Shown piece after piece: positions 1 through 64,000 of a DNA stretch of 64,000 nucleotides; the first letter of the stretch is position 1, and each line of letters starts with the position of its first letter. The DNA comes from an uncultured Acidobacteriota bacterium (GTDB lineage Bacteria; Acidobacteriota; UBA6911; CAINFC01). Location: the NCBI GenBank assembly GCA_903847975.1, contig CAINFC010000311.1:1-64000 (forward strand). The letters run 5' to 3'. The notes beneath the pieces are model-generated. The model had not been told where the DNA came from, made no database searches, and saw only the letters and a list, made by a program, of their open reading frames with translations. The position numbers and the translations under genes were made by a program.

Positions 1-412
1 AGCGACAACCCTGAAAGGGTTGCGCAAAATCCAGCCATACCAGGTTTATGCGCAGCCCTTACAGGGCTGATTTTCGAAAAATCCGCATACCCGGGGTAGC
101 GCCTATGCGGCGCAACCCCGGGCTGTGATCCGGAACCCCTTCGGGGTTCCAGCTACTTTCTGCCGGGCCATCATGTTTGATGGCCTGGCAGAAAGTCCCA
201 CATCGGTGGCTTTACGTTGTGGAAAGCCCGGAAAGGGCTTCGTAACACAGCCCGGGGTTGGCGCGCTTCGCGCCTACCCCGGGTAGGGACACCCGCAAGC
301 GACAACCCTGAAAGGGTTGCGCAAAATCCAGCCATACCAGGTTTATGCGCAGCCCCGAACTGTGTTCCGGAACCCCTTCGGGGTTCCAGCTACTTTCTGC
401 CGGGGCATCATC
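1..412. repeat. hairpin-rich intergenic direct repeats, two copies
   Basis: Bases 1-58 are repeated exactly at 298-355. A second identical block, beginning TCCGGAACCCCTTCGGGG, occurs near 129-167 and again at 366-404, so the second copy is a shortened version lacking the middle part. The unit is built of small palindromes: CAACCCTGAAAGGGTTG, a CCCGGGGT/ACCCCGGG hairpin (also at 251-287), and GGAACCCCTTCGGGGTTCC. The same AACCCC-GAA-GGGGTT core reappears at about 60089-60109. No transposase is nearby. I read this as a dispersed palindromic intergenic repeat; the long frames running through it are artefacts of the repeat. Confidence 0.8.
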
Positions 413-456
413 TTTGATGGCTTCGCAAAAAGTCGAAATTTGATTATGTTGTGCCA

Positions 457-577
457 TCCCTTACGGGACTTGCCTATGTACCGCAAGGGACGAAATAGTG
501 GAGATCGTACCGTTGTACTCCGGCCTTGAGTTTGACGGCACACGACTGTTATTCCGAGGCCTAAGTCCCGTAAGGGA
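457..577. repeat. MITE-like element bounded by 15-bp inverted repeats
   Basis: TCCCTTACGGGACTT at 457-471 is the exact reverse complement of AAGTCCCGTAAGGGA at 563-577. The roughly 90 bases between the arms carry no convincing reading frame. Each arm is itself nearly palindromic. This could be a short non-autonomous element or a remnant of the same hairpin-repeat family as the preceding 400 bases. No target-site duplication is obvious. Confidence 0.5.
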
Positions 578-699
578 CGACAGGATTTTGGCCCGGCAAG
601 AAGTACGGAAAAGCCCTTTAGGGGAGAAATGTGTGCGACTTGATTCCGGAAGCAAAGCTGCCGTACACTTTTTCCCTTTGACAGGGGGAGGAGCGGTGC

Positions 700-2910
700 A
701 TGCTTATGAAATGGGACGTTTTCTTTACGCGGAAAAGGGCGGTTGCCGTAGCTCTGGCCATACTTTTTGCCTTCGGCTGCCTGGCATTCGGTGGTGAAAA
801 GGAGACGGCCTCCTGGGAGCGCCAGGCCCGGAGGGTCACCATCACCCGCGACGACTGGGGAATTCCTCACATCCACGGCAAGACGGATGCCGATGCGATT
901 TTCGGAATGATCTACGCCCAGGCGGAAGACGATTTCCACCGCATTGAAATGAACTATCTGAATGCCCTGGGGCGTGTGGCGGAAGCTGAAGGGGAGTCGG
1001 AGATCTTCCGCGACCTGCGGATGCGGCTGTTTCTCGGGCCCAGGAGCTGGGAGGCGCTCTACCAGGACTGTCCGGGCTGGCTGAAGAAACTGATGGTCGC
1101 CTGGGCCAACGGGCTGAACTTCTACCTCGCCCGCCACCCGGAAGTGGTGCCGAAGGTCATCCGGCGATTCGAACCCTGGATGCCGCTGGCATTCAGCGAA
1201 GGGAGCATCGGCTGGGACCTGGAAAAGGTCTCCCTGACTCGACTGGAGGCCTTTTACGGGGGCCGGAGGCTTCAGGAGCAATCCGGCGAACCGCGGACCT
1301 CCGGCGAGGGCGAACCCGGCGGTTCCAACGGCATGGCGCTGGGCCCTTCCCGCACCCGGTCGGGAAAGGCCATGCTGCTGATCAACCCGCACACCTCCTT
1401 CTTTTTCCGTGAGGAGCTGCAGGTACAGAGCGAGGAAGGACTCAATGCCTACGGAGCGGTGACCTGGGGTCAGTTTTTCGTTTACCAGGGTTTCAACGAG
1501 CATGCCGGCTGGATGCATACTTCCAGCGGGGTCGATGCCGTGGACGAGTATGCCGAAACGGTTCTCCGCCGTCCGGACGGCTGGTTTTACCGCTACGGTG
1601 CGGAGGACCGCCCTTTGGCTGTGCGCCGTATCCGCATCGACTTCCGGGACGGGGCAGAAATGAAATCCCGGGAGTTTACGGTGTATGCCAGCCACCATGG
1701 CCCGATCGTCCGGGAAGAAAAGGGGAAATGGATCGCCGTGCGGCTGATGAACGATCCGCGGAATGCCCTGCTGCAATCCTATCTGCGCACCAAGGCCGAC
1801 GGGTATACAGCCTTCCGGCAGACCATGGAGTATCACACCAATTCCTCCAATAACACGGTCTATGCCGACGACCGCGGCAATATCGCCTACTTTCATGCCA
1901 ATTATGTACCCCGGCGGGATGCGAAGTTCGATTGGAGCCAGCCGGTCGACGGCAGCGATCCGGCCACCGAATGGCAGGGAATTCACACGGTGGAGGAAAG
2001 CCCGAACCGCAGGAATCCGCCGTGCGGCTGGATCCAGAATACGAACAACTGGCCCTACTCCGTTTCCGGAGCGGACAGCCCCAGGCAAAAGGACTACCCG
2101 CCTTATTTCGACCGGGCGGGGGAGAATGCCCGCGGCCTGCATGCCATCGAGGTTCTCGAGAAACAGTCCGGCTTCACGCTCGAATCGCTGGCCGCCGCGG
2201 CTTATGACCCTCACCTGACGGCTTTTGACGAGCTGCTTCCGGCGCTGCTGGAGGCCTTCCGCCAGATGCCCGATGCCGATCCTCTCAAATTACGAGTGGC
2301 CGCGCCGATTCGCGCTCTCGAGGAATGGGATCGCCGCTGGGCGGTGTCCTCGGTGCCGACTTCGCTGGCGGTCTATTGGGGCCAGGAAATCAGCTCCCTC
2401 GGCCGCCGGCCATCCTCGGCGGCAGGAGCCGCATCGTTATTCGGTACAATTGTCGCCGGAACCACGGCGAGGGAAAAGCTCCAGGCGCTGGCGGCGGCGT
2501 GCGACCGGCTGGCCGCGGATTTCGGCACCTGGCGGACCCCCTGGGGCGAAATCAACCGGTTCCAGAGGCTCACCGGAGACATCGTCCAGCGCTTCCGGGA
2601 TGACGCCTTCAGCATTCCTGTCGGTTTCACTTCGTCGAGGTGGGGATCCCTGGCTTCCTTTGCGGCTCGCACCTATCCCGGGACCAGGAAGATGTACGGC
2701 ACCAGCGGAAACAGCTTCGTGGCGGTCGTCGAATTCAGCAACCCGCTCCGGGCACGGGCCATTACCGCCGGCGGCCTGAGCTCCCGCCCGGACTCGAAGC
2801 ATTTCAACGACCAGGCGGAGCGCTACGCCCGCGGCGATCTTCGCACGGTCTACTTCTATCCCGCCGACCTGCAGGGGCACATCGGGCGGCAATACCATCC
2901 CGGGCAGTGA
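700..2910 (+). CDS. penicillin acylase family protein (secreted Ntn hydrolase)
   Basis: 736-residue precursor of the penicillin amidase/acyl-homoserine-lactone acylase family, which hydrolyses amide bonds after autocatalytic cleavage into alpha and beta chains. A hydrophobic signal segment lies at about residues 14-31. The family hallmark is the GGSNGMA motif: Ser209 would become the N-terminal nucleophile of the beta chain. Further family signatures are DDWGIPHIHG near residue 50, INPHTSF after the nucleophile, and a conserved Asn in the TSGNSF segment near the C-terminus. Length fits the family. The ATG at 700 follows a strong GGGAGGAG ribosome site. It stands alone after the repeat region. 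The substrate cannot be told from sequence (beta-lactam side chains, acyl-homoserine lactones or other amides). Confidence 0.92.
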   Translation: MLMKWDVFFTRKRAVAVALAILFAFGCLAFGGEKETASWERQARRVTITRDDWGIPHIHGKTDADAIFGMIYAQAEDDFHRIEMNYLNALGRVAEAEGESEIFRDLRMRLFLGPRSWEALYQDCPGWLKKLMVAWANGLNFYLARHPEVVPKVIRRFEPWMPLAFSEGSIGWDLEKVSLTRLEAFYGGRRLQEQSGEPRTSGEGEPGGSNGMALGPSRTRSGKAMLLINPHTSFFFREELQVQSEEGLNAYGAVTWGQFFVYQGFNEHAGWMHTSSGVDAVDEYAETVLRRPDGWFYRYGAEDRPLAVRRIRIDFRDGAEMKSREFTVYASHHGPIVREEKGKWIAVRLMNDPRNALLQSYLRTKADGYTAFRQTMEYHTNSSNNTVYADDRGNIAYFHANYVPRRDAKFDWSQPVDGSDPATEWQGIHTVEESPNRRNPPCGWIQNTNNWPYSVSGADSPRQKDYPPYFDRAGENARGLHAIEVLEKQSGFTLESLAAAAYDPHLTAFDELLPALLEAFRQMPDADPLKLRVAAPIRALEEWDRRWAVSSVPTSLAVYWGQEISSLGRRPSSAAGAASLFGTIVAGTTAREKLQALAAACDRLAADFGTWRTPWGEINRFQRLTGDIVQRFRDDAFSIPVGFTSSRWGSLASFAARTYPGTRKMYGTSGNSFVAVVEFSNPLRARAITAGGLSSRPDSKHFNDQAERYARGDLRTVYFYPADLQGHIGRQYHPGQ

Positions 2911-3012
2911 CCGGGTTGCGGGACCGTTACAAGTCGAACCAGCCCCACAACAAGGGCCGGATGATGGAAGAGCACTGGGCGGGCCCGCCCACTTGAAGGG
3001 CCTGTGAGGTTC

Positions 3013-4038
3013 CTAGATAAACAGGTAGACGTAAACCGTGAAAAGGACGGCGATCAGTCCGGCTGTTGCAGCCAGGCCCCATAGAAAGTTTTTCTGTCGG
3101 GCGGCGATGGCAAAGGTCGAAACGATCACTCCCAGCTGGGCGGCCAGCATGCCCAGAAAAAAGCGCTGACTGCGGGTATGGTGCCGGTCGGCGCTGAGGT
3201 TCCACCTGCGGACCTGCAGCTCGTACACGTAGGCCACCGCCTGGTTCAGCCGCGCCTCGATTTCGTAGCGCTGCGCATTGCATCGCATGCGGGCCAGGGT
3301 GAAGCTGCGGAACAGCAGGTCGATGGGCGCCGGGGCTGACGGAGTAGCAGCCGCAGTCAGCCTGCCTTTGAGGCGCATCAGAAGGGAATTCCCCTGGTCG
3401 ATGGCCTGTTGGAGCGGTTTGATGACGGCGTCAAAAGAATGAACCTGATCCTTGGCCTGCCGCAGCGCTTCCTCCAGGGAACGGTCGCTGATGCCGGCCA
3501 CCAGGGGAATGATCTCCGACTCCGGCTTCATCGCTTCCACGGCGGAGACCGCGGCGGCAACGAGCGGATCGGCGGTCGGGGTCCTGCCCGGCGAGGGGAG
3601 TTCTTTCCCCTGCAGCCATTGCGCCGCCTGCCTGGCAGCCGGTAATTGCCACCAGGCGATCAGTTCGGCTTTCAGCCCGGCCATTTCCGCGGCGAGGGAA
3701 TCGGGGGCGGAAGCCAGGGAGGCGATCGTTTTTTCCATCAGGGCGGGTTCGAACCCAATGGAACCCGGTTCGCTGAACAGGGTATCGGCCGAGGCCCCCT
3801 GCATGGAGCTGCGGAGGCGCTTGGCCTGGAAAAAGTTCCACTGGTCTCCTGCTTTGGATTGCAGCTGGGCCGCCAGCGAGCGGTCGTATTGCGCACGGGT
3901 CATCTCGCTTGAGGACAGTCCGGCCAGCATGGTGGCGATCACCGTAAGGACCACCGGCGTGGCCATCAATATCCGTCCCCACATGCTGTGAGGGACATCT
4001 TCCTTCAGCTTTTCGGGTATTTCAAGTTTCATAGCCAC
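3013..4038 (-). CDS. DUF4337-like membrane protein
   Basis: 341 residues. One membrane segment lies near residues 22-42 and two at the C-terminus (about 285-305 and 312-338), with a long helical, presumably soluble, middle part. The segment AQLQSKAGDQWNFFQAKRLR resembles the conserved core of DUF4337 proteins. No catalytic motif is visible and the function is unknown. It is convergent with the penicillin acylase gene and divergent from the Reeler-like gene at 4198. Assignment to DUF4337 is by remembered motif and should be read as tentative. Confidence 0.65.
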   Translation of the reverse strand: MAMKLEIPEKLKEDVPHSMWGRILMATPVVLTVIATMLAGLSSSEMTRAQYDRSLAAQLQSKAGDQWNFFQAKRLRSSMQGASADTLFSEPGSIGFEPALMEKTIASLASAPDSLAAEMAGLKAELIAWWQLPAARQAAQWLQGKELPSPGRTPTADPLVAAAVSAVEAMKPESEIIPLVAGISDRSLEEALRQAKDQVHSFDAVIKPLQQAIDQGNSLLMRLKGRLTAAATPSAPAPIDLLFRSFTLARMRCNAQRYEIEARLNQAVAYVYELQVRRWNLSADRHHTRSQRFFLGMLAAQLGVIVSTFAIAARQKNFLWGLAATAGLIAVLFTVYVYLFI

Positions 4039-4099
4039 CGATTATTTTCCATTCACTGCGAATGGTCAATACCTGCCCCCCATTGCCGTACCAATTCAG

Positions 4100-4129
4100 T
4101 TGTAATAGTGGAGGAATAATGTGTATATT
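4100..4129 (+). promoter_or_regulatory. putative sigma70-type promoter for the Reeler-like gene
   Basis: TTGTAA (4100-4105), an 18-base spacer and TATATT (4124-4129) lie about 70 bases before the ATG at 4198. The leader ends with a strong AAGGAGG ribosome site. Confidence 0.45.
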
Positions 4130-4197
4130 GCATAGTATCGTGGTATTTCTGATGTGCCCCAGGGATACCGAACACCATAATTATTTAAGGAGGAAAT

Positions 4198-5496
4198 ATG
4201 AGGATAGCGAGAAATTGTTTGGAAACAAAATGCCTGGCGCTTCTGGTTGTTTTATTCCTAGGTGCATTTACAGCCGGCGTGTCGGCCCGGTCTGCCGGCC
4301 CGGTGGCCGCCCGCACCGGCGACTTCGGGGAGCAGAACTGTACGGCCTGCCACACCGGCAATTCGCTCAATGCGGCCGGCGGCACCTTCACCATCAGCGG
4401 CGTGCCCGCCATCTACACGCCCGGCAATGTGTACACCATAACGGTATCCATCCAGAAGTCGGGCCAGGCCCGCTGGGGCTTTCAGCTGGCGGTGCGCGCC
4501 GTGTCGAATTCCCAGCAGGCGGGAACCCTGGCTGCCAAAGACGGCAATACCCAGATCCTTACCGGCAGCGGCATCCAATATATCCAGCAGACCACGGCGG
4601 GAACCTTCGCCGGAACGAATTCCGGAACCTGGACCTTCGAATGGACCGCCCCGTCCCCGGCCGTCGGCGCGGTTCGATTTGGAGCTGCGGGAAACGCGGC
4701 CAACAACAATAATGCCAACTCGGGAGATTTCATTTACACCGCGACTGTCACCAGCAACGCGCCCGTTGTTGCCAAGCCGACTACGGCCCTCTTCCCCCAT
4801 TTTTCCGTCGGACAGGGCTATACTACGACATTTACTCTGGTCAACACCGGTACCACCGCGGTCGACGGGAATCTTATTTTTACCGGGCAGGATGGGAATG
4901 CGATGGACGTAGGGCTGGTCACTCCCTCCGGTCTGGCCCTGCAGCCGGCCCATGAGGCCGTGCTGGCCAACAGCACCGCGGTGGCCATACCTGCGGGAGG
5001 GACCAAATTCATCACCGTTTATCCGGTGAAGGCCGCCGATGCGTTGAAGTCCGGGTGGGCCAGGCTGGAGAGCACCGGCGGCGCTCCTTCCGGCGTGGCC
5101 ACCTTCCAGTATGCGCCCGGAGGCAAGCTGAGCGGCATCGCCGGCGTAATGGCTTCCGATTTGTATGAAAATGCCATGATTCCGGTGGATGACGATGTTG
5201 CCGGGGGCCGCATGACGGGATTTGCAGTGGCGAATACCGGCACGGATGCCATTGTGGTCCGCGTGGTGGCCTTCAAGGAGGATGGAACCGCCGGGCCGGC
5301 CATGCAGAGCATTTCCCTGACGGCCGGTCAGCAGCGTGCCAGGTTTGTTTTCGAGGAGCCGGCAGCCGGCCAGAATTTCAAGGGCTCGATTGTCCTGAGC
5401 GGACAAAACACCAAAAAATTCGGAGCCGTGGCCCTGGTGCTTAACCAAGGTCTGTACACGGCCATTCCGGTGATCCCGACCAAAGCGCCGCAATAG
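4198..5496 (+). CDS. secreted Reeler/choice-of-anchor V domain protein with CxxCH motif
   Basis: 432 residues with a signal peptide (about 8-30). Residues from about 38 to 185 form a choice-of-anchor V (Reeler-like) domain: the CTACH segment, a GGTFTISGVPAIYTPG strand, a RWGFQL segment and the closing AAGNAANNN...GDFIYTA motif. CTACH fits the c-type haem pattern CxxCH, although this cysteine pair is a standing feature of the domain and haem binding is not proven. The remainder (about 195-432) looks like beta-sandwich repeats. The start is fixed by AAGGAGG seven bases upstream. The next gene encodes a second protein with the same N-terminal domain. Likely extracytoplasmic; role unknown. Confidence 0.8.
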   Translation: MRIARNCLETKCLALLVVLFLGAFTAGVSARSAGPVAARTGDFGEQNCTACHTGNSLNAAGGTFTISGVPAIYTPGNVYTITVSIQKSGQARWGFQLAVRAVSNSQQAGTLAAKDGNTQILTGSGIQYIQQTTAGTFAGTNSGTWTFEWTAPSPAVGAVRFGAAGNAANNNNANSGDFIYTATVTSNAPVVAKPTTALFPHFSVGQGYTTTFTLVNTGTTAVDGNLIFTGQDGNAMDVGLVTPSGLALQPAHEAVLANSTAVAIPAGGTKFITVYPVKAADALKSGWARLESTGGAPSGVATFQYAPGGKLSGIAGVMASDLYENAMIPVDDDVAGGRMTGFAVANTGTDAIVVRVVAFKEDGTAGPAMQSISLTAGQQRARFVFEEPAAGQNFKGSIVLSGQNTKKFGAVALVLNQGLYTAIPVIPTKAPQ

Positions 5497-5507
5497 CCGA
5501 GTATCCT

Positions 5508-5609
5508 TCCGTTCCGGGCACTTCCTTTGCAGGCGGTTGGAGGCTGGCCAAAGAGCGCCAGTCTCCGCAGCGGGTGAAGTGTGTGTCCGGAACGGACAGG
5601 CGATTTTTT
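5508..5609 (+). promoter_or_regulatory. structured RNA element with terminator-like tail between the two Reeler-like genes
   Basis: Nested pairing can be drawn by hand: 5508-5517 with 5587-5596 (10 perfect pairs), CACTTC 5519-5524 with GAAGTG 5576-5581, and GGAGGCTGGC 5539-5548 with 5557-5566 (one G-U). An alternative small hairpin TGTCCG-GAA-CGGACA (5584-5598) would use the outer right arm and is followed within five bases by six T residues (5604-5609). The two folds exclude each other, as in an attenuator. It lies 40 bases before the downstream ATG. A plain terminator for the upstream gene is the simpler alternative. I recognise no known riboswitch class. Confidence 0.45.
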
Positions 5610-5650
5610 ATAGTGATATTCCCGTATTGCCTTGCCAGAGGAGTTTTATC

Positions 5651-7069
5651 ATGTGGTGCCCCGGACCTGACGTTCGTTCCCTGACATTCCGCAGCCGCCT
5701 TGCGAAGCATATGTACGCGATTCCAGCGGTCCTCATTGCCGGCTTCCTCCTTTCGTTTTCGTGCCTTTTTGCTCATTCCACCGGACCCAAGCCTAGATAT
5801 ACCGGGGGCTTTAAGGAAAACAGCTGTAATTTCTGCCATAATGCCTACCCCTTGAATGACGGGCGTGCCAAGGGAGGTATCTTCCAGATAGACGGAGTGC
5901 CGCGGCTTTATGAGCCGGGCAAAACATACACTTTGTCGATTCTTCTCGGGCAGCCCGGACAGTCCCGATGGGGATTTGAGCTCTCGGCGCGCTTTGCCGA
6001 TTCCGGACGGCAAGCCGGTCAGTGGGTCCTCCCCGGAGAGCAGACCCAGCAGAAGCTCGAATCCGAAGTTCAATACGTCACACAGACCGGCAAGGGAAGC
6101 GAGGGGGACGCCCCGGACGGCCCGGTGGAATACCGGGTCCGGTGGACAGCTCCCAGCCAGGCCGAGGGGCTGATCCTGTTCAATGCCGCCGGAAATGCCG
6201 CCGATGACAGCGACACGCCGCTGGGCGATTACATTTACACCGCGGGGAGCTTCAGCAAGCCGGCAGGCGCGGCGGGGCCGGCTGCCCGGCCCGCCGCCAT
6301 GGCGGCTGCCCCGGCCCACGGCAAAGCGGAGCAGCGCGTGCAGGAGACACCTCGCGGGATCAGCCTTCCTTCTCCGGTGGACCTCAAGCGGGGGTCGGTG
6401 GAAATCCTGATCCAGCACCGGTTTTTTGAGTCTCTCCGGGACGCCAGCCTGGCGGGCGCCCTGGGCATCGATTCCGGAGCCAACATCGGGCTGGGAGTCA
6501 ATTTCGGTCTTACCGACCGGCTCAGTGCCGGCATTTCCCGAAGCCGCAACGACCAGATCGTGGAGCTGCGCGGCGGTTATGAAATTCTTACCTCCCCGGG
6601 CTCCGCCTGGAAGTTATCCCTGCAGGGCGGCGTGGAGGGGCAGCGAAATTTCCACGAACAGTACTCGCCATTCCTGCAGCTGGCAGCAGCCATGGATCGG
6701 GGCCCATTCCGCCTCAGCCTGGTGCCCACCATGGTATTCAACTCCCGCCCGGACCAGCTGGTCCAATACAACCGGGAGAGCGCCATCCATCCGGACAGCA
6801 ATCATTCTTTTTCCCTGGGAATCGGGGCGGACGTGGCGGTTCACCGCAAGGTATCGCTCCTGGGGGAATATGTTCCCCGCCTTTTCGGCTATGGCGGCCT
6901 GCAGCAGAGAAACGATCAGCTGGGCGCGGGAGTGGCCATCCGTACCTGGGGCCACGTCTTCACCGTTCTGGTATCGAGCAGCAGGGATTTTACCCCGGCA
7001 CAATATGCGGTCAACGCCTTGCAGCGGGATGTCGCTTTGGGCTTCAACATTTATCGGCGCATCCGGTGA
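5651..7069 (+). CDS. Reeler-like domain fused to a DUF5777-type outer-membrane beta-barrel
   Basis: 472 residues. A signal segment near 25-40 is followed by a Reeler/choice-of-anchor V domain (about 45-195) with CNFCH, GGIFQIDGVPRLYEPG, SRWGFEL and AAGNAADDSDTPLGDYIYTA. A Pro/Ala-rich linker (about 200-235) leads to a C-terminal domain of alternating strands (LGVNFGLTDRLSAGISRSR, GYEILT, FSLGIGADVAVHRKVSLLGEYVPRL) typical of DUF5777 barrels. ATG 5651 has GAGGAG eight bases upstream; the frame is open further 5-prime but that stretch is the structured leader. It probably places a CxxCH-bearing domain at the outer membrane. Function unknown. Confidence 0.78.
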   Translation: MWCPGPDVRSLTFRSRLAKHMYAIPAVLIAGFLLSFSCLFAHSTGPKPRYTGGFKENSCNFCHNAYPLNDGRAKGGIFQIDGVPRLYEPGKTYTLSILLGQPGQSRWGFELSARFADSGRQAGQWVLPGEQTQQKLESEVQYVTQTGKGSEGDAPDGPVEYRVRWTAPSQAEGLILFNAAGNAADDSDTPLGDYIYTAGSFSKPAGAAGPAARPAAMAAAPAHGKAEQRVQETPRGISLPSPVDLKRGSVEILIQHRFFESLRDASLAGALGIDSGANIGLGVNFGLTDRLSAGISRSRNDQIVELRGGYEILTSPGSAWKLSLQGGVEGQRNFHEQYSPFLQLAAAMDRGPFRLSLVPTMVFNSRPDQLVQYNRESAIHPDSNHSFSLGIGADVAVHRKVSLLGEYVPRLFGYGGLQQRNDQLGAGVAIRTWGHVFTVLVSSSRDFTPAQYAVNALQRDVALGFNIYRRIR

Positions 7070-7100
7070 GATGGCGGTGCCCAAAGTCCCCGTCTTCTGG

Positions 7101-7175
7101 TGACAAGCCCTTCCGCTTTTCTTCCCGTTCTTCCTTTCTTTCTGCTCGCCCAGCCTTTTCGCGGGAAGACGGGAA
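7101..7175. repeat. GGAAGA-type intergenic repeat, imperfect inverted pair
   Basis: CTTCCCGTTCTTCC near 7123-7136 faces GGGAAGACGGGAAG near 7160-7173, forming an imperfect hairpin between two convergent genes. The flank GTGACAAGCCC...CCGCTTTTC recurs near 56020-56038. It is well placed to end transcription from both sides. Confidence 0.6.
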
Positions 7176-7209
7176 GATCAGCAAGGCCGTACGCCGGTTT
7201 CCGGAATGC

Positions 7210-7791
7210 TTACGGCAGGTCCTGCGGGTAGTTGACGTTGCGCAGGATGCCGGCATCGTCCACGGGCACGGCCATCCGCCGGATTCCCGACGCACGGATC
7301 AGGGCCTGCAGTCCACCCTCCTGATCGGGTGAGATGGTTCCCTGGAGCAAAGACGCAGGTACCAGCACCGGGTGGCCGGAGCGCCCTGCGTGCTTCGGGA
7401 AAACCATGGCATCCGGCGTTTCGCGGAACGTGCGGAGCAGGCTCTCGTATGTTTCCGGCTGGACCAGCGGATGATCCACCGGAACTACCAGCAGGCCGCC
7501 CGCGGATTCTGCCGCCTTGCCGGCGCCCAGAACCAGGGATGAAAGCATCCCCAGTTCCGGTGAAGCATTCACCACCACCCGTGCCTGGGGACACTCCGCC
7601 TGAGCCCAGAGGGCAAACGGCGGCTGGACCACCACCACGATTTCATCCACCGAAGTAAGACAAAGGGACCGGCAGATCCGGCCGAGGAAGGAGTTCTCCC
7701 CGAGGCGCAGCGCCAGCTTGGGTCCGCCGGCACGGGTGCCGCTGCCGGCGGCGGCGATAATGGCCGCAACCCGCATGGCCGCACCGCTCAC
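7210..7791 (-). CDS. mocA: MocA/YgfJ-type molybdenum cofactor cytidylyltransferase
   Basis: 193-residue nucleotidyltransferase of the MobA/MocA family, which transfers CMP to molybdopterin to make the MCD cofactor used by xanthine-dehydrogenase-type enzymes. The nucleotide-binding loop AAAGSGTRAGGPKL is near residues 13-26. VPVDHPLV carries the metal-binding Asp, GRSGHPVLVP is the family motif, and DDAGILRNVNYPQDL closes the protein. GTG at 7791 overlaps the upstream stop as GTGA; ATG at 7776 (MRVAAII) is an equally likely start. It is the last gene of a segment with xdh subunits and ygeW, which fits cofactor maturation of the neighbouring hydroxylase. This matches YgfJ in the E. coli yge/ygf region. 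Confidence 0.85.
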   Translation of the reverse strand: MSGAAMRVAAIIAAAGSGTRAGGPKLALRLGENSFLGRICRSLCLTSVDEIVVVVQPPFALWAQAECPQARVVVNASPELGMLSSLVLGAGKAAESAGGLLVVPVDHPLVQPETYESLLRTFRETPDAMVFPKHAGRSGHPVLVPASLLQGTISPDQEGGLQALIRASGIRRMAVPVDDAGILRNVNYPQDLP

Positions 7792-9245
7792 ATCGATTCC
7801 ACCAGGGCGTTGAAATCCCGGATGCGGGCGTCGATGCCGGCTTCACCGCCTTCCAGGCGCTCCTGCCAGTAGTCCGGATCCCACTGCGCTTCCAGCTCCC
7901 GGCAGCTTTTTCCCTGCTGCTCCACCCAGGTGTAATACTTGAGATTGTGAATCGCCTGGCGGTCCTGCCAGGAAAGCTCCCGGAAGAAATCGGTCCGCTG
8001 GTGCTGCAGCGGCCCGGCAAAATCGCGCAGCGCCTGATCCCGGCCATAGGCCCCGCGGCTTTCGGAGAGTTCCTGCAACCGGGACTGATAGAGCTCGGCG
8101 GAGTCGGTGAAAACGGTCATGACGGTGTCATCGGCGCCGAGCTCGTAGTAGCGGGCGGTCTTGATCGCCGCCAGCAGGTTGCAGATCCCGGAGATTCCCA
8201 GCAGGGAAAGCCGCCGGCAGGTTTCCGCAGGAACTCCCCCCGCTTCCAGCACCCGCCATCCCTCGGGCTCGTTGAACAGCCGGAACAGCCGCAGGCAATC
8301 CTCGTCGTCGATGGCCGCCACGGCGTCGGTTTCCCGCACGTTGTGTACCCAGGGGACATGCTTGTCGCCGATTCCCTCGATACGGTGATCCCCGAAGCCG
8401 TTGCGGAACAGGGTGGGGCACTGCTGCGCTTCGACCGCGACGGTCTTCATGCGCGGATGGAGGGTTTTCAGGTAGTCGCCGGCGGCAATGGTGCCCGCCG
8501 AGCCGGTGGCGGATATGAAGGCGCTCAGCCGGGGCCGGCCGCCTCCCATGCCGGAAAAAAGCTCTCCGATGGCCGGGCCGGTCACGCTGTAATGAAAGAG
8601 CGGATTGCCGAATTCCTCAAACTGGTTGAAGATGACATTCCGCGGGTCCTTCTTCAGCTCCCAGCACTGGTCGTAAATCTCCTTGACGTTCGACTCGCAG
8701 CCGGGCGTGGCAATCACCTCGGCGCCGATCCGGCGCAGCCATGCGAAGCGCTCCGCCGACATCTGCTCGGGCAAAATGGCCACCGCGGTGCAGTCCAGCA
8801 GGGCGCAGTCGAAAGCTCCGCCACGGCAGAAATTTCCGGTGGAGGGCCAGACCGCCCTGTGGCTTTCCGGGTCGAACTCGCCGCTGACCAGCTTCGGGAT
8901 CAGGCATCCGAAGGCCGCCCCCACTTTATGGGCGCCGGTCGGAAAAAACTTTCCGGTCAGTCCGACCACGCGGGCCCGAACCCCGGTGAGGGCTTGCGGA
9001 ATTTCCAGGTGGTTGATGCCGGCGAAGGTGCCGCTCTCCAGGTCGTTCTTCCAGGTGATGCGGAAAAGGTTCAGCGGGTTGACGTCCCAAAGCCCCACGG
9101 CCGGGAGGCGGGAGCGGATCGACCCGGGTACCGTCTCCGGGTTGCGCATCTGGGCAAAGGTTGGAATGGTCACCCCCATCCGGCGGCACCGGCGGGCCGT
9201 GCGGCGGATGATTTCCTCGCGAAGGATGGCAGGGCGGTCGCTCAT
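7788..9245 (-). CDS. fold-type II PLP enzyme, TrpB-like, of the purine cluster
   Basis: 485-residue PLP enzyme. The motif FPTGAHKVGAAFG (about residues 102-114) resembles the Schiff-base lysine segment of tryptophan synthase beta (TGAHK). VWPSTGNFCRGGA corresponds to the substrate-binding loop and SATGSAGTIAAG to the phosphate-binding glycine loop. It lacks the FGLNAFKMLGG signature of YgeX diaminopropionate ammonia-lyase. ATG at 9245 overlaps the ygeW stop (ATGA) and its own stop overlaps the mocA start (GTGA), so the three are tightly coupled. Position next to ygeW suggests a beta-elimination on a 2,3-diaminopropionate-like product, but that is inference. A frame running further upstream is only open reading inside ygeW. 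Confidence 0.8.
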   Translation of the reverse strand: MSDRPAILREEIIRRTARRCRRMGVTIPTFAQMRNPETVPGSIRSRLPAVGLWDVNPLNLFRITWKNDLESGTFAGINHLEIPQALTGVRARVVGLTGKFFPTGAHKVGAAFGCLIPKLVSGEFDPESHRAVWPSTGNFCRGGAFDCALLDCTAVAILPEQMSAERFAWLRRIGAEVIATPGCESNVKEIYDQCWELKKDPRNVIFNQFEEFGNPLFHYSVTGPAIGELFSGMGGGRPRLSAFISATGSAGTIAAGDYLKTLHPRMKTVAVEAQQCPTLFRNGFGDHRIEGIGDKHVPWVHNVRETDAVAAIDDEDCLRLFRLFNEPEGWRVLEAGGVPAETCRRLSLLGISGICNLLAAIKTARYYELGADDTVMTVFTDSAELYQSRLQELSESRGAYGRDQALRDFAGPLQHQRTDFFRELSWQDRQAIHNLKYYTWVEQQGKSCRELEAQWDPDYWQERLEGGEAGIDARIRDFNALVESM

Positions 9246-10414
9246 CGGGACCCTCCGTCGCCGGCAAAAGGGAGAAGGGCCTCCGCCGGGTTGCCGAAGC
9301 GGGTAGCAAGGATCAGGGCGGCGATGACGAACGGCTTGTATCCTGCCTGGCGGTAGGTGGCGATGCGGTACTGCTCGAATACCTCCGCGGAAACCTCTCC
9401 CAGCGGGCAGCTCACGTCGGTGATGTCGGCCGGCAGGCAGTGCATGTAAAGCGCCTTTCCGTCCCGGGTGAGATTCATCTTTTTCCGGTCGCACTCCCAG
9501 TGCCGGTTGCGGGCGTTGGTGGCCAGGCATTCCTTCTCCAGCGTTTTCAGCCCCTCCCGGTCTCCCGCTTTCAGCAGCTCGGTGCGGCTCTGCATCACCA
9601 AGTAGGGAGCCCAGGATTTGGGGTAGACGATGTCGGCGTCCCGGAACGAATCCTCCATGGTTTCGACCTGGACGAAGGAGCCTCCGGAAGCGGAGCTCTG
9701 CCGGACGGCCCGCTCGACGGTCTCCGGAATCAGGCCGTAGCCTTCCGGGTGAGCCAGGGCCACGTGCATGCCCAGTCGGCTCATCAGGCCGATGACTCCC
9801 TGGGGGACCGAGAGAGGCTTGCCGTAGCTCGGCGAATAGGCCCAGCTCATGGCTATTTTCTTGCCGCGCAGGTTTTCGATTCCGCCGAAGTGGTCGGCCA
9901 GGTGCGCCAGGTCGGCCAGGGTTTGCGTGGGATGGTCGATGTCGCACTGCAGGTTGAGGACGCTCGGCCGCTGGTGCAGCACTCCCTGTTCGAACCCTTC
10001 CTGGACCGCCTCCCCGACCTGGCGCATGTAGCGGTTCCCTTCGCCGAGGTACATGTCGTCGCGAATCCCGATGACCTCCGCCAGGAAGGAAATCATGTTG
10101 GCCGTCTCCCGCACCGTCTCCCCGTGGGCGATCTGGCTCTTGACCTCGTCGAGCTCCGAAAGCCCCAGCCCCAGGGCGTTGGCAGCGGAGGCGAAGCTGA
10201 AGCGGGTCCGCGTGGAGTTGTCCCGGAAAATGGAGATGGCCAGGCCGGTACGGAATACGGGAAAGCGGCGCCCCGAGCGGTGCCAGTCCTTGAGCAGCCG
10301 GGCCAGGGCCAGAATCCCGCGGATGGTTTCGTCGTCATGTTCCCAGGTGAGCAGGAAGTCCCGGTGGCAGGTGTCGAAGCGCATCTCCTGCAGCGCGCGC
10401 AGCGTTTCGGTCAT
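9242..10414 (-). CDS. ygeW: knotted carbamoyltransferase YgeW
   Basis: 390-residue member of the aspartate/ornithine carbamoyltransferase superfamily, close to the size of E. coli YgeW. The carbamoyl-phosphate loop is STRTR (67-71). DHPTQTLADL supplies the His-Pro-x-Gln motif, and HCLPADITDVSCPLGEVS supplies the HCLP motif with the extended loop of the YgeW type. In the anaerobic uric-acid pathway YgeW is thought to act on ureido intermediates and yield carbamoyl phosphate, a source of ATP. ATG at 10414 is chosen because the family alignment begins there; 83 bases separate it from the Fe-S subunit gene and contain a hairpin. Cytoplasmic. Confident family call, substrate inferred from context. 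Confidence 0.93.
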   Translation of the reverse strand: MTETLRALQEMRFDTCHRDFLLTWEHDDETIRGILALARLLKDWHRSGRRFPVFRTGLAISIFRDNSTRTRFSFASAANALGLGLSELDEVKSQIAHGETVRETANMISFLAEVIGIRDDMYLGEGNRYMRQVGEAVQEGFEQGVLHQRPSVLNLQCDIDHPTQTLADLAHLADHFGGIENLRGKKIAMSWAYSPSYGKPLSVPQGVIGLMSRLGMHVALAHPEGYGLIPETVERAVRQSSASGGSFVQVETMEDSFRDADIVYPKSWAPYLVMQSRTELLKAGDREGLKTLEKECLATNARNRHWECDRKKMNLTRDGKALYMHCLPADITDVSCPLGEVSAEVFEQYRIATYRQAGYKPFVIAALILATRFGNPAEALLPFAGDGGSR

Positions 10415-10469
10415 GGTGTTTTCTGTTTTGCCTCCATGGGAGTAAGTGGTCGGAAGAATAAAGGAATGC

Positions 10470-10488
10470 CCGCGGCACCCCGCCGCGG
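10470..10488 (-). terminator. hairpin between the Fe-S subunit gene and ygeW
   Basis: CCGCGGC (10470-10476) pairs with GCCGCGG (10482-10488) around a 5-base loop. On the minus strand it follows the Fe-S subunit stop and is followed by a T-rich stretch. It may cause partial termination or mark mRNA processing, lowering ygeW expression relative to the hydroxylase. Confidence 0.45.
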
Positions 10489-10497
10489 CGTGCGGAT

Positions 10498-10962
10498 CTA
10501 TTTCCGGTAAAAAGGTGCGGCCCTCTCGACGGCCTCCACGATCTGCTGGTAGCCGGTGCAGCGGCAGAGGTTGTTGCGCAGGGCGGAGCGGATCTCCTCC
10601 CGCGTGGGAGCGGGGTGGCGCAGCAGCAGGGCGTGGGCCGTCAGGATCATGCCCGGCGTGCAGTAGCCGCACTGGACGGCGCCGGCATCGAGGAAAGCCT
10701 GCTGCAGCGGATGCAGGGAGCCGTCCGGCCGAAGCATCCCTTCGATGGTCAGCACTTTTTTGTCGAGGACGTCGCGGACCTCCAGCCGGCAGCTGCGCAC
10801 CGCCTTCCGGTCCACGAGCACGGTGCAGGACCCGCAGACGCCGATGCCGCAGGAGTACTTGGTGCCGGTGAGGTCCAGCTCTTCGCGCAGGAAATCGATG
10901 AGCCTCGTGCCCAGGGCTTCCCCGGAAACCTCCACCGGCTTGCGGTTCACGTGGACTTTCAC
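10498..10962 (-). CDS. xdhC: molybdenum hydroxylase 2x[2Fe-2S] subunit (XdhC/CoxS type)
   Basis: 154 residues, the usual size of the small iron-sulfur subunit. The N-terminal ferredoxin-like cluster uses CGIGVCGSC (38-46) plus a later Cys (RSC), and the second helical cluster uses QCGYCTPGM and CRCTGY. It passes electrons from the molybdenum centre of the partner subunit encoded just upstream, whose stop overlaps this start by ATGA (10959-10962). No FAD subunit is encoded with it, so electrons must leave through another protein. The best candidate in the window is the flavin/Fe-S protein at 25608-28097. Confidence 0.92.
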   Translation of the reverse strand: MKVHVNRKPVEVSGEALGTRLIDFLREELDLTGTKYSCGIGVCGSCTVLVDRKAVRSCRLEVRDVLDKKVLTIEGMLRPDGSLHPLQQAFLDAGAVQCGYCTPGMILTAHALLLRHPAPTREEIRSALRNNLCRCTGYQQIVEAVERAAPFYRK

Positions 10963-13247
10963 GACGGCTCCTTCCGGTCTGCCGGTGGATCTTCTGCCGA
11001 TGATTCGGAGGAAAGCGGATTCAGGATCGGGATCCGGAAATGGCGGATGCCGGTGGCGTTGTAAATCGCGTTGGCGATGGCCGGAGCCATGATCTCGTTG
11101 ACCGGTTCGCCGATGCTCTTGGCGCCCGAGGGGGACAGCGGATCCGGGTTCTCGATGATCACCGCCTGCATGTCGGGCAGCTGATCCGCTTTCAGAATGC
11201 GGTAGGTGTGAAAGTTGGTGTTGCGGATTTTCCCCTCCTCCATGCGGACCTCTTCCTGCAGGGCATAGCCGGCGCCCATGGCCATGCCGCCGTAGAACTG
11301 CCCCAGGACCATAGGCCGGTTGACCGCCCGGCCGACATCGTGCGCGGCGGTCATGCCGAGCAGGGTCACTTTTCCGGTGCGGCGGTTCACGGTCAGCTCG
11401 ACCGCCTGGCAGCCGTAGACCCAGGTGAAATAGGCGTCGCCCTGGCCGGTTTCCTCGTCCCAGGATACCTCCGGCGCCCGAAACATGCCGAAAGCAAAAG
11501 GAAATACGCGGGCTTTGTACATCTCCGCCATGGCCTCGGCGAAGGGGAGCGCCTGGCCGCGGCCGTGTACTGCCTCCCCCTCGAACCGGATCTCTTCCAT
11601 CGGGCAGCCCAGGCGCTGCGAGAGAGTCGTGGCGATCTTGCGCTTGAGCTCCCGGGCGGCCTGGACCACCGCCCCTCCGCCCATAATCGTGCCGCGGGAG
11701 GCCACGGTAGTGCCGCTGTCGGGAATGGTCGCGGTGCTGGACCGCTGCAGCCGGATCCGATCCGGCCGCACGCCCAGCTCGCGCGCCAGGACCAGGATCA
11801 TGGCGCTTTCCGCGCCCTGGCCGTTCTCATGCACCCCGACGTCGAGCAGGATGGATCCGTCCGCCTGGGCATTGACGGTTGCCGCCGTGAAATCGGCTCC
11901 TTCGGCACCCAGGCTGACGCCGCGGTAGCTCATGGCCAGTCCAATCCCATACAGCTCTTCTTCCTCGTCGCTGCCGTGGGAGCAGCGCTTTCTTTTTTCC
12001 TCGAAGGAGCTCGCCTCCCGCACGCGGTCCAGAGCCTCGCCCATGGCGACGCGATGCTGGTTCAGCTTCTGCCCGGTTATGGTCAGGCTGTCCTGCTGGA
12101 CCATGTTGAGGCGGCGGAATTCCACGGCGTCCATGCCCAGCTTCTCCGCCGCAATCTCCACCATCTGCTCCACGACGAAGTTCATCTGCGGCGAGCCGAA
12201 ACCGCGCATGGCCCCGGTAAAGACATTATTGGTGTAAACCCCCAGCGTGTCGCAGTGCACGTTTTCCACGGTGTACGGGCCGCAGCACTGCACCGTGGAG
12301 CGCCAGGTCACCCAGGGGGTGACCGAGCAGTAGGCCCCGCCGTCGGCCACGATGCGGCAATGCACGGCGCGGATGATTCCGTCGCGGCGTACGCCCATCC
12401 GGTAACGGACCCGGTAGGGGTGGCGCTTGTAGCTTTCCCGCATGGACCACTCGCGGTCGTAGGTCATTTTCACCGGGCGGCCGAGCAGCCGCGCGGCAAG
12501 CGCGGCACGGGCGCAGACCAGGGCGGCGGTGTCGTCCTTGCCGCCGAATCCGCCCCCCAGCGGGGTGCCGACGACTTCCACGTTCGCCAGAGGCTCCCCA
12601 AGGGTGCCCGCCACGAAGCGCCGGGTGCTGAAGGGGTGCTGCATGCTGCCCCGCACTTCCATAACTCCGTCGGGCCGCGGCAGACAGACCGCCGCTTCCG
12701 TTTCCAGGTAGGCATGCTCGACGTGCTGGGTCTGGAAGTCGTGCTCCAGGATGAAATCCGATTCGCCAAACCCTCTTTCGATATCCCCACGGCGCACCCG
12801 GTGGGTGTGGATCAGGTTCGAGCCGTGCTGCTCGTGAACCGGCACGGCATCGGGCCGCAGGGCCTCTTCGGGATCCAGGACCGCGGGCAAAGGCTCGGCG
12901 ACGACCTCTACCAGGGCGGCGGCGGCAACGGCCTGAACCCGGGTCCGGGCCACGACGATGGCGATCACGTCCCCGTGGTACCGGATTTTATCATCCGCCA
13001 GAACCGGCATATCCTTCCGGATCTGCCCGTGGCGGTTGGCGCCGGGAATGTCCCGGGCGGTGAGGATCCGGATCACGCCTTCGGCGGCTTCCGCGGCCCC
13101 GGTACGGATGGTCCGGATCCGGGCGTGCACGAAGTTCGAGTAGACCGGCACGGCATGCAGCAGGCCGGGGAGCTTGAGGTCGTCGGTGTATCGGGCCGCA
13201 CCGGTAACCTTGGCAACGGCATCGTTGCGCCAGGCGCGATCAGGCAC
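10959..13247 (-). CDS. xdhA: molybdopterin-binding subunit of a xanthine-dehydrogenase-family hydroxylase
   Basis: 762-residue Mo subunit. The N-terminal hammerhead domain (about 10-120) includes VTGAARYTDDLKLPGLLH. The Mo-binding part has GGGFGGKDD, AMRGFGSPQ (substrate Arg) and AKSIGEP with the likely base Glu714. At the position of bovine Glu802 (GGKET) this protein has Asp238, which hints at a purine-like substrate other than xanthine or a selenium-dependent type as in other yge/ygf clusters. GTG at 13247 begins the conserved PDRAWRNDAV segment. A good promoter lies at 13334-13363, and the gene heads the segment xdhA-xdhC-ygeW-PLP enzyme-mocA. Subunit letter follows common use for this cluster; substrate is unproven. 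Confidence 0.9.
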   Translation of the reverse strand: MPDRAWRNDAVAKVTGAARYTDDLKLPGLLHAVPVYSNFVHARIRTIRTGAAEAAEGVIRILTARDIPGANRHGQIRKDMPVLADDKIRYHGDVIAIVVARTRVQAVAAAALVEVVAEPLPAVLDPEEALRPDAVPVHEQHGSNLIHTHRVRRGDIERGFGESDFILEHDFQTQHVEHAYLETEAAVCLPRPDGVMEVRGSMQHPFSTRRFVAGTLGEPLANVEVVGTPLGGGFGGKDDTAALVCARAALAARLLGRPVKMTYDREWSMRESYKRHPYRVRYRMGVRRDGIIRAVHCRIVADGGAYCSVTPWVTWRSTVQCCGPYTVENVHCDTLGVYTNNVFTGAMRGFGSPQMNFVVEQMVEIAAEKLGMDAVEFRRLNMVQQDSLTITGQKLNQHRVAMGEALDRVREASSFEEKRKRCSHGSDEEEELYGIGLAMSYRGVSLGAEGADFTAATVNAQADGSILLDVGVHENGQGAESAMILVLARELGVRPDRIRLQRSSTATIPDSGTTVASRGTIMGGGAVVQAARELKRKIATTLSQRLGCPMEEIRFEGEAVHGRGQALPFAEAMAEMYKARVFPFAFGMFRAPEVSWDEETGQGDAYFTWVYGCQAVELTVNRRTGKVTLLGMTAAHDVGRAVNRPMVLGQFYGGMAMGAGYALQEEVRMEEGKIRNTNFHTYRILKADQLPDMQAVIIENPDPLSPSGAKSIGEPVNEIMAPAIANAIYNATGIRHFRIPILNPLSSESSAEDPPADRKEPS

Positions 13248-13333
13248 GGGAATTCCCTGCGGGCACGATGGTCCTGGGCGGCTCGTCGGCCGTCTGCCGG
13301 ATAATGTGAAAACCGATTCTTTTCATCACAGCT

Positions 13334-13363
13334 ACTCTAACTCCCCGTCCAAAGGGATGTCAA
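13334..13363 (-). promoter_or_regulatory. sigma70-type promoter for the xdhA-ygeW-mocA segment
   Basis: Read on the minus strand: TTGACA (13358-13363), an 18-base spacer and TAGAGT (13334-13339). The transcript would begin near 13327, leaving an 80-base leader before the GTG at 13247. Confidence 0.6.
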
Positions 13364-13365
13364 GG

Positions 13366-13391
13366 TTCCTGCGGAATGCCCTCCGCAGGAA
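13366..13391 (-). terminator. 10-bp stem-loop after the KdgT-family gene
   Basis: TTCCTGCGGA (13366-13375) and TCCGCAGGAA (13382-13391) form a perfect stem with a 6-base loop, 16 bases after the transporter stop. There is no T-run, and it abuts the -35 box of the next promoter, so it could also be an operator. Confidence 0.5.
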
Positions 13392-13406
13392 TTCTTCCTC
13401 TCCGTT

Positions 13407-14360
13407 TCAGCCCGACGATGCCTGGATTCGCCCCGCCCACCAGGCGACCGCCATCGGGACCAGCAGCGCGGTCAGGATGACGCAGGAGGCCACCAGAAGG
13501 GTGGCGGCCGGGGCGATCGGAGCATAGGAGGGGTCGATGGCGGCAATGGCCGCGGGGACGGCGGCGGCGTTACCCGCCGTGGAAGCGGCGGCGATGCCCG
13601 CCAGGCCGTTGCCCCCGGTCAGCCGGTCGGCGAAAAAGAGCAGCAGCCCGCTGACGGCCACAACCGCCACTCCGAGGCAAACGCCGAGCAGCCCCGCCCT
13701 CCAGACGCCGGTCAGGTCCAGAGAGTAGCCCAGGCCAAAGGCAAAAAAAGGAATCAGCACCGGCACCGCCCGTCCCAGGAAATCTTTCAGATCGGAATCG
13801 CAGTTGCCCAGAATCATTCCGAGAACCAGGGGGAAAACGGCTCCCAGAAAAGTCTGCCAGGGGAAGGCGGCCAGGCCGGCGAGGCCCAGGGTGACCATGG
13901 TGAAAAAGGGGCCCGACTCCAGGCTCATCAGGCTATAGGCGGCGGCGTCCTCCTTTTTTCCGTATTGCCCGATCAGGGCCATGTACAGGCCCCCGTTGGT
14001 GTCGTTGAAGCAGGCTACGACCGCCAGCACGGAAAGCCCGGCAAGCCAGCCGTCGCCGACCTGCCCGCGGCCCAGAAAAAGAGAAGCGCTCCATCCGAGC
14101 AGCGCTCCGGTCAGGATCTTGGTTCCGAGCAGAACTCCGCCCTTCTTCAGGATGTAGGGGGTGGTTTTCAGCTCGATGCCGGCGCCCATGCAGACATAAA
14201 AAACGGCGAGAATCGGCAGGGCTCCGTTCAGCAGCGCGCCGGTGAAGGAGCCGAAGAATTCCGCGGTCTTCGGGAAAAAGGTGTGGATCGCCGCACCGAG
14301 CAGCAGCGGCAGGATCATCATCCCGCCCGGTATTTTTTCCATGGTCCGCTTGATTCGCAT
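13407..14360 (-). CDS. 2-keto-3-deoxygluconate permease (KdgT) family transporter
   Basis: 317 residues with about ten hydrophobic segments, matching the KdgT family in length. Family-like stretches include [15 protein letters not shown] at the N-terminus, [18 protein letters not shown] in the middle and [17 protein letters not shown] near the C-terminus. Known members carry 2-keto-3-deoxygluconate by proton symport. No pectin or uronate genes are in the window; the gene sits directly before the purine catabolism genes on the same strand, so its cargo may be a purine breakdown product. That substrate idea is inference; the fold assignment is solid. A shorter start at Met7 is possible. Confidence 0.85.
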
Positions 14361-14411
14361 GTTGGTTCGAGTCCGAAGGTCAATATTACCTTTAAAAGGG
14401 AGCCGGCGAAG

Positions 14412-14417
14412 TATAAT
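14412..14417 (+). promoter_or_regulatory. -10 box TATAAT of the methyltransferase gene
   Basis: A perfect TATAAT lies only 12 bases before the ATG at 14429, so transcription from it would give a leader of about five bases. The -35 region is weak (ACCTTT at an 18-base spacing). Confidence 0.4.
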
Positions 14418-14428
14418 CGTGGGGAACC

Positions 14429-15181
14429 ATGACGAATACAGGGACTCATCCGGAAACCAACGATCTGCTCAGCCGCCGGCTGCGGCTGATTCAGCACCGC
14501 GACGGACACCGGGCGGCAGCCGACGACGTGCTGTTGGCCTGGGCCGCCTGGAGGGCCCATCCGCAGGCTGGCCGGATTCTGGAGCTGGGGTGCGGGAAGG
14601 GAACGGTCGGGCTGCTGCTGCTCAGCCGGATGCCCTACTCCCTGGTGCTCGGGGTGGAAGCCCATGCGCCTCATTATGCCTTGGCTTGCCGGAATGCGGT
14701 GCTGAACGGGATGGAGCTCCGTTTTTATCCGCGCCACGGCGACTTGCGGGATGGCGGGTTGCTGGCCGGCGAGCCCCCTTTCGATCTGGCCTGCGGTGCG
14801 CCGCCGTTCCTGCCGGTCGGCTCGGGAGTCCAGCCGAAGGACACGGGGAGGGCGGCGGGGCGTTTCGAGCTGCGGGGAGGGGTGGAGGATTATGCCGCGG
14901 CCGCCGCGCGGCATCTTTCCGCGGAAGGCCTTCTCGTTCTGCTGATGGACGGGCAGGCGGAAAGCCGCCCCCTGCAGGCCATTCGAACGGCAGGGCTCTT
15001 CCCCCGACGGATCCTGGACGTGCTTCCTCATCCGGGGAAAGACGCGAAATACCGGATTTACGAGGCTTCGAGGGCCGCGGGGGAAGTCAGGCGGGAAACC
15101 CTTGCCTTGCGCCCGTCCCGGGAAAGCGCCGGCTGGACGGAGGAATACAGCCGCATCCGGTCCGCTCTCGATCTTCCCTGA
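14429..15181 (+). CDS. TrmN6/YfiC-like SAM-dependent methyltransferase
   Basis: 250-residue class I methyltransferase resembling tRNA1(Val) adenine-N6 methyltransferase. It has the SAM-binding motif [16 protein letters not shown] (about residues 50-65) and an acidic residue after strand 2 (GVEAHA). The substrate motif is GAPPF where adenine-N6 enzymes usually have NPPF/Y, so the key Asn is replaced by Ala or the alignment is shifted. [13 protein letters not shown] matches the family region after the motif. It is a plus-strand gene that splits the minus-strand purine genes. The GAPPF change makes the exact reaction uncertain. Confidence 0.72.
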
Positions 15182-15204
15182 GCCTCCTTGCCGACCTTCC
15201 TTTT

Positions 15205-15260
15205 CCCCTGTGGATTATTTCATTTCACAGGAAGACGGGAAGAGCGGGAAGAGAGAACGG
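15205..15260. repeat. GGAAGA-type intergenic repeat with CCTGTG/CACAGG hairpin
   Basis: CCCCTGTG and CACAGG flank a 14-base AT-rich loop, followed by GGAAGACGGGAAGAGCGGGAAGAG. It separates two convergent genes. The CACAGGAAGACGG core recurs near 60120. Confidence 0.6.
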
Positions 15261-15274
15261 GAGCGGTGATCCTT

Positions 15275-16627
15275 TCAGGGGCGCTGGCAGAGGATTCCGC
15301 GGGGAGCGGCTTCTTTTATGAGCTGCCCTTCCAGCATCACCGGGGTTCCCCGGAGAATGACCGCGCGAATGTCCAGCACCGCCGGAAAGCCGGGATAGGT
15401 CTCGTGGCAATCGGAGAGGCTGGAGCGGATCGATGCTTCGGGTTTCCTGGTACCCACCAGGACCAGGTCGGCATCGCTCCCCACGGCAATCGTACCTTTC
15501 CGTGGCCACAGCCCGGAAACCCGGGCCGGATTTTCGGAAAGCATCCGCACCAGGGAAGGAATCGCCCCGGGATTCGGCCAGCCCAGGAGCTGAGCGGCCA
15601 GGTGGGGAAGGGCTCCGATTCCGGCAATGCCGTTGGGAACCGTGCGGATATCGGCGGATGCGCCGTCCTTGTCTTGCCGCCGAAAGGCGCAGTGGTCGGT
15701 GGCCAGCAGATCGAAGCACTCCTGACGGGCGGCCTCGGCCAGGCTGGCCCGGTTTTCTGCGGAGCGCAGCGGCGGGGAGCATAGCCAGCGATGCCCGTCC
15801 GCACGATGCAGCCAGGATTCGTCCAGGAAGAGGTACTGGGGGCCGGTCTCGCAGGTGACGGGGGCGTCCTGGCGTGCGGCCCGGATCCTTTGCGCTCCCT
15901 CCCGTGTGCTGACGTGGACGAAATGGAGGCGGATGCCGATGCGCCGGGCGATAGGGAGAATGCGGCCGATGGCCTCGATTTCCGCTTCCGGCGGCCGCAT
16001 CCGCGCGTGGGTCGGGGGACGGAAAAAATCGAGTTCTGCGGAACCGGCCGTGCAGAGCGTTTCTTCATCTTCGGCGTGGACCAGACAGCCGGCCCCGGCG
16101 GCGGCCAGACGCTGAAAAATCGTTTCCAGCTCTTCGTAGCTGCAGAAGAGACCGGCCTGGCGGTAGGTGGTATAGAACTTGAAGGTCCGGAATCCGCAGC
16201 GGGCTTTCTCCAGGATGATTTCCCAGTCCGCCGGCAGAAACCGGGTAGGTGTGAGGTGCAGCCCGTAGTCGCACCAGAGGTTTCCTGCGGCTTTGCGCCT
16301 CGCCCGTGCATGGGCCTCGTCCAGCGATTCCGGGGGTTGCTGGGTGACGAAATTGAACAGCGTGGTGATGCCGTTGCGAACGGCAATCTCCGTTCCGCTC
16401 CGGCAGCTGTCGGCCAGATCGAAGGATCCGATGCGGTCCTCCAGGTGGGTGTGCAGGTCCATAAAGCCGGGAAGAACGATGGCCCCGCGGGCGTCCAGAA
16501 CGGCATCCGGCGCAAACCCCACCGGCATCGAACCGATGGCCAGGATACGCCCCTGGAATAGGGCCAGACCCAGCGGCTCGAGGCGACCCTGCCGCCACAG
16601 CAGACCGTTGACGATCGCGAATTTCAT
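15275..16627 (-). CDS. hyuA: hydantoinase/dihydroorotase-like amidohydrolase (HyuA/YgeZ role)
   Basis: 450-residue cyclic amidohydrolase with a complete binuclear metal site: GFMDLHTHLED (His-x-His), FKFYTTY (the Lys that becomes carboxylated), LVHAED (His), HFVHVST (His) and LLATDHCAF (Asp). The family opens cyclic amide rings such as hydantoins, dihydropyrimidines or dihydroorotate. In the anaerobic uric-acid cluster the hydantoinase opens a ring of a purine-derived intermediate. ATG 16627 overlaps the stop of the threonine-synthase-like gene (ATGA), and that gene follows ygeY by one base, giving the operon ygeY - PLP enzyme - hyuA. The gene symbol is by context. Confidence 0.88.
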   Translation of the reverse strand: MKFAIVNGLLWRQGRLEPLGLALFQGRILAIGSMPVGFAPDAVLDARGAIVLPGFMDLHTHLEDRIGSFDLADSCRSGTEIAVRNGITTLFNFVTQQPPESLDEAHARARRKAAGNLWCDYGLHLTPTRFLPADWEIILEKARCGFRTFKFYTTYRQAGLFCSYEELETIFQRLAAAGAGCLVHAEDEETLCTAGSAELDFFRPPTHARMRPPEAEIEAIGRILPIARRIGIRLHFVHVSTREGAQRIRAARQDAPVTCETGPQYLFLDESWLHRADGHRWLCSPPLRSAENRASLAEAARQECFDLLATDHCAFRRQDKDGASADIRTVPNGIAGIGALPHLAAQLLGWPNPGAIPSLVRMLSENPARVSGLWPRKGTIAVGSDADLVLVGTRKPEASIRSSLSDCHETYPGFPAVLDIRAVILRGTPVMLEGQLIKEAAPRGILCQRP

Positions 16628-17799
16628 GGCTGCAGGCAGCGAAGAGGGGTTTCCGTGTCCTTGAGTCCGTTGCCGGTGAGCAGCAGAACGATCTGCTCCT
16701 GCGGATCGATCCCGCCGGAATCCCGCAGGGCCGGGAGCGCGGCCGCCGCTGCGGCCGCCGCCGGCTCGGCGAACAGGCCGGTCAGGCGGCCCAGCAGAAA
16801 AATGGCGGACCGGATCTCTTCCTCCGAAACCGTAACCGAGGTGCCCCCGCTTTCCAGAACGGCCCGGCGGGCGCCGTGGGCGTTGCTGGGGGTGCGCACG
16901 GAGATGGAATCGGCGCAGGTGACCGGATTCCGGGCATCCCGGTAGACGCCCGTATGGACGTAGCGGTGAATGGCATCGGAGCTTGCCGCCTGCACGGCCA
17001 CCAGGCGCGGTACCCGGTCCGTCAGGCCCGCCTCGCGCAAGTCGGCGAAAGCCTTGGCGATTCCCGCCAGGATTACGCCGTCGCCCACCGGAACCAGGAT
17101 GACGTCCGGAACCCGCCAGCCGTTCTGCTCGAAAATTTCCAGTCCGGCGGTTTTCTTTCCCTCGATGGTCAGCGGATGATAGGCCGTGTTGCGATTCAGA
17201 CCTCCCCGCACCCGGGTGTGCTCCAGGGAGAGGGCGAAGGCGTCGTCGTAGGTCCCGTCGACGGGGAGGACCTCGGCGCCGAAGACCTTCATCTGCAGCC
17301 GCTTGGCCGGCGGCGCCGCGGCAGGAACATAGATGACCGCTTTTTTGCCGGCGGCGGCGCAGACCGCGGCCAGAGCCGCGGCGGCATTGCCGGTGGAGGC
17401 GGTCACGATGAGGTCCTCGCGCCGCCGGATGGCTTCGGCCACCACCAGGAAGGAGGCACGGTCTTTGAGCGAGCCGCTGGGATTCAATCCGTCATTTTTC
17501 ACCCAGAGGCTGGCCAGCCCGAAGTGCCGGCCCAGCGCATCGATGGGGAAGAACGGGGTGCGGCCCACCGGGAAAGGCGGATAGAACTCGGCTTCCACGG
17601 CGGAGAAAAGCTCCCAGTCCGGCTCGGACGGCCGGAAGCGCCGTCGGATGAAATCGTAATCGAAGCGCGCGGACAGAACCCCGGGGAGCGGAATTCCCGG
17701 ACGGTAGCCGGCGGAGCAGGAAGGGCAAAGATAAGTGACCTGGCTGCGCTCGTATTCCCGTCCGCAGTCGCTGCAGCGGTAAAGAAAGGGGGCGTTCAT
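16624..17799 (-). CDS. threonine-synthase-like fold-type II PLP enzyme of the purine cluster
   Basis: 391 residues. The N-terminal zinc ribbon has two CxxC pairs (YRCSDC and YLCPSC, residues 8-33). NPSGSLKDRAS carries the PLP lysine (canonical NPTGSFKDR), TASTGNAAAALAA is the Ser/Thr-Gly-Asn loop and PVGDGVILAG is the phosphate loop. The family includes threonine synthase and diaminopropionate/cysteate-type enzymes. Sitting between ygeY and hyuA with one-base spacing and an ATGA overlap, and with no thrA/thrB nearby, a catabolic beta-elimination role is more likely than threonine synthesis. It may stand in for YgeX; this cannot be proved from sequence. Confidence 0.82.
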   Translation of the reverse strand: MNAPFLYRCSDCGREYERSQVTYLCPSCSAGYRPGIPLPGVLSARFDYDFIRRRFRPSEPDWELFSAVEAEFYPPFPVGRTPFFPIDALGRHFGLASLWVKNDGLNPSGSLKDRASFLVVAEAIRRREDLIVTASTGNAAAALAAVCAAAGKKAVIYVPAAAPPAKRLQMKVFGAEVLPVDGTYDDAFALSLEHTRVRGGLNRNTAYHPLTIEGKKTAGLEIFEQNGWRVPDVILVPVGDGVILAGIAKAFADLREAGLTDRVPRLVAVQAASSDAIHRYVHTGVYRDARNPVTCADSISVRTPSNAHGARRAVLESGGTSVTVSEEEIRSAIFLLGRLTGLFAEPAAAAAAAALPALRDSGGIDPQEQIVLLLTGNGLKDTETPLRCLQP

Positions 17800-17800
17800 C

Positions 17801-19006
17801 TCACCTGCCGTGCAGCCGGGCCACCAGGGCGGCGTAAAAGGCGGCGGCTTCCGTCAGCTGCCCGATCGGGCAGGCCTCGTTGGCGGCGTGGGCGTAAACT
17901 TCATTCCCGGGGCCCAGCCCGATGCACGGGATTCCGTGCCGGCCGGCGATGGCCACCCCGTTGGTGCTGAAGGTCCACTGGCCGATCTGCGGATCCCTGC
18001 CCAGGACGCTGCGGTAGGCTTCCGCCGCAGTCCGCAGCGGCTTCGCGTCTTCCGGCAGAAGCCAGGTGGGGTAGTATTTTTCCGTGGGGTACACCTTGCC
18101 GGTGTAGGCCGGCTCTTCGTACCGCAGGACATTCACTTCGGCTTCCGGGCAGCCGGCCCGGGCGGCCGCTGCCCTCACCTCGGCCACGGCGCTTTCTGCA
18201 TCCTCTCCGAGGGTCAGCCGGCGGTCCAGGTGCAGGCTGCTCCCGTCGGGCACCGCGCAGAGCGAAGGGGAGGAGGAGCGGATTTCGGTCACCGTGATGG
18301 ATCCCTTGCCGAGACAGGAATCGGAGGCGAGGCGCGCATTCAGCTTTTCCACTTCCAGGGCAATGCGCGCGGCTTTGTAAATGGCGTTGTCGCCGCGCTC
18401 GGGAGCCGAGCCGTGGCAGCTGCGTCCCCTTGCCTCCACGCGGATTTCCATGCGGCCGCGCTGCCCGCGGTACAGGTTCAGATCGGTGGGCTCGGTGATG
18501 ACCGCCAGCTCGGGGCGCAAGCCGTCGACTTCGATCAGGTGCTGCCAGCATAGGCCGTCGCAGTCCTCCTCCATCACCGTGCCGGTAAAATACAGGGTGA
18601 AAAGGGAGTTGAGGCCCAGCTCCCGGATAACGGCGGCCGCGCAGAGCATGCTGGCCATGCCCCCTTTCTGGTCTACCGAGCCGCGGCCCCATACCTTGCC
18701 CTCCCTGACTACGGGCCGGTAGGGATCGAAGTTCCACTGGGAGCGATCGCCCTCCAGGACGGTGTCCACGTGGGCATCAAAGGCGATGGCCCGCGGCCCG
18801 CAGCCCAGCGTTCCGATGACGCTCCCCAGCTCGTCCACCCGGACCGTGTCGAAGCCCGTGCGATGCATTTCTTCGGCGATCCGCTCCACAACCTCTTTTT
18901 CCCGGGCGGAAAAGGAGGGGATGCGGATCAGGTCGCATAAGAAGCGAACCGTCTGCGGTTCTTTTTGTTGGGCCAACTCTCTGATTTGCTCGTAAACCGT
19001 GTTCAT
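17801..19006 (-). CDS. ygeY: YgeY family M20 hydrolase
   Basis: 401-residue metallohydrolase of the M20 peptidase/deacetylase family. Metal ligands and catalytic residues are visible in AFDAHVDTV (His, catalytic Asp), GRGSVDQKGGMASM (bridging Asp), MEEDCDGL (catalytic Glu plus ligand), ITEPTD (ligand Glu) and the C-terminal GPGNEVYAHAANE (His). The STNGVAIAGRHGIPCIGLGPG segment is typical of YgeY. In the uric-acid cluster YgeY is assigned to removal of a ureido/carbamoyl group from a C3 diamino compound. ATG 19006 has AGGAG at good spacing; the open frame further upstream lacks family similarity. A promoter lies at 19043-19072. First gene of the ygeY-PLP enzyme-hyuA operon. Confidence 0.92.
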   Translation of the reverse strand: MNTVYEQIRELAQQKEPQTVRFLCDLIRIPSFSAREKEVVERIAEEMHRTGFDTVRVDELGSVIGTLGCGPRAIAFDAHVDTVLEGDRSQWNFDPYRPVVREGKVWGRGSVDQKGGMASMLCAAAVIRELGLNSLFTLYFTGTVMEEDCDGLCWQHLIEVDGLRPELAVITEPTDLNLYRGQRGRMEIRVEARGRSCHGSAPERGDNAIYKAARIALEVEKLNARLASDSCLGKGSITVTEIRSSSPSLCAVPDGSSLHLDRRLTLGEDAESAVAEVRAAAARAGCPEAEVNVLRYEEPAYTGKVYPTEKYYPTWLLPEDAKPLRTAAEAYRSVLGRDPQIGQWTFSTNGVAIAGRHGIPCIGLGPGNEVYAHAANEACPIGQLTEAAAFYAALVARLHGR

Positions 19007-19042
19007 CTGTGTCTCCTGGCTGCAATGTTTTTGTCCGGATTC

Positions 19043-19072
19043 ACTATAAGCCAATCCGGGGGACAAACGCAA
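19043..19072 (-). promoter_or_regulatory. putative promoter for the ygeY operon
   Basis: Minus strand: TTGCGT (19067-19072), an 18-base spacer, TATAGT (19043-19048). The leader to the ATG would be about 30 bases. It is divergent from the rmuC promoter. Confidence 0.5.
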
Positions 19073-19108
19073 TCGAGGCTTATGCAGCAAATGCCGGCAA
19101 AGTGGCGC

Positions 19109-19137
19109 TTGACGAACCGCCGCTCCTTGCGTAATCT
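19109..19137 (+). promoter_or_regulatory. sigma70-type promoter for rmuC
   Basis: TTGACG (19109-19114), a 17-base spacer and TAATCT (19132-19137), about 80 bases before the rmuC ATG. Confidence 0.6.
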
Positions 19138-19216
19138 GTTTGATGATGCAAAACCCGTTGCCGCCGGCTGATCCGGCTGGAAAGGCCGCCATGACCCGAT
19201 ATCGCCCGGAGCCGCT

Positions 19217-20383
19217 ATGAATCTGTCCCTGGATCTTTCCACCCTGCTAGGTTTATTGTTGGTATTGCTGTTCTGGGCCGGAGGAATCCTTCTCTGGCTC
19301 CGGATGCGGAAGAGCGAGCAGCTTCTGGATTCCGTCGGCCGCCAGATGTTGGAGATACGCCAGGGCAGCGAGCGTCTGGAGCGCTGGCTGGCCGAGGAGC
19401 AGTTCCGGGCCCGGGAGGAGTCGGAGAGTCGGGCGCGGGCCCTGCGGGAGGAACTGGGCAACAACGTGCGAGGCACGCAGGACACCCTGCTGCGCACTCT
19501 GGCGGAAATATCGGGTTTGCAAAAAGAGCAGCTGGATTCCATGACGAGCCAGGTCGGCCGGCAGCTGGAAAATGTCCATAAGAGCGTCGGGGAGATGCAG
19601 TCGCTGGCTGCCGGCGTAGGCGATCTCAAGAGAGTGCTCACCAATGTGAAAGCGCGCGGCACCTGGGGGGAAATCCAGCTGGGAAATCTGCTGGAACAGG
19701 TTCTGACTGCCGATCAGCTTCAGGCCAACGTCGAAGTCCGGCCCGGCAGCGGACAGCGGGTGGAATTTGCCGTCCGTCTCCCCGGCACGGGAGACCGGGA
19801 AGCGGGGGTTCTGCTGCCCATCGATTCCAAGTTTCCCCAGGAGGATTACGACCGCCTGGTGGACGCCTCCGAGCGCGGTGACAAGGAGTCGGTGGAGCTT
19901 TTTTCCAAAGCGCTGGAGGCCCGAATCCGGGCGTCGGCCCGGGAGATCTCCGAAAAGTATATCCAGCCGCCGTACAGCACCGATTTCGGCATTCTGTTCC
20001 TGCCGACCGAGGGACTTTTCGCCGAAGTGATCCGCCGGCCCGGCCTGGCGGAGGCCATGCAGCGCGAATTTCGCGTGGTGCCGGCCGGGCCGACCACTCT
20101 GACGGCCCTGCTGAACAGCCTGCAAATGGGTTTTCGCATTCTGGCCATCGAGCGGCGATCGAGCGAAGTGTGGCGGGTCCTGGCGGCGGTCAAAACGGAA
20201 TTTGCCAAATACGGGGAAGCCCTGAACCGGGTTCACCGGAAGCTGCACGAGGCCGGCGATGCCCTGGAGGCGGTTCATGTCCGGCGGCGGGCCATCGAGC
20301 GGCGCCTGAAGGGGGTGGAAGCCGCGACGGAGGACGAATCCGGAAGGCTTCTGGGCCTGGCGGATATTCCGGAAGAAGAGTGA
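19217..20383 (+). CDS. rmuC: DNA recombination protein RmuC
   Basis: 388 residues. An N-terminal membrane anchor (about 9-30) is followed by a coiled-coil region (about 35-130), then the conserved RmuC nuclease-like core: ARGTWGEIQLGNLLEQVL, an IDSKFPQEDY motif and the FLPTEGLFAEVIRRPGL segment. RmuC limits rearrangements at inverted repeats in E. coli and carries a predicted restriction-endonuclease-like fold. It is a monocistronic plus-strand gene between two segments of the purine cluster and is unlikely to belong to that pathway. Its 3-prime end is followed by a perfect 17-bp inverted repeat facing metH. Confidence 0.92.
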   Translation: MNLSLDLSTLLGLLLVLLFWAGGILLWLRMRKSEQLLDSVGRQMLEIRQGSERLERWLAEEQFRAREESESRARALREELGNNVRGTQDTLLRTLAEISGLQKEQLDSMTSQVGRQLENVHKSVGEMQSLAAGVGDLKRVLTNVKARGTWGEIQLGNLLEQVLTADQLQANVEVRPGSGQRVEFAVRLPGTGDREAGVLLPIDSKFPQEDYDRLVDASERGDKESVELFSKALEARIRASAREISEKYIQPPYSTDFGILFLPTEGLFAEVIRRPGLAEAMQREFRVVPAGPTTLTALLNSLQMGFRILAIERRSSEVWRVLAAVKTEFAKYGEALNRVHRKLHEAGDALEAVHVRRRAIERRLKGVEAATEDESGRLLGLADIPEEE

Positions 20384-20486
20384 GGCCTCCGCTGCGGGGA
20401 CGGCAGGCCTTCCGCCGGGTCCAAAAAGACGGTCAGGCCGGCCGACATGAATTTTCCTGCTTTGGCTGTTCGCTTTTCTTTGCGGT

Positions 20487-20535
20487 CTTCCTGATCTTCC
20501 TGTGAACTCAATCTTTTTACAGGAAGATCAGGAAG
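20487..20535. terminator. perfect 17-bp inverted repeat between convergent rmuC and metH
   Basis: CTTCCTGATCTTCCTGT (20487-20503) and ACAGGAAGATCAGGAAG (20519-20535) are exact reverse complements with a 15-base loop. Placed between the 3-prime ends of convergent genes, it probably works as a bidirectional terminator. Its arms belong to the dispersed GGAAGA repeat family of this window. Confidence 0.7.
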
Positions 20536-20596
20536 GAAGAAAGAAAGAAGCAATCGGGGAATTTCGGATGGGACGAGGGTCTTTTTTGGGTGGGCG

Positions 20597-24259
<3,663 letters not shown>

Positions 24260-24263
24260 GGTG

Positions 24264-25604
24264 CTAGGCTCCCATTCTTTCGTAAAGGCGTGCGGCCAGC
24301 TCCCGGCAGCGCGCGGCGGCCTCGGCTTCGTCCACGTCGATGGTCAGTTTCCGGTTGTGCATGAGCACCCAGCCGCCCACAATGGTGGTGTCCACCGGCT
24401 CCTGCGAAATGCCGTAGAGGATGTGGGCGTAGGCATTCCGGTCGTGCAGGGGGGTGCGTGGCTGGTAGGGGATGCCCACGATGTCCGCCAGGGCACCTTC
24501 TTTCAGCTCGCCCATCGGCAGATCCCAATGCCGCTGGGCGATCAGGGCGTTGTTGAGAAGCAGGGTACGGCATACTTCCAGGAAGGCCGCCGAAGGGTTC
24601 CCGGCTCGCAGATGCTGCGCCCAGAGTGCGGTACGCAGTTCCTCGGTCATATTCATGGTCATGCCGTCGGTTCCCAGCCCGACCGGAATGCCCGCCTGCT
24701 GCCAGCCGGGCAAGTCGCCGATGCCGACGGCGTTGTTCAGGTTGGATTGCGGATTGTGAGCCACGCCGGTTCCGGTTTCCCCCAGGATTTCCATCTCCCG
24801 CCGGTCGATATGGACGCAGTGCGCAGCGATGGTCCGCGGCCCGAGCAGTCCGAACCGGTGCAGCCGCTCGATCACTCCGACGCCGTGCCGGTCGCGGGTC
24901 CGTTGCTGGTCCGCCGGGCTTTCCGCCGCGTGGATATGAAAGCCGCAATCCAGCTCCCTGCCCAGAACGGAGGCGGCTTCCAGCGTTTCATCCCCCAGCG
25001 TGAAGGAAGCGTGCAGGCCGAAAAGAGCGCGAAGCCGCGGATTGTTTGCCTCGCGGCAGTAGCGGATGAACTGCGCATTCTCCTCCAGCCCCTGCCTGGC
25101 TTTTTCGGCGCCGTCCCGGTCGGAAACCTCGTAGCACAGGCAGGCGCGGATCCGGGTCCGCTTGACCGCCGAGGAGATGTGCTCCAGGGACTCCCCGATG
25201 GCGCCGGGGCTGGCATGGTGGTCGAAAACGGTGGTCACCCCATGACGGATTCCGTTGATCAGCAGGAGCAGGGCGCTGTAATAGCAGTCCTCGGGGGTCA
25301 GGGCCTTATCCAGCCTCCACCATAAGTGCTGCAGCTTTTCGACAAAATCCCGGGAGGGCGGCACTCCCTCCATTCCGCAGGCCATGGCGCTGTAAAGATG
25401 GGTATGCAGGTTGATGAAACCGGGCAGGAGCACCATCCCCCGGGCATCCAGTTCATATTCGAACGGCTCGTGAAAGCCGGACTCGTCGGCAATGCGCTGG
25501 ATAATGCCGTTCTGTATCCACAGGGAGCAGCCGGTCCGGACCTTGGGGTCCGGACCGAGGGTAATTAACGTTCCGTTTCGGATCAGAAGTGAGGGAGAAA
25601 GCAT
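24264..25604 (-). CDS. ssnA: putative aminohydrolase SsnA
   Basis: 446-residue metal-dependent deaminase of the amidohydrolase superfamily (ATZ/TRZ-like). Metal and catalytic residues: [35 protein letters not shown] and [15 protein letters not shown]. The last, with WWRLDKAL near residue 95, is characteristic of SsnA. The family removes amino groups from aromatic or purine-like rings. ssnA is a constant member of the yge/ygf and anaerobic uric-acid clusters. It is preceded by the DPD-like gene (3-base gap) and followed by metH (4-base gap). Exact substrate is not evident from sequence. Confidence 0.93.
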
Positions 25605-25607
25605 AGT

Positions 25608-28097
25608 TCAATCTTCCGGTGTGAGGGAGCGCTCGCCCGCGGTACGATCGCGCATGGCCAGGGCTCCGGAAAAACATTTCCTGACGCAGAGGGAACAGCC
25701 GATGCACCGTCGCGCATCGAATCGCGGAACCCTGCGCCGGTCGAGCCTTACCGCCTGGTAGGGGCAGCGGGTGCAGTTGCCGCAGTTCCGGCACAGGGCG
25801 GTACGACAGGCCGGGATCTGCTTATCGGCGGATAACTCCTCGAAGGGGGTGACGGGCTGCGGGAGGGCCGAGCCGATCAGCTCCCGTACGGAGCGCATGC
25901 CGCGCTCCTGCAGCAGGAAGCTCAGCCCCGACTGGAGCTCCTGGATCACTGGCAGCCCGTATTTCATAACGATAGTGCAGAACTGAACGGTCCTGGCCCC
26001 GAGAGCCAGGAAACGGGCTGCGGCCCGATAGTCCATCGGACCTCCGTTGCCGGATATGGAAAGCCCTTCGGATGCCGCTTTGGCCAGAGTCAGGTAGCTG
26101 ATCGGCAGGATCCCTTCCCCGGAAAGGCCGATGACCACGCCTTCCTCTCCCATGCCGTTCGGGTGGGGCCGAAAAGCCAGGGAGGGGAAGCTGTTGGCCA
26201 GGGTGATTCCCGCCCTTTTCCCCGGGTGGCGTGCAAACACTTTCCCGACCGACTGCAGGATAGCCCGGATGGAAGTGACCGCCCCGGAAAGCTTGAACAG
26301 CTTGGGAATTTCGTCCTGCCCGCACTGCAAAACCCAGTCGATAACCTGTGCGGTTGCTTCGGCGTCCTGGGAGAGAATGTCCCCCTTGGTGCCGTCGCCC
26401 CCCTGCGGGCAGGAGAGACTGTATTCGATTCCCATGGCTCCCGCCGATTCCAGCTTGCGGGTGTTGGACTGCCACCCGCGGCAATCGGCCTCGGCATGGC
26501 CGGTCACCGGGCCGCCGGTGGAAGCCATGGTCAGCCGGTCCGGGTAAGTCCGGACAAGCCGTTCGACTTCCCGGCAGACGCGGTCCAGCGGGTGGGCGGA
26601 GACGTTGTCGCAGTTGCCGTAGGTGCGTTCGGCCAGCACGAACATGTAGCTTCCCGGGATATGGATAGGGGTGCCGTCGAAGGCGGTTTTCATGATAGCC
26701 CCGGGCCATCCGGCTTCGTACGCCCGGGCAACCTGCTCGTATCCGTCGGTATGCGGAGCGGCGGAGAGCAGGAACGGGGCGGAAATCGGGCGGCCGAAGA
26801 AGTCGGCATCGAGGGGCACCGGCTGGAGAATCCGACCGGGCAGAAGGGCAAAGCTTTTGTTGGAGGCCAGGTGGTTGGGGGGCGCCTGTCCCTGCAGCCA
26901 GGCATCGGCGCGGACCGCGGCATTTTTGCCGGAGGCCACCGCTTCCACCACGGTTGCGGCGCCGTGAACCCGGTCGCCTGCCGAAAAAAGGCCCTCCGCC
27001 GGGGAATCGGGAAGGCCGGCCCGGCTGCCGATGGCGGCAATCACCAGGTCGTAGGGCTTGAAAAAAGGCCGGGACCCGGGGGCTGGAAGGAAATTGGCGG
27101 GCAGCGGCTCCTTGCCTGCGGGAAGCTGCAGAGATTCGAGCTCCAGGCCAAAGACTTTATTTTCCCGGACGCGTACCCGCCGAACGCGGACGCAGGGAAA
27201 AACATCAACCCCGTATCGCAGCATCAGGTCGCGCTCGTATGAGGTCAGCGGCATGTTTTCCTGCCGGCGCCTGTAGATCAGTTCTACGCCGGCGGCTCCC
27301 CTCTCGCGGGCGGTGACCGCGCAGTCCACGGCGATGGCGCCACCGCCCACAATGGCCACCTGCCGGTTTTGGGTGCAGTAGCGATCGGGACGGAGGAGGT
27401 AGTCTTCCCAGCGGACTGCTTTTTCCTGGCCCGGTGCGGAAAGAGAAATGGGGATGTCAAGGCCGGAAGCCAGGATCACGGCATCAAAATGCTTTCGCAG
27501 AACATCCGGGGATGCGACCGCCTGGCCGAAGCGATAGCGGATATCCCCCAGCCGGCGCAGAAACCGCAGGTCGGTTTCCAGGACATTCTTGTCCAGCCTC
27601 AAATTCGGAATAAGCCGGCACATGCCGCCCGCCCGCCGTCGTTTTTCGAAAACAACGACCTGGTATCCCTTTTGGGCCAGCAGGGCCGCGGCGCCCAGGC
27701 CGGCGGGTCCGGCACCCAGAACGGCAATTTTTCTGCCGTTGGGCCGCGGCGGAGTGAACGGCTGCAGTCCGGCTTTTTTGGCCCGGGCAATGATGGCGGC
27801 TTGCACGGCGGGGATTCGGATCGGGTGGTCAAAAAGCCGGCGGGCACAGGCCTGCATGCAGAGGGTATCCGGACAAACCGCCCCGCAAACGCCGCCCAAG
27901 GGGTTGGCCGCCAGGATCTGCGCGGCGGAACGTCGAAAATCGGCGCTTGAGCCCATCCGGGCGGCCATGATGAAGTCGGCCGGGGAGCAGTCTGCCGGGC
28001 AGGCCTTCTGGCAAGGTTTGTCCTCGCAATATTCACAGCGCCACAGCTCGGAGGAAAGCTGCGCGTCGGTCAGGTTACAGGTTTCTTTCGCTTTCAT
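25608..28097 (-). CDS. dihydropyrimidine-dehydrogenase-like flavin/Fe-S oxidoreductase (YgfK-like role)
   Basis: 829 residues in the order of animal DPD. The N-terminal Cys-rich Fe-S region has CEYCEDKPCQKACPADC (about 21-37) and GGVCGAVCPDTLCMQAC. A GltD/PreT-like FAD and NAD(P)H module follows (about 120-420; VLGAGPAGLGAAALL and AIVGGGAIAVDCA). The FMN-binding PreA/dihydroorotate-dehydrogenase barrel (about 430-760) has LLSAAP and IEYSLSCPQG, and the tail is a two-cluster ferredoxin (CRNCGNCTRC, CIGCSLCVRKC). E. coli YgfK has the barrel first and the GltD-like part second, so this is a different arrangement. Where DPD has its catalytic Cys (13 residues after the Cys of LSCP) this protein has Ser576. 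It probably reduces a purine-derived ring or accepts hydroxylase electrons; inference from position. Confidence 0.85.
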   Translation of the reverse strand: MKAKETCNLTDAQLSSELWRCEYCEDKPCQKACPADCSPADFIMAARMGSSADFRRSAAQILAANPLGGVCGAVCPDTLCMQACARRLFDHPIRIPAVQAAIIARAKKAGLQPFTPPRPNGRKIAVLGAGPAGLGAAALLAQKGYQVVVFEKRRRAGGMCRLIPNLRLDKNVLETDLRFLRRLGDIRYRFGQAVASPDVLRKHFDAVILASGLDIPISLSAPGQEKAVRWEDYLLRPDRYCTQNRQVAIVGGGAIAVDCAVTARERGAAGVELIYRRRQENMPLTSYERDLMLRYGVDVFPCVRVRRVRVRENKVFGLELESLQLPAGKEPLPANFLPAPGSRPFFKPYDLVIAAIGSRAGLPDSPAEGLFSAGDRVHGAATVVEAVASGKNAAVRADAWLQGQAPPNHLASNKSFALLPGRILQPVPLDADFFGRPISAPFLLSAAPHTDGYEQVARAYEAGWPGAIMKTAFDGTPIHIPGSYMFVLAERTYGNCDNVSAHPLDRVCREVERLVRTYPDRLTMASTGGPVTGHAEADCRGWQSNTRKLESAGAMGIEYSLSCPQGGDGTKGDILSQDAEATAQVIDWVLQCGQDEIPKLFKLSGAVTSIRAILQSVGKVFARHPGKRAGITLANSFPSLAFRPHPNGMGEEGVVIGLSGEGILPISYLTLAKAASEGLSISGNGGPMDYRAAARFLALGARTVQFCTIVMKYGLPVIQELQSGLSFLLQERGMRSVRELIGSALPQPVTPFEELSADKQIPACRTALCRNCGNCTRCPYQAVRLDRRRVPRFDARRCIGCSLCVRKCFSGALAMRDRTAGERSLTPED

Positions 28098-28145
28098 GGG
28101 TCAGCCGGTGCCCCTCTTCCCGTTCTTTCTCGTGAGCATTAACCA

Positions 28146-28174
28146 ATTGTAGGGGCATCGCATAAAGGTGTCAA
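28146..28174 (-). promoter_or_regulatory. near-consensus sigma70 promoter for the DPD-like/ssnA/metH operon
   Basis: Minus strand: TTGACA (28169-28174), a 17-base spacer, TACAAT (28146-28151). The start point would be near 28139, about 42 bases before the ATG at 28097. Confidence 0.75.
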
Positions 28175-28498
28175 TAATCCACTTTTTGAGGGGAAGCACG
28201 AAAGGTGCGAAGGGCGGGAAAAGAGGGTGGAAAAGGAGGTTGGGGAAGGATATCCGCCTTTTAAGATAAAAATCCTGTATGGTTCCATTTATGTTTTATG
28301 ACCATCGACGACGGTTCGTACCGACTCGGAAATAACTAAGCAAAGTAACAAAGAACACCCTGTTTGATAGTGCAGAAAAAGGATGTCCTTTTTCCCCTCC
28401 TTTTTCCCCCTTATCCTCAATTCCGCCTGGATTTACGCGGACTTCTGAGGGGTGCCCTCAGAAGTCCGGAAAGCGATACCGAATGGTTCGGGTTGTAA
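28175..28498. other. AT-rich intergenic region with no gene seen
   Basis: Roughly 320 bases upstream of the DPD-like operon promoter. It holds a short palindrome AAAAGGA-TG-TCCTTTT near 28377-28393, pyrimidine-rich tracts and, next to the sigma-factor stop, a hairpin described separately. No reading frame with a ribosome site is convincing. It may contain upstream regulatory sites for the purine operon. Confidence 0.5.
28439..28468 (-). terminator. stem-loop after the sigma-factor gene
   Basis: GGACTTCTGAGG and CCTCAGAAGTCC flank a short loop, 30 bases beyond the sigma-factor stop. There is no T-run. The stem shares the CTTCTGAGG core with the hairpin after the kinase gene (29281-29311). Confidence 0.55.
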
Positions 28499-29071
28499 TC
28501 ACCTGGACCGTTTTATCTCGCTTGCCAGCCAGGCTTTGGCTGAAGTCCAATCTCTTTCAACCGAACGGCAGGAAATTCCCATAACCTCTGCGGTCTCCTT
28601 CGTGCTCAGCCCCCCGAAAAATCGAAGCTCCGCCACCTGGGCTTCCCGGGGTCCAAAGGTGGCAAGCCTGCACAGGGCCTCGTCGATTGCTTCCAGGTCT
28701 GCAGGGTGCGTGGGGGCGGCAGTCCTGGCTTCATCCAGGGACAGCTTTGTCCAATTCCCGCCCCGTTTCTTATACGCTCGGGAACGCGCATGATCTACCA
28801 GGATCCTACGCATCAGACCGGCGGAAATGGCCAGGAAGTGGGCGCGGTCCTGCCACTCGACCTGCCTGGCGTCGACCAGCCTAAGATAGGCTTCATTGAC
28901 CAGGGCGGTGGTCTGCAGGGTGTGACCCAGCCGCTCGCGCCTCATGGAGTGATGCGCCAGCCGACGCAATTCCTCATGGACCAGGGGGATAAGCCGATCC
29001 ATGGCAGATGAATCGCCATGCCGCCAGTCCCGGAGCAGCCGTGTGATTTCCTGGGAAGGCTGATCCCTCAT
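28499..29071 (-). CDS. ECF-like RNA polymerase sigma factor
   Basis: 190 residues of the Sigma70_ECF type common in Acidobacteriota and Planctomycetes. Region 2 covers about 20-95 (LVHEELRRLAHHSMRRER, LVNEAYLRL, HFLAISAGLMRRILVDHARSR) and region 4 covers about 130-185 with the helix-turn-helix GLSTKETAEVMGISCRSVERDWTSAKAWL. It redirects RNA polymerase to a special gene set. It lies downstream of a Ser/Thr kinase on the same strand; no membrane anti-sigma factor is adjacent, and such factors are often controlled by the partner kinase. Start at the ATG just after a possible 65-codon frame. Confidence 0.88.
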   Translation of the reverse strand: MRDQPSQEITRLLRDWRHGDSSAMDRLIPLVHEELRRLAHHSMRRERLGHTLQTTALVNEAYLRLVDARQVEWQDRAHFLAISAGLMRRILVDHARSRAYKKRGGNWTKLSLDEARTAAPTHPADLEAIDEALCRLATFGPREAQVAELRFFGGLSTKETAEVMGISCRSVERDWTSAKAWLASEIKRSR

Positions 29072-29072
29072 G

Positions 29073-29270
29073 TCAACCGCACTCGGGTATCGATATCAGG
29101 GTGATCCGCAGATTCCGGATCTCTGATTCCGGGGAGCTGGAGGTCCAGGCCGAAAGCTTCAACCGGAGCAACACGTCGCACTTCAACAATCCGTCGGCCA
29201 TTGCTTCCGATAGCAATTTTCTGTGCATTACGAGTGCCAGGAACGATTCGTGTACCTTCCGATTCGGCAT
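29073..29270 (-). CDS. possible 65-residue protein between kinase and sigma factor
   Basis: The ATG at 29270 has AAGGA five bases upstream, and the stop ends one base before the sigma-factor ATG, an arrangement that would allow translational coupling. The 65-residue product has no recognised motif, signal or membrane segment and contains two Cys. Codon use is unremarkable. It may be a real small protein (for example a sigma-factor partner) or a chance frame. Confidence 0.35.
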   Translation of the reverse strand: MPNRKVHESFLALVMHRKLLSEAMADGLLKCDVLLRLKLSAWTSSSPESEIRNLRITLISIPECG

Positions 29271-29280
29271 GCGGTTCCTT

Positions 29281-29311
29281 TTCTGAGGAGGGCCGGAACT
29301 TCTCCTCAGAA
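29281..29311 (-). terminator. stem-loop after the kinase gene
   Basis: TTCTGAGGAG (29281-29290) and CTCCTCAGAA (29302-29311) form a perfect 10-bp stem starting five bases after the kinase stop. It lacks a T-run, so it may act as an mRNA end-protecting or partial terminator. Confidence 0.5.
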
Positions 29312-29315
29312 GCTG

Positions 29316-32204
29316 TCAGCGGAAGTTCTCCGCCAGCAGGATGTCCGAATCGATCCGGTCACTGTGCTCGTAAAGGATCCAGCGTCCGTCCGGGGAAATG
29401 GACATGGTTCCGGCACTATTCCAGAAATAATGGTCGGGATCGCCCGGCAGGGCGACTCTCCCCGGAAGTTTCCCGCCGGAGAGGCTGTAGGTTTCGATAG
29501 CCGGTCCTCCTTTTGCGAAAGGATCCAACACGTAAATTCGCGACTCTCCCAGGGTCCAGGTCGCACCGCGCCCGACGGTCAAAGCCGGCGTCTCTTCCCC
29601 GCCGGAAACAGGAACTTTGAAGATGCGGCCATCCTCATTCCCGTAATAGACGGTTCTTCCGTCGGTGGACTCAAATGCCGGAAAACCGCCCTGACTCGTT
29701 ACCGGAAGCAGAATGTCTTCCTCCACGGATTTTTTCCACAGCCGGCCGCCATTCCCTCGGTTCGCAAAGAAATAGACCCACTTCCCGTCGCGCGACCAGC
29801 CGGGATAACCCTTATCGTAGTCGTCGGTGGTCAGAGGCCGCTCTTTTCCGCCTTCTGCGTCCATGAGGGAAATGCGGTGGTGGCCCTTCTGTTCCGCCCA
29901 GAAAGCAATGGTGCGCCCGTCAGGTGACCATCGCGGCTGGAGCGCCCCCCCGATATCGAAATGGGTAAGCTGGCGTTGATTGGTGCCGTCCGAGTTGCTG
30001 ATCCAGATTTGATGGGTGCCGGTTCGATTGGAGGAAAAGGCGATCTGCCGGCCGTCCGGAGAATAAGCGGGGCACACGTTGAACATGTCGGCATAAATCA
30101 CCCTCGAGGGTCCGGCCGGATTGGCAGAAATCGGGGTTCCCGGAGGTGCTACCTGCCAGATGCTGATATTATGCTCCCCGCGGGCGAAAGCCAGTTTGTT
30201 GCCACGGCGCGATACGGAAGGCCAGGCGGCATTCTCGCTCCCCACCGCCAGCCGAACGGATTCCCTTCCGGATATCGGCGCCCGCCACAGTCCCCACAGG
30301 CCGCCGCGGTTGGACGAATACACGATACTGCGGCCGTCCGCCGTCCAATCCAGGCCGCAGATTATCATGTTGTCCCTTGTAATCCGGTTCGGCGCGCCTT
30401 GTGCTGCCCCTCCTTCCGTTAGCGCCAGTGTGTAAATATCGCTCGGAAAACCTGCCGAAAATCCTCGGGCAAACGCCAGGGTTTGGCCATCGGGGGAGAA
30501 TGCGGATATTCCGTCCCGCATGGCTGCCGGCGGCGAGGTCAGCTTTTTCTTTTCGCGCGTGGCTATATCGAGCAGGAAAATGCTGGGGGGCGATTCCGGG
30601 GAATCCCGGTCGACAATCGACAGAGCCTTCCCGTCCGGCGACCAGGCAATCCCGCAAAACTGGCGGGACATAATCCGCATGAGGAAGCGGCACCGTACCG
30701 TCGTAATGTGCAGCCGCTGTTCCGCCCCTCCGGCTGCCGGCACGATCCGGACTTCATTCCCCGTGTCAGTTGCACGAAGGAAGGCGACATAAAGGGCATC
30801 CGGGGACCAGACCGGGCTGAAATCATAACCGGGATCGCTGGTCAGCCGGCGTGCTGTTGCCTCACCCACCAACTGCAGGTAGATATCGGAGTTATCCTGC
30901 TTCTCGCTGTTCCAGACAAAGGCTACCTGCTTTCCGTCCGGTGACAGCGCCGGATTTGTTTCCAGGCCCTGGAGCGAGGCAAAGGCACCCACCCTCGGCG
31001 GCTGGCTGGCCGGAGGGTCAAGAAGGATCCGCCATGCCGAAATCCCCGATGCCAGGGCAAGCAGGAATGCACCTGCTGTCCATGACAGCATCCGCCCTCT
31101 GCGTCTTGCGGCTGCCCGGTCCGCACCCGTTTCACCGATCATTCCTTCCAGGGCAGCCTTGACTTCCGCCATACTCTGAAAGCGCCGCGCCGGATCCTTT
31201 TGCAGGCAACGTCGGATAGCTGCCTGCAGCGGGCGGGCAGTCCCCCGATCGAAGGGAGCGGGCTCGCTGCGGAGAATGGCCGACAGGGTCGAAAGGCTGC
31301 TGTTTCCCGGAAAAGCCCGGCGCCCGGAAACGATTTCGTAAAGCACCGAGCCGAAGGAAAAAATGTCCGAGCGGGCATCCACCGGGTTGCCTTCCGCCTG
31401 TTCCGGGGACATGTAGGCTACCGTTCCCACGATCCGGCCATCGCCGGTCAGGGACTTCATCACCGGAGCGGAACCGGACTCCCTGTCCGTCATGGGGATG
31501 GCCCGCTTGACCAGCCCGAAATCCAGCACTTTTACCTGGCCGGTTTCGGTTATCATGATGTTGGCCGGCTTCAGATCGCGGTGCACGATGCCTGCCGTGT
31601 GCGCCGCCGCGAAGGCATCGGCAATCTGGATGGCATATTTCATGGCCAGCGAGAGAGGAATCTCCCTGTCGCCTATCTTCCGGTCCAGGGAATGGCCGGC
31701 AATGTATTCCATCACGATGAAGTCCATGCCGCTGTCGCTAGAGATTTCGTGGATGGTGACGATGTGGGGATGGTTGAGCGCCGAAGCAGCCTGCGCCTCC
31801 CGTACAAAACGCTTTCGATGGTCGGGATCGGCCGCCCACTCCGCAGGGAGCAACTTGATGGCCACGTCGCGATCCAGGAGGGTGTCGTGAGCCCGAAAGA
31901 CAATGCCCATACCTCCTTCGCCGATCTTTTCCAGTATGCGGTAGTGAGAAAGGGTCCTTCCGCTTAGGTCCGGCTGCGGGTCCTGCCGCTCCTCATCGGC
32001 CAGCGCCCGGGCGGCGTGCTCCAGCGCCGGCGTTTCCAGCGGATTCCGCGAGCCGGTCTCCTCGGCCAGCATCCGCTGCACCTCCCGAAGCAGAGTCTCG
32101 TCTCCGGCACACGCCTGCCGGAGAAAGGCTTTTCTTTGTTCCGCGGCCAGCTCCCTTGCGGAATGGAAAATCTGTACAGTCCGCTGCCACCGTTCGGTTT
32201 CCAT
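29316..32204 (-). CDS. membrane Ser/Thr protein kinase with C-terminal TolB-like propeller
   Basis: 962 residues. The Hanks-type kinase domain (about 75-345) has the glycine loop IGEGGMGIVFRAH, VAIKLLP lysine, HRDLKPANIM catalytic loop, DFGLVK metal motif and GTVAYMSPEQAEGN activation segment. One membrane helix (about 371-393) follows. The rest (about 400-962) is a series of PD40/TolB-type propeller blades (NPALSPDGKQVAFVW, YSPDGRQIAFSSN, WSPDGRTIAFWA, WSRDGKWVYFFAN). The propeller is expected outside the membrane as a sensor. This layout is very common in Acidobacteriota. The downstream sigma factor on the same strand is a plausible output target (inference). Confidence 0.93.
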   Translation of the reverse strand: METERWQRTVQIFHSARELAAEQRKAFLRQACAGDETLLREVQRMLAEETGSRNPLETPALEHAARALADEERQDPQPDLSGRTLSHYRILEKIGEGGMGIVFRAHDTLLDRDVAIKLLPAEWAADPDHRKRFVREAQAASALNHPHIVTIHEISSDSGMDFIVMEYIAGHSLDRKIGDREIPLSLAMKYAIQIADAFAAAHTAGIVHRDLKPANIMITETGQVKVLDFGLVKRAIPMTDRESGSAPVMKSLTGDGRIVGTVAYMSPEQAEGNPVDARSDIFSFGSVLYEIVSGRRAFPGNSSLSTLSAILRSEPAPFDRGTARPLQAAIRRCLQKDPARRFQSMAEVKAALEGMIGETGADRAAARRRGRMLSWTAGAFLLALASGISAWRILLDPPASQPPRVGAFASLQGLETNPALSPDGKQVAFVWNSEKQDNSDIYLQLVGEATARRLTSDPGYDFSPVWSPDALYVAFLRATDTGNEVRIVPAAGGAEQRLHITTVRCRFLMRIMSRQFCGIAWSPDGKALSIVDRDSPESPPSIFLLDIATREKKKLTSPPAAMRDGISAFSPDGQTLAFARGFSAGFPSDIYTLALTEGGAAQGAPNRITRDNMIICGLDWTADGRSIVYSSNRGGLWGLWRAPISGRESVRLAVGSENAAWPSVSRRGNKLAFARGEHNISIWQVAPPGTPISANPAGPSRVIYADMFNVCPAYSPDGRQIAFSSNRTGTHQIWISNSDGTNQRQLTHFDIGGALQPRWSPDGRTIAFWAEQKGHHRISLMDAEGGKERPLTTDDYDKGYPGWSRDGKWVYFFANRGNGGRLWKKSVEEDILLPVTSQGGFPAFESTDGRTVYYGNEDGRIFKVPVSGGEETPALTVGRGATWTLGESRIYVLDPFAKGGPAIETYSLSGGKLPGRVALPGDPDHYFWNSAGTMSISPDGRWILYEHSDRIDSDILLAENFR

Positions 32205-32297
32205 TTTGAAATTTTAGATTTTTTTGGCGGTTTTCGCTGCCGATTCCCGCATTGGGTCTTTCAAGCGGTCCTGCCGGACAGCAGAAAGGGAGGCCTG

Positions 32298-33029
32298 ATG
32301 TCGGGAAAATCCATAATCAGCATTATAGCTGTACTGTTCCTGTCTTTGTCAATCACCCGGGAAAACAGAGCGGCGAACCCTCAGCAAGGCAAGGAAGATA
32401 TCGTGTCGGCAGTCATGGAGCGGTTCCGCCCGGCCCGGGACGGTAATTGCCGGCAATTTTTCCAGTCGATCCGTCCGCCAAGGCTAAGCTCGGCCATGAA
32501 AGCCTTGGCATTGACTTATCTGCCTCCGGATGGCGAAGTGATGCCGGATGCCCGATCGGTCGCGGTACTGGATGAACTGCTCCCGATTCTCGCCCTCCAC
32601 GAGAGAGAATCCTTTGTTGAAATCAAGCTGATTCAGGCGGCACCGGCTGCCGTTGCCATGTATGCCCGCTGCGTGCTTCTCATTTCCGAACAGACAATCC
32701 GGCTTCTTTCGGTCCATGAGTTGCAGGCCCTGACCGCCCACGAACTGGGGCACGAATACGTTTGGGGGGCGTATGAATCCGCCCTCGAACGCCGCGACTC
32801 ACGGAGCATGCGGGAGCTGGAACTCTGGTGTGACGGAGTCGCCGTCCTTACGCTTCTTGACCTGGGGATCGAACCGCGCTCCCTGGTTTCCGGAATTTCG
32901 AAGATCAACCGTTACAACAGCCGCTTTGGAGTTCCGCAAAATGCAGGAGATTATCCCCCGGATCGCTTGAGAAGCAGGTTCCTCAGGAATCTTCTTGTCT
33001 TCACACGCAAGTCCGGATCCATCCCCTAG
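32298..33029 (+). CDS. M48-like metalloprotease domain protein
   Basis: 243 residues with an N-terminal signal or anchor (about 5-22). The zinc motif is HELGHEY (HExxH) in LQALTAHELGHEYVW, and the downstream ELELWCDGVAV provides a possible third ligand (Glu) with Asp four residues on, as in M48 and related peptidases. ATG 32298 has GGGAGG upstream; the longer open frame runs back into the divergent kinase gene and lacks similarity. It is divergent from the kinase. Substrate unknown; family placement is from the zinc motif only. Confidence 0.7.
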   Translation: MSGKSIISIIAVLFLSLSITRENRAANPQQGKEDIVSAVMERFRPARDGNCRQFFQSIRPPRLSSAMKALALTYLPPDGEVMPDARSVAVLDELLPILALHERESFVEIKLIQAAPAAVAMYARCVLLISEQTIRLLSVHELQALTAHELGHEYVWGAYESALERRDSRSMRELELWCDGVAVLTLLDLGIEPRSLVSGISKINRYNSRFGVPQNAGDYPPDRLRSRFLRNLLVFTRKSGSIP

Positions 33030-33190
33030 GCCGGCTGACCATCGGATTCCGCAGGTCCTCCAGAAATTCCAGCCTCTGGAAAGCCCCGGTCTGCGGAGCG
33101 GACTTCCGCTGCGGCAGGTCCTCTACGCTTATTCCGCCGTTTCGGATATGATTCCAGTCTCATTGCAGCCATCAGGGAAGGAGTCGGACG

Positions 33191-35554
33191 GTGAAAAAGC
33201 GTACTTTCCGTTTCTGGATTTTGATTTTTATTCTGGCCAGGACTGCCCCGGCGGAAGTGCGGCGGATCGACATCCGTTCCGACGCCGGCTTTTCGATCAA
33301 TGCCGCCGGGCCGCTGCTGGTGCGCTCGGACGAGGCGCGGGGCCGGGTGATCCTGGCCAACACCCTGACTTCCTCTCTTACCGTGATTCAGGTCGCCGAT
33401 GGACGGATTCAGAATATCCCGGTCGGCTCCCGTGTTCCTCCGTACCTGAAGGCGGAGGCCCTGACGCTGCGAAAATCGACCGGAGATATCTACCTGATCG
33501 GCAGCCGCTGTCTGATGATCGTGGATCCTTCGAAAGGCACATCCCGGACGGTTCCCACGCCCGGGCAATTCGAGGCGGTGGCTGCCGACGAGACCTCCGG
33601 GAACGCTTTTCTGGTAGGAAGGGCAAGCCGAAGCCTCGGCTTCCTGCCGGCTGGATCTTCCGAGGTGAAGCAGATCCCCTGGCTCGACCGGGAGGAGGAA
33701 ATCGTTAACCAGAATATGACCCCGAAGCCGCCGCTGCGCAAGATCATTGCCGATTCGACGGTGGGCATGATAGCCCTCGATGCCTGGACATCCACGCTGT
33801 ATTGCTTCCGCCCTTCCGACGCCACCCTGCTGCGCAGCCGGAAGCTGGCGCTCAATGCCGGCGGAAGGTGGCACCTGGCGGGCTATCGCCAGGAAGGGCA
33901 CCAGATCTTCCTGGTTACGGAAACGGAGGACCGTAAGGCACTGCAGGCGGCCTGCATCGGGGCGGAGGACGAAAAAGACCGGGTGATCGCTCTGCCCGGC
34001 CTGACGGAACCCGTCGGGATCGCCTTCAGTACCCGCAGGAACGAGGTCTATATCGCTTACGATAACCATCCGACGGTGCATGTGGTGGAGTTCCGGGAAG
34101 GCGGCCAGACGGAAGAAATTGCCGTCCCCGGCTACGGCAACGATGCGGTGGCTCTCGACGAGGAGGGCGGCAGGCTTTTCGTGGCCTCCTGGGCCTGGTC
34201 CGACCTGGCAACCATCCGCCTCGACCGCCGTTCGATGGTAGCGCGGAAAATGGACCTGGGCATCCTCCCGCACCAGTTTTCGATGGCCTGGCATCCCGCT
34301 TCCGGGAAGCTTTATATCCCTCTCGGAGCCACGGCAGTCAACGGCTCTTTCGGAGCCGCCGTGACTACCTGGGAGCCGGAAACAGGGCGCATGGCAAAGA
34401 TTCGGACCGGGTGGGCGCCGATGGATCTTGCCCGCGCCAGGGGTGCCGGCTTTGTGACAGTGTTCGGCAGCGAGGATGAAGCCGCCCGGGTTTACCCGGA
34501 CGGCCGGGTTTCGCGATTCCGGCTTCCGGTGCCCTATCCCATCCGCTGTACCGCCACGCCGGACGGAAAGATTGCGCTGGCCTACGGCGCCCACCAGTCC
34601 TGGTGGCCGGTGGTTTATATCCGCGGAGCGCGCAACGGGCTGCTCCTGATGGACCCCGGTGGCGACGGCACGCCTATCGACCGGCGGCTGCCGCGTCAGG
34701 CCCAGGATATCGCTTCCGATGCGTCCGGCCGGCTCTTCCTGCTGCAGAACAACTGGGGCCGAGAAAAGCAGTTTATTTCCTGTTTCGGCGATGCGGTGCG
34801 GGAGTGGGATCCGGGAATCAGCCGCTTTGAGACCGGCGATGAGGTGGAGAGGGAGACGACGCAGCGGATCCTGGCGCTCGATGAGCCCCACGGCTTGGTT
34901 TACCTGGTCCGCAACGGCGAGCAGGACGTCCAAAATGGCGTGCTCCATGTTATGGACGGGAAAAGCATGAAGACTCTTCACCGGGTTGAGACTGGAAGAA
35001 CACCGACCGGACTGGCGATCGAGAGCCAGGCGCCGGAAGGGAAGGGGGTGCGCGCCGCGGTGGCCAATTTCGACAGCGATACCTTGACGGTTACAGAAAG
35101 GAACGGTCCGGACTTTTCGGTAATGACCTGGAAAACCGGCCGGCAGCCTCTGCGGGTGGTTTTTCACGGAGGGCAGATATGGGTTCTGACCCACCGCGGC
35201 AGAACCCTGGAATGTGTGGATCCATCCAGCGGCACCGTGGTTCGTTATCCTGTCCCATGGGACGGCTTGCCGGACCAGTTCCTGAAAAGCGGGGAAACTC
35301 TCTGGCTGTCGGTTTACGGGGTCGACCGCCTGGGGATCCTGAAATTCGATTTGAAAAGCAGGGAGTTCTCGGTGGTAGAGACGCTCCGATATCCTTACGG
35401 CGATACGGCTCTGGACAGCGGCCACTGTTCCTTTTTCAACCGGGGTCAGTTCGGGGATGCCATTTTCTCCCTGAGCCGCATGATCCGGGATGAAAATAAG
35501 GCCGTCTGGATTGCGGATTTTCTTTCCGGCTCCGTATTTCACATCCGCCCCTGA
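33191..35554 (+). CDS. secreted beta-propeller (YVTN-like) repeat protein
   Basis: 787 residues with a signal peptide (about 5-22). The body is a run of repeats such as EPVGIAFSTRRNEVYIAYD, NDAVALDEEGGRLFVASW, FSMAWHPASGKLYIPLG and LALDEPHGLVYLVRNGEQD, typical of YVTN/NHL-type propellers, probably two. No catalytic residues can be assigned. GTG at 33191 follows GAAGGAG. Expected periplasmic or extracellular; likely ligand binding or structural. It is followed by an unusual tandem repeat and the DUF4213 gene. Confidence 0.72.
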   Translation: MKKRTFRFWILIFILARTAPAEVRRIDIRSDAGFSINAAGPLLVRSDEARGRVILANTLTSSLTVIQVADGRIQNIPVGSRVPPYLKAEALTLRKSTGDIYLIGSRCLMIVDPSKGTSRTVPTPGQFEAVAADETSGNAFLVGRASRSLGFLPAGSSEVKQIPWLDREEEIVNQNMTPKPPLRKIIADSTVGMIALDAWTSTLYCFRPSDATLLRSRKLALNAGGRWHLAGYRQEGHQIFLVTETEDRKALQAACIGAEDEKDRVIALPGLTEPVGIAFSTRRNEVYIAYDNHPTVHVVEFREGGQTEEIAVPGYGNDAVALDEEGGRLFVASWAWSDLATIRLDRRSMVARKMDLGILPHQFSMAWHPASGKLYIPLGATAVNGSFGAAVTTWEPETGRMAKIRTGWAPMDLARARGAGFVTVFGSEDEAARVYPDGRVSRFRLPVPYPIRCTATPDGKIALAYGAHQSWWPVVYIRGARNGLLLMDPGGDGTPIDRRLPRQAQDIASDASGRLFLLQNNWGREKQFISCFGDAVREWDPGISRFETGDEVERETTQRILALDEPHGLVYLVRNGEQDVQNGVLHVMDGKSMKTLHRVETGRTPTGLAIESQAPEGKGVRAAVANFDSDTLTVTERNGPDFSVMTWKTGRQPLRVVFHGGQIWVLTHRGRTLECVDPSSGTVVRYPVPWDGLPDQFLKSGETLWLSVYGVDRLGILKFDLKSREFSVVETLRYPYGDTALDSGHCSFFNRGQFGDAIFSLSRMIRDENKAVWIADFLSGSVFHIRP

Positions 35555-35596
35555 GATTCGGAGCGCATGACGTTGGAAAAGAAAACAGTTTCGGCG

Positions 35597-35661
35597 AAAG
35601 TGGGTGTCCTAAGGTGATCACTAAGGTGATCATTCACAAAAAGTGGGTGTCCTAAGGTGAT
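35597..35661 (+). repeat. short direct and tandem repeats spanning the start of the DUF4213 gene
   Basis: A 22-base unit containing GTGGGTGTCCTAAGGTGAT occurs at 35597-35618 and 35640-35661. Within and after the first copy CTAAGGTGATCA is repeated in tandem (35609-35620, 35621-35632). The third CTAAGGTGAT includes the GTG start of the next gene. The repeats could be operator sites, a slippage product, or could offer alternative starts. Confidence 0.7.
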
Positions 35662-36472
35662 TTACGAGGAGACTCTTGCTTTTCTGGCCGAAGCAGGGGG
35701 GGATGACCTGGACGCGCTAACCCTGTCCGAGGTGGTCATCGGCAGCTGCCTTTGTGCCGTAAGGCTTTCCGATGGCAGCGCGGGCGTGGCGGCCACCCTG
35801 ACGGAACACGGCGGTTTCCACGGAAAGGGGAGCCGCGATTTCGGCGAATTCACGCCTCTCCGGATCCGGGGACGAAGGGTGAGGGACCTGCTCTATTCCG
35901 AAAAGGACAGCCAGGAGGTGAAGGCGCTCCAGATCGCCGCCCTGAATGCCCTTTCTTGCTCCATGATCCGCGGCGGACCGTACCCGGTTGAGGAAGACCG
36001 TGACCCGGTCGACCTCCTGGGCGATCTTCGCGGAAAAAGGATATACCTCGTGGGAGCCTTCCCCTCCTATATCCGCCGGTTCCGGGAAGAGGGCTGCGAT
36101 TTCTCGGTCCTGGAGAGGAACCCGAGTGCCCTGAAGCCCGAACACCAGGAGCATTTTGTCCCGGCAGAACACTACGGAAGGGTTCTGCCCGGTGCGGAAA
36201 TTGTGATCCTTACCGGCCAGACCCTGGTCAACCGGACCATCGACGCTCTCCTCGGCGCGGTGTCGCCGGGAGCCGTGGTGGTGGTTACCGGACCTTCCTG
36301 CGGTGCGGTCCCCGACATTCTCTTCCGCTACGGGGTATCGATTGCCGGCAGCCTGTTGATCACCGATCCGGCGATGATGCTTGCCGTGGCTGCCGAGGGA
36401 GGCACAGGCTACCACCTGTTTCATTATTGCGCGCGGAAGATGGTTCTGGTCAACCCTAGCGGCCGGGTTTGA
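35657..36472 (+). CDS. DUF4213/DUF364 (putative heavy-metal chelation) protein
   Basis: 271 residues. The N-terminal half has the DUF4213 look (VVIGSCLCAVRLSDGSAGVAAT). The C-terminal half is a Rossmann-like DUF364 domain (KRIYLVGAFPSYIRRF, AEIVILTGQTLVNRTID, VVVTGPSCGAVPDILF, VSIAGSLLITDP). The family is thought to bind metals or metal chelates, and members are often found near molybdenum enzymes. Here it overlaps the 3-prime end of a xanthine dehydrogenase large-subunit gene by 17 bases, convergently. GTG 35657 lies inside a direct repeat and lacks a well-spaced ribosome site, so the start is not certain. Confidence 0.78.
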   Translation: MIYEETLAFLAEAGGDDLDALTLSEVVIGSCLCAVRLSDGSAGVAATLTEHGGFHGKGSRDFGEFTPLRIRGRRVRDLLYSEKDSQEVKALQIAALNALSCSMIRGGPYPVEEDRDPVDLLGDLRGKRIYLVGAFPSYIRRFREEGCDFSVLERNPSALKPEHQEHFVPAEHYGRVLPGAEIVILTGQTLVNRTIDALLGAVSPGAVVVVTGPSCGAVPDILFRYGVSIAGSLLITDPAMMLAVAAEGGTGYHLFHYCARKMVLVNPSGRV

Positions 36473-38759
36473 GGCGCTGCAGGGAAAGGAGGATCGCTTC
36501 GCCGGTGGCCGGCAGATCGAAATCCGGCTCTTCACGGTGGCCGGCCGTGGCGGAAATGGCGTCCTTGATGGCCAGCCAGGCGGAAAGCCCGAGCATGAAA
36601 GGCGGCTCGCCGATCGCCTTGCTTCCGTGAACCGTCCCCGGATTGGGCCGTCCTTCCAGCAGCTCCACATGAAAAACCGGAGGGACGTCGCCGGAAGTGG
36701 GAATTTTGTAGGTATCCGGAGAGTGGGTCAGCAGCCGACCGCCCTCGTCCCACTTGATCTCTTCCGTGGTGCACCACCCGACTCCCTGCAGAAAGCCCCC
36801 CTCGATCTGCCCCCGGTCAATCCCCGGCTCTATGGACCGGCCGCCCTCGTGAAGGATATCCACGCGGAGCAAGCGGGCTTCCCCGGTCAGCAGATCGAGC
36901 AGGACTTCGGAAACGGCCATGGTGTAAACGTAATAGTGAAAGGGCTTTCCCCATCCTCTCGCCTTGTCCCAGCCGATGTCCGGGGTGCGGTAAAAGCCGC
37001 TGGCGGCCAGGCTCACCTGGCGCAGGTTCATTTCCCGCATTGCTTCGGAAAAGGGAACCGAGCACCCCGGGCGTCTCCGATCCTGGATGCAGCCGCCCTC
37101 AAAGACAATATCTTCCGCGGAGCTTTTCTCTCCTCCGAACCGGTCGGCAAAAACGGCGGGCATGGCTTCGGCAATCCGCTGCTTCAGGGTTTCGATGGCA
37201 TTCCGCACCGCCATTCCGTTCAGGTCCGATCCCGAAGAGGCTGCCGTCGGGGATGTGTTGGGAACGCGGGAAGTGCTGGTGGCGTTGACCTTGATCTGTC
37301 CGGCGGGCAGCCCAAACCCGGCGGCGGCGATTGCTTGGATCTTGGCGTTCAGCCCCTGGCCCATTTCCGTGCCGCCATGGTTGACAGCTACCGTGCCATC
37401 CGCGTAGATCAGAACCAGAGCGCCGGCCTGGTTGAGAAAGGTAGTGGTGAAGCTGATTCCGAATTTGACCGGGGTGAGGGCGATTCCTTTCCGGAAAAAT
37501 TCATGGCAGGCGTTGAAATCCGCTGCCGCCCGGCGGCGGGTGTGGTAATCGGAGGAAGCCGCCAGCCGGTCGGCCATTTCCGACAGAGGGGGTTCAACGA
37601 CGGTCTGTCCGTAATGGGTGACGTTGCCGGGCGCATGCCGGTAGAAATTTCTTTTTCTGACTTCCAGGGGGTCTTTCCCCAGGTGCCGGGCGATGCGGTC
37701 CAGGATGGTTTCGATGGCCGCCATGGCCTGGGGTCCGCCGAATCCGCGCATGGCCGTATTGGAGGGCAGGTTGGTCTTCCATACCGAGGCCCGGATTTCC
37801 ATGTTCGGCACGAAATAGGCATTGTCCGCATGGAGCATGGCCCGCTCCATGATGGCGAAGGAAAGGTCGGAGGCCGCCCCGCCGTCGCTGTGGAAATCGA
37901 ACCGTACCGCCTGCAACAGTCCGTCGGAATCGAAGCCGGCGGAATAGCCGATCCGAAAGCGGTGCCGCTTGCCGGTCATGATCATATCCTGGTCGCGGTT
38001 CAATCGGATTTTCACCGGCCGCCCGGTGGCACGGCTGAGCAGGGCGGTCCAGCAGGCGGTGTGGTTGGCCTGGGTTTCCTTGCCTCCGAACCCGCCCCCC
38101 AGACGCTTGACCTCCACGGCCACCTCGTTGCGGGAGATGCCCAGCACCCCGGCCGCCAGCGCCTGGGTTTCCGAAGGGTGCTGCGTGGAGCTGTAAACGG
38201 TCATTTCCCGGCCTTCTCCCGGGACGCAAAGGCAGACCTGGGTTTCCAGGTACCAGTGCTCCTGAGCTCCGGTGCGCAGTGTGCCGGAGATCCGGTGGGC
38301 CGCAGCCCGCAGCCCGGCCTCCGCGTCTCCCCGGCACATGGTCCGCGGCGGCCCCAGCAGGGATTGCGCTTCCATGGCCTGCTCCAGGCTGAGGATCGCC
38401 GGCAGCGGCTCGTATTCCACCCGGATTTCCGCAGCCGCCTGCCGGCAAAGCTCCATGGTTTCCGCGGCAATCAGAAAAACTGCCTGCCCGGCAAAGGTGA
38501 CTTCCTGTTCCGCCAGGCACAGCTCGTCGCGGATGACCGGGCCCATCTGGTTATGGCCCGGGATATCCCGGGAAGAAAGGACTGCGGCAACGCCGGGCAG
38601 ACGGCGGGCGGCCTCCAGGTCGAAGGACCTAATGCGGGCATGAGCCTCGGCGCTGGTTACGACCAGGCCGTGCAAAAGGCGGGACGGCTCCGGCATGTCG
38701 TCCACGAATGCGGCTTCGCCGGTGACGTAATACAATGCGTTTTCCGCGGAGAGATTCAT
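36456..38759 (-). CDS. xdhB: xanthine dehydrogenase molybdopterin-binding subunit
   Basis: 767 residues, the usual length of the separate large subunit. All bovine xanthine oxidase key positions are present: GGGFGGKET (Glu228, bovine Glu802), AMRGFGGPQ (bovine Arg880), GGTEMGQGLN in the Mo-pterin site and SKAIGEPPF (Glu718, bovine Glu1261). It oxidises hypoxanthine to xanthine and xanthine to urate, as far as residue conservation can tell. ATG 38759 overlaps the small-subunit stop (ATGA); the longer frame upstream lies within that gene. Last gene of the acyl-ligase/guaC/xdh operon. No XdhC-type sulfurase chaperone is visible in the window. Confidence 0.95.
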   Translation of the reverse strand: MNLSAENALYYVTGEAAFVDDMPEPSRLLHGLVVTSAEAHARIRSFDLEAARRLPGVAAVLSSRDIPGHNQMGPVIRDELCLAEQEVTFAGQAVFLIAAETMELCRQAAAEIRVEYEPLPAILSLEQAMEAQSLLGPPRTMCRGDAEAGLRAAAHRISGTLRTGAQEHWYLETQVCLCVPGEGREMTVYSSTQHPSETQALAAGVLGISRNEVAVEVKRLGGGFGGKETQANHTACWTALLSRATGRPVKIRLNRDQDMIMTGKRHRFRIGYSAGFDSDGLLQAVRFDFHSDGGAASDLSFAIMERAMLHADNAYFVPNMEIRASVWKTNLPSNTAMRGFGGPQAMAAIETILDRIARHLGKDPLEVRKRNFYRHAPGNVTHYGQTVVEPPLSEMADRLAASSDYHTRRRAAADFNACHEFFRKGIALTPVKFGISFTTTFLNQAGALVLIYADGTVAVNHGGTEMGQGLNAKIQAIAAAGFGLPAGQIKVNATSTSRVPNTSPTAASSGSDLNGMAVRNAIETLKQRIAEAMPAVFADRFGGEKSSAEDIVFEGGCIQDRRRPGCSVPFSEAMREMNLRQVSLAASGFYRTPDIGWDKARGWGKPFHYYVYTMAVSEVLLDLLTGEARLLRVDILHEGGRSIEPGIDRGQIEGGFLQGVGWCTTEEIKWDEGGRLLTHSPDTYKIPTSGDVPPVFHVELLEGRPNPGTVHGSKAIGEPPFMLGLSAWLAIKDAISATAGHREEPDFDLPATGEAILLSLQRLKPGR

Positions 38760-40204
38760 GGCGCCTGCCCGCTTCGGGTATCGGACCAGAATTTGAGCAG
38801 CAGGTTCGCGGCTACCTGCCGCCGGAATCCGGCGCTGCCGCGCACGTCGGAGATCGGCTGGAAATCCTCCTGCAGCCGGGCCGCAGCTTCCTCCGCCGCA
38901 GCGCGCGACCACTCTTTCCCGAGCAGCGCCTGTTCCGCGCCGGCGGCCCGCCGCGTAAAGGGGGACATCCCGCCAAAGACCAGCCGTGCCTCGCGGATGC
39001 GGCCGTCGGAATCCAGCTGCAGCCGAAAAGCGCCATTGACGGTGGAAATATCGACGTCATGGCGCCGCGAAACCTTATAGGCACGAATCCGCGCGCCGGG
39101 AGGAGGGAAGGGAAGTCGCACGGCGGCGATGATTTCCCCGGGGGCTATTCCGGTCCGGCGGTAACCGAGAATGAAATCGGAAAGGGGGACGGTGCGGCTC
39201 CCGGCGAGGCTTTTCAGTTCCACGGCGGCGCCATAGGCCATCAGGGCCGGCAGCGCATCCCCGATGGGCGATGCGGTTCCTACATTTCCGCCGAGCGTGG
39301 CCACATTGCGGATCTGAGCCGAACCGAAGCGCTGCAGCATTTCTTCGAGCGCCGGATGGGTGCGGCGGACATGTCCGGCGACGTCGGACAGGCTCATCCC
39401 GGAGCCCAGGATCAACTCTTCTTTTTCCTGCCGGGAAGCCCGTAGCTCCGGAATCGCGCTGAGGTCCAGGATGCCCGGCGGGGGATTGTGTTTCAGGTGC
39501 ACCTGCAGCGAAAGGTCGGTGGCGCCATGGACCGGCGAGAGGGTCGGGTTCCTGCCAATCATCTCCAGCGCCTGCTCCAGGGATTTCGGCCGGCAGTAGA
39601 TTTCTGACTTTCCGGTCCATTCCCATTCCGCAGGCGGAATGGAGTTCAGCTCAGCCAGGGTCGAGCCCTCTTCCGACGATTCACGTTCCGGTCCCGAGAG
39701 GGCGAGGCACTGTTGCGCCGCGCGGAAGATGGGCTGGTAGCCCGTGCAGCGGCACAGGTTGCCGGCCAGGGCGGAGCGGATTTCTGCGGCGGAAGCGTGC
39801 GGCTTTTGCTTGAAAAGAGCAAAGAGGGTCATGACGACCCCCGGGGTGCAGAATCCGCACTGGCTGCCGTAATGATCGATCATGGCCTGCTGGACCGGGT
39901 GAAGCGAACCATCCGGGAATTTCAGGTCTTCGACCGTCAGCACCTGCCTGCCGTGGACCATGGGCAGGAACAGGAGGCAGGAGTTAACGGCGCTATATTT
40001 CAGTCGGCCTTCCCTGTCCGGTTCTGCCAGGACTACGGTACAGGCCCCGCAATCCCCCTGGCCGCATCCCTCCTTGGTGCCTTTGCGATCCGGGAGAGAG
40101 CGGAGGTACTGGAGCAGGGTCCATGCCGGAGACCACGCAGCGGAGCCGCAGAAATCGATGGTGACCGGCTTTCTGCCCAGGAGGAAGGAAATCGTGGACG
40201 GCAT
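38756..40204 (-). CDS. xdhA: xanthine dehydrogenase Fe-S/FAD subunit
   Basis: 482 residues. The N-terminal [2Fe-2S] domain has CGQGDCGACT (about 47-56), the second cluster domain has QCGFCTPGV and CRCTGYQ, and the FAD domain (about 200-470) has VHGATDLS and RNVATLGGNVGTASPIGDALPAL, the flavin-binding signature. Electrons pass from the Mo subunit through two clusters to FAD and then to NAD. It is encoded 26 bases after GMP reductase and just before the Mo subunit. Unlike the hydroxylase at 10.5-13.2 kb, this enzyme has its own FAD domain, so it should be a conventional xanthine dehydrogenase. The same symbol is used for an unrelated subunit in the first cluster. Confidence 0.95.
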   Translation of the reverse strand: MPSTISFLLGRKPVTIDFCGSAAWSPAWTLLQYLRSLPDRKGTKEGCGQGDCGACTVVLAEPDREGRLKYSAVNSCLLFLPMVHGRQVLTVEDLKFPDGSLHPVQQAMIDHYGSQCGFCTPGVVMTLFALFKQKPHASAAEIRSALAGNLCRCTGYQPIFRAAQQCLALSGPERESSEEGSTLAELNSIPPAEWEWTGKSEIYCRPKSLEQALEMIGRNPTLSPVHGATDLSLQVHLKHNPPPGILDLSAIPELRASRQEKEELILGSGMSLSDVAGHVRRTHPALEEMLQRFGSAQIRNVATLGGNVGTASPIGDALPALMAYGAAVELKSLAGSRTVPLSDFILGYRRTGIAPGEIIAAVRLPFPPPGARIRAYKVSRRHDVDISTVNGAFRLQLDSDGRIREARLVFGGMSPFTRRAAGAEQALLGKEWSRAAAEEAAARLQEDFQPISDVRGSAGFRRQVAANLLLKFWSDTRSGQAP

Positions 40205-40230
40205 AGGCCTTTCGGTGCCTCGCTCAGGTT

Positions 40231-41256
40231 TTAAAAAATTTCGTGGCCCGGATCCAAAGCTTTATGGGGAAGGCTTTCCAGGCGGCTGGCGTAGGAGATG
40301 ACCACGTAGTCCAGCTTGCGCTGCAGTTCCTTGATGCTGTTGGCTCCCCCGTAAGTCAAGCCGGAGCGCAGGCCTCCGACGATATCGTGAATGATGTTCT
40401 CCTCGTCCTCGCGGTAGGCGACCTCCAGGGCCACCCCTTCGGCCGTTTTCCACCCGGTCAGCGGTCCCAGGAAATCCTCCTGGGCTTCCTTGGAGGCCAT
40501 GCCCCGGTACTGCTTCACTTTCCTGCCATGGGTGTTGGTAATGACCTTGCCCGGAGTCGGCCGGGTGCCGGCCAGCATGCCGCCGATCATGATGAAATCC
40601 GCACCGAACGCCAGAGCCTTGACGATATCCCCGCTATGGCGGATGCCGCCGTCGGCCACAATGGAGCGGTTGATGCGCGAGCAGTCCTTGATGGCTTTCA
40701 GGGAGGGAATTCCGAAGCCGGTCTTGAGGCGGGTGGTACAGACCGAACCGCTGCCGATCCCCACTTTCACGATATCCGCTCCCAGCGAGACCAGGTAATC
40801 CGCTCCGGCGTAGGTGGCCACGTTTCCCGCCATGATCAGGCTGTCGGGCAGCATCTGCCGGAAGCGCTTCAGGGCTTTGCCCAGGATCTTGGAGTGGGCG
40901 TGAGCCACGTCGACGCAGAAATAGACGGCCCCCGCGTCCCGCAGGGCTTCGATGCGTTCCTGCTCATGCTCCGAACAGCCTACGGAGACAAACACCGGAA
41001 CGTGGCAGGCCTTGAACACCTTGACGTTGGCGGCGATATCCATGAAGCGGTGCAGCACGCCGATTCCGCCCTTGGAGTGCATGAAGCGCGCCATATCCGC
41101 CCCGGTGATGGTGTCCATGTTGGCGCTCATCACCGGAAGGGACAGCGAAAACCGGCCGGTTTTGTCGGTGCTGGTGATATCGACCAGCCGCCGCGAGTCC
41201 CAGTGGTTGTAGTTGGGAACCAGCAGCACATCGTCGAAGGTTAAGGCGGTATCCAT
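40231..41256 (-). CDS. guaC: GMP reductase (IMPDH/GMPR family)
   Basis: 341 residues, matching GMP reductase rather than the CBS-containing IMP dehydrogenase. TFDDVLLVPNYN opens the barrel, MSANMDTITG follows, and the catalytic loop is GIGSGSVCTTRLKTGFGIP with the active-site Cys. GGIRHSGDIVKALAFGADFIMIGGMLAG and YRGMASKEAQ are the phosphate and mobile-flap segments. GMP reductase converts GMP to IMP with NADPH and ammonia release. Placed directly upstream of xanthine dehydrogenase, it would feed guanine nucleotides to IMP, hypoxanthine and xanthine. A nine-base gap separates it from the upstream fusion gene. Confidence 0.92.
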   Translation of the reverse strand: MDTALTFDDVLLVPNYNHWDSRRLVDITSTDKTGRFSLSLPVMSANMDTITGADMARFMHSKGGIGVLHRFMDIAANVKVFKACHVPVFVSVGCSEHEQERIEALRDAGAVYFCVDVAHAHSKILGKALKRFRQMLPDSLIMAGNVATYAGADYLVSLGADIVKVGIGSGSVCTTRLKTGFGIPSLKAIKDCSRINRSIVADGGIRHSGDIVKALAFGADFIMIGGMLAGTRPTPGKVITNTHGRKVKQYRGMASKEAQEDFLGPLTGWKTAEGVALEVAYREDEENIIHDIVGGLRSGLTYGGANSIKELQRKLDYVVISYASRLESLPHKALDPGHEIF

Positions 41257-41265
41257 AAAGGCCTG

Positions 41266-43728
41266 CTAGGAAGCGGAAGGGCAGAGGCTGTTCTGTATGG
41301 TGTCCTGGGTGTGGCGCGCCAGGGAATCGTAGTCGTGGTCCCCCGGGTAGAGGGGTGCCAGGAATTCCAGGGTGATCTTTCCCGGACGCGGGAAGCGGCT
41401 GCCCACGGAAAGCGACTGATAGGCACCTTTGATGGCCACCGGGATGATCGGAACGTTGAGCTCCTTGCTCAGAATGGCGAAGGTTTTCTTGAAGGGCATG
41501 AGACCGCCGTCCCGGCTTCGGGCGCCTTCCGGAAAAATCACCATGTTTTTCCCGTTTTTCAGAACCGCCGCGGTCTGCTGGATGGCGTTCTTCAGCCCGC
41601 TGTTGATATTCATGACGATGACGTGGCTGTTCTGGGCCACGAAACGGCGAAACGCCGAGCGGAAGTGCTTTTCCTTGGCAAAGAAATAGGTCTTTCTCAT
41701 GATGCTCCCCTTCAGGGAGCTGGCCAGGATCAGGGTATCCATGTAGCTCTGGTGGTTGGGAGCGATGATGCAGGGCGCATGAGCCGGTATGTTTTCCAGT
41801 CCCTTGACTTCAAAACGGAAGTAGAGCTTGGAAAGCGGCTTGAACACCCATTTGAACAGGGTCAAAATGACGATCCGCTTCGGCAGGGTCAGGTTGATCT
41901 CCTCCTTGAGGATCTCCTTCCAGTTGATGCTTTCCGTCCCGACCTGGACTTTGGTTTTCTGCAGGTACTGGCAGAGGGAAAGCAGGCTGGGGAATTCCGC
42001 CAGCTTGCTCTCGGCCAGCTGAATTCCGAAAGTTCTTTCAATGAAGACCAGAAATTCCACCTTGTCCAGGGAATCCAGCCCGAGATCCAGTTCCAGGTGT
42101 TGATGTGCCTGGATGCCGGTTTTGCCCGTTTCCTCCAGGAAGGTGCGGATCAGACGGAATTCTTCCATGTCCGGTTCCTGGGGGGCGGCATGCCCGGCGG
42201 CTGCCTGCTCGGCCAGCCCGGGCAGGAGAAACCGCCGGATCTTTCCGAGCTTGGTCTTGGGAAGCTCGTTGCGCACCACGGTCATGCTGCGGATTTTCCG
42301 GTAGGAAGGGACGCCGCGGTTGTAGGTGTCGATCACCGTCCAGCGCAGGGTTTCCTGCAGGTTGACGATCTGGCTTTTCATGGCATGCGCCAGGTCCGGC
42401 ACCAGGATGGCCCCCAGGGAATCGCCCTGCTGATAAACGCCGATCTCCTTGAGCAGGGGATGCGCCGTAAGGATCTGCCGCTCCACCTCCTCGGGGTTGA
42501 TTTTTTTCCCGTTGGACAGAACGATGATCTCCTTGATCCGGCCGGTGACGTACAGATACCCTTTTTTATCGAGTTGCCCCTTGTCTCCGGTGTGGAACCA
42601 TCCGTCGCGCAGCACGGCACGGGTGGCTTCCGGATTGTTGTAGTAGCCCTGCATGATGTTGGGCCCGCGGGCGGTGATTTCGTCGTCGACGATGCGAATT
42701 TCCACTCCGGGAAACAATCGGCCCACCGAGCCGATGCGAATGTCATCGGGCGCGTTATTGGACAGGGAAGGAGAGGTTTCCGTAAGACCGTAGCCATTGA
42801 GGACCTTGAACCCCAGGGCCCGGAATCCTTTCAGGATTTCCGGATCCAGAAAGGATCCGCCGCTGACCATGTAGCGGATCTGGCCGCCGAAGCCGTCCTG
42901 CACTTTCTTGAAAAGCTTTTTCCCCAGGGCGTAGCTGCCGATGGACCGGGACAGATGATAAAGGACCAGGGCCACCCGGTTTTTGCGGATTTTGCCCAGA
43001 ATGCCGTCGAGCAGCATGCGATAAAGCCGCGGCACGCCAATAAACAGGGTGATATGGTATTTCTGCAGCGCCGAGACGATGGCTTCCGAGTCGAGCCGAT
43101 CCACCAGAACCGACATGGCCCCGACGCGCAGAGGGATCAGAACCGAGCCCTGCAGAGGAAGAATATGATGAAAGGGCAGAATGGCGATGATCCGGTCCGA
43201 TTCCAGGAAATATTTTTCCTCGATATACCCTTTCTGGACCGCCTGCAGGTTGGTGTGCGAAAGCATGACCCCCTTGGGAGAACCCGTGGTTCCCGAAGTG
43301 TAGATGATCACGGCCGTATCGTCCGGGCGGGCCTGAAATTCCAGGCGGGATTGGCGGGCCGCCGGGGGCTCGAACCGGTCGAGGCAGATGGTCTCCGGGG
43401 TGTGGCCCGATTTCTGCTCGGCTTCGTCCAGTACTGCCTTGCTTTTATCGGAGTGGAAGACCAGCGCGGGGCGGCAGTCCCGGAGGATGTGGGCGACATC
43501 GTCGGCGTTGGAAAAGATGTCCACCGTGACTGGTATGCCTTGGTTTGCCCAGACGGAGTAGAAGGCAAAAATCCATTCCGGGCGGTTCTCGGAAAAAATA
43601 ACGGCCCGTGATGCCGGCGGAAGAGAGTAGGCTTCGCGGTAACGAAGAATGTTTTCGTGGAGCTGGCGATAGGAGATCTCCTTGCCCTGATATGCGACAG
43701 CCGGCTTTTCGGATGGACCTGCAATCAT
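41266..43728 (-). CDS. acyl ligase - acyl carrier - PlsC acyltransferase fusion
   Basis: 820 residues with three modules. Residues about 1-510 are an AMP-forming acyl-CoA/acyl-ACP ligase (IIYTSGTTGSPKGVMLSH P-loop, NGYGLTETSPSLS, GWFHTGDKGQLD, SNGKKINPEEVE). Residues about 525-600 are an acyl carrier domain with the phosphopantetheine Ser553 in GLDSLD. Residues about 620-815 are a PlsC-type 1-acylglycerol-3-phosphate acyltransferase with NHQSYMD (His659/Asp664) and FPEGARSRDG. The design suggests activation of free fatty acids, loading on the built-in carrier and transfer to lysophospholipid. E. coli Aas has the two catalytic modules in the opposite order and no carrier. First gene of a minus-strand operon with guaC and xdhAB. 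Confidence 0.9.
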   Translation of the reverse strand: MIAGPSEKPAVAYQGKEISYRQLHENILRYREAYSLPPASRAVIFSENRPEWIFAFYSVWANQGIPVTVDIFSNADDVAHILRDCRPALVFHSDKSKAVLDEAEQKSGHTPETICLDRFEPPAARQSRLEFQARPDDTAVIIYTSGTTGSPKGVMLSHTNLQAVQKGYIEEKYFLESDRIIAILPFHHILPLQGSVLIPLRVGAMSVLVDRLDSEAIVSALQKYHITLFIGVPRLYRMLLDGILGKIRKNRVALVLYHLSRSIGSYALGKKLFKKVQDGFGGQIRYMVSGGSFLDPEILKGFRALGFKVLNGYGLTETSPSLSNNAPDDIRIGSVGRLFPGVEIRIVDDEITARGPNIMQGYYNNPEATRAVLRDGWFHTGDKGQLDKKGYLYVTGRIKEIIVLSNGKKINPEEVERQILTAHPLLKEIGVYQQGDSLGAILVPDLAHAMKSQIVNLQETLRWTVIDTYNRGVPSYRKIRSMTVVRNELPKTKLGKIRRFLLPGLAEQAAAGHAAPQEPDMEEFRLIRTFLEETGKTGIQAHQHLELDLGLDSLDKVEFLVFIERTFGIQLAESKLAEFPSLLSLCQYLQKTKVQVGTESINWKEILKEEINLTLPKRIVILTLFKWVFKPLSKLYFRFEVKGLENIPAHAPCIIAPNHQSYMDTLILASSLKGSIMRKTYFFAKEKHFRSAFRRFVAQNSHVIVMNINSGLKNAIQQTAAVLKNGKNMVIFPEGARSRDGGLMPFKKTFAILSKELNVPIIPVAIKGAYQSLSVGSRFPRPGKITLEFLAPLYPGDHDYDSLARHTQDTIQNSLCPSAS

Positions 43729-43768
43729 ATATGTTCCTTGATCCGTTCCTGTATCGGTTAATTCCGAA

Positions 43769-43783
43769 ACCCTTTGGAAGGGT
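43769..43783. promoter_or_regulatory. palindrome upstream of the acyl-ligase fusion gene
   Basis: ACCCTTTGGAAGGGT is a perfect six-base-arm palindrome, 41 bases before the ATG at 43728. It could be an operator for the acyl-ligase/guaC/xdh operon. Confidence 0.3.
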
Positions 43784-43825
43784 CTAACCTATTCATAATA
43801 CAAGAATCTTCCCTATGGCGAAAGC

Positions 43826-43860
43826 AAAAAAAAGAATAGCCGCCCGGGGGCGGCTATTCT
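43826..43860 (-). terminator. Rho-independent terminator of the TonB receptor gene
   Basis: A perfect 12-bp stem (43833-43844 with 43849-43860, core ATAGCCGCC/GGCGGCTAT) with a 4-base loop is followed on the minus strand by eight T residues. It lies about 40 bases beyond the receptor stop. Confidence 0.92.
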
Positions 43861-43901
43861 CTGGGGTCGCTTTTCCGGAGGGGACCGGAAAAGACGGCGG
43901 G

Positions 43902-46900
43902 TTAGAAGGAAAGTTTCAGAACCAGCTGCATGCTGCGTCCCTGCCGGTCAAACTGTTTTTCGTTCAGAAAATTGGCGGAGGTGACGTTGGCGTATGATTG
44001 GCTCGACGCATTGGTGCTGACCACTACAGCTCCCACATCGGCATAGCCAAGAGCGTAATTGGCAGTATTGAAAACATTGAATATCTCCATCCGGAACTGT
44101 AGGTTTCTCCCTTCTCCCATCCGGTTGTTCTTGACCAGGGAAAGATTCCAGACGTTGAAGGGCTTGGCGTCCACTGTGTTGCGGCCCACGTTGGCCTGGG
44201 CTCCGACCTGTGCCTGCACATAGCGCGCCGAAGGATTGGCGGCCACGTAACCGACGATGCTGGCGGTGCTGCCGCAGCCGCCGGAAGTGGTTGAAATCCG
44301 GGTGCTGGAATCCGCATTCCGGCAGACGAACTGCACCGCAGTCCCGATACCCTCCGTTCCGCTCGGGTTCAGGATCACCCGGTCTCCGGCGGTGTCGGAA
44401 TTCCCGTTGGCATCCGCCGCGGACTGCAGGGTCATCGGCTGTCCGGACTGGAAGAGGTACGTGCCGTTCCACTGCCAGCCGTGCAGGATATTTTTAATAA
44501 CGGGGTAATCCACATTCAGGTTGGGTACTTCGTAGACCCACATCAAAGCCAGCTTGTGGCGGATATCCAGCGTGGAGCGGCCCCATTCGTCCCGAAGGTT
44601 GTTGACATTCTGAGGGCGCCGCGGATTGACCACCGAGGTGGCCAGGTCGTTGGTGCTGTTGTCCATGGTTTTGGCGAAGGTGTAATTGGCCCGGAACAGC
44701 AACCCCCGGCTGAAGCGGCGGTTGAAATCCACGGCTCCTCCGTGATATTCGCTGACCCCCCTGGGTTCCATCCGGGTGATGGCCTGCGTGAATCCCTGGG
44801 CGGAATAAGGCCTCCCGCGGGCTGCCAGAAACTGAGCCTGCGTGGGGGCATCCGCGGCAACGGTTTTGGGGACGTCGCTGGTCGAAAAATAGGTGGGCAG
44901 GGCGCGGCCGCCCCGCTCGAACGCCGTCTGGGTGTTCAGTTGAATCTGGACGGGCAGAAAGAGCCCGCGCGTCCCCAGGTAGCGAATTTCGACGGTGGTA
45001 TCCTTGAACAGCTCATGCTGGATACCCAGAGCCCAGTTCAGGGTTTTCGGGTTCCTGGTGTCGGCCAGCAGCTGGTTGGTCATGGAGCGGGCCGTGGCCT
45101 GATCGGAGGGGGGGCGGTAGACCAGTTTCATGGCGCCGCCAGCCAGGAAATTGGAGCCGATTCCGTTGGCCAGATAGCTGGCGCACCAGGAGGGGGGTGC
45201 CGCCAGCAGGCCGGCGCAGGCGCCGGAAGCCTGCAGGATGGTCTGCTGCTGGGGCGGCTGGCCGTTCATGTGAAAATTGAAGGGCATCACATCGTAGGCT
45301 ACTCCGAAGCCGCCGCGCAGGGCCCATTTGCTGTCGCCGAACATGTCCCAGGCGAATCCCAGACGCGGAGAGAAATTATTCTTGTCCTCCTTGGGCACTG
45401 CCCAGATCAGCTCGGTTCCCGGCAGATTGGACATGCTGTTGAAAACGTTGCGTCGGGCCCCGGCCGGATTTCCGAACCATTCGTAGCGCAAGCCGGCATT
45501 CACGGTCAGTCTTGGCGTCAGCTTGAAGTCGTCCTGGAAGAAGGCGGCTACGTTCGGGGCATTGAACGGGAAGTAGGCGGATCCGATCCCCTGCAGCTGC
45601 TGGTTGGCCGGGACCTGGTCGTTCAGCAGGTTGGAAAGACTGGAATACTGGTAGTAGCCGCGGGAATTCTGCAGAAAGTTGCTGTAGCCGTTATACCAGC
45701 GGTACTCAAAGCCTACCTTGAGGGAATGCCGTCCCTTCAGATAATTCAGCTGTTCCAGAATCTGATATTGATTCAGGATGCTGCCCTGGGGGAAATTGCT
45801 GTTTGGCCCCACTTCCACTCCCAAGGTTCCGGCAATCAGCACGTTGGGATACGCGGCGGCTCCGCCGCTCAAGGGATTGTTGTTATTCATCCGGTTGTAG
45901 GAGGAGCGCAGCTCGTTGACCAGCTGGTTGTTGACCACCCAGATGTCGCTGAAGGTTATTTTCTTATAATCCAGCCCGGTCAGGGCGGTAAACTCCGGCT
46001 GCGGCAGGGGCGGATTCTGGGTGCTCCGGCGGCGGGTCGAAATATACCCTCCGCGCAGCGAATGTGCCCCGGCGTTCATGTCGGTGTTGACCAGATAATC
46101 GTGCTGCGCCCGGTAATCCGGCGCGCTCAGGGAGAGTCTTCCCAGCGGGATCTGCGTCGTCGTGCTCCCTACCGTCACCGGGGTAGTCAGGGACTGGGTG
46201 GGGGCCGTGGGGAAAGAATTAAGAATCGTTCGGACGGAGTCGTTGACCGCCAGCGATTTCAGAGTCTGCAGTCCGGCGGCTGTCGGCAATATGGCTTCCG
46301 TCCCGAGGACGGCGCGGCCCAGGGTCTGGTATTCGTACGCGCCATAAATAAATAGCCGGTTGGGGATAATGCGGCCTCCCAGGTTTCCGCCGGCCCGGTT
46401 GAAATCATAGCGGGGCTTGGGAAGGGTGGAATCCGACAGATTGCTTCGGGATATATAGTTCCGGTTGTTGTTGTACCACCAGGCGCCCCCGTGAAGCTGG
46501 TTGGTGCCCCGCTTGGTGACCACGTTGAACTGCCCGCCGGCCGCGGAGCCGAATTCCGCGCTGAACTGCGTGGTTCCCAGGCTGAACTCCTGGACCGCAT
46601 CCGGGATGACCTGCTGCTGCACAGTCGTGGTGGAGGGATTGGTGTTGTTGACTCCGTCCACGGTAAAGCTGTTCTGCCTGCCACGCGTGCCGCCGATGGA
46701 TCCGCCGGACCCCGAGGTGCCGCCGATGGCCGTGGTGGTATTCGGCAGGAAAATTGCCAGGTTGAGGACCGAAGTGTTGGTGCCGGCGACCGTCGGCAGC
46801 TCGGCCACCATCTTTTCGTCAAATGACTTGGTGAGCTGCGAAGTCTGGATCTGCACCAGGTCGGCGCCGGCATCCACCTGCACGGTTTCCGAGGTGGCGC

Positions 46901-47246
46901 CCACCGACAGGTCGGCATTGACTTCCGTGGTCTGAGCCGCCTGTACCCCGACGCTGGTTCGCGTGTAGGGTGCGAAACCCGTGGCTTCCACTTTCACCGT
47001 GTAAATACCGACCAGCAGGTTGGGGGCTGTGTAAAAGCCGATATTGGAAGTCATAACGCTGCGGGTCTGTCCGGTCTGTTCGCTGGTGATGGTGACGGCC
47101 GCATTGCCCACCACCGCACCGGAGGGATCCTTCACCGTTCCGCTGATAGTCCCGTCCTGCCGCTGGGCAAGGGCCGCGCTGACCGTTGCCCAAAGAGCGG
47201 CTGCCACCAGCCCGAGGAGGAATACTTTTCTGAACCTGAGAGCCAT
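43902..47246 (-). CDS. Oar-like TonB-dependent receptor with carboxypeptidase-regulatory domain
   Basis: 1114 residues. A signal peptide (about 5-28) is followed by a carboxypeptidase-regulatory-like Ig fold (about 33-115; GTISGTVKDPSGAVVGNAAV, YTVKVEATGF). A plug domain (about 120-260) contains SFTVDGVNNTNPS and FSAEFGSAAGGQFNVVTKRGTN. The 22-strand outer-membrane barrel ends in a terminal Phe (QLVLKLSF). ATG 47246 has AAAGGA upstream; the extra upstream codons lack signal-peptide character. This type is greatly expanded in Acidobacteriota and is thought to import large or glycan-like substrates. No SusD-like partner is present. A strong terminator follows. Confidence 0.93.
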   Translation of the reverse strand: MALRFRKVFLLGLVAAALWATVSAALAQRQDGTISGTVKDPSGAVVGNAAVTITSEQTGQTRSVMTSNIGFYTAPNLLVGIYTVKVEATGFAPYTRTSVGVQAAQTTEVNADLSVGATSETVQVDAGADLVQIQTSQLTKSFDEKMVAELPTVAGTNTSVLNLAIFLPNTTTAIGGTSGSGGSIGGTRGRQNSFTVDGVNNTNPSTTTVQQQVIPDAVQEFSLGTTQFSAEFGSAAGGQFNVVTKRGTNQLHGGAWWYNNNRNYISRSNLSDSTLPKPRYDFNRAGGNLGGRIIPNRLFIYGAYEYQTLGRAVLGTEAILPTAAGLQTLKSLAVNDSVRTILNSFPTAPTQSLTTPVTVGSTTTQIPLGRLSLSAPDYRAQHDYLVNTDMNAGAHSLRGGYISTRRRSTQNPPLPQPEFTALTGLDYKKITFSDIWVVNNQLVNELRSSYNRMNNNNPLSGGAAAYPNVLIAGTLGVEVGPNSNFPQGSILNQYQILEQLNYLKGRHSLKVGFEYRWYNGYSNFLQNSRGYYQYSSLSNLLNDQVPANQQLQGIGSAYFPFNAPNVAAFFQDDFKLTPRLTVNAGLRYEWFGNPAGARRNVFNSMSNLPGTELIWAVPKEDKNNFSPRLGFAWDMFGDSKWALRGGFGVAYDVMPFNFHMNGQPPQQQTILQASGACAGLLAAPPSWCASYLANGIGSNFLAGGAMKLVYRPPSDQATARSMTNQLLADTRNPKTLNWALGIQHELFKDTTVEIRYLGTRGLFLPVQIQLNTQTAFERGGRALPTYFSTSDVPKTVAADAPTQAQFLAARGRPYSAQGFTQAITRMEPRGVSEYHGGAVDFNRRFSRGLLFRANYTFAKTMDNSTNDLATSVVNPRRPQNVNNLRDEWGRSTLDIRHKLALMWVYEVPNLNVDYPVIKNILHGWQWNGTYLFQSGQPMTLQSAADANGNSDTAGDRVILNPSGTEGIGTAVQFVCRNADSSTRISTTSGGCGSTASIVGYVAANPSARYVQAQVGAQANVGRNTVDAKPFNVWNLSLVKNNRMGEGRNLQFRMEIFNVFNTANYALGYADVGAVVVSTNASSQSYANVTSANFLNEKQFDRQGRSMQLVLKLSF

Positions 47247-47568
47247 AATTTTTTCCTTTCTGCCTTTTCCTATGGATTGCAGTGAGGTTTTCAATTTTGC
47301 GGCGGACATGCCGGCCGCTTCCAAGCAAGCACGAACAAGCCTGCGTTCCGCCCGTCTCGGCTTTGTTCGTCGATATGCTTTTTCCAGTCTCCCTCACTTT
47401 TTAAATGAAACAGCCCCCGAAAAGAAACGGTTCTGGGATAAAACGCCCGAAAAGCGGGATCAGACGCTGCGATTCACAATTGATTATTTAAGTTTGTAAA
47501 TGATTAGCAGGAAGACTAAAATTGCAGCGGATATCAGCAAACGGTGTCGCTTTTTACAGGGTTGGGTT
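47247..47568. other. divergent intergenic region, no gene seen
   Basis: Roughly 320 bases between the TonB receptor and the HDOD gene, AT-rich between 47475 and 47540. A small CCCG-AAAAG-CGGG hairpin lies near 47446-47458. I find no promoter with both good boxes, although one is expected for each side. The HDOD frame is open back to 47500. Confidence 0.4.
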
Positions 47569-48759
47569 ATGAACTGGTGGAAAAGGTTGCGTCGGTGGAT
47601 TCGATTTCAGAGAGATCCTGTGCAGGAGCTGACCCGGTTACGCCTGACGGTCGGATCGGCGGATGACCCGACCTCCGGTGCCAGTCCGCGCACGGCGCTT
47701 TCGGCAACGACAGCCGGCCAGAAAAGGGCGGAAAGCGAATACCCTGTTTCCGAAACGGCCGAGCCGGTTGCGCATGCGGATTTGGCGGTGGTGACGGCGG
47801 GAAGCGCGTTTCTTTTGAAAATAGACGACGAAAGCGGGTTCTGGCTGGATTTCGAAACGGTGTCCGAGCTCCGGGAACATACCGACGAAAAGATTATTCT
47901 GGAAAAAATATCCACCCTCTTTCCCGGAGCGGAGCCCGAGGAAGCGCTGTTCCGCTACTACCTTTCGCGGGCCGTTTTGTACAAGGAGTACACGCTGCCC
48001 GCGCTCCCGGCCAGCGTTCACAAAATCCTGGTACTGTCACGCCGGTTCCATGCCACTTTGAGCGATTACACCAAAGTGGTGGAGTCGGATCCGGGTCTGG
48101 CTAAAGGGGTCTTTCGTCTGGCCAATTCCGCGGCGTTCGCAACCGCTTCCGAAATGCACACCCTGCCTCAGGCCGTGGCGCACGTCGGGGTGAAGGAGGT
48201 GGAAAAAATCGCCATGGCCCAGGCCCTGGGCAACCGCATGTTCCAGGTGCGCCAGTATGAGCCGCTGGTACGCGATCTGACCCGCCATTCGGTCGCCACG
48301 GCCATCGGCGCCGAGCAGATGGCCCGTTACTGTCAGGTCGATCCCAAGGACGCTTTTCTGGCCGGATTGTTTCATGATTGCGGCAAGCTGGTTCTCCTGG
48401 GCCTGATTGCCGATGTGCAGAAGCGGCGCAAGCATGCTGTCCCCGATGGGCTGATCGACTCCGCCTTTCGGGCCTTCCACCTCTCCATCGGGGAGAATGC
48501 CTGCCAGTCCTGGCACTTTCCCGACGAGGTAACGGCCTCCGTGGCCCTTCACCACAAGCCGATCCCGACAGGGGATACTCTGGCCGACAGCGTCGGATTG
48601 GGAAACGTCCTGGCTCATCTGGCGGAAACGAAAGAGGCGGAGTTTGTTCTGGCCCCGGAAGACCCATTCAAAGTGCGGCTTCAGATGACACCGGACCAGC
48701 TGGCAGGAGTTGTCGGAGAAGTGCGCCTGAAATGGAAGGATTATTACCCGGATTCCTGA
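47569..48759 (+). CDS. HDOD domain signalling protein
   Basis: 396 residues from ATG 47569 (the frame is open to an ATG at 47500; the shorter start begins with MNWWKRLRRW, a usual short basic leader). An N-terminal variable region (about 1-135) precedes the HDOD domain (about 140-350; LPALPASVHKILVLSRR, VVESDPGLAKGVFRLANSAAF, AGLFHDCGKLVLL, SWHFPDEVTASVALHH). HDOD proteins are HD-fold regulators, mostly without phosphodiesterase activity, acting in chemotaxis, surface or stress signalling. Here the HD pair is present in LFHDCGK. It is followed 22 bases later by a zinc-ribbon protein, likely in the same transcript. Confidence 0.85.
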   Translation: MNWWKRLRRWIRFQRDPVQELTRLRLTVGSADDPTSGASPRTALSATTAGQKRAESEYPVSETAEPVAHADLAVVTAGSAFLLKIDDESGFWLDFETVSELREHTDEKIILEKISTLFPGAEPEEALFRYYLSRAVLYKEYTLPALPASVHKILVLSRRFHATLSDYTKVVESDPGLAKGVFRLANSAAFATASEMHTLPQAVAHVGVKEVEKIAMAQALGNRMFQVRQYEPLVRDLTRHSVATAIGAEQMARYCQVDPKDAFLAGLFHDCGKLVLLGLIADVQKRRKHAVPDGLIDSAFRAFHLSIGENACQSWHFPDEVTASVALHHKPIPTGDTLADSVGLGNVLAHLAETKEAEFVLAPEDPFKVRLQMTPDQLAGVVGEVRLKWKDYYPDS

Positions 48760-48781
48760 TCCCCTCACCCAGGCACGGCTT

Positions 48782-49321
48782 ATGAAAAAAAGAATCACTC
48801 CCTTTGAATGCCGCCAGTGCGGCTGTGACCGCTTCGATATCATCAAGGAATATGTGAGCGGCTTCGCCTATACTGATTATTATGAATGCCAGTGCGGCCG
48901 GGCAAGCCGCGCAGCGGTTCGCGAGTACATAGACAAGGCTTTTTACCAGAGCGCCGGGCCGCTGCGCGAGGATCACTCCTTCACCCTGGACGAAACCGCC
49001 AAAATCACCGATTTGCCCAAGGAGAGCCGGGAGTTCGATATCTTCTGCCAGGATTGTTACAACCAGGCGGAAGAGGAGGAGTTGAAGGTCGAGGTCCACA
49101 CCCTGGAAAACGAAGAGGAGGAGGTCAACTTCTTTGTGCGCTGTGCCGGCTGCGGACGGGAAATCGAGTTCGGGTGGTCGGAGCCGGGCCGCGGAGAATT
49201 GATCTGGCCGGTGGAGAGCGTCGATTTCCTGCCCCAGTACCTGTGGCCTGAACCGAGATACTTTGACCGCTGGGTGCAAAGAGGATGGTTCAAGCCTCTG
49301 ACCGTCAAAGTTAACGGCTAG
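48782..49321 (+). CDS. uncharacterised protein with four paired-cysteine motifs
   Basis: 179 residues. Four Cys pairs (CRQC near residue 12, CQC near 39, CQDC near 92, CAGC near 121) suggest two zinc ribbons or knuckles. The middle is very acidic (EEEELKVEVHTLENEEEEV), and the C-terminus is rich in Trp and Pro (LIWPVESVDFLPQYLWPEPRYFDRWVQ). No signal peptide or membrane segment. I do not recognise the family. It overlaps the 3-prime end of the convergent VCBS-repeat gene by 11 bases and probably shares a transcript with the HDOD gene. Confidence 0.65.
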   Translation: MKKRITPFECRQCGCDRFDIIKEYVSGFAYTDYYECQCGRASRAAVREYIDKAFYQSAGPLREDHSFTLDETAKITDLPKESREFDIFCQDCYNQAEEEELKVEVHTLENEEEEVNFFVRCAGCGREIEFGWSEPGRGELIWPVESVDFLPQYLWPEPRYFDRWVQRGWFKPLTVKVNG

Positions 49322-50465
49322 CAGGCCCGAGGTTGACGTACATTTTCAGGTTGGCGGTGGAAGCCCCGATGCAGACGATATCCGGCTTCCGGTCCCCGGT
49401 GAAGTCCTCCACCTTGCAGTCGGCCGCCGCAATGCCGCCGTCATCCAGAAGGGTGCGGACCCATTCGGCTCCGCGCGAATCTTTCGCTTTGAAAAGGTAA
49501 AGCTGGTATCCCTTGCCGCGGAATCCGGCCACAATTTCATCTCTGCCGTCACCGTCCACGTCGCCGGTGGCCAGAGCATGCCCGTTGACCATCGAGGTGT
49601 CGAGTATGGTCCGCTTCCAGTCCGGGCCCTCCTCCTGGTAGACAACCACCTGGCTTCCGTGCCAGGGCTCGATGGCCGCCAGGAATCGTTTTTTGCCCAG
49701 CGTCCCCATCCGGGCCTCACTGCTGCCGCACTCCGGGCATGGGCGCGGATCTCCGGGATGCAGCCGTATGCCTTTCCACGGAAAGCCTGCGGATGGGGAG
49801 TAAAGATGCAGGCCGTCAAAGCCGGCCGTTAAAAGGCCCTGTCCTTTGCCCTTCCAGGCAACCGGAATCACGGCATGAAGGATTCCGCGACGATCCTGGA
49901 ATGCCGTCTCCCTCTTCCACTCGCCTGGAATGTAGGCATAAACCGGGGCAAAGTCCTCATACAGAGGGGCTCTGGCCTGGAGGCCGACGAGCGGAGACAC
50001 CACCAGCAGCTTCTTTCCGCTGCCCGTCGGATCGAGCCAGCGGAGGCGATGAACGGTCGGAACCCGGTCGATCTCACGGGGAGTCCAAGGGTCCACCACC
50101 CGGCCTCCGGACTTGAGCAGGACCAGGTTGCCTTCGCTTTTTTCCGGATTGGTTTCAAAGTGGTACCCCAGCGCGCACTCCGGAATGCCGTCGCCGTCGT
50201 AATCCCAGCAGTCGATATTGATGGCGCGGGGAACGTCTCTGGCCAGGATATGCCGCTCCCAGCCCGGGCTCTGGAACCAGGCCAGGTCCTTGGCGCGCTC
50301 ATCCACGGCGATCAGATCCTTCCGGCCGTCTCCGTTCAGGTCAACGGAAGTCAGCTGGTAGCCGTATTGGAGGTCCTGGCAGATCGTTCGGCTCTCAAAG
50401 CGCGTCTGGGCGCCAGCGGCCAGCATCAGCATCAGCGAACAAAATAGAACGGGGACTGTTTTCAT
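49311..50465 (-). CDS. secreted FG-GAP/VCBS repeat protein
   Basis: 384 residues with a signal peptide (about 3-20). Calcium-binding FG-GAP/VCBS-type blades are visible: TSVDLNGDGRKDLIAVDE, CWDYDGDGIPECALGYH, ATGDVDGDGRDEIVAGFRGKG and EDFTGDRKPDIVCIG. These give a seven-bladed propeller, usually in extracellular adhesion or as non-catalytic parts of glycan-active proteins. Two CxxC Cys (RPCPECGSS) lie near the middle. The heparinase-like gene on the same strand is about 50 bases upstream, so the two may be co-transcribed. Confidence 0.78.
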   Translation of the reverse strand: MKTVPVLFCSLMLMLAAGAQTRFESRTICQDLQYGYQLTSVDLNGDGRKDLIAVDERAKDLAWFQSPGWERHILARDVPRAINIDCWDYDGDGIPECALGYHFETNPEKSEGNLVLLKSGGRVVDPWTPREIDRVPTVHRLRWLDPTGSGKKLLVVSPLVGLQARAPLYEDFAPVYAYIPGEWKRETAFQDRRGILHAVIPVAWKGKGQGLLTAGFDGLHLYSPSAGFPWKGIRLHPGDPRPCPECGSSEARMGTLGKKRFLAAIEPWHGSQVVVYQEEGPDWKRTILDTSMVNGHALATGDVDGDGRDEIVAGFRGKGYQLYLFKAKDSRGAEWVRTLLDDGGIAAADCKVEDFTGDRKPDIVCIGASTANLKMYVNLGPASR

Positions 50466-50516
50466 AGGAGTGCTCCTGATTCCTTTATAACAGGAAATGG
50501 CTTGAACGGGAAGGAA

Positions 50517-53500
50517 CTACTTTCGTCGCCGGTCATGGGGATTGGAGATCGCCAGAATGGCATAACTGCCGTCTCTTTGAAAAGGAAGCCGGCTGCGGTT
50601 GAGAAAGATGTCCCGCGCCGCGGGGCACCAGAGCCGCAGGCTCTTCGGCAGCGATCCGCTGGCGAACAGGTAAACAGACGTTCCCTCGTAATCTGCCTGC
50701 AGGGATTCCAGCCGCTCGGCGGATTGGAGCAGGATCAAACCTTCCTCCTCCAGGAGGGAGCCGTCGCCCAGGACCAGGCGGCGCAGGCCGCCCTCCGGCG
50801 AACGGCGGATGAAGCACAGCCGGCCGTCGCAGGAAGCGGATCCGAAAACGTGTTTCTCCCCGGATTGCCCCTGGGTTGCAGAAAAAAAGCGATCGCGGAA
50901 GGTGGCGGAGGTGACCAGGAATGCCTCCTGCTTTTCGGCAGGATCCGTCGTGACGAACAGTTTTTCCAGGACCGCGTCCGCCGGACGGCTTCCAAAGGGC
51001 TCCAGGAGGGTTGCGAAGGCAGTTGATTCGGCGCGGCGCCGGGCCAGGAGAAAAGGCACCGGGACTTTCGCGTCCGGACCCAATCCCTCCCCGGCCACAA
51101 TGGTGGTCCCCTTCTCTCCGAGCATCTGCAGGCGAACACCCCGGATGTCGGTTTCAAAATCGGCCAGAATCTGCTCTCCGGCCAGAGGGTAGGCGAGGGT
51201 CAGGTCGTCCGCATAAAGCGTGCCGGCGGGCGGCCGCCCGGACTGGTAGCCGACCTGGACGGACACCAGCTTCAGGGGAGCATCGAAAATCCCGTTTTCA
51301 TTTCCCAGAAAATGAGAGCAGGAAGCGATCGGCGGCGTGGATACCACCTTCCATCCGGTCCAATCGATGCTGCCCAGGCTGCAGGAAAACCTCTCATCCG
51401 AGCTGTCGTTGGCGCGCAAGGTGAGCGGGTGGCCTGAGCCGTCTCCGTAAAGCGCGAGCCGGAAGGTGGCCGGAGCTTCCGGAAAGGTCTGCGCCGGGGC
51501 GTAGCTGAAAAGGACATAGCCGGTTGCGGAGGAGAAATCGTACGTCATGCGCCCCGAGCCCTGCCCTCGGAAAACAGGGTCCCGCTGGAGAGTAAAGGTT
51601 GCGCCGATTCCCGTCGAACTGGTGTAAATCGTGCCGATCGCCGTTCCCGGCGGGGTCGACGCGTCGAAAGTGCCCAGGAATCGCGCGTCGGTCTGAATCG
51701 CCGCCGGTTTGCTTAAGTGCTGGTACCCATTCTGGGAAGGCAGGCCGCTGTAGGCGGCCAGCGGAAGAGAACAGGAGAATACTCCGCTGTTGTGATACAC
51801 CCAGTCCACGTCATGTTCCCTGCCGTCCAGGGATTGAATCCGGAACAGGTCCAGCACATATTCCGGAGTCATCCACAGGGTGCGCAGCAGTCGGGCGGAA
51901 GAATAGGCGGATCCCGCATCGGCGGCCATCCATCCCAGCCCGGGCAGGGCGCGGAAGTGATGCAGGGTTCCCTCGGCCGCAGACTGCGATTTCCCGTCCA
52001 CCACCACGGTGTTATGAGCGATGGTTTGCTTGTCCCAGGTCTCATGGGTGGGAGCGGCGTAGGATTGGGTTCCGGGGTCGACCCCCATGACCATTCCCCG
52101 GGCAAAGAAGATGAGCCCCAGTTTGTCGTAATGGCCGTGACCGCCGCCATGGGGCCCGAAGTCCAGAGCGAGATACATCGGATTGGAGGATGAATCGACC
52201 CGCAGAACCCCGTATCCTGCTGCGGGAAAAAGCTGGCTGGACATGCCGGGTTTCCCGCCGGAGGGCAGGGATTCCGCGCCCCAGAACAGGGCTTCCCTTC
52301 CGCGATCCCGCTGGCCGAGGGGGGCCAGAAAGGCGGGATCCCCGTAGCGGAGGAAGGCGGATTCGTAAAGGGTATCCCTGGACAGCAGGGTGACCGGGCC
52401 GGAATCATTGAAGAGCGGCAGATTTCCGTCCGGCATGGCGAAGGAAAGAGGGGACTCGAACATGGCCCGCAGGGAGGGCTCGGCGAAAAGATCCAATCCG
52501 GCTCGGGCAGACATTTCCGCCAGGTAGCTGTGGGCCGACAGGGCATAAAAGTGGTATCCCCAGGAGCCCTCATACCAGAATCCGTCCCGGGTCACGCTGT
52601 TTTTCATCTGAAAAAGAAAACCGTTCAGCGGATCCAGAAGAGCCTGCTGCAGAATCGGCGGGTCCTGGAGGGCCAATCCCACAGCTCCCAGAGCGGCATT
52701 GTGCCAGGACTGCCAGTTGCTGGCCCCCGCCGGGTTGCGCGACAAAGTGGACGCTGCGGCGCGAAGCAGGCTCCGGGTGATGGGTACAAGATCTTCCTGG
52801 CGGAGGGCCGTGCTGTCGGCGATCAGGTCGTAGGCCCAGGCCATGGAAATGAGCCAGATGGCCTCATCCAGAGTCTGGGAGTGCACCCGTCCTCCGCTGC
52901 GGGAATTCTTATTGTTGTTGTCGTGCAAGGCATAGGAAAGATAGCGGTCGGCATAAGCCCGAAGGATCTCGGCACACGATTGGGCATAGCGCGATTCGCC
53001 GGTCAGCCGGTAGGCCAGGCCCAGATCCCGGGCGGCGCCGGCCAGGTCGTCGTGCATGCGGGCGTAAATGACCTGATCGTAGGGCCATCCGCGGTAGGCT
53101 TTCCCGTCGGTGGGGCAGACGTGGCGGCCGGGGCCTTCGTATCTCAGGTAGGTGGAGGAATTGGGGCAGAGGTACCACATCCCCCACTGGCCGCCTTCGG
53201 GCGGCAGAGCCCATTGGGAAAGAAAATAGGTGCGGTTGTATTTCTGGGGCCAGTCGTCGGCTGACTGAATGATTGCCGCCATGGCTTTTTCCGCCCATGG
53301 CTGTTCCTGTCTCCAGCGCTTCATCCGGGAAAAATCCTCTGCCTCGAGCAGGGTGCGCGGGTTGCTGCGCGCCGGCAACTTTGCCGGAGAAACGGCCAGG
53401 AGCCTAGCCTCGTCCACTTCCGAATCACCTTCTCGCAGCGAAAGACGGAACGCGTAGGAGGAAAGCGGGCTGGCCGAAAGGATACGGCTTTCGGGGATAA

Positions 53501-54329
53501 CGACCGTCACCTGGATCGGTTCCCGGCCGCCAGCGGGCAGGAGCAGGGTCGAGCTGGGAAAAGTGACAAAAACGCCGTCCTGTGCCGGAGGGTTGACCTG
53601 GAAGGAGAGCGAGCGGGCAATTCCGAAGCGTTCGGTGAGTAAGAGTGTGAAGTCGTAACAGAAATCGGTTCGGCAAAAATAGGGCTGATAGTCAATTTCC
53701 GTAATGATCCCGGCTCCGAAGGACATGTCATCGAGAATGAGAAGAGTGTCCGGGAGAGGCGCATGGTCCCACCCGTCGGAGCTGAACTGCACGTAGTTGA
53801 TTTTTTTCCACCCGACCGGATTGCGGGCGACCAGGAAGCTGCCCAGTGGAATTCGCAGGAGCTTCCAGCCTGACCAGTTGACCTGAATCGGATAGCGGAA
53901 ATAGTCCCAGCCGGCGGCGTCGGCGCTGTTTTCCGAATCGAAAATCAGCTCGATCATCGCGTTGTTGGCTGTTCCTGAGTAAAGCCAGAACCGGACATAA
54001 TCCAGGGCAGACGCGTCAAGGGAAGGGGAGAAAGTTTTGCGTATGCTTTTGCTGACCGGGTGGTTTTCCCAGCGGCCGGAACCCTTCCCCGCCTGAACCA
54101 GGAGGGACTCTTTTTTCAAACCGGACCAGTCGGAAATGTCCTCGAAATCATCGATCAGGATCGATCCGGAAGCGCCGGGAACGGGGAGAACCACCTGTGC
54201 GGTTGCCAGAAAACAGAGTAAAAAAACGAAAAAGGCCCGCAGGGGGTGGCTGGAATCCCCGTCTTTTGTGGCTCTGCTGTCCGCAGTCCGGCCGATGCGG
54301 GAGGCCGGCCATGTTATCCTGTGTTCCAT
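50517..54329 (-). CDS. secreted heparinase II/III-like polysaccharide lyase
   Basis: About 1270 residues from ATG 54329. The signal segment (FFVFLLCFLATAQVVLP) is followed by a carbohydrate-binding-like beta domain (about 55-200), an alpha/alpha toroid of the heparinase II/III N-terminal type (about 340-650; DEAIWLISMAWAYDLIAD, NWQSWHNAALGAVGLAL) and the heparinase II/III C-terminal beta-sandwich (about 700-900). The latter carries FGPHGGGHGHYDKLGL and HNTVVVDGKSQ, which hold the conserved His/Tyr positions of this fold. C-terminal beta domains complete it. Family members cleave acidic polysaccharides by beta-elimination; the actual glycan is unknown. The start is supported by a terminator at 54447-54477 and a promoter at 54340-54367, both upstream. 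Confidence 0.83.
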   Translation of the reverse strand: MEHRITWPASRIGRTADSRATKDGDSSHPLRAFFVFLLCFLATAQVVLPVPGASGSILIDDFEDISDWSGLKKESLLVQAGKGSGRWENHPVSKSIRKTFSPSLDASALDYVRFWLYSGTANNAMIELIFDSENSADAAGWDYFRYPIQVNWSGWKLLRIPLGSFLVARNPVGWKKINYVQFSSDGWDHAPLPDTLLILDDMSFGAGIITEIDYQPYFCRTDFCYDFTLLLTERFGIARSLSFQVNPPAQDGVFVTFPSSTLLLPAGGREPIQVTVVIPESRILSASPLSSYAFRLSLREGDSEVDEARLLAVSPAKLPARSNPRTLLEAEDFSRMKRWRQEQPWAEKAMAAIIQSADDWPQKYNRTYFLSQWALPPEGGQWGMWYLCPNSSTYLRYEGPGRHVCPTDGKAYRGWPYDQVIYARMHDDLAGAARDLGLAYRLTGESRYAQSCAEILRAYADRYLSYALHDNNNKNSRSGGRVHSQTLDEAIWLISMAWAYDLIADSTALRQEDLVPITRSLLRAAASTLSRNPAGASNWQSWHNAALGAVGLALQDPPILQQALLDPLNGFLFQMKNSVTRDGFWYEGSWGYHFYALSAHSYLAEMSARAGLDLFAEPSLRAMFESPLSFAMPDGNLPLFNDSGPVTLLSRDTLYESAFLRYGDPAFLAPLGQRDRGREALFWGAESLPSGGKPGMSSQLFPAAGYGVLRVDSSSNPMYLALDFGPHGGGHGHYDKLGLIFFARGMVMGVDPGTQSYAAPTHETWDKQTIAHNTVVVDGKSQSAAEGTLHHFRALPGLGWMAADAGSAYSSARLLRTLWMTPEYVLDLFRIQSLDGREHDVDWVYHNSGVFSCSLPLAAYSGLPSQNGYQHLSKPAAIQTDARFLGTFDASTPPGTAIGTIYTSSTGIGATFTLQRDPVFRGQGSGRMTYDFSSATGYVLFSYAPAQTFPEAPATFRLALYGDGSGHPLTLRANDSSDERFSCSLGSIDWTGWKVVSTPPIASCSHFLGNENGIFDAPLKLVSVQVGYQSGRPPAGTLYADDLTLAYPLAGEQILADFETDIRGVRLQMLGEKGTTIVAGEGLGPDAKVPVPFLLARRRAESTAFATLLEPFGSRPADAVLEKLFVTTDPAEKQEAFLVTSATFRDRFFSATQGQSGEKHVFGSASCDGRLCFIRRSPEGGLRRLVLGDGSLLEEEGLILLQSAERLESLQADYEGTSVYLFASGSLPKSLRLWCPAARDIFLNRSRLPFQRDGSYAILAISNPHDRRRK

Positions 54330-54339
54330 GGATGGAAAG

Positions 54340-54367
54340 TGTATAGAGGAAAAGGAAAGCATGTCAA
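54340..54367 (-). promoter_or_regulatory. promoter of the heparinase-like gene
   Basis: Minus strand: TTGACA (54362-54367), a 16-base spacer and TATACA (54340-54345). With the ATG at 54329 the leader would be only a few bases, so the message may be leaderless; no ribosome site precedes the ATG. Confidence 0.55.
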
Positions 54368-54435
54368 GAAAGCAGGGAGAAACTCCCATGGTTTCCCTTG
54401 TGCCGAGGTCAGGCTCACAGGAATGGGGTGCCTCC

Positions 54436-54477
54436 AAAAAAAAAATCGGGAAGCAGGGTCCATCTCCCTGCTTCCCG
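54436..54477 (-). terminator. Rho-independent terminator upstream of the heparinase-like gene
   Basis: A perfect 12-bp stem CGGGAAGCAGGG/CCCTGCTTCCCG (54447-54458, 54466-54477) with a 7-base loop is followed on the minus strand by a run of about ten T residues. It stops minus-strand transcription coming from the LytTR gene. Confidence 0.9.
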
Positions 54478-54713
54478 GTTTGGTGGCATTTCCGTTGAAT
54501 GCCATCCCAGGAGGTAGACGACATAAGGGCTCCGAAAGTAAAACCGGTGGGAAGCGGCCGATGCCCGATTTCACCGTTTTTTCTTGTCGGATTTGGCTAT
54601 AGTATAAATTCCTGTCCCTTGCCCTGCGAAGAAGTTTGGGACCAGCGCACTGTCGGGAAGGATAAGATGGCAGAAAGATGTGCTGAACCGCTTCGGAACG
54701 AAGTTTACCGGGC

Positions 54714-55478
54714 CTACAGGTCGATCCCCATCCGGCGGCAGAGCTCCTCCCGGTACTTGCGGCTCAAAGAGAGCTCCGCTCCGTTCTGAAGAATCACTTT
54801 ATAGTCTCCATGAAAATAAGGACGCAGCTCCTGAATTCGCTCCAGATTGACGATCGAGGAGCGGTGAATACGGGCAAATTTCTGGGGATTGAGCTGCTCC
54901 TCCAGCTGGCTGAGTGTTTCCCGGATAATATGGGTCTGTTTGCCCACGTGCAGGCAGATGTAGTTGCCCGCGGACTCCAGCCAGTCGACATCGTGCACGT
55001 TCAGAAGATATACGCGGCCATCCGTTTTAACCGCCAGCCGATTCTGGTAATGATTCGGTCGGGTCAGCGACAGGGTCAGGTTTTTCAATTGTTCCTTGAT
55101 CGCCTCCTGTTTTTCTTCCGACAGCCTTCTTCGAACTCTTTGCAGGGCTTCATGGAATCTCTGCCGGTCGAACGGCTTGAGGAGATAGTCTACGGCATGA
55201 ACCTCGAAGGCCTGCAAGGCATAACGGTCGTAAGCAGTGACGAAAATAACCGTTGGAAAATCCTTGGGACCTATGGCGCGGATGACTTCCAGTCCATCCA
55301 TTTCCGGCATTTGCATGTCAAGAAAAACCAGGTCCGGTTCCAGCTCCTTGATGGCGGTAATAGCGCAAATTCCGTCGCCGCATTCTCCGGCGACCATCAT
55401 GTCTTCCTGTTCACCCAGCAGGCTCCGGATACGGTCCCTCGCTAGGGGTTCGTCGTCCACGATCAATACCCTGTACAT
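54714..55478 (-). CDS. LytTR-family response regulator
   Basis: 254 residues. The N-terminal receiver domain (about 2-120) has the acidic pair DDE near residue 8, the phosphoacceptor Asp in VFLDMQMPEMDG (about residue 54), and the Thr and Lys of VTAYDRYAL and LLKPFD. The C-terminal LytTR DNA-binding domain (about 148-250) has WLESAGNYICLHVG and KFARIHRSSIVNLERIQEL. It would act as a transcription factor controlled by a histidine kinase of the LytS or YehU kind, but no kinase gene is adjacent, so it is an orphan. It is preceded by an AT-rich 290-base region. Confidence 0.92.
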   Translation of the reverse strand: MYRVLIVDDEPLARDRIRSLLGEQEDMMVAGECGDGICAITAIKELEPDLVFLDMQMPEMDGLEVIRAIGPKDFPTVIFVTAYDRYALQAFEVHAVDYLLKPFDRQRFHEALQRVRRRLSEEKQEAIKEQLKNLTLSLTRPNHYQNRLAVKTDGRVYLLNVHDVDWLESAGNYICLHVGKQTHIIRETLSQLEEQLNPQKFARIHRSSIVNLERIQELRPYFHGDYKVILQNGAELSLSRKYREELCRRMGIDL

Positions 55479-55764
55479 AGGGTTAAATAACTCCTCGGTT
55501 GCTTTAATTCCGGTGTCTCATCCCAACGCCTCGTTGAGGACCTCAATCCGGGGGTTGAAGAAATACACTCATCACCCCCTCGCGTTAGACTATTAGACGT
55601 AATTTGTCTAAAAAAAGTTTCCAAAATCTCAGGAATTAAGTACCGGTCCCTCTGGTCACGGAAAAAGGCGTTTTGGTCACAAATTGCTTTATTCCGATGG
55701 CAGGAAATGGTATCTGATATTGAAATAAAACAGAAAAAGGATCCAGAAAATAAAGGAGGGGAAA

Positions 55765-55848
55765 ATGCTCGAACTTGTAGATCAATATGCCATTGCCGCA
55801 TTCCTTATCATTTTATTGATTCTGCTGTGCCTGGAAGGGAGCGTATAG
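55765..55848 (+). CDS. possible 27-residue single-span membrane peptide
   Basis: The ATG at 55765 has a perfect AAAGGAGGGG ribosome site five to twelve bases upstream, which decided the call. The product has a short polar start (MLELVDQY), an unbroken hydrophobic stretch (about residues 9-23, rich in Ile and Leu, one Cys) and an acidic tail ending EGSV. Such peptides often bind a larger membrane complex (compare KdpF, CydX), but no such complex is encoded next to it. The region is otherwise gene-free for 690 bases. No homologue is recognised; detection by ordinary gene finders is unlikely. Confidence 0.5.
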   Translation: MLELVDQYAIAAFLIILLILLCLEGSV

Positions 55849-56171
55849 CTTTTTCGGATTATTTCCAGCCGCTCCCGGCTTTCCCTTTGCTCACATCCCC
55901 TCCTGTAATCTCTTTCCTTCCAGCAGGATTCGGCTTTTTATCCGCAAGCTTGCTGTGTCACAATTTTTTTGGCTTTTTCTTTTCCAGGGATGACCCGGAA
56001 AAAAGACTGCACCTCCTTGTGACAAGCCCGCCCGCTTTTCCTGTCTTCCTGTAGGCCCAATCATTTCAAAGCGGATGGGGAGAGGGGCTTTTTACCGGTT
56101 TGTCTTCCGCGAGATCCGACTATTTTTTTATCCTTGTGCACGGTCGGCGGACTTACGGTACTCTTGTATAG
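55849..56171. other. gene-free pyrimidine-rich region with a repeat copy
   Basis: About 320 bases between the small membrane peptide and the ECF sigma gene. The plus strand is rich in T and C. Bases 56018-56054 (TGACAAGCCC...CCGCTTTTCCTGTCTTCCTG) match the flank and core of the repeat at 7101-7140. No other feature is supported. Confidence 0.5.
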
Positions 56172-56720
56172 GTGGACGCGGAAGATCTTGCAATCATAAG
56201 GCTTGCCCAATGCGGGGACAGGCCGGCTTTTGCCCGGCTGGTAGAACGATACTGGCCCATGCTGAACCGTCTGGCCCTCTCCATGGTCGGAGACCTGGAT
56301 GCGGAAGATTGCGCCCAGGAGGCATTTGTGATTGCCTGGCGGAAGCTACCCGGCTTAAGGGCACCGGAAGCCATGGTTGCCTGGCTGATCCGAATCACAG
56401 TCAGGTTGTGCATCCGGCGTTCCCGCTATTGCCGATTGCTCCGGCCGCTCTCCGCCCTGCGATTTCATCCGGAATTTCCGGAGCAGGATCCGTCCGCCGT
56501 CATCGATGTAGAATGGATGCTGATGAAATTGGCGCCGAGGCAAAGGGCAGTCATGCACCTGACCGTGATCGAAGGAATGTCGGACAGCGAAATCGCCGTT
56601 GCCTTGCACATCACAGCGGCTTCGGTCCGCTCGCACCGTCGCCGGGCAAAAGAAGCCCTGCAAAAATGGATTGCCGTACCTGTCCTGACGCCCAAAGGGG
56701 AATTATATGAACCGGAATAA
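56172..56720 (+). CDS. ECF RNA polymerase sigma factor
   Basis: 182 residues of the classical ECF type. Region 2 (about 8-75) has FARLVERYWPMLNRLALSMVGDLDAEDCAQEAFVIAWRKLP, including the DAEDCAQEAF core-binding motif, and region 4 (about 115-165) has LAPRQRAVMHLTVIEGMSDSEIAVALHITAASVRSHRRRAKEAL. GTG 56172 starts the conserved part; the ribosome site is weak. Its stop overlaps the next gene by 14 bases; that gene encodes a small membrane protein in the usual anti-sigma position. Together with the TonB-C-terminal protein it forms a three-gene operon sensing an envelope condition (inference). Confidence 0.9.
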   Translation: MDAEDLAIIRLAQCGDRPAFARLVERYWPMLNRLALSMVGDLDAEDCAQEAFVIAWRKLPGLRAPEAMVAWLIRITVRLCIRRSRYCRLLRPLSALRFHPEFPEQDPSAVIDVEWMLMKLAPRQRAVMHLTVIEGMSDSEIAVALHITAASVRSHRRRAKEALQKWIAVPVLTPKGELYEPE

Positions 56721-57078
56721 ATTAAAAGAAGAGGTCGAGCCATTGGAGCCCCTCTGGAGGGACTGGCTTGGGAAAAAATCCCGCCTTTCGGGAAGAGAGG
56801 CGGCTCTTCGTGTCATGGAAAGGATGGAAGAACGCAGATTCTCCATCCCGTACTGGGTACCGGCAGGAGCGGTGGCCGGGCTGCTGATCATCGTTTCTCT
56901 TTCCTATTTGCAAATACGTGAAAAGGATTTCAGGCCCGAAGCCGACTTCCGGGCAGGTGAGATGCAGGCGGTACAGCTGCATACGGAGGAGATGCTGATA
57001 TGGCTCGACGAAAAAACGCCTCTTTTAATGAACTATCCGGTCACCGAACCGGGTGGAAACAAAGGAGGGATCCAATGA
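56707..57078 (+). CDS. single-span membrane protein in anti-sigma position
   Basis: 123 residues with one membrane helix (about 50-66, VPAGAVAGLLIIVSLSYL), an N-terminal cytoplasmic part rich in charged residues and a C-terminal extracytoplasmic tail. No zinc-binding HxxxCxxC motif is present, so it is not a canonical ZAS anti-sigma factor. The call rests on position: it overlaps the ECF sigma gene at its start and the next gene by ATGA at its end. Confidence 0.6.
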   Translation: MNRNKLKEEVEPLEPLWRDWLGKKSRLSGREAALRVMERMEERRFSIPYWVPAGAVAGLLIIVSLSYLQIREKDFRPEADFRAGEMQAVQLHTEEMLIWLDEKTPLLMNYPVTEPGGNKGGIQ

Positions 57079-57956
57079 CCGTCATGCCCCGGCTGCTGTT
57101 TCTATGTGTGCCTGTTTTGCTGATGACTGCCGCCGGCTCGGGTTTTTCAGGGCCGGACGAAGCGATAAAAACCGGTTTTACCGTTCTGATCGGGTTTCCG
57201 GCGGAAGAGACCGCTCCGCAGAACTATGTGCAGCTGGGACCGGGAGTGGTCATCCCCATTTTGGGCTCCGGGACCGGAGCCAATCCGGAAGAATCGAGGC
57301 AGCTGATCGAAAAAAGCCTTTCCCTGGCCAAGGCGGCAGAAAAGCTTTGGGCCACATTCCGGCTTGACCCGGCCCGAAAGCTTCAGGAAGGAGTCCAGGA
57401 GCTGCTGCTGCCCGGCAAGGAGTACGAACTGCCCGTTCTGAAGGATGTGCGCATCCGGATTGCCGCCTTGCTGCTGAAGGCGACCGATTCCTCGGCTTCC
57501 TACCGTATCCTTTTCCGGCAGGACGGAAAAATCCTGGCCGACTCCACCATTCAGGTGGTGCGCGGGGGACGAGCGGTTGTCGGCGGAATGGACGGCAGGG
57601 AAGCCCCTTATGTTTTCCTTCTGGTGGAGCCGGAAAAGTCAGGAAGCACAGCGGAAAAAGCGGCAGATCCCTCCGCCAGAGCCGGACTGACCGAGCCCCG
57701 TGTTCTGGAAAAGGCAAACCCCGTTTACCCGGAAGACTGCAGAAAGGAAAGAATTCAGGGAGAAGTTGTCCTGAAGGTGATGATTCAGAAGGATGGCAAG
57801 GTCAATGCCGTATCTGTTCTCCAGAGCCCGGACCCGCGGCTGGGCGAGGCCGCCCGCGATGCGGTCCTGAAATGGCTTTTCAGTCCGGCCCGGAATCGGG
57901 AGGGCGAAGCGGTCGAGGTCCTGAGCAGCATCACCATCCGTTTTGCCCTCCGGTAG
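57075..57956 (+). CDS. secreted protein with C-terminal TonB domain
   Basis: 293 residues from ATG 57075 (AAAGGAGGG upstream; overlaps the previous stop as ATGA). A signal peptide (about 5-24) is followed by an unassigned middle domain (about 35-190). The C-terminal TonB-like domain (about 210-293) has the family pattern NPVYPEDCRKERIQGEVVLKVMIQKDGKV and the closing AVLKWLFSPARNREGEAVEVLSSITIRFAL. The single-helix anchor, proline-rich spacer and ExbBD genes of true TonB are missing, so this is one of the many periplasmic proteins in Acidobacteriota that carry this fold. It may be the sensed or regulated output of the sigma/anti-sigma pair. Confidence 0.8.
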   Translation: MTVMPRLLFLCVPVLLMTAAGSGFSGPDEAIKTGFTVLIGFPAEETAPQNYVQLGPGVVIPILGSGTGANPEESRQLIEKSLSLAKAAEKLWATFRLDPARKLQEGVQELLLPGKEYELPVLKDVRIRIAALLLKATDSSASYRILFRQDGKILADSTIQVVRGGRAVVGGMDGREAPYVFLLVEPEKSGSTAEKAADPSARAGLTEPRVLEKANPVYPEDCRKERIQGEVVLKVMIQKDGKVNAVSVLQSPDPRLGEAARDAVLKWLFSPARNREGEAVEVLSSITIRFALR

Positions 57957-57964
57957 GCAAGGTT

Positions 57965-59071
57965 TCAGGCGGAAGAGGGTTCCTCCGACAATAGCTGCTG
58001 CTGCCATTTCATCAGGAAGGGCAAGCCGCTCTCCCAGTCACGGGCCAGACGCATCAGAGTGGCCCGGCTGGCAATGAGCGTAGGCTCAATGTTAAGCTGC
58101 TGGGCCTTGAAGTTTCGCTTGCGCATCAGCCGGTCCAGTCGCCGCTCTGTGGCTCTGTCTTTGGCTTGAGGGGTTCCGCTTCGAATTTCAGGCCATTCTT
58201 CCGGGGTCAGACCCCAGACGCGTTCTCGAATGGAGATCATCTCCTGGCGCCAGCCGGCGGGCAGCCCGTCGGGAAGGGAGACGAAGGCAGACTCCCTTCC
58301 CGGGGATCCCGCGCCAAGGCAGCTGGCCAGATAAATCAGCTTTTCGTGGGCCACGACAAAATAGGGAGGACGGCGGCGCTCACGGGCGATTTTCTCTCTC
58401 CAGTGCCAAAGTTCCCGAAGCATAGCCAGCTGGTAGCGCGACAGGGATCCGCTACCTCGCAAACGCCAGCATCCGTCATGATCCGGATCCTCAGGGAGTC
58501 TGCTTTTCAAAATCAGGCTCCGGCAGCTTTCCTCGTGCCAATCCAGCCGTCCCAGTTCCCGGAGCCGGTTTTCCAGAATTTCGGCAATTTCCAGCAGGTA
58601 ACGGGTATCCTGTTCCGCATAGGCCAGCATCCGGGGAGAGAGCGGCCGCTGAGCCCAGTCCATTTTCTGAAGGCTTTTATCGATCTGAACTCCCAGCAGC
58701 TGCGAGACCAGGTCTGCCAGCCCGAATGAGGTGAACCCGCAGAGCCGGGCAGCGATCATGGTGTCGAAAAGATCTTCCGGGGAAAACTGGAGATGGCGCT
58801 GAAACAGACGCAAGTCATAGGCGGCATCGTGGATCACCAGGGTGCAGGAGCCCAGAAAGGCCTTCAGCGGAGACAGGTCCAGGGGCAGCAGCGGATCGAT
58901 GACAGCCGCCCGATGGCTTGTTCCTATCTGGATCAGGCAAAGCTGCTCCGGGTATACGTGGAGGCTGTTGGCTTCCAGGTCAATGGCCACTTTGATATGC
59001 GATTCCGCGCGCTTAAGCCATTTTGCCAGGTCATCCTGGGTGTTCAACAGGTGTATTCGCTGGGTATGCAT
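57965..59071 (-). CDS. rnd: ribonuclease D
   Basis: 368 residues. The DEDDy exonuclease core (about 1-185) shows Exo I VAIDLEANSLH (Asp, Glu), Exo II HDAAYDLRLF (Asp) and Exo III AYAEQDTRYLL (Tyr, Asp). HRDC-like helical domains follow (about 215-365; LAMLRELWHWREKIARERRRPPYFVVAHEKLIYLA). RNase D trims the 3-prime ends of tRNA precursors. It is convergent with the TonB-domain gene, leaving eight bases between the stops. Its start codon overlaps the -35 region of the divergent lipoprotein promoter. Confidence 0.93.
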   Translation of the reverse strand: MHTQRIHLLNTQDDLAKWLKRAESHIKVAIDLEANSLHVYPEQLCLIQIGTSHRAAVIDPLLPLDLSPLKAFLGSCTLVIHDAAYDLRLFQRHLQFSPEDLFDTMIAARLCGFTSFGLADLVSQLLGVQIDKSLQKMDWAQRPLSPRMLAYAEQDTRYLLEIAEILENRLRELGRLDWHEESCRSLILKSRLPEDPDHDGCWRLRGSGSLSRYQLAMLRELWHWREKIARERRRPPYFVVAHEKLIYLASCLGAGSPGRESAFVSLPDGLPAGWRQEMISIRERVWGLTPEEWPEIRSGTPQAKDRATERRLDRLMRKRNFKAQQLNIEPTLIASRATLMRLARDWESGLPFLMKWQQQLLSEEPSSA

Positions 59072-59100
59072 TTGACGGAACCAAGCCCAAAAGGTATAAT
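59072..59100 (+). promoter_or_regulatory. near-consensus sigma70 promoter for the lipoprotein gene
   Basis: TTGACG (59072-59077), a 17-base spacer and TATAAT (59095-59100), 89 bases before the ATG at 59189. It directly abuts the divergent rnd start codon. Confidence 0.8.
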
Positions 59101-59188
59101 TTTACCCTATTTAAATTTAGTGTTTTGATTTTTTTTTAATGCCTTGGATGGACCGAGAACAGGTTCCGAACCCATAAGGAGAGGGGCG

Positions 59189-60034
59189 ATGAAACGTTTG
59201 AACTGGTTGCGCTGTACTTTAATTGCACTGATTGGATTCTTTGTTCTGCTGCAGGCCGGATGTCAGAAATCGGAAACCCCTGCCCCGACTGCCCCCGCGG
59301 AGGAAACCCCGGCCGCTCCCGCAGCGAAAGCCCCCTCCAAAACAGATCCGGGTGAAATGGTCCTGGTTCCTGCCGGCGAATTCATCCTTGGCTACGACAA
59401 AGAAGCGGCTTCGGCACCGGAGCAAAAGATGTTCCTGCCGGCCTATTACATCGACAAGTATGAAGTTACCATGGCTCAATACATGAAATTCGTGGTGGAG
59501 AGCGGTTATATGGCTCAGGGAAAGTGGCGGGAGCTCTGGGCCCCCGAGAAAGCCGATTTTCCGGTTACGCTGATTACCTGGAAAGACGCCGTGGAATATG
59601 CCAAGTGGGCCGGCAAGAGGCTGCCCACTGAATTTGAATGGGAAAAGGCCGCCCGCGGCGAAAAGGGCTTCCGCTATCCGTGGGGCAACGAGTGGGAAGC
59701 AGGCCGGGCCAATACCTATGAAGCCGGCCTGCGCGATCTGGCTGCGGTGGGATCCTACCAGGGCGACGTCAGCCCTTACGGTGCCATGGATATGCTGGGC
59801 AATGCGATTGAGTGGACCGCCTCCAATTACCAGGGATATAAGGGAACAAAGGCCAAGGCGAAAGAGTTCGGGGACAACTTCCGCGTCCTGCGGGGATGCG
59901 ACTATGTGCACTACGGCGGCCCTCGCCAGGGCGCTCAGTTTCATCTTGCCTACCGGGCCTATTATCTGCCGGATGCCCATTTCAACTTCAGCTTCCGCTG
60001 CGCCAAGGACGCGCCGGCAGCAGGCGCCAAGTAG
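59189..60034 (+). CDS. formylglycine-generating-enzyme (SUMF1)-like lipoprotein
   Basis: 281 residues. The lipobox LLQAGC (about 20-25) makes it a lipoprotein. A Pro/Ala-rich linker (about 30-52) precedes an FGE-sulfatase/SUMF1 domain (about 55-275): MVLVPAGEFILG, FYIDKYEVTMAQY-like start, VTLITWKDAVEYAKWAGKRLPTEFEWEKAARG, YPWGNEW and NAIEWTAS. The last segment usually reads GNVWEW. The C-terminal RGCDYVHYGG and FSFRCAK close the fold. The two Cys used by copper-dependent FGE are not evident in their usual places, so it is probably a non-FGE member (binding or other modification). ATG 59189 follows AAGGAGAGGGG. A strong stem-loop follows the stop. Confidence 0.85.
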   Translation: MKRLNWLRCTLIALIGFFVLLQAGCQKSETPAPTAPAEETPAAPAAKAPSKTDPGEMVLVPAGEFILGYDKEAASAPEQKMFLPAYYIDKYEVTMAQYMKFVVESGYMAQGKWRELWAPEKADFPVTLITWKDAVEYAKWAGKRLPTEFEWEKAARGEKGFRYPWGNEWEAGRANTYEAGLRDLAAVGSYQGDVSPYGAMDMLGNAIEWTASNYQGYKGTKAKAKEFGDNFRVLRGCDYVHYGGPRQGAQFHLAYRAYYLPDAHFNFSFRCAKDAPAAGAK

Positions 60035-60050
60035 GTTTTTCGAAAAAGCC

Positions 60051-60079
60051 CCGTCTTTTCCCCCTGGCGGAAAAGACGG
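60051..60079 (+). terminator. stem-loop after the lipoprotein gene
   Basis: CCGTCTTTTCC (60051-60061) and GGAAAAGACGG (60069-60079) form a perfect 11-bp stem with a 7-base loop, 17 bases after the stop. No T-run follows. Confidence 0.65.
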
Positions 60080-60085
60080 AGGTGT

Positions 60086-60156
60086 ATACGCAACCCCCGA
60101 AGGGGTTGCGAGGCTTTTCACAGGAAGACGGTAAGATCAGGAAGGAAGAAGAAAGC
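60086..60156. repeat. AACCCC hairpin plus GGAAGA-type repeat
   Basis: CGCAACCCCCGAAGGGGTTGCG is a hairpin sharing its core with the repeats at the left end of the window. It is followed by TTTCACAGGAAGACGG and AAGATCAGGAAGGAAGAA, a copy of the GGAAGA family. Both lie between two convergent genes. Confidence 0.65.
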
Positions 60157-60206
60157 CGTCCGGACATTCTTTCTGCGGGGCAACCGTTGGTGCGATTGCG
60201 GTCTTT

Positions 60207-61373
60207 TTACCAGACCCGCAGGATCAGGCATTTCAGATAGCATGTCTCCGGCATGGCCGCCAGCCAGGGGTGGTCGCGCGATTGTCCCCGGGTTTCCACC
60301 CATTGAACGGAGCGCTGGGAATCGGCGGCTGCCGCCTGCACGATTTTCTCGAATTGTGCGGTGGTCAGGTGATTGGAGCAGGAGCAGGTGATCAGAAAGC
60401 CGCCCGGACGAAGAAGGCGGAAAGCGCGCAGGTTGATTTCCTTGTATCCTTTCTGAGCCTGGGGAACGGCCTGGCGGTTCTTGGCGAAGGCCGGCGGATC
60501 CAGAATGATGGTGTCGAAGCGCTCGCCTTCCCGGTCCAGGGTTCTCAGCCGGTCAAAAGCGTTGTCGGCTATGGTTCGGATGTTGGTAAATCCGTTGAGC
60601 CCGGCATTGCGCAGGACTTCCTGCAGGGCCGGAGGCGAGATGTCCAGGCATTCCACCTCGGCCGCACGAGGGGCGCAATGCAGGGCAAACCCGCCGGCAT
60701 AGCTGAACACATCCAGCGTCCGGCCGGATGCATATTGCCCGGCAGCGGCATAGTTTTCCCTCTGGTCGAGGAAAAGGCCGGTTTTTTGAGCCTGCAGGAG
60801 GTCCAGATCAAACCGGATCTTTCCCATGGCGGCGGGCACATGCTCCGGCAGGCTGCCGCAGATCACTTTCTTTTCCAGAGGGAGTCCTTCCAGCTGACGC
60901 ACCTTGGCGTCGTTGCGCAGAACGATGGCCTGAGGTTCGAAACGCTCCTGAAGCAGTTCTACCAGGAGGGGCTGAATGCGCTCCGCCCCCTGGCTCAGGG
61001 TCTGGAGAACCAGGCAGCTTCCGTACCGGTCGGCGATAATCGAGGAGCAGAAGTCGCCGTCGGAGAACAGCAGCCGGTAAGTGGTTTCCCCGGGGAAGAT
61101 CCGGCACCGCCAGTCTTCCGCCTGCGCGATTCGCTGCTGCCAGAACCGGCGGTCAATGGCGATATCCTCGCGGGTCAGCATGCGCAGGGCAATGGTGGAC
61201 CGGCTGCTGAAAAAAGCCCGCCCCCTGAATTTTCCGCGCACATCCCGCACTCGCACGACTTCTCCGCCGGCGGCATCGCCGCTGTCGGCAATTTCACCCC
61301 GAAAAACCCAGCTGTGTCCGGCACCGAGGCGGTCCAGGGCCGAGACGTGAATGGTAACCGTGGCTTCGCTCAT
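60207..61373 (-). CDS. rlmI: RlmI-like 23S rRNA (cytosine-C5) methyltransferase
   Basis: 388 residues. An N-terminal PUA-type RNA-binding part (about 5-75; LGAGHSWVFRGEI) precedes the class I SAM fold (about 180-370): FLDQRENYAAAG, VFSYAGGFALH (SAM loop), VECLDISPPAL, the catalytic ILDPPAF motif and ITCSCSNHLT, whose Cys is the expected nucleophile region of this family. It methylates a cytosine in 23S rRNA. ATG 61373 overlaps the stop of the upstream cca-type gene (ATGA), so the two are co-transcribed. It ends near a repeat shared with the convergent lipoprotein gene. Confidence 0.88.
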   Translation of the reverse strand: MSEATVTIHVSALDRLGAGHSWVFRGEIADSGDAAGGEVVRVRDVRGKFRGRAFFSSRSTIALRMLTREDIAIDRRFWQQRIAQAEDWRCRIFPGETTYRLLFSDGDFCSSIIADRYGSCLVLQTLSQGAERIQPLLVELLQERFEPQAIVLRNDAKVRQLEGLPLEKKVICGSLPEHVPAAMGKIRFDLDLLQAQKTGLFLDQRENYAAAGQYASGRTLDVFSYAGGFALHCAPRAAEVECLDISPPALQEVLRNAGLNGFTNIRTIADNAFDRLRTLDREGERFDTIILDPPAFAKNRQAVPQAQKGYKEINLRAFRLLRPGGFLITCSCSNHLTTAQFEKIVQAAAADSQRSVQWVETRGQSRDHPWLAAMPETCYLKCLILRVW

Positions 61374-62713
61374 GATGGTTCCTTGTCAAGGGGGAAATGA
61401 CCCGCCACCCAGGACAGCGCCTGAGAACGGTCGGACACCTGGCCCTCCAGCTGGGCGTCCTCCAGGGCCAGGAGAATGCGCTGGAACAGAGGACCCGGCC
61501 GATAGCCGAGCTGGATCAGATCGTCCCCGCCCAGCAGTCGCTTCGGGCGTATTTCCTCTGTTTTCATCTCATCCAGGCGGGCGCGGCAAAAGTCCCAGTT
61601 GGAAAGATCCCCGTGGCTCCCGAGGCAGTCGATCCGATGAAGCTCCAGGTGCTCCTCGAAGTGTTCCTGGCGCAGAAACCGCTTGAGCGTGCTGGGGCGC
61701 ATTTCCTGGACGGGCATAAAACGCATGTGCTGCCGGACCAGGTCCAGGATTCTGCCCGTCTCCTCGTTCGACAGCCGCAGGCGCTGGCAGATGGCTTCGG
61801 CCAGCGTTGCACCGACTTCGACATGCTGGTCGAACCGGATCCGGTCAGCCACATGAAAGGTGGGCGGCTTGCCCACATCGTGCAGCAGCACTCCCATGGC
61901 CAGGGTGAAAGAAGGATGGTGCAGGTGGCCCAGCATGTTACGGGTGTGGGTATATACGTCCCCTTCCGGGTGAAATTCCGCGGGCTGCTCGACCCCGCGC
62001 ATGGCCGCCACTTCCGGGAGGATCCAGTCCAGAAGGCCGCTTTCGGCAAGAAGGTCCAGGGCCTGCGCCGGCTGCGGGCCGGTGAGCATCTTTTTGACCT
62101 CGTCCCGGATGCGCTCCCAGCTGACGTGCAGGATTTCCCGGGCTCCGGCCCGGATGGCCTTCATGGTGTCCGATTCGATCCGGAATCCGAGGGTGCAGGC
62201 AAACCGCAGGGCGCGAAGCATCCGCAGATAGTCTTCGGCGAACCGGTCCGCAGGGTGGCCGATGGCCCGGATGCAGCGCAACCGGATATCCTCCTGACCG
62301 GCGACGTAATCCAGGATCCGATCGAGGATCGGGTCGTAAAAAAGGCCGTTGATGGTGAAATCCCTGCGCTGGGCGTCTGTTCGGGCGTCGGTAAATTCGA
62401 CCCGGCTGGGATGCCGGTGATCCTGGTAGTCGAAGTCGGTGCGAAACGTGGTGACCTCGTAGGAAAATTCATCCACCAGCACGCATACCACGCCGTATTT
62501 CAACCCCACGGGAATGACCCGCGGAAAGAGATGCAGGACGGTTTCCGGGGTGGCAGAAGTGGCGATATCGATATCCGGCGACAGCCGTTCCAGGAGAAGG
62601 TCCCGCACGCAGCCTCCGGCAAAGAGGGCTTCGTAGCCGCGCCGGCGCAGATCTTCCACAATCCGGCATGCGCCGTTGAACTGAGCTTCCGACCAAGGTA
62701 GTTTCTTCTTCAT
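61370..62713 (-). CDS. CCA tRNA nucleotidyltransferase / poly(A) polymerase family with HD domain
   Basis: 447 residues of the class II nucleotidyltransferase family. The head has ALFAGGCVRDLLL and the catalytic pair in SPDIDIATSA. TFRTD and the RRDFTINGLFYDP motif (base recognition) follow, then AEDYLRMLRALRFACTLGF. The HD-type region has THTRNMLGHL and GVLLHDVGKP, giving a phosphohydrolase-like site as in E. coli-type CCA enzymes. It either adds CCA to tRNA 3-prime ends or works as a poly(A) polymerase; sequence alone does not settle it. ATG 62713 begins the conserved part (MKKKLPWSEAQF); a possible promoter lies at 62754-62781. Confidence 0.9.
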   Translation of the reverse strand: MKKKLPWSEAQFNGACRIVEDLRRRGYEALFAGGCVRDLLLERLSPDIDIATSATPETVLHLFPRVIPVGLKYGVVCVLVDEFSYEVTTFRTDFDYQDHRHPSRVEFTDARTDAQRRDFTINGLFYDPILDRILDYVAGQEDIRLRCIRAIGHPADRFAEDYLRMLRALRFACTLGFRIESDTMKAIRAGAREILHVSWERIRDEVKKMLTGPQPAQALDLLAESGLLDWILPEVAAMRGVEQPAEFHPEGDVYTHTRNMLGHLHHPSFTLAMGVLLHDVGKPPTFHVADRIRFDQHVEVGATLAEAICQRLRLSNEETGRILDLVRQHMRFMPVQEMRPSTLKRFLRQEHFEEHLELHRIDCLGSHGDLSNWDFCRARLDEMKTEEIRPKRLLGGDDLIQLGYRPGPLFQRILLALEDAQLEGQVSDRSQALSWVAGHFPLDKEPS

Positions 62714-62753
62714 TCCCGGTTTTCCTGCACCGGATGAACGGGTGCGAAAGGAT

Positions 62754-62781
62754 TCTTTAATAAAGTGACCGGGCGAGTCAA
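62754..62781 (-). promoter_or_regulatory. putative promoter for the cca-like/rlmI pair
   Basis: Minus strand: TTGACT (62776-62781), a 16-base spacer and TAAAGA (62754-62759), 41 bases before the ATG at 62713. Confidence 0.45.
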
Positions 62782-62895
62782 GAAGAATCAAGGTCGGGCA
62801 TTCGCCGGAGCGAGCCTCAGGCACGACTTTTCTCTTCCCCCATCGGCCGACCACGGTTAAAATCTCTTCCGGACAGTATTCAAGGAGGTGGCATC

Positions 62896-64000
62896 ATCGC
62901 ACACGAGTGTGTTCTCATTTTGGATTTCGGCTCCCAGTATACGCAGCTCATTGCCCGGCGCATTCGGGAAATGTCCGTCTATTGTGAAATATGGCCGTTT
63001 AACCGGCCGCTCGAGGAAATCGTGTCCCGAAAGCCGCGGGGAATCGTTCTTTCCGGCGGGCCCGACTCGGTTTTGCAGCCCGGGTCGCCGCGCGTGGAAG
63101 ATGCCATATACCGGCAGGGAATTCCGGTTCTGGGGATCTGCTACGGCATGCAGCTGATGGCGGCGCAGAATGGAGGTAAAGTCGCTTCCGCGGAGCACCG
63201 GGAGTACGGCAAAAAGAGGTTTCATCATGCCGGAGGCTCGGAGCTGTTTGAAGGCGTAGCCGGGAAGTCCCAGGTCTGGATGAGCCACGGGGATGAAATA
63301 CAGCAGCCTCCCCCCGGATTTTCGGTCACCGGAACCACCGGGAACAAAGGGGTGGCTGCCATGGAAGCCGCCTCCCAGGGATTATACGGCCTGCAGTTTC
63401 ACCCCGAGGTCAGCCACACACTGGCCGGGAAGAAGATCCTGGAAAATTTTCTGTTCCGCGTATGCCAGTGCCATGGGGATTGGACCATGAGCAGTTTCAT
63501 CCGGGAAACGGTGCGCACCATCCGCAGGAAGGTGGGGCGGGGAAAGGTTCTGTGTGCTCTCAGCGGGGGAGTGGATTCCGCGGTGGCCGCCGTTCTGGTC
63601 CACCGGGCTGTGGGAGACCGGCTGCTCTGTGTCTTTGTCGATAACGGGGTGCTGCGCAAGGATGAGTTTTCTCAGGTCCTTTCCCTGTTTCGGGAAAAGC
63701 TGCATCTCAAGGTAATCGGGGTGGATGCCGCACGGCGCTTTCTGGGCAAGCTGGCGCGAATTTCCGATCCGGAGCGGAAGCGAAAGATCATCGGCGCCGA
63801 ATTTATCCGGGTTTTTGAGGAAGAGGCCCACAAGGCGGGAGGCATGGATTTCCTGGTGCAGGGTACGCTCTATCCGGACGTCATCGAATCGGTTTCGCAA
63901 AAGGGTCCTTCGGCGACCATCAAATCCCATCATAACGTCGGCGGGCTGCCGGCCGATATGCGCTTCCAGCTGGTCGAGCCCCTGCGGGAGCTCTTCAAGG
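62896..64000 (+). CDS. guaA: GMP synthase, 5-prime part, with apparent non-AUG start
   Basis: Runs off the window, about 368 residues present. The class I glutamine amidotransferase domain has [39 protein letters not shown] (nucleophile Cys82) and the QFHPEVSHT His/Glu. The ATP-pyrophosphatase domain begins with [14 protein letters not shown] (P-loop), followed by [12 protein letters not shown] and [13 protein letters not shown]. It aminates XMP to GMP. No ATG, GTG or TTG in frame fits: a strong GGAGGT site (62884-62889) stands six bases before ATC at 62896, so an ATC start is proposed. A TTG at 62920 would cut off the first beta strand. Sequence error is possible. Confidence 0.88.

Follow-up and report, generated by a model that had tools for sequence, protein, structure and literature searches.

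We found a gene for a fused PreT-PreA-type protein of 829 amino acids at positions 25608..28097 on the minus strand of a 64,000-nucleotide stretch of DNA from an uncultured Acidobacteriota bacterium (hereafter the window, meaning the whole stretch analysed). We annotate the product as a predicted NAD(P)H-dependent yanthine reductase. The open reading frame list agrees with the extent given in a first-pass annotation of this DNA. Pfam and NCBIfam matches place Fer4_20 and Pyr_redox_2 domains in the N-terminal half (residues 9-360). In the C-terminal half, a PreA-like FMN barrel (residues 429 to about 750) is followed by two 4Fe-4S motifs (residues 769-812), the PreA-like stretch covering residues 429-820 overall. 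The same annotation had described an Fe-S/GltD-like module first and an FMN barrel plus ferredoxin last, as in dihydropyrimidine dehydrogenase (DPD) and in the reverse order to E. coli YgfK, and the domain matches bear this out on both counts. The solved relative matching best by sequence is pig DPD (1gt8, E 2e-52), which is also the best solved relative in a fold search (7ljt, E 6e-50, TMq 0.73). Gln99 lies at the position of the DPD cluster ligand Gln156, and the N-terminal Fe-S cysteines are conserved. The protein reaches the cut-off of neither the PreA equivalog NF006183 (188.2 bits; cut-off 335) nor the YgfK model TIGR03315 (140.9 bits; cut-off 835.3). PF01180 is absent from the window protein at E 0.001 but gives a weak match in 12 of 16 relatives, so whether published surveys overlooked the fused family is a point on which we make no firm claim.

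The reductase gene lies directly upstream of ssnA (24264..25604, minus strand), with 3 bases between the reductase end and the ssnA start. The encoded aminohydrolase scores 480 bits against NF005540 (cut-off 444) and is 35% identical to E. coli SsnA, which opens dihydroyanthine (PMC12507026). The gene had been assigned to the YgfK slot, and it is indeed found beside ssnA in a reductive urate cluster, where E. coli has YgfK. Also on the minus strand are ygeY, encoding an M20 hydrolase (17801..19192; NF009555, 519.7 bits against a cut-off of 321; 53% identity to E. coli YgeY), and, in the ygeX position, a PALP enzyme that is a candidate diaminopropionate ammonia-lyase (16624..17799; PF00291, 253 bits). 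They are accompanied on this strand by a hyuA-like cyclic amidohydrolase gene (15275..16627; TIGR02033, 259 bits, below the cut-off) and, inside the urate cluster, by a gene for a permease of the KdgT (2-keto-3-deoxygluconate transporter) family (13407-14360), possibly a transporter for a pathway compound. The same strand carries a xanthine-dehydrogenase-type molybdenum subunit, a candidate urate-to-yanthine reductase (10959..13247; MoCoBD_1 and MoCoBD_2), and the 2Fe-2S subunit of the molybdenum enzyme (10498..10962; PF01799, E 8.5e-34). A ygeW-like carbamoyltransferase gene (9242..10672, minus strand; PF02729/PF00185; 63% identity to E. coli YgeW) probably has its real start near 10426, and a MobA-like NTP transferase (MocA-like, molybdenum cofactor) is encoded at 7210..7791 on the minus strand (PF12804, E 3.9e-32). 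Copies of the PALP enzyme that are 57-66% identical occur in the clusters of other phyla (loci L056, L057, L069, L072, L073, L075 and L077). The molybdenum subunit is 60-67% identical to those in the L072, L073, L075 and L077 clusters, and hyuA-like copies in other clusters are 37-49% identical. Together, these genes make up the set known from the reductive urate pathway. The residue Glu606 of E. coli XdhD falls in an insert that is absent from all other enzymes compared, even the clostridial ones, and the regiochemistry of the window Xdh is therefore not readable from it. Because E. coli XdhD and the Xdh subunits encoded here are not alike, we only infer yanthine, rather than another purine, as the product of the latter.

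Several other open reading frames were observed in and around the cluster. A metH-like cobalamin methionine synthase ORF (20597..24259, minus strand; ORF list and sequence reading) immediately follows ssnA in the same orientation and has no known role in the urate pathway; a plus-strand rmuC gene separates it from ygeY. Between the ygeW-like and MobA-like genes is an ORF at 7788-9947 on the minus strand whose second half encodes a cysteine-synthase-like PALP domain, making it a second PALP candidate of the cluster. A second xanthine-dehydrogenase-type molybdenum subunit is encoded at 36456-38912 on the minus strand and shares 32% identity with its counterpart in the urate cluster. The sole PF00860 (xanthine/uracil permease) gene found in the genome is outside the urate cluster (G000:C208:37477-38595, L315).

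The first-pass annotation had placed Ser576 at the position of the proton-donating cysteine of DPD. Ser576 does lie 13 residues past the cysteine of the LSCP motif. However, the proton donor of DPD is Cys671 (PMC8097209; catalytic also in PMC3674756), and our alignment shows that the LSCP cysteine is itself residue 671 in pig DPD numbering, kept in the window protein as Cys563. The C671A and C671S structures of DPD alter exactly this letter. The LSCP cysteine is kept in all 60 fused-family members and in 39 of 39 PreA proteins. Thirteen residues past it, DPD has Cys684, a cysteine common to none of the 39 PreA proteins, all of which carry Val, Met, Leu or Ile there; the uracil-type PreA proteins have Val/Met-Gly at Cys684/Gly685. 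Ser576 aligns opposite DPD Gly685, because the loop of the fused family is one residue shorter. A likeness to Ser-type dihydroorotate dehydrogenases had also been drawn, but the serine of the E. coli class 2 enzyme aligns with Cys671, where the window protein has cysteine. The Ser-for-Cys observation is thus an alignment error, a mis-count. The Ser576 equivalent is present in 59 of 60 counted family members, and this conservation, together with the spacing from the LSCP cysteine, is what would favour an enzyme in which Ser576 replaces the catalytic cysteine, as in class 2 dihydroorotate dehydrogenases. With the catalytic cysteine retained, with aliphatic residues or Met at the Cys684 position of PreA proteins, with Ala at Ser576 in L069 and L210 and with the dihydroorotate dehydrogenase serine elsewhere in the alignment, such an enzyme is scarcely credible. 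We rejected Ser576 as the acid/base residue. For YgfK, the MAFFT alignment of its barrel with PreA is poor around the loop and gave no trustworthy match and no LSCP loop there, so we make no claim on its proton donor.

We found the substitutions that set the fused family apart elsewhere in the pocket. In the DPD complex 1H7X, Asn609 contacts N1 and O2 of the pyrimidine, Thr737 contacts O2, Asn736 contacts N3 and O4, and both Asn668 and Ser670 contact O4 (PMC10970046). In DPD numbering, Asn609 (Asn495 of the window protein), Ser670, Cys671 and Asn736 (Asn635) are invariant in 60 family members, and position 737 has Ser or Thr. Ser (Ser560) takes the place of Asn668 and Asp (Asp497) that of Glu611, each in 60 of 60. 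Among the PreA proteins that we compared from outside ssnA loci, 36 of 36 keep Asn668, and none has the Asp611/Ser668 signature. UacX-type proteins have Ser at 668 in 10 of 10 cases and lack the Cys loop. The residues facing N1-C2(=O)-N3, an edge that uracil shares with 2,8-dioxopurine, are thus kept and one O4 reader is lost, and the pocket change of weight would be Asn668 to Ser together with Glu611 to Asp. Against the O4-reader argument, Asn736 also contacts O4 yet is kept in the fused family. The Glu611 to Asp change is hard to interpret, because in 1H7X it is the backbone O of Glu611 that touches 5-FU. In the AlphaFold model of the window protein, the active-site loop (residues 564-573) has a pLDDT below 50, a confidence too low for pocket geometry to be read from the model.

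A neighbourhood survey (SsnA scan, named genomes), a check the first-pass annotation had proposed, places orthologues beside ssnA across many phyla. Such ssnA-adjacent orthologues are found in Elusimicrobia, Acidobacteria/Aminicenantes, Bacteroidetes, Bdellovibrio, UBP16 and alpha- and deltaproteobacterial MAGs. Their barrels are 57-66% identical to that of the window protein, and several loci contain the whole cluster (L069, L072, L077). Within the stretches examined at 80 named ssnA loci, neither YgfK nor UacX was found together with a fused protein. In Acidobacteriota, the fused family occurs in 10 of 297 genomes, and all 10 have an SsnA match, compared with 43 of the 297 overall (Fisher p 1.5e-9, in a test that ignores relatedness). 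Reductase and ssnA are adjacent in 6 of the 10; ssnA is on another contig than the reductase in three Acidobacteriota genomes of one genus and in some others, and in genomes where the ssnA contig is cut, the reductase is mostly on another contig. In Elusimicrobiota, 53 of 248 genomes have the fused family, and ssnA lies beside it on the same strand in all 29 loci examined. Many of the carriers are groundwater, fen or soil MAGs according to the sequence-record descriptions.

We also investigated the PreA-like proteins of 299 Bacillota genomes with about 9 kb of flank on each side where the contig allowed. Asp611 and Ser668 are present in 17 of 17 PreA-like proteins of Bacillota urate clusters, whereas every Bacillota PreA-like protein from a locus that lacks ssnA, be it a pyrimidine cluster or another setting, retains Asn668. 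In a tree built with the two signature columns (611 and 668) left out, the fused and the split urate-linked proteins form one clade of 17 rows (95/96), and the fused family is nested inside it. Grouping the fused family with pig DPD was rejected (p-AU 0.004). This phylogeny indicates that the fusion took place among split PreT/PreA proteins of a urate-linked clade, independently of animal DPD. With 2.3 changes per column, the branch leading to the fused family is long, and the exact sister of the family is therefore uncertain.

It was only in 2025 that the reductive urate pathway was solved; the yanthine reductases assayed were YgfK and UacX, and an F420-type enzyme was proposed in Chloroflexota (PMC12507026). 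In this pathway, yanthine is formed by XdhD and reduced by YgfK or UacX, after which SsnA opens the ring (PMC12507026). The reductase adjoining SsnA thus acts on yanthine in both E. coli (YgfK) and C. difficile (UacX), the two enzymes for which formation of ureidomethylhydantoin from yanthine with SsnA has been shown (PMC12507026). On operon context and sequence, the window protein is probably the yanthine (2,8-dioxopurine) reductase of this anaerobic pathway. The first-pass annotation had proposed a substrate other than uracil, for example a purine-derived ring, and this conclusion is supported by the SsnA operon context, the cross-phylum co-occurrence with SsnA, the Asn668 substitution and the published yanthine biochemistry of YgfK and UacX. 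The acid/base argument offered there does not hold, since 60 of 60 family members retain the catalytic cysteine. The candidates named there, urate and xanthine, are near, but 2,8-dioxopurine is likelier. In the proposed mechanism, NAD(P)H would reduce FAD, and electrons would pass through the 4Fe-4S clusters to FMN. The FMN N5 would then deliver a hydride to C6 of the yanthine ring and Cys563 a proton to C5, the same chemistry as that of DPD on uracil. This putative atom mapping matches the CH2 and CH of the ureidomethylhydantoin released by SsnA. Asn609, Asn736 and Thr/Ser737 would hold the N1-C2(=O)-N3 edge common to uracil and yanthine, and Ser in place of Asn668 is expected if C4 belongs to the fused imidazolone ring. 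Hydrolysis of the reduced product by SsnA would pull the reaction forward.

The protein could also be an ordinary dihydropyrimidine dehydrogenase, which would reduce uracil and thymine with NAD(P)H in the Pyd pathway and whose gene would stand beside ssnA by chance. Its architecture and catalytic cysteine are as in DPD, the cluster includes hyuA, which is dihydropyrimidinase-like, and the genome has no other PreA match. Yet the neighbours are ssnA, ygeY and ygeW and not a pyrimidine cluster, the score of 188 bits is far below the PreA equivalog cut-off of 335, residue 668 is invariably Ser in the family and Asn in the PreA proteins outside ssnA loci, and the protein falls in the urate-linked clade. 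All this makes an ordinary DPD quite improbable. A different possibility is that the enzyme directly reduces another ring of the pathway (urate, xanthine or 8-oxo-hypoxanthine) and that the Xdh-type enzyme has a different job. Proof of which step follows which comes only from E. coli and clostridia (PMC12507026, PMC12990295), and the unreadable Xdh regiochemistry of the window cluster leaves room for this. We consider it unlikely, since SsnA is conserved, so that the same reduced product is expected, and the known pathway is highly specific for urate (PMC12990295).

We compared the window protein with the closest known systems. With DPD, PreT-PreA and PydA it shares the domain order, the 4Fe-4S/FAD/FMN relay, the Gln cluster ligand, the LSCP catalytic cysteine, Asn609 and Asn736; it differs from DPD in Ser at 668, Asp at 611, the SsnA-linked operon and the independent fusion. 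With E. coli YgfK it has in common the slot beside ssnA, the predicted flow from NAD(P)H through FAD to FMN and the predicted reaction, but its domain order is reversed and its TIGR03315 score is far under the cut-off. Like UacX of C. difficile, it has a PydA-type barrel encoded beside ssnA and Ser at DPD position 668, whereas UacX has neither the FAD module nor the Cys loop and forms a clade separate from the fused family (100/100). A family X1 of the DHOD/DPD superfamily was described in hyuA-ygeW-ygeY-ssnA-xdh clusters (Barba et al. 2013, PMC4016543) and is apparently UacX. Family X1 branches before PreA/PydA (PMC4016543), as UacX does in our tree, whereas the position of the fused family is within the PreA side. 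With class 2 (Ser-type) dihydroorotate dehydrogenase the common feature is the FMN barrel superfamily, and the serine of that enzyme corresponds to the Cys563 position.

Li et al. (2025) listed YgfK, UacX and an F420-type enzyme as reductases and named six SsnA phyla, among which Acidobacteriota are not mentioned in the text (PMC12507026). We found no prior description of the fused form or of its residue signature in the literature searched, which covered the pathway papers incompletely. The fused family would supply a reductase for the urate clusters of Acidobacteriota, Elusimicrobiota and other phyla. Somewhat more likely than not, the fused proteins and the Bacillota split proteins together represent a third class of yanthine reductase, separate from YgfK and UacX, NAD(P)H-linked, Cys-type, marked by Asp611/Ser668 and found mainly in environmental phyla. 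If so, reductive urate degradation would be common in the environment at large instead of being confined to the gut. The groundwater, fen and soil carriers bear on the question of whether the urate pathway is of ancient origin or a recent adaptation to the gut (PMC12990295). Residues 611 and 668 could serve as a two-residue test for telling urate-linked PreA/DPD homologues apart from those that reduce uracil; the former would tend to be labelled dihydropyrimidine dehydrogenase by automatic annotation.

Other arrangements of the reductase genes were also observed. The Bacillota loci L275-L288 and L291 are urate clusters in which the PreT/PreA-like pair is split and has the Asp611/Ser668 signature, usually with at least one xdh gene. 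In L289 and L290 (Bacillota) and in L095, a full YgfK gene and a PreA-like gene are both beside ssnA in urate clusters. The PreA-like proteins of L289 and L290, two of the 17 mentioned above, have Phe for Cys671 (ECSISFPHG), which may mean that they have lost catalysis or serve YgfK. In L082, L083, L089 and L117, the clostridial ssnA neighbours match YgfK, are about 570-590 amino acids long and have no PreT/GltD-like match; these are predicted to be barrel-only YgfK forms.
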